The notes beneath the pieces are model-generated. The model saw nothing but the letters and a program-made list of their open reading frames with translations, did no database searches and was not told the DNA's origin. The translations under genes were made by a program, and so were the position numbers. From positions 10,354,001 through 10,418,000 of the forward strand of contig OY783212.1 in NCBI GenBank assembly GCA_963678705.1: a stretch of DNA of 64,000 nucleotides. Reading direction: 5' to 3'. Position 1 is the stretch's first letter; every line of letters starts with the position of its first letter. This document shows positions 1-64,000 of the stretch, piece by piece. The stretch is from Panorpa germanica. Taxonomy: Eukaryota; Arthropoda; Insecta; Mecoptera; Panorpidae.

Positions 1-1080
1 GAGGTTTTAGGGTACCAAATAAAACATTTTGATAAAAAAACAAACCGTATTGGTCACAAAGTCGATTTATTTTTTATTGTTCGTCTCTTGGATTATAGAG
101 TTTCGAATTGTTTTATGAGTGTGTTACTTTAATATATTTTAATAATCATACATGCATATTATTACGCCTGATTGCATGCAATCTGTTTCATGACATGTAT
201 TACATAGTTTTAATTCCCGAAAATTCAGAATAAAGACGTATCAGATAATATGCTAAAGTTAAATACGAAAAATTAACGAAAAAAAAATATCATAATTTCT
301 ATAATAAAAAAATAAAAAATTCAAGAATCAATTATAGAAAAAAACCAATGTTGTTTATTTTCCATGTCGATAATATAATGTGGTTTGAAGGTCTCATATA
401 CGTATGTGACATATACTGTTCAAATCTTGCAATAGTGTCTTTTATTGAATAATTTTACGCCTGATTTTATGCAACAACTCCTACAGCAAATTGATTGGAA
501 TGTACTTATGGTGCACATTATAACATTGTGTTGATTTTATTATTGTCAAACGTTTGTTTTTATACGTTAAATAATATTTACAATGTTATGATAGTACTAC
601 TGCGAATTTTAGCTATTTAATTTAGCTATGCTAATTTTATTAACATTATAAGATAGGTTTTCAAGATACAGTAATAACGCTTACACAACGGGTTAGGACA
701 CATATAACGCAACCTATTATTACATTTATTATATAAGAATAAAAATAACATTATCTGTTACTTATACATTAATTACGCAATAATAATAATCCGAATTATT
801 TGGGAACTAATCAATAAATGGTATTTTTTATCTACTGGCATTTAATTTAGATACTACAAAAACAATATTGATAACATGCTATCAAGATGGGATACAAGTT
901 GGAGCTTGAAAACTTGGTGATACAATATTCACATTGAAAAGGATGTGAAATCATTGAAAAGTCATACACATACATTAATTAATGTATCAACTTGCAAACA
1001 AATATGTAATAAAAAAATGTTATCTTAGTGAATTTATATCGGACTTTTTGATTTTGTTTAAAGATATAATATTGATGATA
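1..1080. other. AT-rich upstream region, no gene seen
   Basis: Very AT-rich sequence upstream of deaminase gene A. I find no long open frame, no convincing exon with splice sites and no terminal inverted repeat. It presumably holds the distal promoter of gene A and intergenic DNA. Confidence 0.5.
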
Positions 1081-1087
1081 GCCGCTC

Positions 1088-1095
1088 TATAAATA
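1088..1095 (+). promoter_or_regulatory. Putative TATA box of deaminase gene A
   Basis: TATAAATA lies 108 bases before the chosen ATG of gene A. Unlike genes B and C there is no TCA[G/T]T initiator about 30 bases downstream, so this assignment is weaker. Confidence 0.4.
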
Positions 1096-1195
1096 CCACA
1101 AAACGATTTGATAATGTTATTGTGGTAAACCGGAATCTTACGAGAAAACAACAACTGTTTTTTTTTATTTCATTTATAAATTTTAGTTATTAAAA

Positions 1196-4100
1196 ATGGG
1201 TATAAAAACTGATTTGAAAAAATGGAACGCTTTCTCCAACAGAGGTCTAAATATGAGTAGTAAAAATTTGTTTGTTTATTACGAATTTAAATTTGGTAAA
1301 CCACTTCAAAAATTAACTGGCTGGTTTGTGGAACAGACATCTAGTAATTTAGAAGATGCGGTACTTGAAAAGCTTTTGGGAAAAGTGGGGTAAGTTTGTT
1401 TAAAATATTTTATTGTTTTAACAGTCCGCAGGTAAAATTTTGTGTAGAAGAATAATTTAGTGTATTTTTAAAACACTTAGCATGTTATGAGAATAGCATA
1501 AGAGATGTGATTTGTTAAATACATGTTATGTATTATCTATTACAGTCATCTAAAAATCTATTCTGTAAAATCGTTGCCTCCAAAGAGTTTAGAGAGAATG
1601 TTTACTTTCTTAAGTGACAATCCTAAAATAACGGCAGAAATATATTTTGCTGGTATACATGGATTTAACATCAGCCGACCTAACAAGTGGAATACAAAAT
1701 CAGTGAAACAAATGGCTGGAAAAATGAAAGAATTAGCAGACCACGATCGTGTTAAGCAGATGAAAGCGTTCGGAATGAAAGAATTTAGTTTTATGTCACA
1801 GATATTAAAACAAAGCTGTGTTCATCAAGAGAAGAGGCAGCAAGATATATGGGACATGGAAACTTATGCAAATGAAGAACACAGCGATGTATGGAAGGCG
1901 ATCAAGAACGATACATTAAAAGAGCTGGCTGATAAAGTACTTAAAAAAGTAAAAAGGTTTATTCATATCTTGCTTAAATGCCTTTGTTTATACTTAATGA
2001 TTTTTCTAATTCCCTATATTTGTATTAATAAGTAAAAATAGACAAGTATAGACAAATATACATTAACAAAATATGCTTTAATTTAAACTTTATTTATTCG
2101 ATTATTTCCTACACAGGTTGCACCCTTAATGACTGTGATATCCAAAGAGGATTTTAAATATAAAACTACGGATATTTTGAACACGTTTCTTTTCGGTTCT
2201 AAAGATTATTACAATTTTTCAAAATACTATGTTTATTACGAATTAAGACGGCAAAGCGGATATTTTAAATCAGGTTGGATCAATGATTACAAAAATACCC
2301 GCGCAGAAATTTCTTTACTACAACAAATGAATGGAGAAAATGGGTAAGCAGTATTCCTATAATTCATTTAAAGATTTTTCTGTGTTAAAATGTCTATACA
2401 AAAATTATTTTTAATTCTTAAAGGCATCTGATAATATATGCAGTAAAATCACCTACTAAAAAAATTATTACTGAAATTGAACATTTTTTAAATAAAAATT
2501 TAAAAATGACTATAGAAATATACTTTGCTCATATTGTAAAATTAAATGTGAGTGATTCCTCCTTACAAAGAGATTTCTTTATGCAATCTACCATAAGGAA
2601 ATTTACGAATAAGCATCAAGTTAAGACATTCAAAGTATTTGGGAACAGAGAATGGAAATTTATTGCAAAAAAACTACGACGAAATTTTAAAGAGGTGCAA
2701 AAACATTTTGAAAAAGTATTGAGATCTCCTAATGAAGCTATTGTTGATACATTGGACGAACTGCAGAAGAAGGTACAATATTTCTTTAAGATGTTACATT
2801 TCAATTTTAAATTCGAATTGTGCATTACTTTTGCATATTTTAGTTTTGTTCAATATTTAAATATTAAATGATATTTTATATTGCCTATTTTCAATACTGT
2901 GGTGGAACCACAGATGCCCGACGATGTTGGCAGTATTTTTGGTGTGGTGACTGCTGATTCTAATATTTTATGATTATGAGCACATCAAATTATGTAATTC
3001 TGATAACAACCAAACTCAGAAAACTTGCGGATTTCATTTAAATCTTAGTTTATCCTAATTTTATCATCATTAATTTATTTTATGATTGCTAATTATAATA
3101 ATTGCATTTTCCACCCAAATTTCAGATTGTTCGATCTGTTGAAAGGCCAAATAACAATTACGTTATTGATTTTAATAAGTTATGGGATTGTTTTACAAGA
3201 GTTGATGTTTCCCAAGAATATTTTTATATTTATTTCGAATTTATTGATGAAAACAACGTTAAAGAAGCGCAATGGTTACAAAACGTCAAATATGAACACA
3301 CTGAAGAGGAGTTATTGAAAAAACTTAAAAACAAGAAAAAAGGGTAAATTTATTTAGATATTATATTACTTATTTACGGAACACTGTCATTAAAGTTAGT
3401 AAATGAATGTATCATTTACGTAACATTCAATTAGAAATGTTTTAAACTATAATAGGTCAATAGGTTTTATATTATATTTTCTATAATTTTTTTTAGAATA
3501 TTGAACAAAGTCATAGTTAACAAAACTTTATTTTCAGCCTCATCCGATGTTTCTCGTTATATTCTCCATGTTCAGATTGTGCTGATAAAATCGTACATTT
3601 CTTAAATAAACATCCAGATATAACAATGGAGCTATATTTTCCAAATATCATTAATTTTGATATCAAGGAAATTAATACTTGGAGCCGAAGTTGTTTTGCT
3701 CCAATTAATATGCTAGCATGTTGCAAAAACATGTTAAAAATGTCAATATTTGGAAAAACAGAATGGGATTTCATATCAAATATTCTTGATGAAACATATA
3801 AAAGACATTCAAAAGCTGAAGAAGATATTTGGGATATGAAAACATTTCAAGATGAAGAATACAACGAAGTGTTTAATGCAATCAGAGAAAATACAGTCAG
3901 AGATTTGATTACAAAGGTTTGTATTTCAAGAAAAGAAATCATTTTTAATGACTTTAACAGTAAGCAAACTTTTCCCTCTTTTTATAGATTGCTGTTAAGA
4001 CGACGATATTAGACAAGTCAGAAGTTGAATTGAATAAGAATATTATTTGGGATTCCTTTCAATATAAAAATATGTTTACTGGATCATTACTGGAAAACAA

Positions 4101-5120
4101 GACCTATTACATTTACTACGTATTTGTTGATGTTAAAGGGCCAGTGCAAACAGGATGGGCAAAAGACTACAAAGGTTTTCATGCAGAAGTCGGTGTTTTA
4201 TCAAAATTTGAGAACGAAAAAGGGTAAGGTAAATAAATAAATATAAGAATCATAAAATATTTTGAATTTAAATCCACGTGTCCCCATCCAAATTTCAATA
4301 ATTCTTTTCACAATTTAACTGAAAATAAACAATTTTTCGTCACTATTAGCTTGATTCACAATTTGACGATCAGCTGTCAACGATATTTGCGCACATAGTA
4401 GTGAAAATCCCATAGAAAAAGCACTTTCAGTTTTTCCAGAATATTCCAATCTACCTAATTTTTTTAAGAACGTTAAAATATCTGGCGGAAGTTAGGATCC
4501 ACGAGAGAGGTCTGCCCATAAGGAATGTAGGTTTTTAACAATATTCGAGCATAGGGCTGGTTAGAGAAATGTATAATAGATACGAGATATTGATTTGGCA
4601 CAGCACTTCTACCATGGAATAGTCTAATGCAATTAAATTACACTAGGCGCCCCTTTTACAAATTTGGTGTACTCGGCGTCTGCACAATTATATTCTTCTT
4701 ATACCTTCCAGGACACTTATGATTTATTCTGCAGCGACTCCATGTTATATAGGATGTACAGAAGAGATTATAGAATTCCTAAAGGTACACCAGGATATAA
4801 AACTAGAAATATATTTTGCATCAATTCGGAACTTCGATGTCAGCAGACCGGAGACATGGGAATCGGCAACAACGGTGCAAGTGTGCAAGAAATTGCGGGC
4901 GTTGTGGTTAAATGCAAATATTCGTAACATGCGATCCCTTGACGAACAAGATTTTTGTAAAATTTTTCTGTGCGTTGGTTCTCCACAACAAGCAGCGAGT
5001 AATAGTTACGAAACAACACAAAAGAATCAAAATGCCGGATATCCGGAAATATGGAAGTCGATAAGGAATAATGATCTTAAAAATTTGGCTATAAGCAAGC
5101 TACATGTTATAGAACAATAA
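1196..5120 (+). CDS. Four-domain AID/APOBEC-like cytidine deaminase, gene A
   Basis: Predicted zinc-dependent nucleic-acid cytidine deaminase of about 799 residues in eight exons: 1196-1389, 1546-1936 (or 1948), 2117-2343, 2424-2769, 3126-3343, 3538-3916, 3988-4223, 4712-5120. Reading phase closes at every junction. D1 (residues 1-195) and D2 (196-386) have lost the zinc ligands (LED/LPPKS and RAE/SPTKK). D3 (387-585) has H444-T-E446 and SPC470-SD-C473. D4 (586-799) has H650-A-E652 and PC675-YIG-C679, with three residues between the cysteines instead of the usual two. SGW, the EIYF strand and (in D1 and D3) IWDMxTFxxEE match the AID core and its WNTFxE...W helix. There is no signal peptide or membrane segment, so an intracellular protein is expected. 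The start was chosen because the ATG opens the first domain directly. Catalytic activity and substrate are inference; membership of the AID/APOBEC-like group is well supported by motif order. Confidence 0.85.
4224..4711 (+). other. Longest intron of gene A
   Basis: 488-base intron between the HAE exon and the PCxxxC exon of D4, much longer than the other introns of this gene. It contains unremarkable non-coding sequence with a GC-richer patch around 4490-4530. No mobile element was recognised. Confidence 0.5.
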
Positions 5121-5158
5121 TTATTTTTAAATGTATATATTATACCTGTAAAACACAA

Positions 5159-5171
5159 AATAAAGAATAAA
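5159..5171 (+). terminator. Poly(A) signals of gene A
   Basis: Two AATAAA hexamers (5159-5164 and 5166-5171) lie 39-51 bases after the stop codon of gene A, a normal distance for cleavage and polyadenylation. Confidence 0.65.
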
Positions 5172-5517
5172 GGCAAAACATAAAATATTATTACTTAACG
5201 AAATCTAATGACATTTACTCTAAAATGGTTTAAGTAATAGGCAACTTTTGTTATATGCTTATTATGTTTAGCGGGTAATTACTTGATAAGAAATATTATG
5301 TATTATGTATATTCTAGAATTATAATATGATTCTGTTCCGTCATGTAACTTATTAATTGAACTTTAAAATAATATAATAAACACTTGAAAACAAAAGCTT
5401 CTATTTATTTAATTTTACTTGAATAGAGAAAAACAATAATAATTTAAATTTTTGATTGAACTAAAGGATATTGATGTTTTTATATTTTTAAATAAGCAAA
5501 AGATGATGGAGTTATAC
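5172..5517. other. Intergenic spacer, nothing recognised
   Basis: AT-rich spacer between gene A and the LINE fragment. No ORF or repeat structure stood out. Confidence 0.5.
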
Positions 5518-6258
5518 CTACATCCTAGAATAGAAAAGAGAGTGGGGGAGGAGGCCCGAAAAAGAGAAAGGAGTATTACGAAAGGAATGGAATAGCGACA
5601 GAGGAGGCAGAGAGAAAAATAGAAGAAGGCACAAGCATGGAAGAGGAGCTAAGGAGAAAAGACAAGGAGGTATAGCAACAGGAAAGAATGGAAAAAATTG
5701 AGAAGAGCAATTACAACACAAGATATAAAAGGATTTGGGAGAAAGAGATAACCCAATACTTAAGAGAAAAAAACACAAAAAACATGAGAAGGATTGCCAG
5801 ATTTAGATTGGGAAACGAGGAGAAAAGAAACAGATACTGGGCAAATAGCGAGGGAAGGATGTGTAGGATGTGCGGAACGGAGATAGAAACATTGGATCAC
5901 ATTAACTTTTCATGTGAGAAAAAAGTAATAAGCGAAAAGAATATTGGGCAGTTATTAAATGGCGGCAGTGAAGGGAAGAGGTGGATGGCAGAGATAGAGA
6001 AAAGGAACGAGGAAAGAGAAGGAATGGCAGAGTAGAAACAGGAGAGTAGCAGGAAGAGCGAAGCAGTAGCAGTAGCAGTTTCGTTTTTATTTTTATAAGG
6101 ATAAATTTATATTTTTTTCTTTTCGTTTGAAAGGAGTGAGAATGTTTAGATTTAATAAGGATCAAAATTGAATTAAGCATAATGACATGTAAATAAATGA
6201 GTGAAGGAAATGTAGTACCAAATGGCAAAAGCATTTAAAATAAAATTTAAAAAAAGTT
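5518..6258 (+). mobile_element. 3' end fragment of a LINE (R1/I-type ORF2 C-terminus)
   Basis: Purine-rich, GC-richer sequence unlike its surroundings. An open frame at 5688-6035 ends in the typical LINE ORF2 tail: ARFRLGNEEKRNRYW, then CRMCGTEIETLDHINFSC, a CCHC-like knuckle (C-x2-C-x7-H-x4-C). The 3' untranslated part ends in an A-rich tract near 6236-6258. This ORF2 tail is common in R1-like elements of ants and other Hymenoptera. Endonuclease and reverse transcriptase are missing, so it is a 5'-truncated insertion between deaminase genes A and B. Confidence 0.75.
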
Positions 6259-6555
6259 AACTCATGCCAAACACCTAGTTAAGATATAAACATGACATTG
6301 AAAAGTCACTGGTTTAAAAGTAATCATCTCTTTTCAATTTAATAATGTAGTACAAATTCATTTGATATTGATTTGGATATAGATATTATATACAGTTCCT
6401 GATAAGCTAATCTTTATCAAATCTGTATTTACTATTACTTCAGAGTTACTGATAAAATTTGGAGATACTTTTTGGATAAGATTATCATAATAACAAATGA
6501 TAACAGGTTGAAACTCGTCCAATATGGTGCAATGTATTCGTTGAAAATAGTCAAA

Positions 6556-6590
6556 TATAAATAACACCATTAAAATTGAGAGTTCAGTTG
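6556..6590 (+). promoter_or_regulatory. TATA plus initiator core promoter of gene B
   Basis: TATAAATA at 6556-6563 is followed by TCAGT at 6584-6588, whose A lies 30 bases after the first T of the TATA box. This is the arthropod TATA/Inr arrangement. It puts transcription start near 6586, so the ATG at 6612 and not the upstream in-frame ATG at 6576 should start the protein. Confidence 0.65.
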
Positions 6591-6611
6591 TTAAAATATT
6601 TTCTCGAGACA

Positions 6612-9600
6612 ATGGAATGCTATAGTAGCAGATGCATTTGGCAGTGTTTTGTAGAGAAAGATAAAAAAAGTAAATTAATAAAACAGTGTCCTCTGTACTT
6701 TCAGTTCTTTAATAATAATGGTAAATTAAAAGATTATGGTTGGATTAAAGGCAACCAACCTGAGGTTAAGGCATTAGAAAGAATACAAAGTAAATCTGGG
6801 TGAGTACACTATAAAGTTTTTTAAATACTTTATTGGCAGTAACTAGACTTAAAACAAATAAGAGCAAGATCGGTTTGTTTCTTGTGTTTCTTAGCTAAAC
6901 CTCTGGACTAAAAAATAATAGTTGCATTGATATCTGACAAGAAATTAATGTTAATTTTCAGTCATCTTCGATTCTACACTCCTAATTCACCAAGTCCCCG
7001 AAGCGCAAATATAATCCTGGAGTTTTTAAAGGATAAACCAAAGATAACGATGGACATATACTTCTGTACTATATACGGTATGCTAATAAACGACGTTACA
7101 ACTTGGAGCACACCAACAGTGATTAAAACAATCGAAAAATTAAAAGAATTAGAAAACCACAGAAAAATAAAGCAGATTAAAACAATGGGTCATAAAGAAA
7201 TGAAATTCATAGCAGAAATACTTTGTCAAAAATGGAATTCCACTAAAAAGTTAAAGAGCAATATTTGGAATATGGATACATTTGGAATTGAAGAATATTC
7301 CTCAATTTGGAGAGCGATTAAAACTGATAGCTTACATAAACTTTGGAGGAGGATTTGCAATCAAATATATGACAGCCCATTCAATGATAAATTAAAATCC
7401 TTTGAGATTTGTGACGTGTTTGCATCAGGAAAAGAAAATCATGTTATTTATGAATATAAGAACAATACAAGTCCCGTAGAATCTGGATGGATTAAGGACA
7501 TTGACAATAATAATGTGATCCTATCAAAATTGACTTGGACTAATAATATGTGAGTAAATGTTTGTTAATTTTAATTATTTTGGTTTTAATACTTAATTTG
7601 GTTTGGAATTTTCAAATTCCAATTGTTTTAGACAAATATAGTTAAAACTGTATGCATTGTCAAATGTATAGATCACCTAAATTAATAAAAACTAATTTCT
7701 CTTCTACAGGCATTTAGTTATGTATTGTGTGAATACACCCAGTTCTAAAGTTGTTTCCGATATCACAAAATTCCTCAAGAAAAATTCAACAGTAACTATG
7801 GAAATATATTTTGCTCATATCAAGAATTATAAAATTACTGATACCTTGCAATGGGAACAAATAAAAAATCAGGATCACTTTAAAAAACTTACTGACAATA
7901 AACAAATAGCAAAATTTATTCCATTTGGCGAGAAAGAATGGAAGATAATTTATACAAAATTAGGGCAAAAATATGTGACAAGACAAAGACAAATAGTTTC
8001 AACTGCTGACGACTCAACAAATGCGGTCAGCGCAGCTGATCCAACAACTACGGTATGATATTTATTGTAAAATTAACTCAGTTTTGAAGATTACCCAAAA
8101 AAATTTCACACTTCAATTTTATATCCCAAGCCCTCTTAGATACGATTACTTATCTCTTATAAATATAAACGGTTTTAAAAGACCAAAGACTAAATCATTT
8201 GGCTTCAGACATACTGTTTTATTAATTAACTGCTAAAATATATTCTATAGCTGTCTCTTGTGTTGCCATTAATTCAGGCGCACTGTTTCCCTGTGCAGAA
8301 TATTATATTTTCTTCATTTCTATTTATTTGTTAATGGCATAGTGTCTGACAGGATTGAGCTAACATAATGACGTATTTAGGTTTGATCCACGGACCAGTG
8401 TTATATTTATTACATTTACTTGTTATCAAAATTAATTTAATTATGTGCTTTCATAATCATAAAACTTATGAGGCAGTGGTGTAATACACATATACGAATT
8501 TGAGGCTAAGACAATATAAATATTGTCAACATTATAGGACGTCGTCGGTGATAAGAGCATAGTACATCATCAGAAATAGGTTTACGAATTTCGAATTTAA
8601 AGTATATTATATTTCGTATATTTTTTACGAATCGATGTAGTCGAGATTCCAACCATAGTACTGTTGCTATTAAATTGATAATTATCTTTAATAAGAGAGT
8701 GTAATTTACTCAGCTGTGAAAATATTTGTAAAATGTTAATCTCTAATGTTTGTTCCACAGCTGTCTCATTCCTTTGCTGAGCACTTGACATTGTCAGAAT
8801 TATGGGAATATTATCAGAGAAAAAGTTTTCCTTTTGGCGGTGAAACTTATGTATTATATTATGAATTTACATCTGAACTAAATGATATGTATGCAACATG
8901 GATTAGACATTATACATCCTGCAGCGATGTTGAAGAATTGTTGAAGTACTTGACCGACAAAAAAGGGTTGGTAAAGAGTTTAATTGTATATTGTTAAAAG
9001 TAACTAAAGTTTACAATTAGTCTATTTGAATATTTTTCAGATATGTCAAGTGCTATTTCTCAAGAAGTCCATGCATAAAATGTGCTGGAAATATAAAACA
9101 CTTTTTACAAAACAATCAAATTAAAATGGAAATTTATTTCTCGAATATATCAAAATTTAATATAAATGATCACCTAACCTGGCAAAATGCTGAAACCCTT
9201 AGCTCTTTTGATGCAATTAACACACTGTCATTATGTGAGAAAATTGTTGTTGTTAAAGTTTTTGAACGACCTGAATGGGAGCATCTGTCTCTTGTAAAAA
9301 TTTGTTTTCGTTTTAATACGACCAATAACCCTAATAATATTTGGGATTGGAGAGCCACTGAGGATGCTGAATATGTTGAAGCCTGTAAGGCGTTTCAAGA
9401 GAATAAAGTTCAGGAATTGATTTTAAAGGTAAGTTAAAAATATCTTAATTTCTTATTTTTGACAGATATTCCAAACTAAAATGACTCATTTATTTCTATT
9501 TCAGATCGATCTTGAGTTGGCGATAATGAAACCAGAAGATTTTGAAAAAAATAAGCAAAACATTTTTGATTCATTCCAAAAAAGAAATTGTTTTGACGAA

Positions 9601-10253
9601 GTGAAAGATAATTTTTATATTTATTATGAATTAATTGTACAATATTCTGTAGTGGAGTCAGGATGGGCTAAAAATATTATTAATCTGCACGCTGAAATGG
9701 CAATATTGCTAAATGTTCAACATAAGCATGGGTAAAGTATAAGAACTTTTAAATTATCCACTTTTCAAGGAAGTAATTTATTATCAATTTCTTGTTCACT
9801 ATTTAAATTTCTTATTCCAGACGTCTTCGGTTCTATTCTCTTGCAAGTCCTTGTTATCTCTGTGTGGATCAAATTATAAATTTTGTAAACAAAAATAAAA
9901 ACATAAAATTAGAGATTTATTTTTCTATGTTGTCTAATTTCCAAATTACAAAACCAGATACTTGGTCCACTGCAACATCAGTTCAAACATGTAAAAAAGC
10001 GAAAGAATTGGCTCTGAGTACTAATATTGTTGCTATGAATATATTCGGTTCCAAACAATGGTCAGTGATAAAACAACAGTTGGGAAAAGATTTAAAATGG
10101 GATGCTAATGAACCGGGTGACAAGGAATATTTGGAAATGTGGCTAGCAGTTCTTAGGAATAGGTTGGAACACCTTAAGAAAAAACTTCAGAAACCTCAAA
10201 GTATAAACAAACGAGATCCAATTTTACTAAGACAGAGGCCACACCGTACTTAA
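6612..10253 (+). CDS. Four-domain AID/APOBEC-like cytidine deaminase, gene B
   Basis: About 790 residues in seven exons: 6612-6799, 6962-7549, 7710-8052, 8761-8966, 9041-9428, 9505-9731, 9821-10253. D1 keeps the fold (HLRFY, MDIYF, IWNMDTFGIEEY) but the zinc site is replaced (QPE and SPSPRS). D2 is degenerate. D3 keeps SPC453-IK-C456 but has no clear catalytic His-x-Glu. D4 has H633-A-E635 and SPC658-YL-C661, the complete AID-type site with canonical C-x2-C. The 588-base second exon fuses the end of D1 to the start of D2, whereas genes A and C have an intron there. The donor after D3's first exon must be GTTGGT to keep frame. D1 and D4 align residue by residue with those of gene C. No signal peptide; the C-terminus is basic (KRDPILLRQRPHRT). 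Role in nucleic-acid editing or restriction is inferred from family. Confidence 0.85.
8053..8760 (+). other. Long intron of gene B with interspersed repeat
   Basis: 708-base intron between the D2 and D3 coding exons. Positions about 8380-8520 resemble 56370-56510 (a gATCtctgGAC-like tract, TGTTATCAAA, then GGCAGyGGTGTAATA), suggesting a small dispersed repeat. Confidence 0.45.
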
Positions 10254-10311
10254 AACTATTAGAAATCTTCGACACGACCGTTTATCGGGTTCAACACCAT
10301 TCGAAGAAACG

Positions 10312-10317
10312 AATAAA
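10312..10317 (+). terminator. Poly(A) signal of gene B
   Basis: AATAAA 59 bases after the gene B stop codon. Confidence 0.6.
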
Positions 10318-10319
10318 TT

Positions 10320-10890
10320 TTATGTTCATTTATTTAATATTTTTTACATTTATGTAAAGTATTGATATTTCTTTTAAGTAATATTTTTAATTTAAATTTT
10401 ACATTTGGTATAGGGACTTATTGTACTACCCTAAAATTAAAAGCTTCTAATAATATTGCATCCTTAAATATGTATTCTTAAGTATATTTTACATAAAAAA
10501 ATATTACAGAAAAATTGTTTTTTTATTTACAAAAGACTTTTATATCAAAACACATAACATTTCTGTTCATTTACGTAAAGATAATTAAGCAAATTAATTG
10601 ATGTAATGAAAAAAACTTATGTAATACTTTCAATTAATTTGCATAAAAATATTTATATAAATATACGTAAAATGTAAGTGATATTTTACATAAAATATTA
10701 ACAGTATATTAAGTAACATGCTTTGTATTTAAAAGGTGTAATTAATATATTGGGTTTGTTCAGAATTATTTAAACAAAATAAAATATTTCTCGAAAAAGG
10801 ATTTCTTTGTCACTAATAATTAAAAAACGATGGCAAACTTAAAGATAATAAAATTTAAACGATTATTTAATATAGAATGCGCCTAAAGCA
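10320..10890. other. AT-rich spacer dense in TTTAYRTAAA-like motifs
   Basis: No gene. The stretch repeatedly carries tttacataaa, ttacgtaaa and tttatgtaaag variants on both strands. Similar motif clusters recur near 27420-27530, 35760-35900, 45880-45960 and 54180-54250. Confidence 0.4.
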
Positions 10891-10891
10891 A

Positions 10892-11756
10892 TGGGCTTGT
10901 GTCCTCATTTTTAGTGATCGATTTTTCAATTGGTGATTGAAATTGATGTTAATAAATGTGTATTGGCGTGTCTATTTTATTAAATACGAGGCGTGTTTTT
11001 TAAGTAAGTACCGTTTTGGAATTAAAAAAAGACGTGCAAAGATATCGCAATAATTTTATTTTTACATGAAAGCCTGTACCTTAATCTACCCAAGAAGAAC
11101 AAGAACAAGAAGAACAAGAACAAGACGAACAAGAAGATCAAGAAGAAGAACAAGAAGAAGATTTTGAAAGTTACGACTCGGACGATTAAATTTCACTACT
11201 TTTTTTTAACTTAAATTGCTTTTATCTTTTCAATCTCTGCTAATATCCATTATTTTTCAATAGTTTCAAATTAAACAGGATCAAAACTGACCCGTGGAAT
11301 AGGCCTACTGGGGAAACCACGTTAAAAAAACGCGCTAAGTACACTACCTCATAGGTGGCGAGGAAACGTGTGCATATTATGACGATTACAACTTTTACAA
11401 CTTTTTGAATCGTTATATCTCAGAAACGGTGGCTCGTAGAGAAAAAAGTATTAATAAATTTTTTGTAGATAATTTTATGATCTACAATTTTTGTCTGAGG
11501 TATTTTTATGATAAAACTTACCGTTTTGTTGAAAATCGCGAAAAACTCATTTCTTTGACCTTTGACCTTGAATAAAATTTTTTCCTTACAGAGGAAAGAT
11601 GGGGAGTTTTCAAATTTTGTTTTTAATGATATTTTAAACAATCTTACCGATTTTCAGCTTGGTGGGAATTTATGAAATTTTACTCTTATTTTTTGGTTTA
11701 ATTTGACGGGGCTAATAGTACACTTTTATAGAAATTAAACATAGGACACAATCCCA
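10892..11756 (-). mobile_element. MITE family 1, copy in reverse orientation with replaced middle
   Basis: Ends TGGGCTTGTGTCCT and AGGACACAATCCCA are inverted repeats. The left 96 bases are the reverse complement of the right end of the copy at 28130-28763, and the right 45 bases match its left end. The interior (about 10987-11700) is unrelated: it starts at TA with CGAGGCGTGTTTTTTAAG, resembling a Tc1/mariner-type tip, and contains an acidic-tail reading frame and a TTGTAGAT/ATCTACAA hairpin. It is probably one or more insertions plus a deletion. Confidence 0.6.
11091..11189 (+). other. Gln/Glu-rich reading-frame end, probable transposon remnant
   Basis: A 32-codon open stretch of repeated CAAGAAGAA-type triplets encodes alternating Q and E and ends EEDFESYDSDD then TAA. 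An in-frame stop lies just upstream, so this is either a fossil C-terminus or a simple purine repeat. It lies inside the replaced middle of the MITE copy. Confidence 0.35.
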
Positions 11757-14570
11757 TTGTGTGGACCGAAATTTAAGATGATATTTTATTTTGTAAACAT
11801 CTAGTTACAGTTCTATTGTATTATTTGAATATTTGAGTAGATTTCTAAAATTGTATTTACTTAGACGAATTCGAAGGTATAATCTTCCATTATTGATATT
11901 ACATTGTAAGTTATCACGGGTATCCCCAATTACGTATTATTGTGTGTAGTAAATACAACGCAACGTGGTCGGCTAATGTCAATGTCAAATATTGATAAAC
12001 ACCGACAAGTCGCGACAGCCACGAACAAAGACGAACCAATACGAACTACTCAGTAAGCCGAACGAAACGGAGTTTAGATTCGTAGCATGGTATAGGAACT
12101 CATATAGGGACAACTGGTACTATGATAACTTCATGTCGAACGCTTATTTTATAAGAAAGTTTATAGGCTTGACTGTACATATTTTAGACATACGTCATTT
12201 AATCCAGGTACCACTTCAGAAAGAGTTATTTAAGTGCCCTAGAATATTAAAAAAATTAAATTATCTTATTTAAAAGGAAAGAAAAATGAACAGACATAGA
12301 AAATCAAAGAACCAAATATTTATATTTGCCTTTAATGTTAATTTTAGTTATAATTATTTCGAATAAGTACTTTAGGGTCACCATTAGTAGAATTGTATCT
12401 TTTATATTAAGTATAGACGTAATTAATTACATTTTTTTACAGATAAAATCAGGAAATGTTGTAATGTACAAATAATAATAGGGTTTTGAGTCTTTGCTTT
12501 AGATTACTTTGAGTATTTTAATAAAACAACTGTGCTTTTAAAGAACGCCTTCAATGAAACTTCTAAATACGCCTCTTACTAATATACAAATTTATCTTAG
12601 TCCTCTGACGTCATATTTCCGAGCATCTCCGACAATCTCCGAGTTTTATGCATATGGCTGCCGTACTGTCATATTTCTAAGTGATTACTGTTTTATTTCA
12701 ATTAAAAGTAATAAATAGTTAAAAAGTGCAAATTTAATTGAAGTTTTTCGTATATTATACAAATAGCGATAAGAAAAATAATAGTTGGCAGGTAAAATAT
12801 TAATAGTTGTTATTATCTTAAAGCAAATACACTAACTCTAACAGTGGCGTCATTGTTAATTATATATAACATATTATTATTTTATTAGACTTTATGATAC
12901 TTTTCAGGACTATATATTGGGGCCAAAGCACTATATATTGGGAGCTGCCAAAGAAATGTAAGAGGCAATAGGCAGCAGATGAATTAACTAGCTAGCTAAA
13001 CAACTACATCATCAAAAATCAAGAAGGACTTTGGTTTATATGCAATTACATTAATTAAATAATTTAATATTTTTGTTTTTTCAGGAAGAATTTGTATGTA
13101 TATACAAATACATTAATTACAATAAACATTGTTAACTAAAAATTGCGGTTTTTTTTTTATTTATAAAATTTTTGATATTTATAATAATTCAAACATGTAC
13201 TCATTCCCGCTTTTTTTGTGTTTTGCAAGAACTTCATGTCGAACGCAGTTACAAATACCATGAAGTTAGCATAGGACCAAAGCTTAACATGGGAGTTACC
13301 GATCTATAGTATATATCATCTTTGATTCGTAGAAACCAACATCGCGACGTACAAGTATGAACATGTTCGAACAAGCGTCCTTTTCAAATGTTGTAACGCG
13401 CAAAACCATTCATGCTTTTTCGTACCAGTGGTTTTTACGGTGTGGTTCAAAAGTATTTAGTTCTAAATAAAAATTAATTAATAAACATTTCTTTGAATAG
13501 TTTTACTTCCTTTTTTAAGTTAATCAATCACATTTAAAATTGTTGAGTTTGTAATAAAAAACTTTGCAGTTAATGTAAAAAAAAAGTCGAACCGAATCGA
13601 AAGTAAATGACAATTTTTAATGATTTACTTTAGGATATTGCTGAAATATTTATATTTACCCACTCCTTAATAAACGCATGATCTACAATAAATATACTAA
13701 ATGAACACTAGAATGAATATAATTACATTTACGTGCATGGGAATCCATAAAAAATTTACAAGAAAAAATGGGGCAAAATCTCAAATCCCTTATATTCCAC
13801 TTACTCTAAAACAGGCCACTTAGTCATTGTAAACGGACAACACGTTTTTGAATTGCGACGTTTTTTAGTTTGGCAGGATGGAAGACAAGTAAGCGCATTA
13901 GTTTAAATTTCGGCGCGTTTGTGTTTTGTTATAACATGTAACAAAACCACAGGAGACGATAGAAAAAGTATTTCTAGTGCACGAATATACCACATCATAC
14001 ATTGGCAGCAAAGAGTACATCGTACAGATATTAAATAGTAATGACATCTATATGTTGTTACAAATAGTTTTATAACTACCATAATAAGAATCAATTAGTT
14101 TTGGCATTATATAAATGTCTCTTTCTAGCATTCCTCTACCATTATCTGTCTCATAAGTCTCTATCCTCTTTCTATCATCTCACTTCCTCACTTTCATCCA
14201 TCCTTTCTTAATACATTTCACTTTCAATAATAAGAGAGAGAAGGACAACGTTTATACATATGTATCATACATGTCGCTGGTGTTTGAGAGCATTGCAGGC
14301 GCTCCGTATAAATAAAGAAAATAAAATATATATTTATTATAAATTAGACAATATCTTTTATATGAATTCACACTAATACATTAATAAGTCAAACAAATAC
14401 ATATACACCCTGTGACAATACACAAGTTGCAGTTAATACTATAATTCCATTGAGTAAAATAAAATTTACTATAATCACGAAAACATGTAGAAACTTGTTT
14501 GCCACTATTATCCGCATATACGTGTGTTGATACTTATATCTATATCTTTATTATTTTTATGTTTTCGCGA
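11757..14570. other. Intergenic region between genes B and C
   Basis: 2.8 kb of non-coding, repeat-derived DNA. Visible items are a short direct repeat (ACTATATATTGGG twice near 12908-12941) and the phrase ACTTCATGTCGAACGC at both about 12127 and 13230. No frame has convincing coding character or splice sites. Confidence 0.45.
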
Positions 14571-14574
14571 GTCA

Positions 14575-14611
14575 TATATAAAGAAAGTCAAAAACGTAAA
14601 CAATATCATTC
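14575..14611 (+). promoter_or_regulatory. TATA plus initiator core promoter of gene C
   Basis: TATATAAAG (TATAAA at 14577-14582) is followed by TCATT with its A at 14608, 31 bases downstream, the same layout as gene B. A start near 14608 gives a 29-base leader before the ATG at 14637. Confidence 0.55.
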
Positions 14612-14636
14612 GTACGGTAACTGTTACTCAAGCACG

Positions 14637-17600
14637 ATGTCTTCACGGTATAATTATCAAGCAGTGTGGAACTGTTTTACGCAGAGAGAAGGACGAAACA
14701 AAATAGCAAAGCATTATCCTCTATTTTTTGAATATTATAGTATTAATGGTGAAATAAAAAATTATGGTTGGATCAAAGGAACTCATAGAATTCATCCGGA
14801 ACTGTTACTATTTAAGAAAATTCAAAATAAGAGCGGGTAAGTGTACTTATTTGTAATAGTTTATTTTTTAATGTTTCTTGGTTCGATTTATTGATTTATA
14901 TTTTCTGTAGTCCTGCATTTTGTTGACGAGGAAAAGAAACTAACGTCATATTAACTTTTTCAGTCATCTCCGAATTTACGCTCCCAAATCCCCATGTTTT
15001 CGATGCGCCGATAGGATCCTTGACTTTTTAAAGGATAAACCAAAAATGACCATGGAGATTTACTTTTGTACTACATATGGATTGCAAATAAACAATCTTC
15101 AAACTTGGAATAAAAATGCAGTTATAAAAACAGTTGAAAAATTGAAGGAATTAGAAAACCATAGAAAAATTCGGAATATTAAATCTTTTAGCCAGAAAGA
15201 AATGAAATTTATAGCTGGGATTCTGTCAAAGCCTTATAACTCAACCAAAAAATTAAAGAAAGATATTTGGGATATGAAAACTTTTGGAACTGAAGAGTGG
15301 TCTGAAATGTGGAAGGCCATTAAAAATGATAGTTTACACAACTTGGCTGAAAAGGTATTTTTCAATTTCTTAATTCTAATAAAATGATATGATATTAACA
15401 TTTAATATATAACACAAATTTTATAATTATTTCTTTTTCTTTTTTCTCATTTACCAACTTAAGAAACCTATATATTTTTTCATCAACACTTTTTCATTAC
15501 TTTCTTTTGCAGGTGAAATTTTCTCATGCGCACATGACTTCAGCGGAGGTAAAAGCAAATTCTTCAGCAATAATTCAAAGTTTTTTGTCTGGAGACAAAA
15601 ATTACATATTTTACGAAAGCAGAAGCAAAAATGGTCAAACTTTTTCTTCTTGGATTAACGGCGAATGCAGTAATCAATTTATGGAAAGTGTCTTGACTGA
15701 CTTGGTTAAGAAAGAAATTGTGTAAGTATATAATTTGTGTTTTCTAAGTGCCTCTAATTTTTTTCTAGATCTGTACAGCAAAATAAAGAAGTATTATATG
15801 ATCTCACTTAATAATATGCTACTGCTTTTAATTTTCAGTCACTTGGCTTTGTACTGCGTTCACTTACCCACTGCAAAAATGGTATCAGAAATTAGCCGAT
15901 TCCTAAATATTAACAAAACGGCCACAATGAAAGTGCGGTTTGTACATGTTAGAGATTCAAAAATTACGAATCCATCTCAATGGATCAAACTCAAGAATCA
16001 AAGCCATTTAAAGAAGCTGAATGGAAGAAAACAAGTACTTCAGTTTAGCCCATTTGGTATCAACGAATGGATGCTCATTTGCAAAAAATTGCAGCAAAAT
16101 TATTATGATATAGAGAAGGAAGCATTATTATTGCAAATGCCAAAAACTACTAATTCAAACACAGCTATAGTAAATCCGCTGAATTTACAAAATGAAGATG
16201 AACCACGAAACATAATGCAACCTCAAAAAGCTGCTAAACTACAAATTAAGGTATTTATTGATTTTTACTTTGTTGTTGATAAATACTACGTTTCTTTTGA
16301 TCTATTTCATTTGAGCTACACCAATCTGATACATTTTTAAATAGTATTCAACAAGATAGTTTACAATTCAAAACAGACAAAATATGTCGTTTTGCATATT
16401 TTTCAAACTTGAAATTGTTGTTTGAATTATTTGAAAAAATTTTCTATAAAAATGCAATAAGTATTAATTTTGGAATATTTTTTTGTTTCTTTTTACAGAA
16501 TGATTTTATTGATACTCCAGAATTTTTATCATTGATTTGGGAACGACTTCAAAGAAATGATGCAAACGCAATAGAAGGCGGTCCAGTATATTATGAGTAT
16601 ATTGATGAGTTTAATAAAACTGAATTTGGTTGCGCATACACATACCTTTACTGCAACAATGTAGTGGGAAAGAGCGCCAATCAAAAAGGGTAAAACTAAA
16701 AACTTTCTAAATGTTATTTTACCCTCTTGTAAAACTCAATTTTTAATTAACCCAAAATATTTTTTCAGAACTCTCAGATGCTACGCTACAGTGTCACTTT
16801 GTTGCAATTGTGCAGATGATTTAGTGGCTTTCTTAAACAACAATCCTTTACTTAAAATGGAAATTTATTTCTCAAACATATTGAATTTTAATATTATGGA
16901 CCCGGGAACTTGGTCGAATCCAAATGTACTTAGTTCATTTGAAGCAATTCATAAATTGTCATTATGTGAAAATATCATCGCGTATAAAATGTTTGGAAGA
17001 AAAGAATGGGAGCACATGGCAGCAGTGACAAAGTCTCACTATGTGCACGTGGATAAAAATTCTGAAGATATTTGGAACATGGAAACCTTCCAAGATGAAG
17101 AATATGCTGAAGTTTATAAAGCAGTCCAAGAAAAAAAAATTGAAGAATTAATGAAAAAGGTACATAAGTTTTATTGTATTAAATACCAAATCATACGAGT
17201 ATGTCAAAAACACCGTAAATATTCAGTGATGTGTTATTATTTCAGATTGGGCTTAAGCGTTCAATAATGAAATCTACAGACTTTGAAATAAATAAACAAA
17301 AGATTTGGAATTCATTTCAAAATAGAAGTTGTTATAATGAAATGAATGATGACAATTATTTTATATATTATGAATTTGTTAACGATGAGGAGAAATTGGA
17401 ATCTGGCTGGGCAAGACATTCTCCAGGGATGCACGCTGAGATGGCAATACTATGGAACTTCCAAAATAGAAAGGGGTATGTTAGCAAATGATCAACCTTA
17501 TTGAGAACTTCTTATGACAATGAGTATTAAAAAAACATTTATTTCAGATGCGTTCGATTCTACTCCGTTGCAAGTCCATGCTACTGCTTATGTGTCGACG

Positions 17601-17980
17601 AAATTACAGAATTCTTGAAAGTTCATAGCAATATTAAATTAGAAATATATTTTTCAATGTTATACAACTTTCAAATTACCAAACCAGAGACATGGAATTC
17701 TGTTGCATCTATTCAAACCTGTGAAAAATCAAGAGAACTGGCGTTGAATGAAAATATTCTGAAAATGGAAACCTTTGGACAAGCAGAATGGTCATTGATC
17801 GCACAACAGTTCGGATATGATTTTGTTTGGGATGAAGAAGTGCCTGGTGATAAAGAATATGCGGAAATGTGGAGTGCGATCCTTTTGGAAAACTTAGACG
17901 CGCTTAACAACATTCGATTGAAGAACTATCAGGATAAACTATACGAAAGCATCCCCTTAGGTAAACCAGATTTTATTTAA
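14637..17980 (+). CDS. Four-domain AID/APOBEC-like cytidine deaminase, gene C
   Basis: About 818 residues in eight exons: 14637-14836, 14964-15354, 15513-15721, 15839-16250, 16499-16689, 16769-17159, 17246-17475, 17548-17980. D1 has a complete site: H53-P-E55 (the HPE form seen in some APOBEC3 domains) and SPC78-FR-C81. D2 (198-404) is degenerate and carries an extra Asn/Pro-rich segment. D3 keeps a C479-x2-C482 pair after Leu instead of Pro and lacks His-x-Glu. D4 has H661-A-E663 and SPC686-YCL-C690, with an extra cysteine (C688) between the ligands. Thus two domains may be catalytic, the first and the last. Glu-to-Pro spacing is 21 residues, shorter than the 27 of AID, implying a compact loop. 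No signal peptide. The start ATG follows the mapped TATA/Inr. The gene is a tandem paralogue of B, especially in D1 and D4. Confidence 0.87.
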
Positions 17981-18083
17981 TATTAAGGTTTGAATGTACT
18001 TTTAATATGTTTTAAATGTTGTAAAATTTAGTTTTTATATTTTTTGAAACATATTTTTATAAGAAAAGATAATCTCAAGCAAA

Positions 18084-18089
18084 AATAAA
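18084..18089 (+). terminator. Poly(A) signal of gene C
   Basis: AATAAA about 104 bases after the gene C stop codon. Confidence 0.55.
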
Positions 18090-19612
18090 TGCAATGATTT
18101 TTAATTAAATTTATTGCAAACATAAAAGTAGTAACTTATATTAAATGTATCTGCTTCGTAATTACTACTCATATATATAGTTTAAAAATTATTCTTGAAT
18201 AACATTCCCAATTAAAATTATTAAATTAAATTATAAAAATTAGTATAATAGATATAATAGGATACATATTAAGATGTCTGACTGTATATAACCTTATTGC
18301 AAAACGTTGAATAATAATAAATTATTTATTTCGTTAGTAGCGTTAGTTATCTATCAGTCCAATACACGCCAAATATTTAGTGAGTAAGGTTTGGTCTGAC
18401 CCCTACATTTCACGTTGATATAATTCCATATTTTGAATGATGTTCACTCAAAGACAACTCATACGGAATTTGGAAAAAGGCGGAAATATTTTAAAATGTT
18501 ATAAAGCGCATTCAGGGCAACGCTGTGTAACATCAAGTATCTTTAATTTCAAAGGCAAATTCCTAACATAGAAAACCAAGCTTAAGGTTAATTACCATTA
18601 TAGTAAAAATAATTGATGTATGTAGTAGTAGTAGTAGTAATATTCGTGTTTATCATATTTGTTATTTAAGGTTTAAATTTCACTATTTACTGATAAATAT
18701 ATTTATGAGCCAGTATAATTCACTTGTGGATTTCATGAGTTTATGTGTAGATTGTATTGTATTTCTAGTATTATGTATTTATTTAATTTGAATAAATATA
18801 TAACTGCAACATAATTTTAAACAGTTTTAAATAAAATTTGTTTATTCAAACAGAGATCAACCATTTGTAGGAGTACACACTATGTATGAATAAAAATTGA
18901 TGTAACATTTATCTCTGAAGTTAAATAAATAATATAACGACATTGCGTGTTTCATTATAATGTTAAATGAATCAGTTAAAATTTATGCAGATCTATCAAA
19001 AATATATATTCGTAGAAGTCGGATCTGTTTTGTATTAAGAGTTTTTTTTATATAAACTTGTATTTTATACGAATATACTTTCATTCAAATAAAGCTTGGT
19101 TGAGAATTAAATCAATCAAAAAAGAAAAGGTCAAAAACCATTATGACCAAAGTGACCAGTATTAGTGCTACTTTAGAAAAATAAAAAATACGTGTATTAA
19201 CTTACATTAAAAATATTTTAACATAAGACTTATTCCGATAACTCTCTTTGAAATTATTCGTTTTATAGAAACTATATTTTCCCTCTGTCTTATGTAGACT
19301 GAACTATACATAAATATAATAAAAATGTTCCAATTTCTACCAATGGCACCTAAGAATACGGTTCCAAAACAACTAACACTATTATATTTAAAACACTACC
19401 GATTGTGCACTAATTCGGTGCAATATTTTCTATAACTTAACAAATGCAAATAATACGTTTAATTAATTAATTTACTTATTTATTAATTTAGTAAATGAAA
19501 AATAAAACATATCTATAATTACATATTTATTTGAATGTCAAATGTTTTATTAATTAAACGAATTTCTGACAATGAAATATAAAATTATTCCAGATATAGG
19601 AAAATAATAGTA
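18090..19612. other. Intergenic spacer before the proteasome gene
   Basis: AT-rich, with a short (TAG)n microsatellite near 18622-18640. A 5' untranslated exon of the proteasome-like gene may end near 19615; a TTATTCCAG just before 19593 could be the acceptor of a further leader intron. No other gene seen. Confidence 0.45.
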
Positions 19613-21097
19613 ATGGTATGTTATTCAAATATGTATTTATTTCATAAATGTATATTAATTTTTTCAATTATTTCCAGTCCTTTCGAAATCAATATGACTC
19701 TGACGTCACAGTGTGGAGTCCACAAGGTCGTATTTACCAGATAGAGTATGCTCTAGGAGCTATTAGACAAGGATCTGCGACAATAGTCCTCAAAAATGTT
19801 GATCATATTATATTCCTTGCTATTAAACGACCACAAACGGCTATGATGGTGCCATTTCCCAAAATATTTAGTTTGGATACAAATATAGGCATTACTACAT
19901 CCGGTCTCACAATTGATGCAATCAAATTAAGGTATCATTCTTTTAATATAATAATAGTTTAATATAACAAAACCAAAATATTCCTATTTAGTTATTCAGG
20001 TTGCCTATATAAATTTAAGCAGGTGCATATTTTTTATAAATATGAATAGTATATGTATAATCTACAAAATAAATAATTATATAATAATTAACTTAATTTG
20101 AAAAATTATGATTTTATGGATATATAATTTAACAACTTTAATTTTAAATTAGGCATTATTTGGCAATAGAGTGCTCTTACTACAAATTATTAAACGGAGT
20201 GGGATTTCCTATTCGAAGATTAGTATTACAGTTATGTAGGATGATGCAAATTCACACGCAGAGATACGACAAAAGACCATTCGGTGTTGGGCTTTTAATA
20301 GCAGCATTCGACGTATGTGGTAATACCATATCAAACGTTTTCTATTTGTTTAAATTTTGATAATATTATACATTTAGAAATACTCTGTTTACCATATTTT
20401 AAAAAATGAATTGTATTTAGAAACAGAACCCGGTGATCTTCGAGGTGAATGGAGCAGCGAATTTCTATGAATGCCGTGCAATGGCAATTGGTGCACAAGC
20501 AGAAAAGGCAAGAGCTTATTTGGAAAATAGGTGCATACTTTTTGAGTCTTGTTCTCTTAACGAACTGGTAAAACACGGATTGAAGGCATTGAGAGAATGC
20601 ATTCCTCTCACCTACGATTTAAATGTAGAGGTATACAAATATTTTCGTATAGTATCTTTCTCTTCCAAGAAAGTAACAATTTATAGTTACGTTTTATAAT
20701 TGTCATTATTTAAAGACCTAAGTGTTTTACATTCAAGGTTCCAACAATTCAGAGGTTAAATTATTTTCAATCTACTTAGGGCATTTTAAAAATAACTAAT
20801 TTCAAATAAAATATTTTTCAGAACATTGAACTAGCTATGATAAAGAAAGATAGTGGTTTTGCTTTTGCAAGCAATGAAGTACTTCAAGACTATTTGTCTC
20901 AAATGAATCAACCAGTTAATTTAGTGCCATTCTTTCTGGCTTGTCAATTTACTGAAGATGGCATTCCATTAGTTAATAGAAGACAAGAACCTGAGGTTAC
21001 TCCTCCTGTTGAGCAACCGCCAACAACAACTTCTAATTCAACAACAGCTTCTACATCACGTGCAACATACGGTAAAAGAAAACGGCCAAAGGACTAA
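19613..21097 (+). CDS. PSMA1: Divergent proteasome subunit alpha-1 (PSMA1 / alpha6-type)
   Basis: About 300 residues in five exons: ATG at 19613-19615 followed at once by a GTATGT donor, then 19678-19931, 20153-20312, 20421-20630, 20822-21097; all phases close. The N-terminus reads M-SFRNQYDSDVTVWSPQGRI, the hallmark of alpha-1 and its gate-forming helix 0. TQRYDKRPFGVGLL, CRAMAIGA and LNELVKHGLKALRE are also diagnostic. Alpha subunits are non-catalytic and form the outer rings of the 20S core. The middle (about residues 45-105) is far more diverged than expected for a normally near-invariant subunit, and the tail is Ser/Thr-rich ending GKRKRPKD. I infer a lineage-specific paralogue, as with testis-specific alpha subunits in Drosophila, and not the housekeeping copy. 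Confidence 0.85.
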
Positions 21098-21152
21098 CAA
21101 TTGTAGTAACATTTGTGAAATATGTGTTACATTTAATATAAAAACATTCTTC

Positions 21153-21158
21153 AATAAA
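21153..21158 (+). terminator. Poly(A) signal of the PSMA1-like gene
   Basis: AATAAA 56 bases after the stop codon. Confidence 0.55.
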
Positions 21159-21159
21159 T

Positions 21160-22058
21160 TAAGTAAATATTTTGATATTACTGCAATTCATTTTGTTATT
21201 TTACTATGATTAAACATTAGAATTGGCATATCAAACTTTAAACAGAATAGGTTTAATCACAAAGAACTAATATGCAACAAATAAAAAATATCTTACCTTA
21301 CAAGATTGTTCAAAACACATTGTAGCACCTCATATTTACAATTTATTGGTCTTTGTATTCTCTGTAGTGAAAACGTCATTTTTTAGGTTAGTTAAATTGT
21401 TATGAATTATTTTATTTATAAGGAAACTGTTTGTTTAAAATTAATCATTAATTAGTGATTCACACACTATTATATTTTTAATTAACTCAATAATTATTTT
21501 ACAGAACTATTTAGTTGAAACTTCACTCTAGATGTAGAGTTCTTTTGGCATACAAAATACACATTAATATTTATGAAAACATGTTTTGATAAAATTTAAA
21601 TACGTATAATTAAACTACTTTATACTCTTATTTACAAATTCAATTACTTTCTATCTTTGACAAAGCATTTTTTTAAACACAAATATATTATGTAAGAGGT
21701 CAAACAAACAAAACCTTTTGACAGTTCACCATTTAAACTCAGTAAATACAAAGCGGATATTACTGCTCTGCCCTCTTACGGAAATGTAATACAAATTAAA
21801 TAGCGCGTTATTTAAAAAAAGTGTGTAATTCTTTTACAATGGTTCAAATATATATTTAGTATAATACTTTCAGGAATACCATTTTAAAGATTTCAAGTTT
21901 TTTTCTTATGAAACTAAGAAATAACGCTCCTTTTAGAGTGCGGCACAGGATTAACTTAAAAATGGATACAAAATAAATTACATTATTGTAATATCATTTA
22001 TGTAAGGTAATATGTATATATGTATTGCACCAATTATATTAGCATAGATTTAAATCTA
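21160..22058. other. Convergent 3' intergenic region
   Basis: About 0.9 kb between the 3' ends of the PSMA1-like gene (+) and XDH (-). It should contain the XDH 3' untranslated region. No other structure was recognised. Confidence 0.5.
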
Positions 22059-27692
<5,634 letters not shown>

Positions 27693-28129
27693 TTTAGTAA
27701 CAAATTATTTATTATTCTTCACTCGATGTATTACCGCTCTAGCACTTAATTCAGTTATGATAATTCGGGTCACTTCGTTGATGTAATGGAGGAACCAATC
27801 TTATGGCTAAAGTTCAATTTGGAATTGTGTTTGTATGACCAACGTGTTCCAATGCTTACGCTGTAGTGTTCAAAATTGGTTAACCCGGTATATGCAAAAG
27901 GAAAATAAATGACAGCACTATCATTATCACTCCTGACTGCTATAAAAAACACCGTCCATTGCTTCACAAAAATATTGTCACATATCTGTCACGGCTTAGC
28001 ACTGAAAGGGTCAATGTCATTTTTCTCTTCAAAATATTACATTTTTAAAAACATGAAATACGTAATCAGATTTCATACAAACTTATTTATGTTTAGTCAA
28101 AGTTGCACAGACATTTTACTTTATGTCAA
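27693..28129. other. XDH upstream region
   Basis: Probable promoter and leader of XDH on the minus strand, ending at a MITE. I could not identify a clear TATA or initiator. Confidence 0.4.
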
Positions 28130-28763
28130 TGGGCTTGTGTCCTATGTCTTAACTTCTATAAAAGTGTACTGTATATTGATAAAGTGGGTTACTAGAACCT
28201 CAAATGTCTAATTATTTTTTAATAACTCCTTATATGTTAAGAGAAATTAACAATTAAAAAAGTCATTTTGTCTCTTTAATTATTAAAGGGATTCCATGTT
28301 GTACACATTCCAAGTGCATGTGACATCACAATCCTTGTGTAAGGTTACCAACCTTACAGCTCATAAATCTCTGCTATATGTATTTATATATCAAAATATC
28401 AAATATTATTTACAGCTATTTCAAGGAACAATCAAATTTCAATACTATGTCTGCCTTAGCAGGGTTAAATAAAATAAAAACTTATTATTCTTTGATTTGA
28501 CTTGATTATTTGACTACCAACAGCTACAGAACATTACCACAGCACTGACCTACTCAACAAATAACTGACGTTAAAATGCATTTCACGTCATACAAATATG
28601 GCCGACCATTTCTAGCGCTAAAACTACAATTCAAACTTTTAATTGCTATATCTCCGTCAATATTTAGATATTTAATAAAATAGACACGCCAATACACATT
28701 TATTACCATCAATTTCAATCAACAATTGAAAAATCTACCACTGAAAATGAGGACACAAGCCCA
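28130..28763 (+). mobile_element. MITE family 1, near-complete copy
   Basis: 634-base non-autonomous element bounded by TGGGCTTGTGTCCT and its imperfect complement AGGACACAAGCCCA. It matches the copy at 36967-37601 over its whole length with only scattered substitutions. No coding capacity. Confidence 0.85.
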
Positions 28764-30012
28764 TTGGAATTAATATATTTTTAGACAAAAACATTAATTA
28801 TGATTTTAAGCTTTCATCTTAGTCCCAAATTTAGAATTTTGACATTGACCTTTTTATCGCCAAGCTTTGCAAATCCTTGATCTCATCTAAACGTTAGGCA
28901 TTCACTTTCAGCGAGAAGATGTTGAGGACTTAAATTTCAAATTCCAAAAATTTCAAATGCCAAATGAAGAGAGTTACAACTAAATTAAAAACTATAACTA
29001 CTATTATCCTTAAACACAGATCATATTTTTTTTTAAATCTATTTCCGATGCCGATAAATTTTGCGTCTGTCAAAAGTCGGACAGTTTGTTATATACGCTT
29101 AAGTGATTAATAAGCTTAATAAGAACATCTATTATATTTAGATACACTGAACGTGAGATGTACACATACTCGTATGTATCCATAAATAAATTGCAATCGT
29201 TCTTAATTAGAGATGTAACATTAGACCAACTACAATTTAATTATTACATGGAGTTGAGATACCGATTTAATAATATGTACATGTACATGTAATATTTATT
29301 GTCACGGCACAGAAAAAAACACGGACGAACTAACATAAATTTAACCGTTACACCAGATAATACTAATTCTACATTTAGTTATATAATTTGAACGAATTGT
29401 TGCCACGCATTAATATTTTTATAGAATATCACAACACACGATTTTAATATATATAAATATGTACTTGACTTGTACTTCGTGTTTGAGTTATTATAAAATA
29501 CAAAATAATAGGATCTTGGGTTTAAATTCACGTAACACCTGGATAGATGTTTACCTGAATAACATTCATTTGTATTAGAATCGAAAATGAATGTTATAGT
29601 GCTGTATGTATATTTTAATAAAAAGTTATAATCGATTTATCTTTTCCGACTTCTTTATTATAGATGTATAACTGAGTTAAATTCTGCCTATTTTTGGTAA
29701 AAGCATTTCGGATATTTTCGAGTGAAACTACTGTTACTACTAATACTGTTTCTTCAGGTTCGATCCTTGGATCAACGCTATATTTCCTAGGTTCTTATCA
29801 AAGCGAAATTAATTACATGACATGTCCTTAAAAAATATTAGACATCGATGTTATACACAACTATAAAGGTCAGTGATAAGACTCATTATTGAAAATACTT
29901 AACTTAAACTTAACTTAACTTAAAATACTTAGAAAATATTAAACATTTGTATAACACATTATACTCTTTGACAATGCCTATAACCTCAATTTGGGCCAAA
30001 ACTTCATTATTA
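28764..30012. other. Intergenic region, nothing recognised
   Basis: AT-rich non-coding DNA. A small run of ACTTAA units occurs near 29898-29925. Confidence 0.45.
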
Positions 30013-30480
30013 ATCCGGTCAAAAGAAACAATAAAATATGGGTAAATTAGCTATATTTCGCATAGAGCTGAAAGTTGGTACAGACCTTGGGGACATTATT
30101 ACAAATAAAATACTAAAAGTCCTCACCGATGGCACATCTGCATAAAAAGTTATTCAAGGTCAAAAGTCAATAAAAATAGTTTCTCCAATTTTTCCGGTAA
30201 ACGGTAAGTTTTATCATAAAAATATATCAGACCAAAGTTGTAGATCATGAAATTATCTACAATAATTGTTCTTATGCTTTTTCCCTAAGAATCATCATTC
30301 CTGAGATATTGCGATTCTAAAAGTTGAAGAAGTATTCTACATAATATGCACATTTTTTTTTGCAGATGTGCGATCGATGAGGACTTTTAGTATTTTATTT
30401 GTAATAGTGTACCCAAGGTTTGTACCAACTTTCAGTTCTATGCGAAATATAGATAACTCAAATGTTTATTTTGTCCGGGT
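30013..30480. mobile_element. Fold-back MITE with TA duplication
   Basis: 468-base element whose two halves are inverted repeats of about 130 bases (CTATATTTCGCATAGAGCTG on the left, its near complement on the right). The tips are ATCCGGTCAAAA and TTTTGTCCGGGT, flanked by TA on both sides, as for Tc1/mariner-type insertion. The centre carries TTGTAGAT...ATCTACAA (30238-30262). Confidence 0.75.
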
Positions 30481-31423
30481 TATATATCCAGTTTTAGTTT
30501 CTACAAATAAATTTTATTATTTTTAAAAATTAATTATTATTATACAGACCGAAAACAATTTTACCGAAGGATTCTAAAAATAAATATTCTTCGATTTGTA
30601 ACTTTTATTTTTAGTTGACTGTTTAAATCGTTAATCAGTTATTCTTTTGGTTAACTAATAACACAAACAAAGAACTAATAATAAATGAACACAAACACTA
30701 AGAAAAAATGTATCACTACAGAGTAACTGTTATCAATCGATATTTTCCGGTAGAGAAAACTTTTTTTTTTGTTCAAACAACAACTCATTTTAACAGATTA
30801 CTTTACGAATGCTTTCGAATTGTTATAAATTGCCCGTATATAAAATCTGTAGCCTATAATTTGAAATGATTATAATATAGATTATATGCATAACAGCATA
30901 ATACGTATAACACTTGTACAAACAATTAATTTCGCAACGATTACAGCAGAATACATGTCTAACATTATATGGATTAAATGAATAGGTATTTTACCTCGGA
31001 GGAAAATAAACATGTAATTTAAAATTGGTCTTGTGACGGTGTGAATAAGCTAATAAAAAAATGTTCACTGAAACAGGGTGGCATAGAAATTTGCGTACCA
31101 TAATCTTGTCTGATTTATAGCCTATTGTTATAAGTCTAGCTTAATATAGTTTAAATTATAAGAGTTCGGTGGTGCTGAAAAGAGGTTTTAAGAGCCGTAC
31201 AGATCTGTAATACGATGGTTAATTTTATATTATTCGATCCTATATAGATTACAAAACAATGTGTGTCCTTTTTATTTAATGTGCCTGAGGAATACTTTCA
31301 ATACCTCAATGTTGTCACCTAGTATTAAAGGATGGCGACTCCTGAACTATATGATAATAGAAAACTAATTTGTGATAGAGTCCGACATTTAAATGATTGG
31401 AAAATATGTTCATTCTTTTTTTA
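30481..31423. other. Intergenic region, nothing recognised
   Basis: AT-rich sequence without exon-like frames or clear terminal repeats. Confidence 0.4.
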
Positions 31424-31429
31424 GATGAC

Positions 31430-31628
31430 ACGAAATTGTTTTTGATCCATTGTTTTGAAAATAATAAAAGTAGCGTCACTCTTAGCACAATAACTCACAA
31501 ACTACTGATAGAATATCATGAAATTTTACCAGCTGTCTTTTGAAGGTTAGTATTAACTGACAAAATGGTGACTGCAATAAAACTAGCGCCATCTATGTGT
31601 TAGGCCCGGGACTTTTCAGCCCATGTGC
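31430..31628 (-). mobile_element. Truncated mariner end
   Basis: About 200 bases matching, in reverse orientation, the first 200 bases of the mariner at 53458-54139, including the terminal GGCCCGGGACTTTTCAGC. It is followed by TA, the mariner target dinucleotide. The rest of the element, including the transposase, is absent. Confidence 0.85.
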
Positions 31629-33282
31629 TAATTATTCGCATATAAACCTGGTTTGTTAAAAATGATATCAAAGTTTTCCTAATACAATACCAAGAAACAA
31701 TTTTATGTAACATTACTTCCTATTATCTAATTCTTAACGTTTCCCATTCCTAATTAATGTCTCATGATGATAAAACGTGAATTATTTTTCTTTCAGTTTA
31801 ATTTCATTCCCAAAAGAAATAATTTATAATCTTCTTATTGCTATTTTCACTTCCTTTAATTCTAACGTTTCATCTCATCCACTTTCATAACGTTAAGCAA
31901 TTTCTTCATATGTTATGTGTTTATTTTATATGCAATAGCTTCTTCACTTGATGTTATCTCTGCATTGTTCTTATTGTTCACATATTAAGCAAATATCTTG
32001 TCCAACGAGTACTTAATTTTCCCGGTTTTGCTTCATTTGTTCTTAGTTTCTTTATTGTGACAAAGTTAGTAAAATGCAATGCAATATTATACTTTAAAAT
32101 TGTTTATTCTTCTTACTATGTTATAATAGTAGTACTTCATTCAGATCCGAATTTGAAGATGGATTCAGAATCCATTCTCGACAATTAACTAATTAATTTA
32201 TTTTTATCTTGTCACATTTTTTAAAAAAAACTTTGTCACTTTGAAAAACTCTGATTGAGATACTATGCTTCAATTTAGTCAGACTAAGTTAATCGCATTA
32301 TTTTAAATAAATGTTATAAAAGCAATGAGAAACTGTACAAGAAAAAATACACAAATTTTTCATACATTTGAACATTTTGAAATCCATTTTATTTTTATGA
32401 AATAATATTTTTTAATGGTCTCACATTTCTGTAATATTTTGAAACTATGTAATTACAAAGTTAATTTTCTATTTATCATATAGAAATTGTCTGGTAATAC
32501 AAATTTAGACTTGCTAGCTTACTACAAGCTGATTCAAGTATTACATTTTCTACCTGGGTTTATATGACATATAATATCTATCAATTTTTGTAAATAAAAG
32601 TTTTTATTTAAAAAATTCACTCACTTTAATTTAATTCAAACAAAATATTACGACGTATGTATGTATGTATGATATAGATAGATGTAGGTATGATTCTAGA
32701 AAGAGAAACACTTTGCGATAGAGTGAAAAATTTTATACAATTTCTCATTCTGTTTGTAATTTGTAATAGCAGGAAAACCATTGATTGACTTGTTGCGTAT
32801 TTGATTAAAAATAAATTCTTTTTCTATAAATATGTTTTATAATTATTGCAGTTCTCAAAAACGTAAGTATTTCAAAGTTTGCGTATATAAGAAAATGCAT
32901 AAATAGTTTTTACGAATGCAAAATTTATTTATAAAAATATACATAAGGATATTAAAAATATAATACAAATACATCTATAACATATTATAATGTACAAAAT
33001 ATGGCAATAAATTATAATACATATAAATGTGAATCAAAATGTAAATATAAGTATATAAATATATGTATATAACACTACAAAATAATATAAAAATACCTAA
33101 TATAAAGAAGAGAAAAAGAAAATTATAAAAAATGGATGTTAATACTGTTTCGTATCTAAATCACCTAAGAGAAATATATCTTTACTTATATTTATATCAA
33201 AATTCATCTTATAGATAACTTAATATTATTAATTTTACATGAATAATCTCGTTAAGGGTCGGGCAGGGCACATTCGTCATAT
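31629..33282. other. Intergenic region with short repeats
   Basis: No gene seen. There is a (TATG)n run near 32657-32670. Positions 32481-32565 resemble 56252-56330 (TAGAAATTG..., CTTGCTAGCTTACTACAAGC, ending TTACATT), a small dispersed repeat. Confidence 0.45.
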
Positions 33283-33288
33283 TTTATT
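33283..33288 (-). terminator. Poly(A) signal of pro-resilin
   Basis: AATAAA on the minus strand, 83 bases past the stop codon. Confidence 0.55.
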
Positions 33289-33370
33289 ACATCGAAGAAG
33301 ATTAAGTAATGAGAAAATGATGATTTCTAATACAAATGATGAACAATTTTAATTACTTATTTTCTATTAT

Positions 33371-34702
33371 TTAATAAGAATAACCATTGTTTCCACCATT
33401 TCCATTTGATGGATATCCTCCATTTCCACCGGATGAATAACCGCCATTTTGGTATCCTCCATTGCCAGTTTCTTCGTAGGAGATCTTTGGACGGTAACCA
33501 TTCTCATCAGCTTCATACTGGACGATCTGTATTTATGGAATAGACACAGATATTACATAAAGAATTTTATATAAAATTTACTTTTCTTTAAGATTCTTAA
33601 TGTGATTTACCTGTTTGCGACCATCGGGAAGAAGGACGTAGTATTTACCAACAGCACGGTCTCCTTGACGAGATTCTTGGTGTCCGAAGTCGTTGCCACT
33701 CTGTTCATCTTTAACGGCATATTCGAATTGGTAGTTGGCAGGCTCCTGTATTCACAAAACGTCAAAATAAGTTAGTGCAGTCATTGGATATTCATCAGTA
33801 ACCGCGAAATGTATCTGCTACGTGAATGTTACCATTCTTTCTCCTTTTTCTTTACGTCATTACTTACGTTGTTGGAACTATCGTCATATCCTCCGTTACT
33901 GGCGTAACCTCCGTTGTTTGCGTAGCCTCCATTACCTCCATTAGCAGGTAAATATTGGTTTGAAGGAGCTCCGTATTGTTTGGATGGGGCACCATATTGT
34001 GATGATGGAGCTCTATATTGTGAAGAAGGTGCACCGTATTGTTGAGATGGTGCTCCATATTGCTGAGATGGGGCTCCGTATTGCTGAGATGGAGCTCCAT
34101 ATTGTTGGGATGGGGCACCATATTGTGAAGATGGTCTGCTGTGATTTTTTTTTTCAAATTGAATTATAGTTTTAAAAATATCAAATTTTTTGTGTAGGTA
34201 AAACATTTTAAAAGAAGTATATTTAATTTAATGGGTAGGTTTAATAATATTTTATAGGTTGTTATTTGTATAATTTGTCTAGTGCAACATTAACATAATG
34301 CTGAGTATACTTTTAAAACACTTGTTGTCATTATCTGTATTTAATATTGATGATATTTTTTGCAATAAATTTTTACATCTTTGATTGAAATTTTGCACTG
34401 ATTTTTATGTTTTTCTTAATGTACTTCAATTGCATAACCGATTTTTCTAATAAATTAATTTTAATAAAATTTAAATTACAGATTTATACCAACCTTGGGG
34501 CACCATAATTTGAGGAAGGTTTGCCAAAGATTGCTGTTGTTTGTCCATTGCTAGGGGGAAGATAATTATTTTTTGGTGGTTGATATTGGTTATTTGGGGG
34601 TAGATATTGATTTCCTGGTGGAAGATATTGGTTATCTGGTACTGGAGGTTCTGCAAGAACTACCGCCAAAAATCCTAACACACAAACTGTAGTGAACATC
34701 AT
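33371..34702 (-). CDS. resilin: Pro-resilin (elastic cuticle protein, RR-2 type)
   Basis: Secreted rubber-like cuticle protein, cross-linked through dityrosines. Four coding exons on the minus strand: 34702-34494, 34138-33868 (acceptor could be three bases later), 33745-33611, 33526-33371; about 256 residues. The first 17 residues (MMFTTVCVLGFLAVVLA) are a signal peptide. Then come NQYLPP-type repeats, about nine SxxYGAP resilin repeats (one as YRAP), and a Gly/Asn/Tyr linker. The RR-2 Rebers-Riddiford chitin-binding domain (about 161-225) starts EPANYQFEYAVKDEQSG and includes YYVLLPDGRKQIV. A Gly-Gly-Tyr-rich tail follows. The ATG sits immediately after a TTGTTTCAG acceptor, so a leader exon lies upstream. 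Confidence 0.93.
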
Positions 34703-36035
34703 CTGAAACAAATAATATACATAAATTTTAATAAGAAAACTATTGTCTGCAATCAAATATATTAGGAGATACTATTAATAATATATGATAGTTACTTTAT
34801 ATTACTAATCACAGGTTTTTGAGCAAAATTGTTTTAATAGCAAAATATAGATTTTTAATTATGATGTTTACTATTATATGTATGCATGTATGTAGGAATC
34901 TGTTAATAAGAAGTTTTAATTTCTGCAATAGAAGATTTTCCTACATATTCAAAAATTATGTCATTGTTTTGATTTTCTGAAACTGATAGCCTTACATGAA
35001 ATCGCAGTATTATTAATGAGTAAAATCTGTATACAATTTTCTTCATTGAAATATCTTTTATGTTTCCAAATGTTTACAAAATTGTGTCAATTCTTTAACA
35101 TATGGTATAGATAAATAACTGTTAAATAACGCATCTTAGGGTACAAATCAATCAAATTAATTTATAGATAACTTTGGCTATGTAAATTTAGCAAACAGAA
35201 ATATAAAGAGGAGATAAAATTTATGTTACGATATTTTCAGTGATAAGTGTTAGAGAAATGTGTTTAACAGGAATATTTCAAAGACAGAACAGGACCTCTG
35301 TTGAAACTGTATGTTCTACAATGTATACAATCAGTCGGTTAGGTATAAGTCGGTACTTTATACAAACTCTATACTTTATATGTCAAAGATAGATTCTTAC
35401 AATAGCATTTATTCATTACATCAAATCCTGTGAATAAATTTTAATAGCCAATGTGGTTTTCGTTCATAACGTTCTGTGACTTATTATATTGCTATTAGGC
35501 TCATAAAATACCCATTTTTCAAATGAATATAATTTCGATAATTTTGTTTTACTAAATTTAACAATTTAAAGTTTTTTTAAATAAAGTGTTAATAGATTTT
35601 GTTTTAGTAAAATTTTACATGTATTTAAGGTAATATCCATGATTTATGTCTACGGGGTACATATTATACTTTTACATTAAATATATGACCTAACTTACGA
35701 ATCACAAATATAATACTAAATAAAATACCAAATTTTTACGAAGTAATGATGAGAAATTTTAAATTGTTTTGTTTATGTAAACACCTACTTTACACAGAAG
35801 TCATAATATTTTTGTTAATGTATGTAAAATTTACATAGAGTTTTTACTAATGTAGTTTGGAAATTGTAAATTATGTAAAATGTACATAAAATAATATAGA
35901 TTTTAGCGGGAAATATATCTTTTTTGAAAAACTTATAACCATAACTTTTAACAAATACATCAAAATATACGGAAGTTGAATTACGAATATTAGTTAAACG
36001 TAATATTAGTTGATTAATTACAATTTAAAACTTAC
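34703..36035 (-). other. resilin: First intron of pro-resilin
   Basis: 1.33 kb intron inferred between a leader exon and the signal-peptide exon. It contains a TTTAYRTAAA-type motif cluster at about 35760-35900 and no coding sequence. Confidence 0.5.
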
Positions 36036-36231
36036 TGTGGTTTTTATAAGAACTTTTTATACTGAGGTAATAACGAACAAGCGTTGCCACTGTTATAACA
36101 CTATACTTTACTTATCTAATTAACAAAATGTTATAATTAGACTTTAGATATAATTAATATTTAGTGGTAATGTGTGTTGCTCGAATGTTGAGCGACTTAT
36201 GATGCTCCAAACGGGATGAGCTGCTTTTATA
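36036..36231 (-). promoter_or_regulatory. resilin: Putative TATA promoter and leader exon of pro-resilin
   Basis: On the minus strand TATAAAAG (36231-36224) is followed 31 bases on by TCATA (A at 36200). A GTAAGT donor at 36035-36030 would end a leader exon of about 165 bases. Leader exon plus first-intron layout is common in cuticle-protein genes. The exact start is inferred. Confidence 0.5.
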
Positions 36232-36966
36232 CACGCGAAAATCATCAACAAAGAAAGTTCTGAATTACAAAACACGGTTACTGTCGCTCCACTATTACAA
36301 TTCTTCATCAAACGTAAACGGATTCGTATGTGTTCTTCTTTTCATACGATGCGATTTTATATATGGTAATATTTTTTAGAACAATTGCGTCTGTTTTATT
36401 TTATTTTACACTATATATTTTAGAATGCAATCATTATATTTTTACTTGTACTTTTAAATTGTTTTCTTGTTAAACAATGGATATATTTTAATTATTTAAA
36501 GTTTATAGTTATCGTTATAAGATGTAATATATAATACTATTATAATATGAATAAATTATGTAGTAGAGGTTTGTGAATAATTGTAATTCCCATGCCTTTT
36601 AGAGTAACAGTTACACATTTTACATTCATGTGTAACATACGATTCTTGTTTTACGTGTTATATCATCGAGACTTATCTTGTTAACAATGATTTAATGGTT
36701 TGTGTAAACTAATTAAAACATATTTATTCATACCTCTTATTAATTGTAGAAAATATCGTTTATCATACTTAATTTTGTTACTGAAATATACATATTTTTT
36801 TAAATTTTATTTATTCAACGTCAGACTAAATCCAATGTTGATTGCAACCATCGACTGTCTCCTACTATGTTGTCAATTATTATGGTGTCGAGCAGTAATG
36901 CATCGAAGTACCTAATAAGTTTATGATATATTATGTCCAAACCAAAACAGAAAAGAAATTTGAATA
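36232..36966. other. Region upstream of pro-resilin
   Basis: AT-rich, probably regulatory for pro-resilin. No gene recognised. Confidence 0.4.
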
Positions 36967-37601
36967 TGGGCTTGTGTCCTATGTCTTAATTTCTATAAAA
37001 GTGTACTATATATTGATAAAGTGGGTTACTAGAACCTCAAATGTCCAATTATTTTTTAATAACTCCTTATATGTTAAGAGATATTAACAATTAAAAAAGT
37101 CATTTTGTCTCTTTAATTATTAAAGAGATCCAACGTTGTACACATTCCAAGTGCATGTGACATCAGAATCCTTGTGTAAGGTTACCAACCTTACAGCTCA
37201 TAAATCTCTGCTATATGTATTTATATATTAAAATATCAAATATTATTTACAGCTATTTCAAGGAACAATCAAATTTCAATATTATGTCTGCCTTAGTAGG
37301 GTTAAATAAAATAAAAACTTATTATTCTTTGATTTGACTTGATTATTTGACTACCAACAGCTACAGAACATTACCACAGCACTGACCTACTCAACAAATA
37401 ACTGACGTTAAAATGCATTTTACGTCATACAAATATGGCCGACCATTTCTAGCGCTAAAACTACAATTCAAACTTTTAATTGCTCTATCTCCGTCAATAT
37501 TTAGATATTTAATAAAGTAGACACGCCAATACACATTTATTAACATCAATTTCAATCAACAATTGAAAAATCCACCACTAAAAAATGAGGACACAAGCCC
37601 A
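36967..37601 (+). mobile_element. MITE family 1, near-complete copy
   Basis: 635-base copy in the same orientation as that at 28130-28763, with the same termini. The few differences include transitions in both directions. Similarity this high indicates recent spread. Confidence 0.85.
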
Positions 37602-39292
37602 TTTATTCAAAAATTAGAATATAATTATTTATTTAATTTTTATTTCATGATAGCTTATATCCGAACGCCGATTACCTTTTACTATGTCGGCGGTTTTTAT
37701 GGTGTCGAGGTGATAAAGACTGCTAATGGAACTACAGCTTCCTGAAAATGATGACTACTATACGTATGGCAATAAAATAACTACAAATATTTGAAGTTAC
37801 ATCTAAAAGATGCTGCTTGAAGTAGACAAACTTAAACATATTTCTGCGTGTCTACTAAACAATGACGGTGACCTTGGCAACAACCTTTAATTAAATCCAC
37901 TGTCTGCATAAGTATCGTGTTTTGAATATATCATGAAAAGATTGCTATCTGTGTACAGTAATTTAGCAAAATCGATAATTTTATATTACTCACTATAAGT
38001 ACAAAATGACTACAATGTTAATAATCGAGTAGTTATTTTTAAATAAATTAATTTCTTTTTTAAAATCAGATATTTACAAATAGTATGGATTTCCTTGAAT
38101 TTTTACCGCGATAATAGCTACACTCTACTACCGTATCGTAGTAGGCTTTCTTATTGATTAAGACAAGACATACTCTAGCCCCAGCTAAACGACATGACAT
38201 CACAAACAATTGTCTGTGCAATTAAACAATTGTATAGTTTATAATTTTATTGACCAGACTAGATTTATTATTAGATATTTGAATTTCATTTATATTTTCA
38301 ATAAATTTGACATCATTTTGTCACTGTTGCATTTCCTGAAATGTTACACCTCATAAAACAAATAGAACAATCTGATTGGTGCAATCGATATAAAACAGCG
38401 TTAATTATTTACATACAATAAATTTAATTCATTTTGTATGAATTAATTCTCAGTCTATGCACCGTCTATTGAAATATTAACAATAGATTAATTATTACAA
38501 TGTTGCAACAAATGAAACAACAACGTTGCATCAATTTTCTGGTTCAATTTGTATGTTGTAGTGATGTATTATAATAGATACTATTTGCTATAAATCTAGA
38601 TATTCTGCTGATGTAAAATGCAGATACCATTCTATAAAGTCTATACTATCTTGGTTTATTTTGTTAGTGTGAATCAAATTTTTATTACAACCAACTAAAT
38701 ATGACATAGAAAAAACAATATTTTCATACCTAGACCTCACACGTTTAGATACTTCTAACTTAGTAAGTGGTAACTAGATACAATGGAAATTGGGGAGAGA
38801 TTAAAAAATAAGATTCATGTACCATACCAACTAAGTAAATTACGATTGGAGACAATTAGAAATTCTATTTTGTGCGGTATCCAAAATATCAGTTGCGCCG
38901 TGTCTCATATTTTCTCTATGCTATGAATATAGAGATATAGGATTTCTTTACATAAAATAAATTCAGCAAATTATCTACAACTGGTAAAATGACGCCAAAT
39001 TCTTTTGACTAGGATAAAAGTTAACCTTGGCAAAAAAATTTTTATTAAAAAACAATGTATATATATTTTAATTTCTAATAGAGAATTCCGTGCAAAGTGT
39101 GAAGAATGAATTTTATTTCTAGAAATAACTAAAAGATGCATAATTTCACACACTATTAAAAAGTTTTCGAAATATCAGCTCAGACGCCAATTATTCGGTC
39201 ACTGCATTTTGGGTGTGGATCAAACTTTCCACATAGCACACTTGGGCGCCTAAAGGATTACTTTTAGAAAAGTGTATAAAGTAGAGGATTAC
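37602..39292. other. Intergenic region, nothing recognised
   Basis: AT-rich non-coding DNA between the MITE and the LINE. No ORF with coding character. Confidence 0.45.
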
Positions 39293-39304
39293 ATTAAATT
39301 CATT
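39293..39304 (+). repeat. Target-site duplication of LINE, left copy
   Basis: ATTAAATTCATT, repeated exactly at 45062-45073 after the poly(A) tail of the LINE. Confidence 0.92.
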
Positions 39305-39511
39305 CAGTTTACATCGAGTCTTCTTGGTGAGCGCACGTATTTACAATAAACAAAACAATAAAATAAATAGTGATCTTTTTTTTTTTTGCAAATTATAATA
39401 TTTTTTTTTCGTGATTTATTTTTTTTTTAAATTATAATTTATATTATTATTAAGTGTTATTAATTAGAAGTGAAGTAACTTCTATTTAATTATCACTGGT
39501 TAATTAACAAT

Positions 39512-40939
39512 ATGGATATGGAGGTTGAACCTCCCGATAAAAATCCGATCAATAAAAACAACTCTGTGACTAACAAATCAATTCCTACAGATAAAACATC
39601 CAGTGATATAACAGAAAACTTAAATAACAATAGTGACAATGTTAAAAAAATATTTAATAATTTATACAACACAGAAACAAAATATGACTCGTATAAAGTA
39701 ATGATAGTTAAAAATAATAGTGATGGAAATACATTTTTTAGTTCTCTTAAATTAGCAGAAATAATATGTAAAATTAGCAATAAATCTAATATAATAGAAA
39801 TTAAAAAAGTGGGAAGAAATAGAGTAATCGTTCAATGTGCTAATGCAGTACTAGCTAACGAAATTACCAAATCAACATTGCTGAAAAACAATGGGTATGA
39901 AGCGTTTATCCCATTTTACTGGTGCACAAAAGTTGCTATTATAAAAGGTGTTGATATTGAATATTCGGAAGATACAATTTTAAATAATATAGAGTGTCCA
40001 CCTTTTAAAGTAACGAGAGTGCAAAGGTTAAATCGAAAACTAAGAGTTGACGGAGCTATTAAATATGAACCCAGTACAACAGTGAAATTATTCTTTGAAG
40101 GACTTGCTATTCCTGCTTATGTTTACATGTGGAGAGTGAGACGAGCATGTGAACCATTTGTACAACAGACGATACAATGTTATAATTGTTTTAAATTTGG
40201 ACATGCAGCCACAAAATGTAGAGCAAAAGTAGCAAAATGTAAATTCTGCGGAAGTGAAGATCATTTACGTACTGCATGCACATCTCCTAATCCGACATGC
40301 ATAAATTGTAAACTTAACCACGAGGCTACAGACAATGAATGTCCTGAAAAAAAAAGACAAATCAAGATAAAAGATCTCATGGCCCAACACAATCTCAGTT
40401 TTTATGAAGCAAAATTAGAATTAACAGAAAAAAATACAGACTATTTATACTCAGTAAGAACTCAAAACTCTTTTGAAGCTCTAAACTACAATGAGACTTT
40501 TCCCAATATCACTAATAAATACAATAGTATCAACATAATTCCAACATACAAACCAAACCCTTTAACCAGAAGAACTAATACCAGAGTGAATAAATCAAAT
40601 ACAGGTAACTCGTTACAAAGATCTTACAGTCAACCACAACCTACGACATCCACTAAAGAACCAATTCCAAAAAGAAGAAGAGAAGAAAAGAAACCTAACA
40701 ATGAAGAAAGCGACACATACCTTAAGATAACTAATCAAGGAAAAAACAGAAAGCAAATCAACCAAGAGACACCTGATATTACAATGGAAAACAATGATAA
40801 TGATACCTGCTATACATCAATATATAATAACAATAATGATGACAAAATTAAAAATACAAACAAAGACCCAAATATTACATCCCAATCCCTTAGAAGCTAC
40901 AAGAAACAAATATCTAGTGTACAATGGCCAAACTCGTAA
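39512..40939 (+). CDS. LINE ORF1, gag-like nucleic-acid-binding protein
   Basis: 475 residues. ORF1 proteins bind LINE RNA to form the transposition particle. An Asn-rich N-terminus is followed by an RRM-like middle region (about 60-210) and three zinc knuckles: C-x2-C-x4-H-x4-C at 223-236 and 243-256, and a variant C-x2-C-x3-H-x6-C at 263-277. A basic, Asn/Thr-rich, probably disordered C-terminus follows. It ends 205 bases before ORF2, so ORF2 needs reinitiation or internal entry. Confidence 0.9.
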   Translation: MDMEVEPPDKNPINKNNSVTNKSIPTDKTSSDITENLNNNSDNVKKIFNNLYNTETKYDSYKVMIVKNNSDGNTFFSSLKLAEIICKISNKSNIIEIKKVGRNRVIVQCANAVLANEITKSTLLKNNGYEAFIPFYWCTKVAIIKGVDIEYSEDTILNNIECPPFKVTRVQRLNRKLRVDGAIKYEPSTTVKLFFEGLAIPAYVYMWRVRRACEPFVQQTIQCYNCFKFGHAATKCRAKVAKCKFCGSEDHLRTACTSPNPTCINCKLNHEATDNECPEKKRQIKIKDLMAQHNLSFYEAKLELTEKNTDYLYSVRTQNSFEALNYNETFPNITNKYNSINIIPTYKPNPLTRRTNTRVNKSNTGNSLQRSYSQPQPTTSTKEPIPKRRREEKKPNNEESDTYLKITNQGKNRKQINQETPDITMENNDNDTCYTSIYNNNNDDKIKNTNKDPNITSQSLRSYKKQISSVQWPNS

Positions 40940-41144
40940 GAAAACATCGATATATAAATTAAGTTTATTTTTTAAAAATCTATTCACATCACTAAACCTA
41001 ATCGTTTAATAAATTTACTAAAATATTAAATCAACAATAATTATATAAACGGAGAGAAAATAAAATAAAATAAAATATATAAATAAATCTAACAACAAGA
41101 CCAAGGACAGATATAAAAATCAATAATTAATTAAAACAGTTAAA

Positions 41145-44100
41145 ATGATAAATTTTATTCAATGGAATTGCAGAGGAGTCAGATATATTAAAGAGGAACT
41201 ACAACATATGTTACAGAAGCATAACATACATATATGCATACTATCAGAAACGTTTTTAACAAAAAATATCAATTTCAACATCAAAGGTTATTTTATTGAA
41301 AGAGAAGATAGGATACAGAATACAAACTATAATCCCCACGGGGGTGTTGCTATCTTGATTCATAAATCTATAAAATATAAACGAGTAATGCTAAATAACC
41401 CATTTAATTCGGTCGAAATAGTTGGAATAATTTTAACACATAACGAAACTGATGTAATATGTATTTTATCAATCTATGCTAAACCGAATCATAAACTATC
41501 TAATTCTAATTGGTCACAGATAAAACAACAAATAGATGTTCCTGTTATACTTGCTGGAGATTTTAACGCGACTAATCTTGCTTGGGATATAAATTGTCCA
41601 GGTAGTCAGTATGAAGGTAACGAATTGTTAGATTTCATAGAAAACGAAAATCTAAATATTATCAACGATGATAAACCAACTAGAGTAAGCAATCTCAGTA
41701 CAAGGGACAGTATATTGGATCTCACATTGGTATCAATGACGTTAACACAACAAATTACTTCGTGGCAAGTTCTTGCAGATAGCTTAGGTAGTGATCACTA
41801 CCCAATTTTTTTCTGTTTGAATGACTATAATAAAGACCGTTACCGTACATCTGAATATTTAACGAGGAGAAATTTCCGAAAAGCAGATTGGGAGAAATAT
41901 AGCCTTGAAATAGAAAGCAGAATTTCAAACCTTAGCACAAATGGAATCACAAGTAATCCCCAAGATGTTGAAAACAAATACAACCAATTTAGAGATGTTA
42001 TTAATAATTCGGCAGACATACATATCCCATCTACCAGATTGTATAATATAACTCCTAATAAAATAAAACCGTCTTGGTGGGACACTGAGTGCAATAAAAT
42101 GATAGCTCAAAGAAAATTAGCACTAACTATTTTTAATAAAAACATGACAATGGCGAATTATTTAAATTATAAAAAACATCAAGCTAAAACCAGACGATAT
42201 TTTAGAGCCAGAAAAAAAATAGAATGGCAAAATTTCTGCGAGAATTTAAACCCAAACACAACAACCAACATTGTCTGGAATAATATAAGAAAAATTAACA
42301 ATAAAAGCTATAGTACTAAGAGGATAAGTGATAATGAAAATTTAATAGAAGAATTCATTAAAAAAAAATTTCCACAGAACAACAATTTAAATATTACTAC
42401 CACCACCATCGTAAAAGATAATTTTCTAGATAATAACATAAATAAAAATGAAGTAAAATTCGCGTTAAATCATAATAAAAACAGTAGCACAGGATTTGAT
42501 AGAATAAATTACAAAATGATACAAAACTTACCTGACAATGCAATAAATCATCTTACACAAATATACAATCTGTCATTAAACACTGCTGATATACCATTAG
42601 ACTGGAAAAAACATATCGTTGTTCCTATATTAAAAACAGGAAAAGATCCAAACAAAGAAGAATCATTCAGACCAATTACTTTACTATCATGTATGGGCAA
42701 AACTATGGAATCCATCATCAAAAACAGACTGGAGTGGTATCTCGAACATCATAAAAGATTACCTGAGTTACAATTTGCGTTTAGAAAAACAAGAAGTACA
42801 CAGCATAACTTAAACATATTGAATATCGATATTCAAAGAACATACAGTAAAAATCATTATATGATAGCTGCTTTCATTGACATTGAAGCTGCTTATGACA
42901 ATGTTAATCTAAAAATATTAAAAGAAAAAGTAGAAAACATAGGTATATCTTCCAAAATATCCAACTGGATTATAAACTACTTCCAAAATAGAGAAATAAC
43001 AGTTAGATACAATAATAAGTTAACTGGTCCTATACTATGTAATCACGGAATTCCACAAGGCTCAATATTATCTCCCTTATTATTCAACATATACACAGAA
43101 AAGTTAACAACATTATCAGATAACAACACAACAGTACTGATGTATGCAGATGACATGGTTATTTATAGTATGGGTCATACACAAGATATAGCTCAAAACA
43201 GATTACAATCGAAATTAAGAAAACTAGATATTTTATTAAAGGAAATCAAATTAAACATATCGTCAGAAAAAAGTAAAATAGTTATATTTACAAGGCATAG
43301 AATAAACTGCAGTCCAAAAATAACCATCAGAAATAAAAATATAACTGTTACTTCAAATACCAAATTTCTGGGTATATTCTTTGATACGAAAAGCACTTGG
43401 GCGAAAGAAATTGCACATATTATTAACAAATGTCAAAAAGGCTTAAATTTGATGCGATGTATAGCAGGATACAAATGGGGCGCACACCCAACAACCTTAA
43501 TAAAAATATATAAAGCTATTGTTAGACCGCATATTGACTATTCTAGTACTATGATCTGCACCGCAAATAACTCAAGATTAAAAAAAATTGAAATTATACA
43601 AAACAAATGTTTAAGAATAATATTAGGTGCAATGGTTTCAACACCAATCCAAATCCTCAACTATCAAACTAATATTCCTCCGGTAAATATCAGAATACAA
43701 CAAATATCAGACAGTTTCTTTTGTAAAAACAGACATAACTCATGTGGCCCCTTAAATACAAGATTATCTAAACTATATGTTCTTTATAATAAACCATATT
43801 GGACAACTCATAAAAAACCGGCACTTTTAACTAGTTTTGATAGATATAATAACTTGAACTTAGAGGTACACAACATTATACCTTTTTTCAAATTTCCATT
43901 AGAAATAAGCATGACAACAATACATACAGAAATAAATTTGTTCAAGAAGAATGACAGTAAGGAAATAACTTATCAAAAATATATGGAATATATAACAAAA
44001 GATGATATAAACTGGAGTATATGGTTTACCGATGGTTCATTCGAAAAAAACTCTAAAACTGGAGGAATTGGCATTTTCAATTATAATACAGATCAACAGT

Positions 44101-44873
44101 ACAAATACAAACTTAACAACATCACAAATTCTTATAATACAGAAATAACAGCAATTATGAAATTACTAGAAATAATACAAAAAACTGACAATAAAAATAT
44201 ATTAATCTTCACAGATTCTCGTAGTGTTTGTGTATCTTTAAATAACAATAAATTCAAAAACAATAATAATAACAAAATATGTTCAATTAAAGAATATCTT
44301 TTAAAAATGGAAAAAAATGATATCAATGTTAAACTTATTTGGATTCCTGGACATGTAGGCATAAAAGGAAACGAAATGGCTGACAAAATGGCCAAAGAAG
44401 CTTGTGTAGATGGGGAAATAATCGAAATAAATTGGTCAATAAATGATTCCAAAAAAATAATTAAAGAAAATTGTATGGCAGAATGGCAGAATATATATAA
44501 TGAGAAAAGTCAAAGTACTGGAAAATTTTTTTTTGCAGCGAATCAAAAAATTCCAACAACCACATGGTTTAATAAAAATCATTCACGGAGATATATTTCA
44601 ACAAATTGTCGAATGAAATCTGGGCATTCTAGATGTCCAGCTCATCTATACAAAATAAATATAAAAGACACACCAAATTGTAGATGTGGAGAAGAAGGGT
44701 CTTTGGACCATATAATTCTAGGGTGTCATCTTTTAACATCAAAAATTGATAGACTTTTAAATGATTTATGTAATGTAACACAGTTCCCAGTCAATATGTC
44801 CTGTTTAATGACAAGTGAAGCAACGGCGGAAATATTAACAAACTTTGTGATAGAAAATAATATAGAAGTGTAA
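41145..44873 (+). CDS. LINE ORF2: endonuclease, reverse transcriptase, RNase H
   Basis: 1242 residues. The N-terminal APE-type endonuclease (INFIQWNCRG, SETFL, LAGDFNA, LDLTLVS, GSDHYPIF) nicks the target. The central reverse transcriptase has FRPITLLSCMGK, FIDIEAAYDNV, GIPQGSILSPLLFN and the catalytic YADD. The RNase H domain shows WFTDGSFE, the NTEITAI glutamate, FTDSRSV and WIPGHVGIKGNEMADKMA, giving the D-E-D-D set. The C-terminus carries a CRCGEEGSLDHIILGC knuckle. All catalytic motifs are present in one uninterrupted frame. Confidence 0.95.
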   Translation: MINFIQWNCRGVRYIKEELQHMLQKHNIHICILSETFLTKNINFNIKGYFIEREDRIQNTNYNPHGGVAILIHKSIKYKRVMLNNPFNSVEIVGIILTHNETDVICILSIYAKPNHKLSNSNWSQIKQQIDVPVILAGDFNATNLAWDINCPGSQYEGNELLDFIENENLNIINDDKPTRVSNLSTRDSILDLTLVSMTLTQQITSWQVLADSLGSDHYPIFFCLNDYNKDRYRTSEYLTRRNFRKADWEKYSLEIESRISNLSTNGITSNPQDVENKYNQFRDVINNSADIHIPSTRLYNITPNKIKPSWWDTECNKMIAQRKLALTIFNKNMTMANYLNYKKHQAKTRRYFRARKKIEWQNFCENLNPNTTTNIVWNNIRKINNKSYSTKRISDNENLIEEFIKKKFPQNNNLNITTTTIVKDNFLDNNINKNEVKFALNHNKNSSTGFDRINYKMIQNLPDNAINHLTQIYNLSLNTADIPLDWKKHIVVPILKTGKDPNKEESFRPITLLSCMGKTMESIIKNRLEWYLEHHKRLPELQFAFRKTRSTQHNLNILNIDIQRTYSKNHYMIAAFIDIEAAYDNVNLKILKEKVENIGISSKISNWIINYFQNREITVRYNNKLTGPILCNHGIPQGSILSPLLFNIYTEKLTTLSDNNTTVLMYADDMVIYSMGHTQDIAQNRLQSKLRKLDILLKEIKLNISSEKSKIVIFTRHRINCSPKITIRNKNITVTSNTKFLGIFFDTKSTWAKEIAHIINKCQKGLNLMRCIAGYKWGAHPTTLIKIYKAIVRPHIDYSSTMICTANNSRLKKIEIIQNKCLRIILGAMVSTPIQILNYQTNIPPVNIRIQQISDSFFCKNRHNSCGPLNTRLSKLYVLYNKPYWTTHKKPALLTSFDRYNNLNLEVHNIIPFFKFPLEISMTTIHTEINLFKKNDSKEITYQKYMEYITKDDINWSIWFTDGSFEKNSKTGGIGIFNYNTDQQYKYKLNNITNSYNTEITAIMKLLEIIQKTDNKNILIFTDSRSVCVSLNNNKFKNNNNNKICSIKEYLLKMEKNDINVKLIWIPGHVGIKGNEMADKMAKEACVDGEIIEINWSINDSKKIIKENCMAEWQNIYNEKSQSTGKFFFAANQKIPTTTWFNKNHSRRYISTNCRMKSGHSRCPAHLYKINIKDTPNCRCGEEGSLDHIILGCHLLTSKIDRLLNDLCNVTQFPVNMSCLMTSEATAEILTNFVIENNIEV

Positions 44874-45061
44874 TTTAAGTTAAAATATTTTATTTAGTAT
44901 GTATTTAATTTTAAGTTTAATTTTTTAAAAGAATCAATTTGTTTTGTATTTATTAGAACAATTATAATTTATATGTAAATTTTTATATAATTTTACAAAT
45001 AAAAGCAATTGCAAGAAGGCTGAATAAGCCAAAGCCTAAATAAATAAAAAAAAAAAAAAAA

Positions 45062-45073
45062 ATTAAATTCATT
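45062..45073 (+). repeat. Target-site duplication of LINE, right copy
   Basis: Exact copy of the 12-bp sequence at 39293-39304. Confidence 0.92.
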
Positions 45074-47709
45074 GAACAAATATAAACAAGAACCTAGACG
45101 TTTTAAGTTTTCATTCAAACAGTTACTTTAATAAAAAAAATATACATTTCTGAATCTTTTTTTGTTTATTTTCTTTCATGGCAGGGAAGAGCAAATGCCC
45201 TCATTGCACCCACATACAGGTGCCTATGATCACACATATATTACGAAAAGGTGTCTATTATTCTTTCACCAATAACTTTTCTTAAGGTTTCACAAGACTT
45301 CAACAAATATTCAACAAGCAGTGGAAGGTCCTTCATTGTCTCCTCCAATGCCTTAAGAATTCATATCTGCTAAAAATTTCGCACCACTCTAATATTGCCT
45401 ACTCATCCTTATATAGATCACATTAGCAATCATTACTATGACCCAATCAACACTAACATTACATTCACTTTCAGAAATAAACACTAATTAGAAATTCTTG
45501 TATTTTTTGATTGGTGTTACGCAAATCAATATACCTTGTACTTTAAGTATACCTTGGTTTTTACAATTAATCTAATTAAAACACTTATTAATTTGTTATT
45601 TGCAAGAAGATGTGTGCGATGAATTGGCTTACGAAAAGACCCTGTGATATTGATTGATTTATATGCGGATCATATTATTGGATAGTAATAAAGAGCCTTC
45701 GGCCGTAACAGTGGAGGTCGTCGAAGCATCACTGCTATTTCAGCTACTGCCTTTCTGCAACATCTTGATTTTTTAAAAATTACTACCTAATCACAAAACG
45801 TAAATATTACCCCGACGATGACGTCAATAATAATATAATGATGATAATAATGTGTTATGAAACATTTACGTAACTTTGATGTAAATAAAACAGATATTTT
45901 ACGTTTAACTGTTTATGTAAACCATATTAAATTTAGTACAATATACATAACTGTATTTTGCGGTGGGTTATTTCCCCCTGTAGTATGTTTTAAATGACAT
46001 GATACTATTTATAATTTAAGTAATGTTTAATTTTTTCTTTATTTTATTATTATAATATTATTCCATTTAAGTCACCACAAATAATTGAAATAAGCAGTGG
46101 TTCTAAACCGGTGCTCTTTTCAAACTTGTTAAAAGGTGCCCAAAATCATAATATGCTTAACAAAATTTTAATAAGCACCAACATATGCTTGAATTTACTT
46201 TATTTTGCTTTAATATTTAGTATATTTTTAGAAAAAAATTTATTGATGTATTTGTAAAATTTAAAATTAATTTAGTCGACATTTCCAAACATGGTTACAA
46301 TCGTTGCAATGCATTCCGATTTTAGTAATTGTTACATTAAATCCGTAGTTGTCGCTGCATACCCCTTTTTCATGTTTCCCTTCTTTTTCACACTATATTC
46401 AACAAGGCTAGTGCGGATCTGTGGACGCTTACGATTGCATGTTTTTCTCTCACAATCATTACAACAAATTGAGACATTGAGTACAGCAGGCTGTACGCAT
46501 TTTTCTATAAATTACATAAATAAATTAATTAAACATAATAAATTTCTATAAATTATCTACTTATCTACAGCTTTAAATAGCATATATAGATTTCAAGCCA
46601 TACATTTCACAAATCTTCACTTGTGAAAGATTAAGAGCCACTGTTTTAATCAAACACTGCACTTGTATTTAATGACGAAAATCATGAAATCGCTGTAGAA
46701 ATCAAGGCCAGACCACAGTGTTACTTAACGGCATGCAATTCTTCCCAAGCACCATTAAAAGTAAACCACTGTTTCATCTTTGATCTTCACACCATACATC
46801 GACTCAGGTGACATCTTACCGCTGATTATGCAAGTTCCTTTGCCCTAACCATATTTATTCTATTAAACTTTACTTTTTTAAAAACAAATGTAACGGTAAT
46901 GTAATGAACATGATCGACAGGATAGAACAATACGTTGTTTATAATATTTATTACATTTTCTTTGATATTATGTTTGCATAACAGAGTTAAAAGTATTATA
47001 ATAGATGATATAAACTACTGAAAATAGTTATTATAAATAAGTCTCGGTATTTCGTAATCGTTCTATTGTTTAAAGCAAACAGTTTTGTTTCAGTCAGTTG
47101 AAGTTGAAATGAGGAATTACGAGATGTAAAATGTTCCAGTTAAAAGAACAATATCAATATTTAGTTTCATAAAGAGTGGTAAATTCGTGCAACACCTACA
47201 GATCACGTGCTAATTTATTTTAATATTTAATTTATTAAAATTCATATTTATTTAGCATGGGAATTGTTGAAAATGATAACTTTATATACTTTTAACGTGA
47301 TGAATGTGTTTCAAATGCAAATTAATTAAATGTTTATTGTTCCTATTATACTTGTATATATTATGTTTTGTATTCTTCTTTTATCGATTTATTCGATGAT
47401 TACAACAACTTCGCCTGAAAGTTTCAATCTGAGAAACTGATATAGTAACAGTTATATTGTTACTTGGGGTAGGGTTTGTGTAGTTTTAAAATCTGATCGT
47501 CAATCTGAACGAAGTGACGACACATTCATTTATTAACAAAATATTCAACTTTACATTGTCAAATCCGACAGCCGCTTTTAGGATCTGTAACTTCGCTTCT
47601 AAATTTGTGTTTTCTTCAAATTGTCCTGTAAATGGCCTAGTAAACTCAGAATGGTCTAGTAAATGTAGACTATGCTTAAAAGTGACCCTGGCATCGTGAG
47701 AAAATAATA
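45074..47709. other. Repeat-derived intergenic region
   Basis: No gene recognised. CAGTGGTTCTAAACCGGTG at 46095 looks like the tip of a hAT-type element, but I found no matching right end with duplication. A TTTAYRTAAA-motif cluster lies near 45880-45960. Confidence 0.4.
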
Positions 47710-47717
47710 TATAAATG

Positions 47718-47914
47718 CAGTGTCGTAGCTAGGTAACCAAATTTTAGAAAATATTAAACGGTAACTCTCTGACCGACAGTACTACCTTAAAGTCGTGTTG
47801 CAACCTATATTATTTACATTCCAAAGGTGAGAGAATTTTTAGCTAGTACAATATGAGGTTTGCTGGTCTTGAGGGTGCCCAGCACCGACTGGCCCATACC
47901 TAGCTACGCCAGTG
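47718..47914. mobile_element. hAT-type MITE with exact 8-bp duplication
   Basis: 197 bases between CAGTGTCGTAGCTAGG and CCTAGCTACGCCAGTG, inverted tips of the common CAGTGGCGTAGCTAGG type. Flanked by the perfect 8-bp duplication TATAAATG at 47710-47717 and 47915-47922. Confidence 0.85.
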
Positions 47915-47922
47915 TATAAATG

Positions 47923-48477
47923 TACAAATAACATTAACAACTAAACTTACAATAACAACATAAAATCAGTTATTAGTTTCACAAATTCTTTTGTAACTCT
48001 CTTTTTGTAGCTCTGCAAAACCTACTGTACTCTTTATTACATTACTGTGGCTCAGCTTCTATTGATTCTAATACGGTAACTTCTCTTGTAATTGCATTTA
48101 AAAAACAATGTGTTGCAGCATTTAGCTGTGGGCTTCACGCTTTGCATCCTCTAGCTTATAAAAACACATCATAAATTATTTATACCACTGCAATTGATAA
48201 ACGTCATTGCTAAATCAAGATGAGTTATGATTGTGTCATTAAAAACGGACGCACATTATTTACATTAGACTCGTGAATCAATTCAAAATATTTTAATGGG
48301 GGCGGATTTTTCTATTCTATTTATGTCAGGTGGAGCTCATTTGATCTTATGATGTTAATTCATAGCTTGTGGACATCAAGTATGAAGTAACGCTTTCATT
48401 AAATGAAGTGGATGCATATACAGTAGATTCACATTGAATATTCTTTTGTTTATATTGATATTATTAATATATGCACA
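47923..48477. other. Spacer, nothing recognised
   Basis: Short non-coding interval between two hAT-type MITEs. Confidence 0.4.
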
Positions 48478-48485
48478 CTGATATA

Positions 48486-48658
48486 CAGAGATGTGCACAA
48501 ATAATTTTCAAAAGTATTTAAATCAAAATAGACGAGGCTCCTAAAGGAGTTTCGTTTGCAAACAGTTTACGGTCTGCATATTTTGGGAAGAAACTCGTCT
48601 GGGAGCCTGGTCTATTTTATATTTGAATACATTTGAAAACTGTTTGTGCACATCTCTG
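48486..48658. mobile_element. Palindromic hAT-type MITE with exact 8-bp duplication
   Basis: 173 bases, nearly a perfect hairpin: CAGAGATGTGCACAAA at the left tip and its exact complement at the right, with inverted arms that include AGACGAGGCTCC. The flanking duplication CTGATATA is identical at 48478-48485 and 48659-48666. Confidence 0.92.
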
Positions 48659-48666
48659 CTGATATA

Positions 48667-50769
48667 CAACCTACGTGCGTTTTACAAATTTTATATACAT
48701 ATTTTCAATTAGGGTCGACTCAAGTGGCAGGCCAAGTGAGCCATAGCCCGGGTTCCATTTTATGGGTGCACCAAATTCAAAAATTATATCAGTTGTGTTA
48801 TTTTTACATACTTTTTGGAGACCAAAAACCACAATGGCTACCATACAAAAAATGTTCGGAGCGGCACTGATTACTTGAATTAGTTATCACCGCCGCCCCC
48901 TTAACTCTTTCAATTAGTGATTTTTTCATTACATTTTTCATTTAAAAATATCACAAATTTATAATGCCTTCAAAACAAAGTGATCCATTCGAAGTAGCGA
49001 CATCCAGCGGGTAGGTAGAGGAGATAGGGAGATAGAGAACCTCCTGAAAAAATAAAAAGGTATGTGTTCAATTATCATATGCCAGGGTGCACAGTTATCA
49101 GAATGCCGTGGTATTCAAACTGCTGGACAACTAAGAACTAACTCGAAGACTTAAGAAGAGGAACTTATGAGAAATATTATAAAAACAAAAACAACAAGGC
49201 CTCTATTTTGTAACTTTTTAAGAGCGGCCTTTACTCAAAACCCGAACTGGCGTTCAAGCGAACAGCTGGCGTTAAATAAGTTGATAAGTAGGTCTGATAT
49301 CTCAAGCCTAATTAAATGTCAATGGACAATACTTAAAATGATATGTGACGTGCGTTAGTTTTTCAATTATCTCTGGTTGGTATATAGCAGTTGTAGTTAT
49401 ATAAATAAATTAGAAAAGAAATTAACAATTTCGTATAACACGTCAGTAGCACAATATGAAGTGTAAATAGGCTGAATCACTTGAACTATTCAAGATGCAT
49501 TTTGCAGCTGACAGCTAATGTGTAGTGTGAGCTATCGATCCAGGAACTTTTCTTGAAAACAATATTAATTATTATAACATATTAGTTAATTTGCCTATAG
49601 AAAGTGTTGTTTGGTATTACAAGAGCCATTGATCGTGTTAATCGAGATTGAATACCATCAATAACAAATGCCCTAAAGTGGTCTGGTATGTCATGGCAGG
49701 GATTCTCAATCGGTGGTTGCTATATTTGTATTATACCTATTGACAATTCTTTTCATTTAAATCATATTTAATTTATTCTATCTATTACATATTGAAAGTA
49801 ACATTTTTTGCATTGCGCTCCGTTGTCGTTTTTGGCGCTCCCTTAAGTATTCATAAGTAACATAACAAAAATTAAAATATGTAAATTTGGCGCCCCTATA
49901 AAATAGTACTTATACCGCCACTGTGTTTACGTGTTCTACCTTAATATAATGTGAGACTATAATATTTTCTTTCAGCATGAATTTACGTTTTACGACGTTA
50001 ATAAAGCTTTTTATGCATGATTATTTAAAAATACATATTAAAGTTATATATTAGTAAACAATATATCATATTCTTTACATTTATTTAATGGAAATTTAAT
50101 AAAATTATGTTAAACTATAATAAATAATAAAACGCCATGTTAGATAAAAAATATTTCGTTAAATAATACATGAGTTTACGTTTAGTGTTTGGAGGACCAA
50201 ATTTTTAAAATTTTCCTGTTCATATTTAAGTATTATGATTCAATATAATCAACTAAAATTAGATCTAATTAAACATTACAGCATTTTCCCATTCAGAATT
50301 GAAGAGTTACAAAATGCGTAGTCCTTTCTTTATAATTATTTTCATTCTTTATGATAGAAGTATAATTGAAGCATATAATTTACCACATAATCGTAATAAA
50401 GTTATAACCATCACATTTTATAGGTTATGTTTTACTGCATGTACATCAGAGTATTATGCAAGTGCGAGGTGCAATATACAATGCATAGAACTCAAAATTG
50501 AACAAGTACATCAGTAAAACAAGGCTGGGATGCGTCTTGCGTAAGCAGAAATATGCACCCATTCTAAAACATCTTGAATCAGTGACTCTTATTACTACAT
50601 TAGAATTTGTTATGATGGTTTGATTGGCTTCCTAAACCCATTGACATATATTGACGTTTCGTATAAGAATGCCTCACATAAGTAAATATCGATTTTCTAT
50701 AAGGACAATGCCTTCTTGTTGCAACGAGCTAGTGAACTCAATTTTTAGGGATGATAATGATATCAATTG
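48667..50769. other. Repeat-derived region including a possible hAT fragment
   Basis: No host gene seen. At 49697-49923 a sequence begins CAGGGATTCTCAATCGG and ends CCGCCACTG, both hAT-like tips, but the flanking octamers do not match, so it may be two joined fragments. GC-rich remnants lie near 48720-48900. Confidence 0.35.
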
Positions 50770-51064
50770 TGGATTTTATTTTATTAAATATCTAAATGTT
50801 GAGGGAGATATAGCAATTACAAATTTGAATTGTAGTTTTAGCGCTAGAGATGTCGACATATTTATGACGTAACATGTCGTACTATTAAGGGATAGGGCAG
50901 TTATTTGTTATACGTATAAGAGAATAATTAAAGCGGAAAAATGACTATATTAATTGTTAAAATCGCTTAAAATTTATCGAGTTATTAAAAAATAATTGGA
51001 CATTTGAAGTCCTAGTAGTCAACATTATCAATATATTGCACAGTTTTATAGAAATTAAGACATA
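50770..51064 (-). mobile_element. MITE family 1, old deleted copy
   Basis: Reverse-orientation, strongly diverged copy. ATTAAATATCTAAATGTTGA, GAATTGTAGTTTTAGCGC and TTTTATAGAAATTAAGACAT match the complement of the copies at 28130 and 36967, but about half the length is missing. Confidence 0.75.
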
Positions 51065-53455
51065 CTTCACAAGTCCATAGCTGCACCTGCACCATTGAAA
51101 ATACTCCACTGCATGTTGTACTACATTTAATCCAAATGAATTGCAAGGTCAAGTTTTGGAAACCTGCACGAATTCTTGATTCTTTTAAAGGGCAAACTAT
51201 AAAATTGTTAAAGGTGAACTTGTCTTCGAATGAAATGACAAAGAGTATATACATATTTCTATATAAGAACATGGCAACTGAACCATTTTAATGTCTTGAT
51301 CTTGTAAGAATAATCAAGCAAAAAACTTTATAAACTTATTGTGGTACCCAAAATATCATATACGAGTATGTAATATCAAATAAATCTCATTATCAAAAAA
51401 AAAACATAAACAATGAGAATAAATTGTTCATGACAAGACTGGGTCAGTTTTCACTTGTTGTGTGTGTTGACCATATAATGACCTTTACATTTTTAATTAA
51501 TTAAAACATTGTTCGGCGGTCAAATCTGGTGTATGAATGAATTAATTTCTGTTATTTAATTAATTAATACATTATGTAATAACTACTCACTAGCACAAGT
51601 ATTTTTCTTAGGTTTGCTCTACTTGTGAAAGATAAGGCTTTCTCACACTCGTATTGACTACTTGCTTCATCCGATTATTTTCAGTAGAGTGTAGTTGCAT
51701 TAGTACATTGTATCATGATAGAAAGATAGTATTTTAGTGTTTATCAATACACCACTGTTGTGAAATAATTCTCAGTTTATACGCCAGGGTTCATTTTATA
51801 GTTCATACGTATGTTGATCAAAGTGTCGCGTTTTTATACGAGTTTTGCAGGAATCCGAGCAAGGCTGGGAAATATACACCTTAGCAAACAATCACCAAAA
51901 AAACTGACCACAAACTCTTTAAACGTTTAAGTTACATAACACTGCAGTGTGCTGCAAATTTTAATTTCATCTCACATCAAACCTGAAAACAGAATTGTGA
52001 TAAAATTTAGTATACTCATAGTAATATAGATAAACTTTAAGTTATTTTTGGTCAGTTTGGACTATGTTTTACAAAGTAATAATTAGCAGAACTTCTTACA
52101 CTAATGTCATTTAAATGTACGAAAAATATTTTTTTAATTTTATTTTTTAACGTGGAATTCTATCACCGACGACCTCATACTATGTTAGTAGTTTTTGTGG
52201 TATCTTAACCTCATATATGTGGGCTACACAATCATAACAAATATCGAACTGGTCAAACTCATAATATATTAGTATGATTTTCGTGTTTATCAGTATACAT
52301 CTAATCTGTTCTTAGCGAGATGACACTATGTATTCTTTTTCCTCCGTCTTTAATGATGCAACACCGTATAATTATCGTACAAACAAATCCGTAGCAATAA
52401 AAAAGTAGAACAACTTACTACATTGATCAGCGCGGCGGTGCACATAGGTTAAAATTCCCCCACGTTGTATAATCGATTTATACAGTCGACTCGTACTTCA
52501 CCAAAACTTTCAATTTACACTGATGGATAAAAACGTATAACGTGTAATCAATTTCTTATTTATAAGAAAATAATTATAGTCCAAATGATCTATAACAAAC
52601 ATAAAAATAAACTTTAAACAGCTACCAATATATAAGAGATAATATATGCTAATAATTCATAAAGAATAATTGAAATTTTATAGGTTTCAGTGATGAGATA
52701 TGAGAATAAATTTCAAGACATATTATTAAGACGTAGTATACCTGGACTATGTGGTAAAGATCAATATCAATTTAAATCGCTGATAAACCGCAAGCATTGC
52801 AAGTCCATACTAACAAGGTGCTGTAATTTATGTGTAGTCGACTTGTCAATTTCAATGTAATTCACATTAAACAATTGATGGAAAGTAACAAGCCGAACTA
52901 TAAATCATTATGGTCTTTGTTGTTAGTAATATTTACCTCACATCTCGTTAAACGTAGTTATGTGTATTTATGGTTAATTGAATATAAGAAGTTGCATTTA
53001 TGTAAAAAATCTATTATTATCTAAAAATCTATTTTTCTTTCATATTAATAGAACCATTACCCATTCTTTTTGATTAGGAAAATCATACAAAGACCTTTTT
53101 ATAGATTAAAAGAGTCATAAATTAAAATTTGTATTCTCTTTACGCTAGAATTAAAAAATAAAATGATTTAAGGTAAAAATTAAACCTTATTAGATTAAAT
53201 ATTACTAGATTTCGTATAAGTAAGATGATACTTGTATTTAAGGTAATGTCATGTCATGTGTTTAGCAGAATATTTGCAATTCTTAAGAATTATTTGTTAT
53301 TATTGCTAACCTTTGATTTATTTTTGTCTTAAAAGAAGTAGGCAATGACTACAATTAGTAATGTAAAACAAGAAACATTATATAAAAGTTTTATGTAATA
53401 AACCATTTTATTTATTATATTTTTTTCTAATTTTATATAATTTTTTTTAAATAAA
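51065..53455. other. Intergenic region, nothing recognised
   Basis: AT-rich sequence without coding character or clear element boundaries. Confidence 0.4.
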
Positions 53456-53457
53456 TA

Positions 53458-54139
53458 GCACATGGGCTGAAAAGTCCCGGGCCTAACACATAGATGGCGC
53501 TAGTTTTATTGCAGTCACCTTTTTTCAGTTAATACTAACCTTCAAAAGACAGCTGTTAAAATTTCATGATATTCTATTCAGTAGTTTGTGAGTTATTGTG
53601 CTATGAGTGACGCTCCTTTTGTTATTTTCAAAACAATGGATCAAAAATAATTTATTGTTTTAATTTTACACTGCTTCTTGATGGGAAAAAATACCGTTCA
53701 AGCGAAGCAATGGCTTGATAAGTGTTATGGGGACTACGCTCGAAAAGAAAAAAAAGAAAAAAATGTTGTTTCATCAAGACAACGCACCGTGTCACAAGTC
53801 AATCAAAACAATGGCAAAACTACATGAATTGAACTTCGAATTGCTCCCACATCCACCGTATTCGCCAGATTTGGCTCCCAGCGACTACTGCCTGTTCGCA
53901 GACCTGAAAAAAATGCTCGCCGGTAAGAAATTTCGCACGAATGAAGAGGTTATCGCTGAAACTGAGGCCTATTTTGAGGCAAAAGATAAATCGTTCTACA
54001 AAAGTGGTATTGAAATGTTGGAGCGGCGCTGGAATGATTGCGTTGCTCTTGATGGAGATTACGTTGATGAATAAAGCTAATTTTGAACCAAAAAAACTGT
54101 GTTTTCTTTGTTAGGCCCGGGACTTTTCAGCACATGTGT
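53458..54139 (+). mobile_element. Internally deleted mariner
   Basis: 682 bases flanked by TA on both sides. The inverted tips share CTGAAAAGTCCCGGGCCTAAC. A full mariner is about 1.3 kb; the N-terminal half of the transposase is missing here, so the copy is non-autonomous. Confidence 0.93.
53715..54074 (+). pseudogene. C-terminal part of mariner transposase
   Basis: 119-codon frame. From FHQDNAPCHKS onward it is the mariner catalytic C-terminus, with YSPDLAPSDYCLF giving the third aspartate of the DD34D triad. It ends ALDGDYVDE and stop. The first catalytic aspartate and the DNA-binding domain are deleted; the first residues after the ATG derive from an A-rich tract at the deletion junction. 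Confidence 0.88.
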
Positions 54140-54141
54140 TA

Positions 54142-55178
54142 AAACAGAAATGTAACATAATATTTAATTGTAAAAATTCTGATGTAAAATATATGAAAAA
54201 TTTCTATAAACATTTTTGTGTAACTATTATATTTCTTACATAAAATAGTGCGTGTACAAACTTACTTTTATTCATAATTGTCTTTCACGTAGTTTATGTA
54301 ATTGAAATCATCCAAGATTATAAATTAGTACTCCGCTTAATGTAGTAATTTCTTAAACATGATTAATATTTCGGTTCCAAATGATATAATAATGGCGTTC
54401 TTGACACAATAACGCTCTTCAACAAGAGCTAACATTGTATTTAATAACAATATAACTAATTACATAGATTTCACAAGAATCGTTGTTATAAAATTAATAC
54501 CATTAACTTCTGCTTGTATTCAATTTATATCCATGATGAAATAAATAGAGCAATTTTAGTACTAAATGCAATAACTAATTGCCAATATAATAACCTATAA
54601 TTTTCATGTATTTCTTCTTGTTTCAGATTGATGGGCTCAGATGGGCCAATGGTATTGAACTGGCACTTGTACAATTACTGAATGTATTGTTGCAGGCTGT
54701 AATGAATTGATGTTATGCTCATTATGTTCAAAATGTACATGGTGGATACAACTATAACTGATGTACAAATTTATCCGTAGTCATTGGCAGAGATATTCAC
54801 CGAATAATTAATGTAATAATGTATGAGAATATAATTCTCTTGAAACATTGTATCCATCCCATATATAACTTTAAGCATGATCTCAGACTCAATGCATTCT
54901 TACTTTTTATATTTACGTCATGAAATATGGATGTATGGAAATAACTGCTCCTAATAACGATTCTCGAATTGTTTTTAATCACATACAGAATCACAAACAA
55001 ATAGAGTGCACCGGTAACTGTAGTTGCACATGAAAATGAGCTAAGAATCTTTCAAGTCAATAATCATTATTACTCGAACATTAACGTAATATTTAAGTAG
55101 AGCAATGGAATCCTCAACCTAAAGCCCACTTACTATTAGTTAATGATGAAGACGTGAAGCCCACAAACTTATATATAA
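54142..55178. other. Intergenic region, nothing recognised
   Basis: AT-rich, non-coding, with a TTTAYRTAAA-type motif group near 54180-54250. Confidence 0.4.
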
Positions 55179-55532
55179 TCTTAATATATATAAATTACGT
55201 GTCACTGTGTTGTCCGCTATGGACTCCTAAACTACTTAACCGATTTTAATGAAATTTGTACACCGTGTGCAGTTTGACGCAACTTGAAAGATAGGATAGC
55301 TTACATCTCAATTTATTTATCTTATTGCTAATTATTTGTCTATTAATTATCTGTATATGACATACGACATCGGGCGACGATGATGGCGACATCTGTTGAC
55401 TAGATTGAGTAAATATTCTGTTGAGTAAATCGAAATCTGTTGACTAGATTGAGTAAATATTCAATAGATGGCGCTATGTAATGTAATATGACAAAAACGT
55501 TAGTCACAGCAACGCGTGGCCGGGACAGCTAG
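55179..55532 (+). mobile_element. Short non-autonomous Helitron
   Basis: 354 bases starting TC (preceded by A) and ending CTAG (followed by T), as required for Helitron insertion between A and T. The 5' part contains CTATGGACTCCTAAACTA and CCGATTTTAATGAAATTTG. The 3' part, CAACGCGTGGCCGGGACAG before CTAG, resembles common insect Helitron ends. Inside is a direct repeat of ATCTGTTGACTAGATTGAG. No Rep/helicase coding. Confidence 0.75.
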
Positions 55533-55699
55533 TGATATATATAATATGAGAGTACTTTGCACTATTTAGAAAACCTTGTACTTAATTTTCCAAATTATGA
55601 GGATTATCTTTAATGTTTTAATTGTTTCTAAAACTGTTTCAGCCTATGAATTTTGTTTCTAATATTTACATATGTTTTACGGTTGGATATATAATAACT

Positions 55700-55954
55700 A
55701 CCCAGTAAACAATTTGGTGAAGTGCCCTATTTAGTGACGTTTCTATCACTATTTCACTTCAATTATAGTTCGCATCAACTTTATCTTCATTTGTATTCCG
55801 ACAGGTGGAGTGGTTCCGTCATCTGTAGCCGATAAAGTAGACATTTTATATGAAAAAATGTGAGAAACTGAACTATAAATGAACTCTTTTATGACAAAAA
55901 ATCATGACGCATCTTCAATATGATGTCAAAGTGACTCCAAAATGTTTACTGGGT
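55700..55954. mobile_element. MITE with 7-bp duplication
   Basis: 255 bases between ACCCAGTAAACAATTTGG and its near complement ending TGTTTACTGGGT. A 7-bp AATAACT is repeated exactly on both sides (55693-55699 and 55955-55961). No coding capacity; superfamily uncertain. Confidence 0.8.
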
Positions 55955-55961
55955 AATAACT

Positions 55962-56767
55962 ATTACAAGTTATTCAAATCGAACGAAATACGTTTTCGCC
56001 AGCATCTTGAAGAAATTCAGATTAAGAACTGTTTGTTTGCAATTTCTGCTTACTCCACTAGTAAGTTTTATGACAGAAATAGTTATTATCAATAGAGCAC
56101 ACAATTTTCTACAACTCTTGTGTATGTTTCTTAAAAACTGTAGACTCAATTTACTTAGTAATATATTCTCTTTCTCTGGTAGAAATTGGTATTGAAGTGC
56201 AAGCTAGTTTACAACAAGCTAATTCTAAGATTTATTTTCCACTTCTCATATAGAAATGGTTTTGCAATGTAAGTTTCACGCTTGCTACCTTACTAGAAGC
56301 TAATTTAAGTGTTACATTGCATTACTGTTTACTTGTGTATATTATGATTTGACAACACCATGGGCGAGAGCATTGATTCGATCTCTGGACTGGACTTATA
56401 TTTTCTGCGTTTGGTTGTTATCAAATTAAATTGATTATGTACATACATAATCGTAATCTTATTTGGCAGCGGTGTAATAACATATATGAGGTCACAACAC
56501 CATAAATACAATTGATACTAACATTTTGATGATCCCACCATTTACAATTCTCCAATCGTGTTGATATATTATTGTCATAAAGCTTCTTTCAAAATGACTT
56601 ATCAACTGCTTTGGCACACTATTGTGAACGTAGTAAATTTCTTGATTTATTTCGAATTAACAGAATCATAATATTTTCTTTTTGAATTACTGTAATATTA
56701 AGTACTAATATAAAAACAAACGTTTTATTTCTTATTTTCAATCATTTAAAATTATCTAAAAATTATA
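55962..56767. other. Region of short dispersed repeats
   Basis: Two related short units (56181-56240 and 56252-56330) match 32481-32565, and 56370-56510 resembles 8380-8520 inside the gene B intron. No gene. Confidence 0.45.
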
Positions 56768-59700
56768 TAGACCAGGGTAGATAATTTTAGAAACATAAAA
56801 AAATTAAAGTAGAATGAAACCTATTGGAAATGGAAGGAAATACTACTAAAATGAAAGGAAAAATAAATTACAGTCGATCTGAGGTTGGGAAGGGGTAGGG
56901 GGTGAGGTTTTAAGGGTAAAAATCAGTAAATCTCGATTTCCGGCAAAACTACAAGTCCTATCGAAGAAAGTTAAATGGCAAAGTTGTAGATAATAAAAAG
57001 ATCTACAACTTTTGTATCTACACTTTTACTCCATAACCCCAAAATTCATGTAAAAAATCCAAAAAACCACATTTTTGATTTTTTATTTATATCTTTTACA
57101 AAAAAATTTTTTTTTTCATGATATTTGGTGAAAACTTACCTCTTTATGTCCCAAACACACTGGAATTTTGAAGATTTAAAATATTAGTTTTTTCACCCTA
57201 TTTTGACTCGATATCGAAAAAAAAACCCTAATTTTCAATCGAAAATTCTCACGTCAAAATATCTGATTTTTCAAAAAAGTCGGTGGGCTTTTTGTTCGTT
57301 GAAATCTCTATTTTCTGATGGTGTAAAAAAAAATATACATTACTATGGAAAAATTTTTCAGAAAATGCAAAAAAACGAAAAATACTAAAATTCGAAATTT
57401 TTTTTTTAATCTTTATGTACAATTTTGAGGTATTCATTAAAATTTTTACTTTAATTACTCGAAAAACGTTAGGTTCCATGTTAGATTAATAAACAAAAAA
57501 ATTACAAACCAATTAAACATAAATATCGCAAAAAACATAGTTGTTGTAAATATTAAAAATACGATTTAAAAGGGGATTTTATTAAAAAAATGTGACTACT
57601 GCTATTTTTTTCAGTAATAAAAGTTGATTTATTAAATTTTCATTACATTTATGTATTAGAAAATCTCATTAGATAGAAATATACACGTAAATCGTACTAT
57701 TGAGTAGAGATTTTTTTTAATGATTACAGTATACATTCTATTATTTCTAAAAGCATTAAACTTTGTATTTATCAAAACATAGTATTCAATTCGAATCACT
57801 TATTCATCAGTTTCTGTCTTTTTGATGGTATTTCTTGATCGTTAGATTCGACAGGCCTTTCTGATTCTAGTAGATCTTCGACATCTTCAAGACCATCACC
57901 GTCTTCGTCTCTAACATTATTTTCGGTCTGCATTGGTTCTTCATCCGCAATTTCATCTGAATCATTAACTTCCTCGTAGATTTCTTTCTCCACATTGGCG
58001 CATTGTTCAGAACCATCACAATTTGAGCATAAATTTGTGCATTTTAAACCATGTTTTCGGCAGCCACATTTTAAACTATTACATCCAGTTTCACAGCTGC
58101 AGCAAATAGTTTTCAGCAATTTTTCCGGAATTAATTCCATTTCTGTAAATTTGGGCATATTTCCATGTTGATGTTGCTTCCAGCCCCAATCTGTTGCTGT
58201 CAATTCATTACCCAGCCACGTTTGAAGCTGATAATATGCCCTGTAACAATGTTGTTCTGCTGCACCTTCTGTGGGTGGGAGATTTGCCAATATGAAAGAT
58301 GATTTAATTTTTGCCAATTGAAATTTTTGAAATCTTAATTGATTCAGTGATAAATTATCCTTTTTACATTTATAAATAGATTTAATTAATTTCAATCCAT
58401 TTTTTTTTATATCTTCTTTGTTTACATCTTTTTTAAAAAAAATATTAGCCAAATTTGACAAATTTTGATTGTCTAATAATGAATTTACGATAGTTTTCTT
58501 TCCTTTTCCGGCAAATCCAGATGTTGTGTCGCAACCAGAAAAACAATGCAGAAATGCAACGATGTTTTTGACGGATTCACACTTGAAACTATTAGACGTG
58601 AAAAAAAGATCTTTTATATTTCCAGAACCGGGCTTGAGGAAATAAATTTTATGATTATTAGAATTTAATTGATTCAAAAGGACCAAAAGATCAATATCTT
58701 GTCCTACAACAATGACAGTTTTATTAGTATCTTTGGCAATTTCTATCGAGGTCTTAATAATGTCAGCATCAGCATCTTCTTTAGCTTGTTTACAGGAAAA
58801 TCCTTTTGACTGTAATACTTGCATTAACGATTTTATTATTTTGTCTTTGTTTTTCTCATTAGATAAAAATTTTTCTTGCAAAAATGATATTTTTGTATGG
58901 TTTTGATAATTCAACTCTGGAATATTGTCTGACGTCTTTCTACGACTACGTTCTCCTTTTTTAGTTGAATGAACTGCTGGTACTGTTGACACAGTAATTG
59001 ATTTTTCAATTTCAGGGTACCCATCAAAAACTATACAGCTGTCTGCTGCGTAATGTTTTTCTACATAGCGTAAATATATATTCATGATCTCTTCCAACGT
59101 TTCATTTTTTTGCCAAATTACTTTGTGTAGTAAAAATCCACCGTCGACGACATGCACAATGCCGTCAAAATGCGTTGGTCTATTCGTACTCACAAATAAT
59201 TCGTAGAGCTGAGATTTAACGTTTTTTCTGTAGCCATTTTCGGTAAAAAGAGATAATGGAAAAGGTGCAAGCTCGTATTGTAAATAAGTTTCCATATCTT
59301 TTTTACTGTCGATCGTTAGAGATATTCTTTGAAATATCAATAACGGATCAATTGCTATAATATCTCCGTTTACTTTAACAGAAGATTGGACCGTTTTTAG
59401 AGACAAGACTTCTCTCAGGTATATAGGTATAATTTTAAAATAGCAATAAATAGGCATCTACGCATATAATTTAAAGAAAATTCGACAATTTTCTCAAAAT
59501 TTTGTAGATGTCATATTAAATATTAACTTTATTAACTTATTTAGTTGTTAATTATAGTAGTACATTTCGACTTGCAATTTTTTGTTTATTAATCTAACAT
59601 GGTCCCTAACGTTTTTCGAGTAATTAAAGTAAAAATTTTAATGAATACCTCAAAATTGTACATAAAGATTAAAAAAAAAATTTCGAATTTTAGTATTTTT

Positions 59701-60320
59701 CGTTTTTTTGCATTTTCTGAAAAAATTTTCCATAGTAATGTATATTTTTTTTTACACCATCAGAAAATAGAGATTTCAACGAACAAAAAGCCCACCGACT
59801 TTTTTGAAAAATCAGATATTTTGACGTGAGAATTTTCGATTGAAAATTAGGGTTTTTTTTTCGATATCGAGTCAAAATAGGGTGAAAAAATTAATATTTT
59901 AAATCTTCAAAATTCCAGTGTGTTTGGGACATAAAGAGGTAAGTTTTCACCAAATATCATGAAAAAAAAAATTTTTTTGTAAAAGATATAAATAAAAAAT
60001 CAAAAATGTGGTTTTTTGGATTTTTTACATAAATTTTGAGGTTATGGAGTAAAAGTGTAGATACAAAAGTTGTAGATCTTTTTATTATCTACAACTTTGC
60101 TATTTAACTTTATTCGATAGGACTTGTAGTTTTGCCGGAAATCGAGATTTACCGATTTTTACCCTTAAAACCTCACCCCCTACCCCTTCCCAACCTCAGA
60201 TCGACTGTAATTTATTTTTCCTTTCATTTTAGTAGTATTCCCTTCCATTTCCAATAGGTTTCATTCTACTTTAATTTTTTTATGTTTTTAATTATTTTTG
60301 ACGGCTTCTACCCTGGTCTA
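56768..60320 (-). mobile_element. TIR element with about 745-bp inverted repeats and a FEN-like nuclease gene
   Basis: 3553-base element. Left arm 56768-57508 and right arm 59573-60320 are inverted repeats with high identity; tips TAGACCAGGGTAG and CTACCCTGGTCTA. Target duplication is TA or ATA, not resolved. The only coding gene is the predicted nuclease at 57796-59457; no transposase motif was seen. The arms contain a TTGTAGAT/ATCTACAA hairpin and a GGTAGGGGGTGAGG run. Similarity of the arms indicates a fairly young insertion. Superfamily not recognised. Confidence 0.85.
57796..59457 (-). CDS. FEN/XPG-like predicted nuclease with C-terminal cysteine-rich domain
   Basis: 553 residues. Acidic positions follow the flap-endonuclease/PIN order: VVD105GG, VFD145G, EDADAD at 227-232, VGQD254ID256, and GCD310TTSGFAGKGKKT, which mirrors the LGCDY...GIG.K.A segment of FEN1. 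Residues 452-486 form a Cys-rich CXC/tesmin-like cluster (CSCETGCNSLKCGCRKHG). An acidic tail and a basic PSKRQKL near the C-terminus follow, suggesting nuclear action. Proteins with the GCDTTSxFxGKGKK motif recur in repeat-rich contexts of many animals. The true start could lie further upstream, since only about 115 bases separate it from the right arm. Nuclease activity is inferred from motifs. Confidence 0.75.
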   Translation of the reverse strand: MPIYCYFKIIPIYLREVLSLKTVQSSVKVNGDIIAIDPLLIFQRISLTIDSKKDMETYLQYELAPFPLSLFTENGYRKNVKSQLYELFVSTNRPTHFDGIVHVVDGGFLLHKVIWQKNETLEEIMNIYLRYVEKHYAADSCIVFDGYPEIEKSITVSTVPAVHSTKKGERSRRKTSDNIPELNYQNHTKISFLQEKFLSNEKNKDKIIKSLMQVLQSKGFSCKQAKEDADADIIKTSIEIAKDTNKTVIVVGQDIDLLVLLNQLNSNNHKIYFLKPGSGNIKDLFFTSNSFKCESVKNIVAFLHCFSGCDTTSGFAGKGKKTIVNSLLDNQNLSNLANIFFKKDVNKEDIKKNGLKLIKSIYKCKKDNLSLNQLRFQKFQLAKIKSSFILANLPPTEGAAEQHCYRAYYQLQTWLGNELTATDWGWKQHQHGNMPKFTEMELIPEKLLKTICCSCETGCNSLKCGCRKHGLKCTNLCSNCDGSEQCANVEKEIYEEVNDSDEIADEEPMQTENNVRDEDGDGLEDVEDLLESERPVESNDQEIPSKRQKLMNK

Positions 60321-61001
60321 ATATGACAAATATGTAAATAGAAATATGTACATCCTTTACAGAAAAATGTTCTCTTCCTCTGGCTTTTAAATTAAGATCA
60401 ATAATCAACAATTTAATGTAATATTGCGTTATATTCTTCGTATATTTAAATTTTATAATTTCCCAATTGATAACGTACTCATACATATTATATATATAAT
60501 AAAAATAGTAATAATGAATATCAATTTATTGAAATAAAAGTAATTTTCACGATTGAAGATTTCTCGTAACAGTAACGGCAATTGAGATCTAGATTGCGTA
60601 ATAGCTGATCGTCTTTCTTACGTCTGCATACAAACCTTGATGATGTTGTGTAACATGTTCATTCCTTTATATAGAATAATGTAATGTAATGTATAGACAT
60701 AGCAATAGTAATCAAAAAACGATCGAGATTCAAATTCCTGACTGACAGATCGCTCAGTAATTATGTAACATTACTTTAAAAACATTAAAATAATAAATTG
60801 TGGATAAAGGAAATTTATTTTTGCTTAACCTATAAATGAGAATCTTGTGATAAATGGCCTTGTGGTATGAAACGAAATTCTGCAATAAGTTGGGAATTAA
60901 AGCGATTAGTTGTTAATGCATAATCATTGTTGTACATAATATTATTTTAAGCGTGGAGCACAAACAAAGAAAGGACCTGCAGCGTGCGTGCTTTCTGTAC
61001 A
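60321..61001. other. Spacer, nothing recognised
   Basis: AT-rich non-coding interval between two mobile elements. Confidence 0.4.
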
Positions 61002-61005
61002 TTAA

Positions 61006-61740
61006 GGGAGGGGTTAGGGTTTCAGCGTAAAGAAAACCACTTTTTTGCGATTTTTTTTCTCAAGTATAAATTGAGCAATTTTATTCGAACCTTTTGTACA
61101 TTATTGAGCAAATTTTTACTATGTTGTATAATTTTATCATGCAGCAATATTGAAGCATAAGCCGGTAACAGAGCTTCCTCCGAAGGTCTTGGGAAAAAAG
61201 ACAATTTGCGGTGTTCACAATAACTCGGCCGGAAATTATCTCAAAATGAAAAACCATTAAAATTTAGTTAAATTATAATCAAATATTCCCCCCAACGGTC
61301 TCTGATAATTTTTTTTTTCATTTAAAAATTTTTGGCGGCCATCTAAAGTGTAAACTGTTATTTTCTAAAAATTCCGCTATTTTGTGGCTGGGAAACATCC
61401 TTAATGTAAAAAAAAAGTTTTAGTATTTTATATGTAGAAAATGTGTACGAAGTTTGAAATGAATCGTTCAATTAGTTTTTAAATGGAAGTGAACACGGAC
61501 TTTGAAAAAGTAGTTTTGAGAAAAACGCTTCAGGACAATAGGAATGAATAAACTGATAGGAATGAGTAACCTGATTAAAATATAATATATATATAATATA
61601 CCGGATTAATAAGACAATAACTTCAAGAATATTGCTTAGATCGGCTTAAAATTTTAAGGACAAATTCTTGAAATGTTAAACAATAAGATAAGACAAAAAA
61701 AAAATTGTACTTTTCGAAAGTAAAAACCCTAACCCCTCCC
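61006..61740. mobile_element. TTAA-flanked MITE
   Basis: 735 bases bounded by GGGAGGGGTTAGGGTTT and its exact complement, with TTAA on both sides (61002-61005 and 61741-61744), as for piggyBac- or Kolobok-type insertion. No transposase frame. Confidence 0.8.
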
Positions 61741-61773
61741 TTAAGTTGAATTCGCAAATGCATTTAATAAGAA

Positions 61774-61946
61774 CGGGTTCACACATCCACGAATGTACGA
61801 AGGTTTGTACACGTACAGAAACGTTTCCTTCTAGTAACAGTAAGTAGTCCCATTGTGGGGATTTGGCAACTATATTCGTGCGCGCTGATTCGATCTCGAA
61901 CAAACGGAAAAGAGCACGAATAAACGAACACGCATGTGTGGACCCG
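61774..61946. mobile_element. Possible small MITE
   Basis: Tips CGGGTTCACACATCC and the near complement ATGTGTGGACCCG enclose about 173 bases. No convincing target duplication, so only tentative. Confidence 0.45.
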
Positions 61947-64000
61947 ACATTACAGCAATGTATAAGTACCAACTAAAGTAAATACTCACGCTAACAAGTT
62001 TTAAATTGCCGAAGGAACCGATTATATTTCCAACAAAAATAATTAGGTAGATGGTGTTAAATTTGAAGGTTACGTTTCCGATATTTCAACAGCTAATGGC
62101 CAATTTATAACGTATAATAATAATGACAGATTTGTAGTGGCAAGACCGCAGTCTATATCCACACACAGAGCTTAAAACATTTATTATTTATTAATTTAAT
62201 GTGTGTGTCGTTAGACTTTACATACTTTCAATATTAAATCACGTAATTACATCTCATTGCTAATCTAAACTTAAAATTATTCTAACATTTTTAATGATTC
62301 AATTTTATACTCTTGTTCCTATATTTTTTTGCTCCTTACTTCTGCTGTTTGTTTTCTCGTTGTTTTCTTGTTGGCTTGCCTGGGTTGATAGCGGTCTTGT
62401 GACACAAGTCAAAGGGAACGAGAGGTGAGACCAATGTCTATGTTCATTCTCGGCACATCGACAAATGTTTTGGCAAATGCCTCGCCGAGAGTTAACTGCC
62501 GGCATAATAACCTGCAACTAGAGGGGATTGCAAACGGAATGCTCTATCGAACGCGGATCGAAAATACCGTTTCTTAGCCTGTCCCTCAATGATAGCTAGT
62601 AATATGTACTTTATGAAAATGGTTTGCTTCTATGATTCCGTAAATCAAAATATTATTACTAAAAAGATTTTTTTATGATTTTATTAAACCAAAAAAGGAT
62701 ATTTTATGATGCTTATTATATGTAACAATATGGGTATTATGTAAATATAAAAATGTTGAAACTTTCAATAATTTCTTAATTTCTAATAGCACTCTAATAT
62801 CATGCTGTGAATTGTGTTTTAGTTGATCTATATATAAATAATTGAAATATGTTTAAAATATATAAACTACGTAGAAGTTTGCCAAATATACAAATTAATG
62901 ACCAATTACACTGCTGGAGATTATAAATGTCGTAATAAAACAATACTGTCGCATAAAGGTAAGCGTGAAGCGCGTTCGCATGGCTCATATCAAACGCATT
63001 GGATATATAGAGACAAGAAAGAGAAGAGAAACGAGCACTACGGTATGGGTCGAATCTTTCAGTAACAACTGCGATCGGCTTCTAATCTAATCTATCTATC
63101 GATTGAAAATAATAACATAACAAATTGACTTATCTAGATTTGGTTTCTATGCCTAACATTTTTCTATAAAATGACTTACACTACTGTAACTATAACCCGT
63201 CTATTTATTACTTCCAATTTCTAATATTTCTTGCAGTTTAATTTGTGAAAGAATTAAATAATGAATAACTTTTACATAACTTTTAATTTCCCAAAGCATT
63301 GTTCTCCAGGCGTTAGTATCGGCGCCAGTGTGTACAAACATCAAACAAAATAATTGCATTCAATTACAATTACTGGTTGCCAATATTGCGATCAGATCAT
63401 AAAGAAAATCCTTGAAACAAAAATTTAATTTCATTTCCATTAAATGTTTAATTAAATTAATTTATTAGGTACTTGTTGTTATTGTAATAAAGTAGTATTT
63501 TACAAGCGATAATCAATAGTTGCATCTAAATTGGCTTGTGCTTGTATCTAGGTCTAATAATTTCACGATTTCATTAATTAGAATTTGTAATTAATGTATC
63601 TTAGATTCTCATACAGAAAAGCTTTTTTAATGATAAGGTGATGCATCTATTATTTATTGCATATTGTATTTTAGTGAAATGTACGCTATGAATAATATAA
63701 CTCGTGTTTGTGTTTTAACAAACATTCGAATTGATTAATCATAATATAGTTTATTGAAATTAATCTATGAACAGTAGCGTAACGTAAATGTAACATTTCA
63801 GGGGCCATCGAGATGATGAAATACTTAGTTTTGAGAAGACAGGCACTAAATCATCAAGTTCTGATTACGGTCACTCAGCGCCCCCTCTCTTCTTATTTAA
63901 TTCAATTATTGGATGTAAATTTGAGGTTTCAAAAATGAAGGACGAATATTTTACTTCTCGCTCTCGAAGTCTGATTATAGGCAGGCACTTCCAGATATGA
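61947..64000. other. Right end of window, nothing recognised
   Basis: Mostly AT-rich DNA with a GC-richer patch near 62380-62580. No frame shows family motifs or paired splice sites. A gene continuing beyond the window cannot be excluded. Confidence 0.4.

Follow-up and report, generated by a model that had tools for sequence, protein, structure and literature searches.

In vertebrates, deaminase mutators have a central place in immunity, and the AID/APOBEC module is used against viruses; insect defense is usually described as RNA interference plus piRNAs. APOBEC3 genes form a tandem gene array, as do the insect genes described here. AID/APOBEC zinc sites have cysteine spacings in the range PCx2-6C, and the tryptophan of SW(S/T)PC is a feature of the APOBEC3/AID active-site loop. 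The abstract of a 2018 survey by Krishnan et al. (PNAS) reportedly mentions arthropods. In the available passages of PMC10903818 that survey is only cited.

As described in passages of PMC7354603, APOBEC3 proteins have one or two domains per chain. In the double-domain members the N-terminal domain, which in APOBEC3G is positively charged, is inactive, binds RNA and single-stranded DNA, and promotes processivity; catalysis resides in the C-terminal domain (passages of PMC7354603; PMC6946564). Active invertebrate members have been shown for sea urchin and brachiopod, and LaAIDL1, a two-domain protostome protein from the brachiopod Lingula anatina, is an active mutator in bacteria (passages of PMC5956068). 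In the literature searched (titles, abstract starts, and passages), no insect AID/APOBEC protein was found, nor any naturally occurring protein with three or four of these domains in one chain, and relative to that literature the insect four-domain array is new. The words “arthropod” and “insect” do not occur in the available portions of PMC5956068; other passages name Dscam splicing for arthropods (PMC13428168) or describe bacterial deaminases in arthropod symbionts (PMC3482391), and the phrase “four deaminase domains” occurs in a paper on engineered fusions (PMC5097136).

A Tandem Array of Four-Domain Genes

Four genes, here called Z, A, B, and C, stand in tandem in Panorpa germanica. A to C lie in the window (the whole stretch of DNA analyzed, 64,000 nucleotides), from an ATG at 1196 to a last stop ending at 17980. 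The initial annotation had described three same-strand genes with twelve related units, all present at these coordinates; its tandem arrangement stands, but its gene number does not, a fourth gene (Z) having been traced through genome-wide Pfam matches left of the window and then a scan of the flank. Exon boundaries were placed by hand for frame continuity and checked by script, and the spliced models are predictions. They have 8 (A), 7 (B), and 8 (C) exons, in agreement with the 7-8 per gene proposed earlier, and the four domains per chain claimed for them are borne out in the predicted spliced frames:

Window-relative -4876 to -213: gene Z, 8 exons, 807 aa; frame open, intron plan as in A-C
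1196-5120, plus strand: gene A, 8 exons (1196-1389, 1546-1936, 2117-2343, 2424-2772, 3126-3343, 3538-3916, 3988-4223, 4712-5120), 800 aa, four deaminase domains; frame open, GT-AG
6612-10253, plus strand: gene B, 7 exons (6612-6799, 6962-7549, 7710-8052, 8761-8966, 9041-9428, 9505-9731, 9821-10253), 790 aa, four deaminase domains; frame open, GT-AG
14637-17980, plus strand: gene C, 8 exons (14637-14836, 14964-15354, 15513-15721, 15839-16250, 16499-16689, 16769-17159, 17246-17475, 17548-17980), 818 aa, four deaminase domains; frame open, GT-AG

All internal introns as placed are GT-AG, and within every domain a single phase 2 intron separates the half carrying HxE from the half carrying PCxxC. 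Junctions between domains are phase 0, except in gene B, where D1 and D2 meet on a common exon; the gene B donor after 8966 (GTTGGT) is weak-looking. Internal stops are absent from all four gene frames, and the two alternative frames of the spliced sequences contain 47-92 stops each. Purifying selection acts between the paralogues: pN is below pS in all 24 pairs. The cluster is well inside a 19.2-Mb contig (assembly of 464 Mb in 249 contigs), with a gene of the xanthine dehydrogenase/aldehyde oxidase type as its neighbor.

The family appears confined to this cluster in the searches made. The 12 domains of A-C were made into a profile, which matches its 23 source exons at E <= 5.8e-11 and nothing more among the 1326 stop-to-stop pieces of the window (next match E 0.17; best reversed piece 0.061). 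In the 303 kb around the cluster, 31 family exons were found at E <= 1e-7, all from Z, A, B, and C, and no further copies (next match E 0.16), a search that very diverged copies could escape. Over the 464-Mb genome, PF18778 and PF08210 gave nine matches each, in the cluster only (16 and 15 candidates scored), and the same searches were positive in none of 14 control genomes. In viral contigs and prokaryote genomes, narrow patterns from the D4 alignment matched 292 and 288 stretches, respectively, none of them confirmed.

Family Membership and Fold

All four proteins pass the curated cut-offs of the Pfam models NAD1 (PF18778), SNAD4 (PF18750), and APOBEC_N (PF08210) by a wide margin, and these models are evidence independent of the profile built from the array's own domains. 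Values for SNAD4, NAD1, and APOBEC_N are 1.1e-30, 2.7e-30, and 4.2e-26 for the gene A protein, 7.5e-29, 1.3e-27, and 2.3e-26 for that of gene B, and 1.3e-27, 6.1e-28, and 5e-25 for that of gene C; the APOBEC2 model likewise scores strongly. The best-scoring clade model alternates among NAD1, SNAD4, and APOBEC_N, with APOBEC3 added for single domains, and there is no clear winner among the first three. The best PDB profile match is to double-domain APOBEC3 proteins, including APOBEC3G. The D4 half-domain has the cytidine-deaminase fold; run on this half-domain, the structural comparison did not place it outside the deaminases. Sequence families, PDB profile, and half-domain fold thus agree with the AID/APOBEC-type identity first proposed: by sequence, motif, and (half-domain) fold, the array proteins are members of the AID/APOBEC superfamily.

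Their placement within it is less simple. Like vertebrate double-domain APOBEC3 proteins such as APOBEC3G, they combine the deaminase fold, an HxE/PCxxC site, and tandem domains in one chain, and they resemble the APOBEC3G plan of an inactive, basic N-terminal part and a catalytic C-terminal part (as outlined in passages of PMC7354603). Unlike APOBEC3 proteins, they belong to an arthropod host, have four domains rather than two, are encoded with an intron that splits each domain between its HxE and PCxxC motifs, carry in some genes a further complete site in D1 or D3 (the N-terminal D1 being complete in Z and C), and have no tryptophan before S/T-PC. The SW(S/T)PC tryptophan, visible in the AID, APOBEC3C, and APOBEC3G comparison sequences, is absent from all 16 domains. 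Since both domain number and SW motif differ, the proteins are not filed as APOBEC3; they may nonetheless work like APOBEC3.

The secreted SNADs differ in another way. By a crude hydropathy test, no signal peptide was recognized in the four array proteins (highest Kyte-Doolittle mean over any 9 residues of the N-terminal 40 aa, 0.63-1.52), a result that applies to the models as built, to which an upstream coding exon could be added. For lack of such a start the proteins are not filed as SNADs, and from the same crude test they are probably intracellular. LaAIDL1 is likened to them by description, as a protostome AID/APOBEC-like protein with tandem domains, two in its case (passages of PMC5956068).

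Active-Site Status of the Domains

The initial annotation had placed deaminase motifs in each of its twelve units. This does not hold throughout: complete zinc/proton-shuttle sites are found in five of the 12 (A3, A4, B4, C1, and C4), as follows, with Pfam matches of single domains in brackets:

1196-1936, plus strand: A domain 1, neither HxE nor PCxxC; pseudo-catalytic
2117-2772, plus strand: A domain 2, RAE, no PCxxC; pseudo-catalytic (SNAD4, 3e-6)
3126-3916, plus strand: A domain 3, HTE and SPCSDC; complete zinc site
3988-5120, plus strand: A domain 4, HAE and TPCYIGC; complete zinc site
6612-7352, plus strand: B domain 1, QPE, SPSPRS; pseudo-catalytic (SNAD4, 8.4e-7)
7353-8052, plus strand: B domain 2, motifs lost; pseudo-catalytic (NAD1, 2.4e-6)
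8761-9428, plus strand: B domain 3, C-S-D in the place of HxE, SPCIKC kept; incomplete (APOBEC_N, 2.9e-8)
9505-10253, plus strand: B domain 4, HAE and SPCYLC; complete zinc site
14637-15354, plus strand: C domain 1, HPE and SPCFRC; complete zinc site
15513-16250, plus strand: C domain 2, motifs lost; pseudo-catalytic; alone without a Pfam match, groups with the other D2s
16499-17159, plus strand: C domain 3, HxE lost, SLCCNC kept; incomplete (APOBEC3, 4.3e-7)
17246-17980, plus strand: C domain 4, HAE and SPCYCLC; complete zinc site

With gene Z included, a complete HxE plus PCx2-6C site is present in eight of 16 domains, distributed by position: all four D4s (each keeping H, E, and both C), two of four D1s, two of four D3s, and no D2, the catalytic site being lost in part or whole from D2 in every gene. 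Identity between paralogues is 35-56% for the D1s and 35-54% for the D4s. Zinc binding by B domain 3 is conceivable, because both its cysteines are kept and its first-place cysteine recalls the CxE signature of other deaminases (described in passages of PMC3482391).

Net charge also varies along the chain. D1 and D2 are all positive (+3 to +27), and D3 and D4 are lower (-11 to +9), a difference reached in three of 12870 relabelings by a statistic that ignores relatedness; the N-terminal half is basic, and the C-terminal half near-neutral or acidic.

Comparison of Neighboring LINE Copies

The window also holds a retroelement, on young copies of which an editing footprint might be sought:

39479-44873, plus strand: intact LINE, ORF1 486 aa, ORF2 1248 aa; ORF2 with Pfam RVT_1, endonuclease, and RNase H

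At least 39 full-length places match this ORF2 at a rounded 100% identity, the window copy included; these 39, the most intact of 906 candidates, were the ones scored, which biases the sample against edited copies. Nine ORF2 copies were compared (the window's and eight of the 38 others), and all are open. Among their 13 polarized changes are two G>A, two C>T, and nine others; one unpolarized site has G in five copies and A in four. For a 35-base LINE stretch, a G-or-A pattern matched 527 places and a C-or-T pattern 524. Among the matches listed, 100 per pattern, all those for the G-or-A pattern have unchanged sequence, and a single one for the C-or-T pattern differs, by two C>T. The compared copies show no G-to-A excess and no sign of strand-biased editing, in a weak test that favors intact copies, on one element and one 35-base stretch, and whose scope is the young LINE ORF2 near the cluster. 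The 39 near-identical ORF2 places, and the occurrence of the 35-base stretch at more than 520, suggest a very recent, perhaps ongoing burst of this LINE.

Possible Functions

The explanation favored here, with moderate confidence, is that Z, A, B, and C are four intact host genes for intracellular four-domain deaminases of about 800 aa, which would act as a stretched APOBEC3G, likely in defense against viruses or retroelements. Within this explanation, the mechanism and the defense use are inferred from the anatomy of the predicted proteins. The basic, partly pseudo-catalytic D1-D2 half would grip RNA or single-stranded nucleic acid; D4 would deaminate C to U, joined in some genes by D3 or D1; and gene duplication with differential active-site loss could have given paralogues of different specificity. 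Deaminase activity is plausible because the two-domain protostome relative LaAIDL1 mutates DNA in bacteria (passages of PMC5956068).

Another possibility, judged unlikely, is that the same enzymes edit host mRNA or DNA, like APOBEC1 or AID, or have a developmental or germline role, rather than one in defense. Homology is silent on substrate, with the NAD1, SNAD4, APOBEC_N, and APOBEC2 models all scoring strongly, and the neighboring LINE has no editing footprint; however, diverged tandem paralogues with differential active-site loss would seem more conflict-driven than housekeeping. The LINE result would also suit an array that acts mainly by binding, either halting reverse transcription or tying up viral nucleic acid, with catalysis secondary. 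The incomplete sites in half of the domains and the basic N-terminal half point the same way, and deaminase-independent APOBEC3 action is the topic of two papers (PMC7764128; PMC3874205, going by the available parts). This alternative is nevertheless rather improbable: the retention of H, E, and both C in D4 of all four genes, at 35-54% identity, is to be expected mainly under selection for catalysis or at least for zinc binding.

Very improbable indeed is the reading of the genes as decaying or untranscribed relics, or as contaminating non-host sequence. The gene models derive from genomic sequence, the gene B donor looks weak, and the D2s and A1 are degenerate; against this stand four open frames of about 800 codons on a common intron plan, with other frames stop-filled, and the consistently lower pN. 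Contamination is countered by the position of the cluster deep in its contig, adjoining the xanthine dehydrogenase-type gene.

If the favored explanation of intact defensive deaminases is followed further, the array suggests that a deaminase defense of the vertebrate type may exist in this insect in a multi-module form of its own. As a broader and more tentative proposal, insects could own a separately shaped APOBEC3-like mutator: four-domain deaminases of single-stranded DNA or RNA, with up to three active sites (in Z) and a basic holding half, directed against viruses or retroelements. This would add a possible defense arm to insects. How do mutators originate, and what do added pseudo-catalytic domains do for targeting and processivity? 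An intact, selected arthropod array would offer a genetically tractable group for asking the former and would show the latter, and its compact parts lend themselves directly to standard deamination assays.

Other Features of the Region

Several further elements were seen in and around the window. Between A and B, 5676-6032 holds a piece of the end of a LINE ORF2 (a sub-threshold match to Pfam zf-RVT, 1.6e-4), with an 81% identical copy at window-relative -19421. An ORF of QYGAPS repeats at 33829-34227, without a Pfam match, resembles resilin-like proteins. At 56787-60291, 714-bp inverted repeats, 98.5% identical, flank a 553-aa ORF (57796-59457, minus strand) with no Pfam match at E 0.001; the arrangement resembles that of a 3.5-kb transposon bounded by long terminal inverted repeats.

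A 6.4-kb repeat pair (window-relative 115562-122008 and 157575-164000; 18 substitutions over the compared part, coiled-coil-like ORFs) was considered as a candidate element and set aside as uninformative, since it looks like a recent segmental duplication of a host segment. An interspersed repeat of ~640 bp occurs at 28128-28765 and 36963-37627 in the window and at window-relative 65562-66200, 68425-69074, and 74483-75118; four copies are mutually 93-97% identical and one is about 81%. At window-relative -44416 to -41458, two arrays of a ~146-base repeat face each other, mutually inverted.
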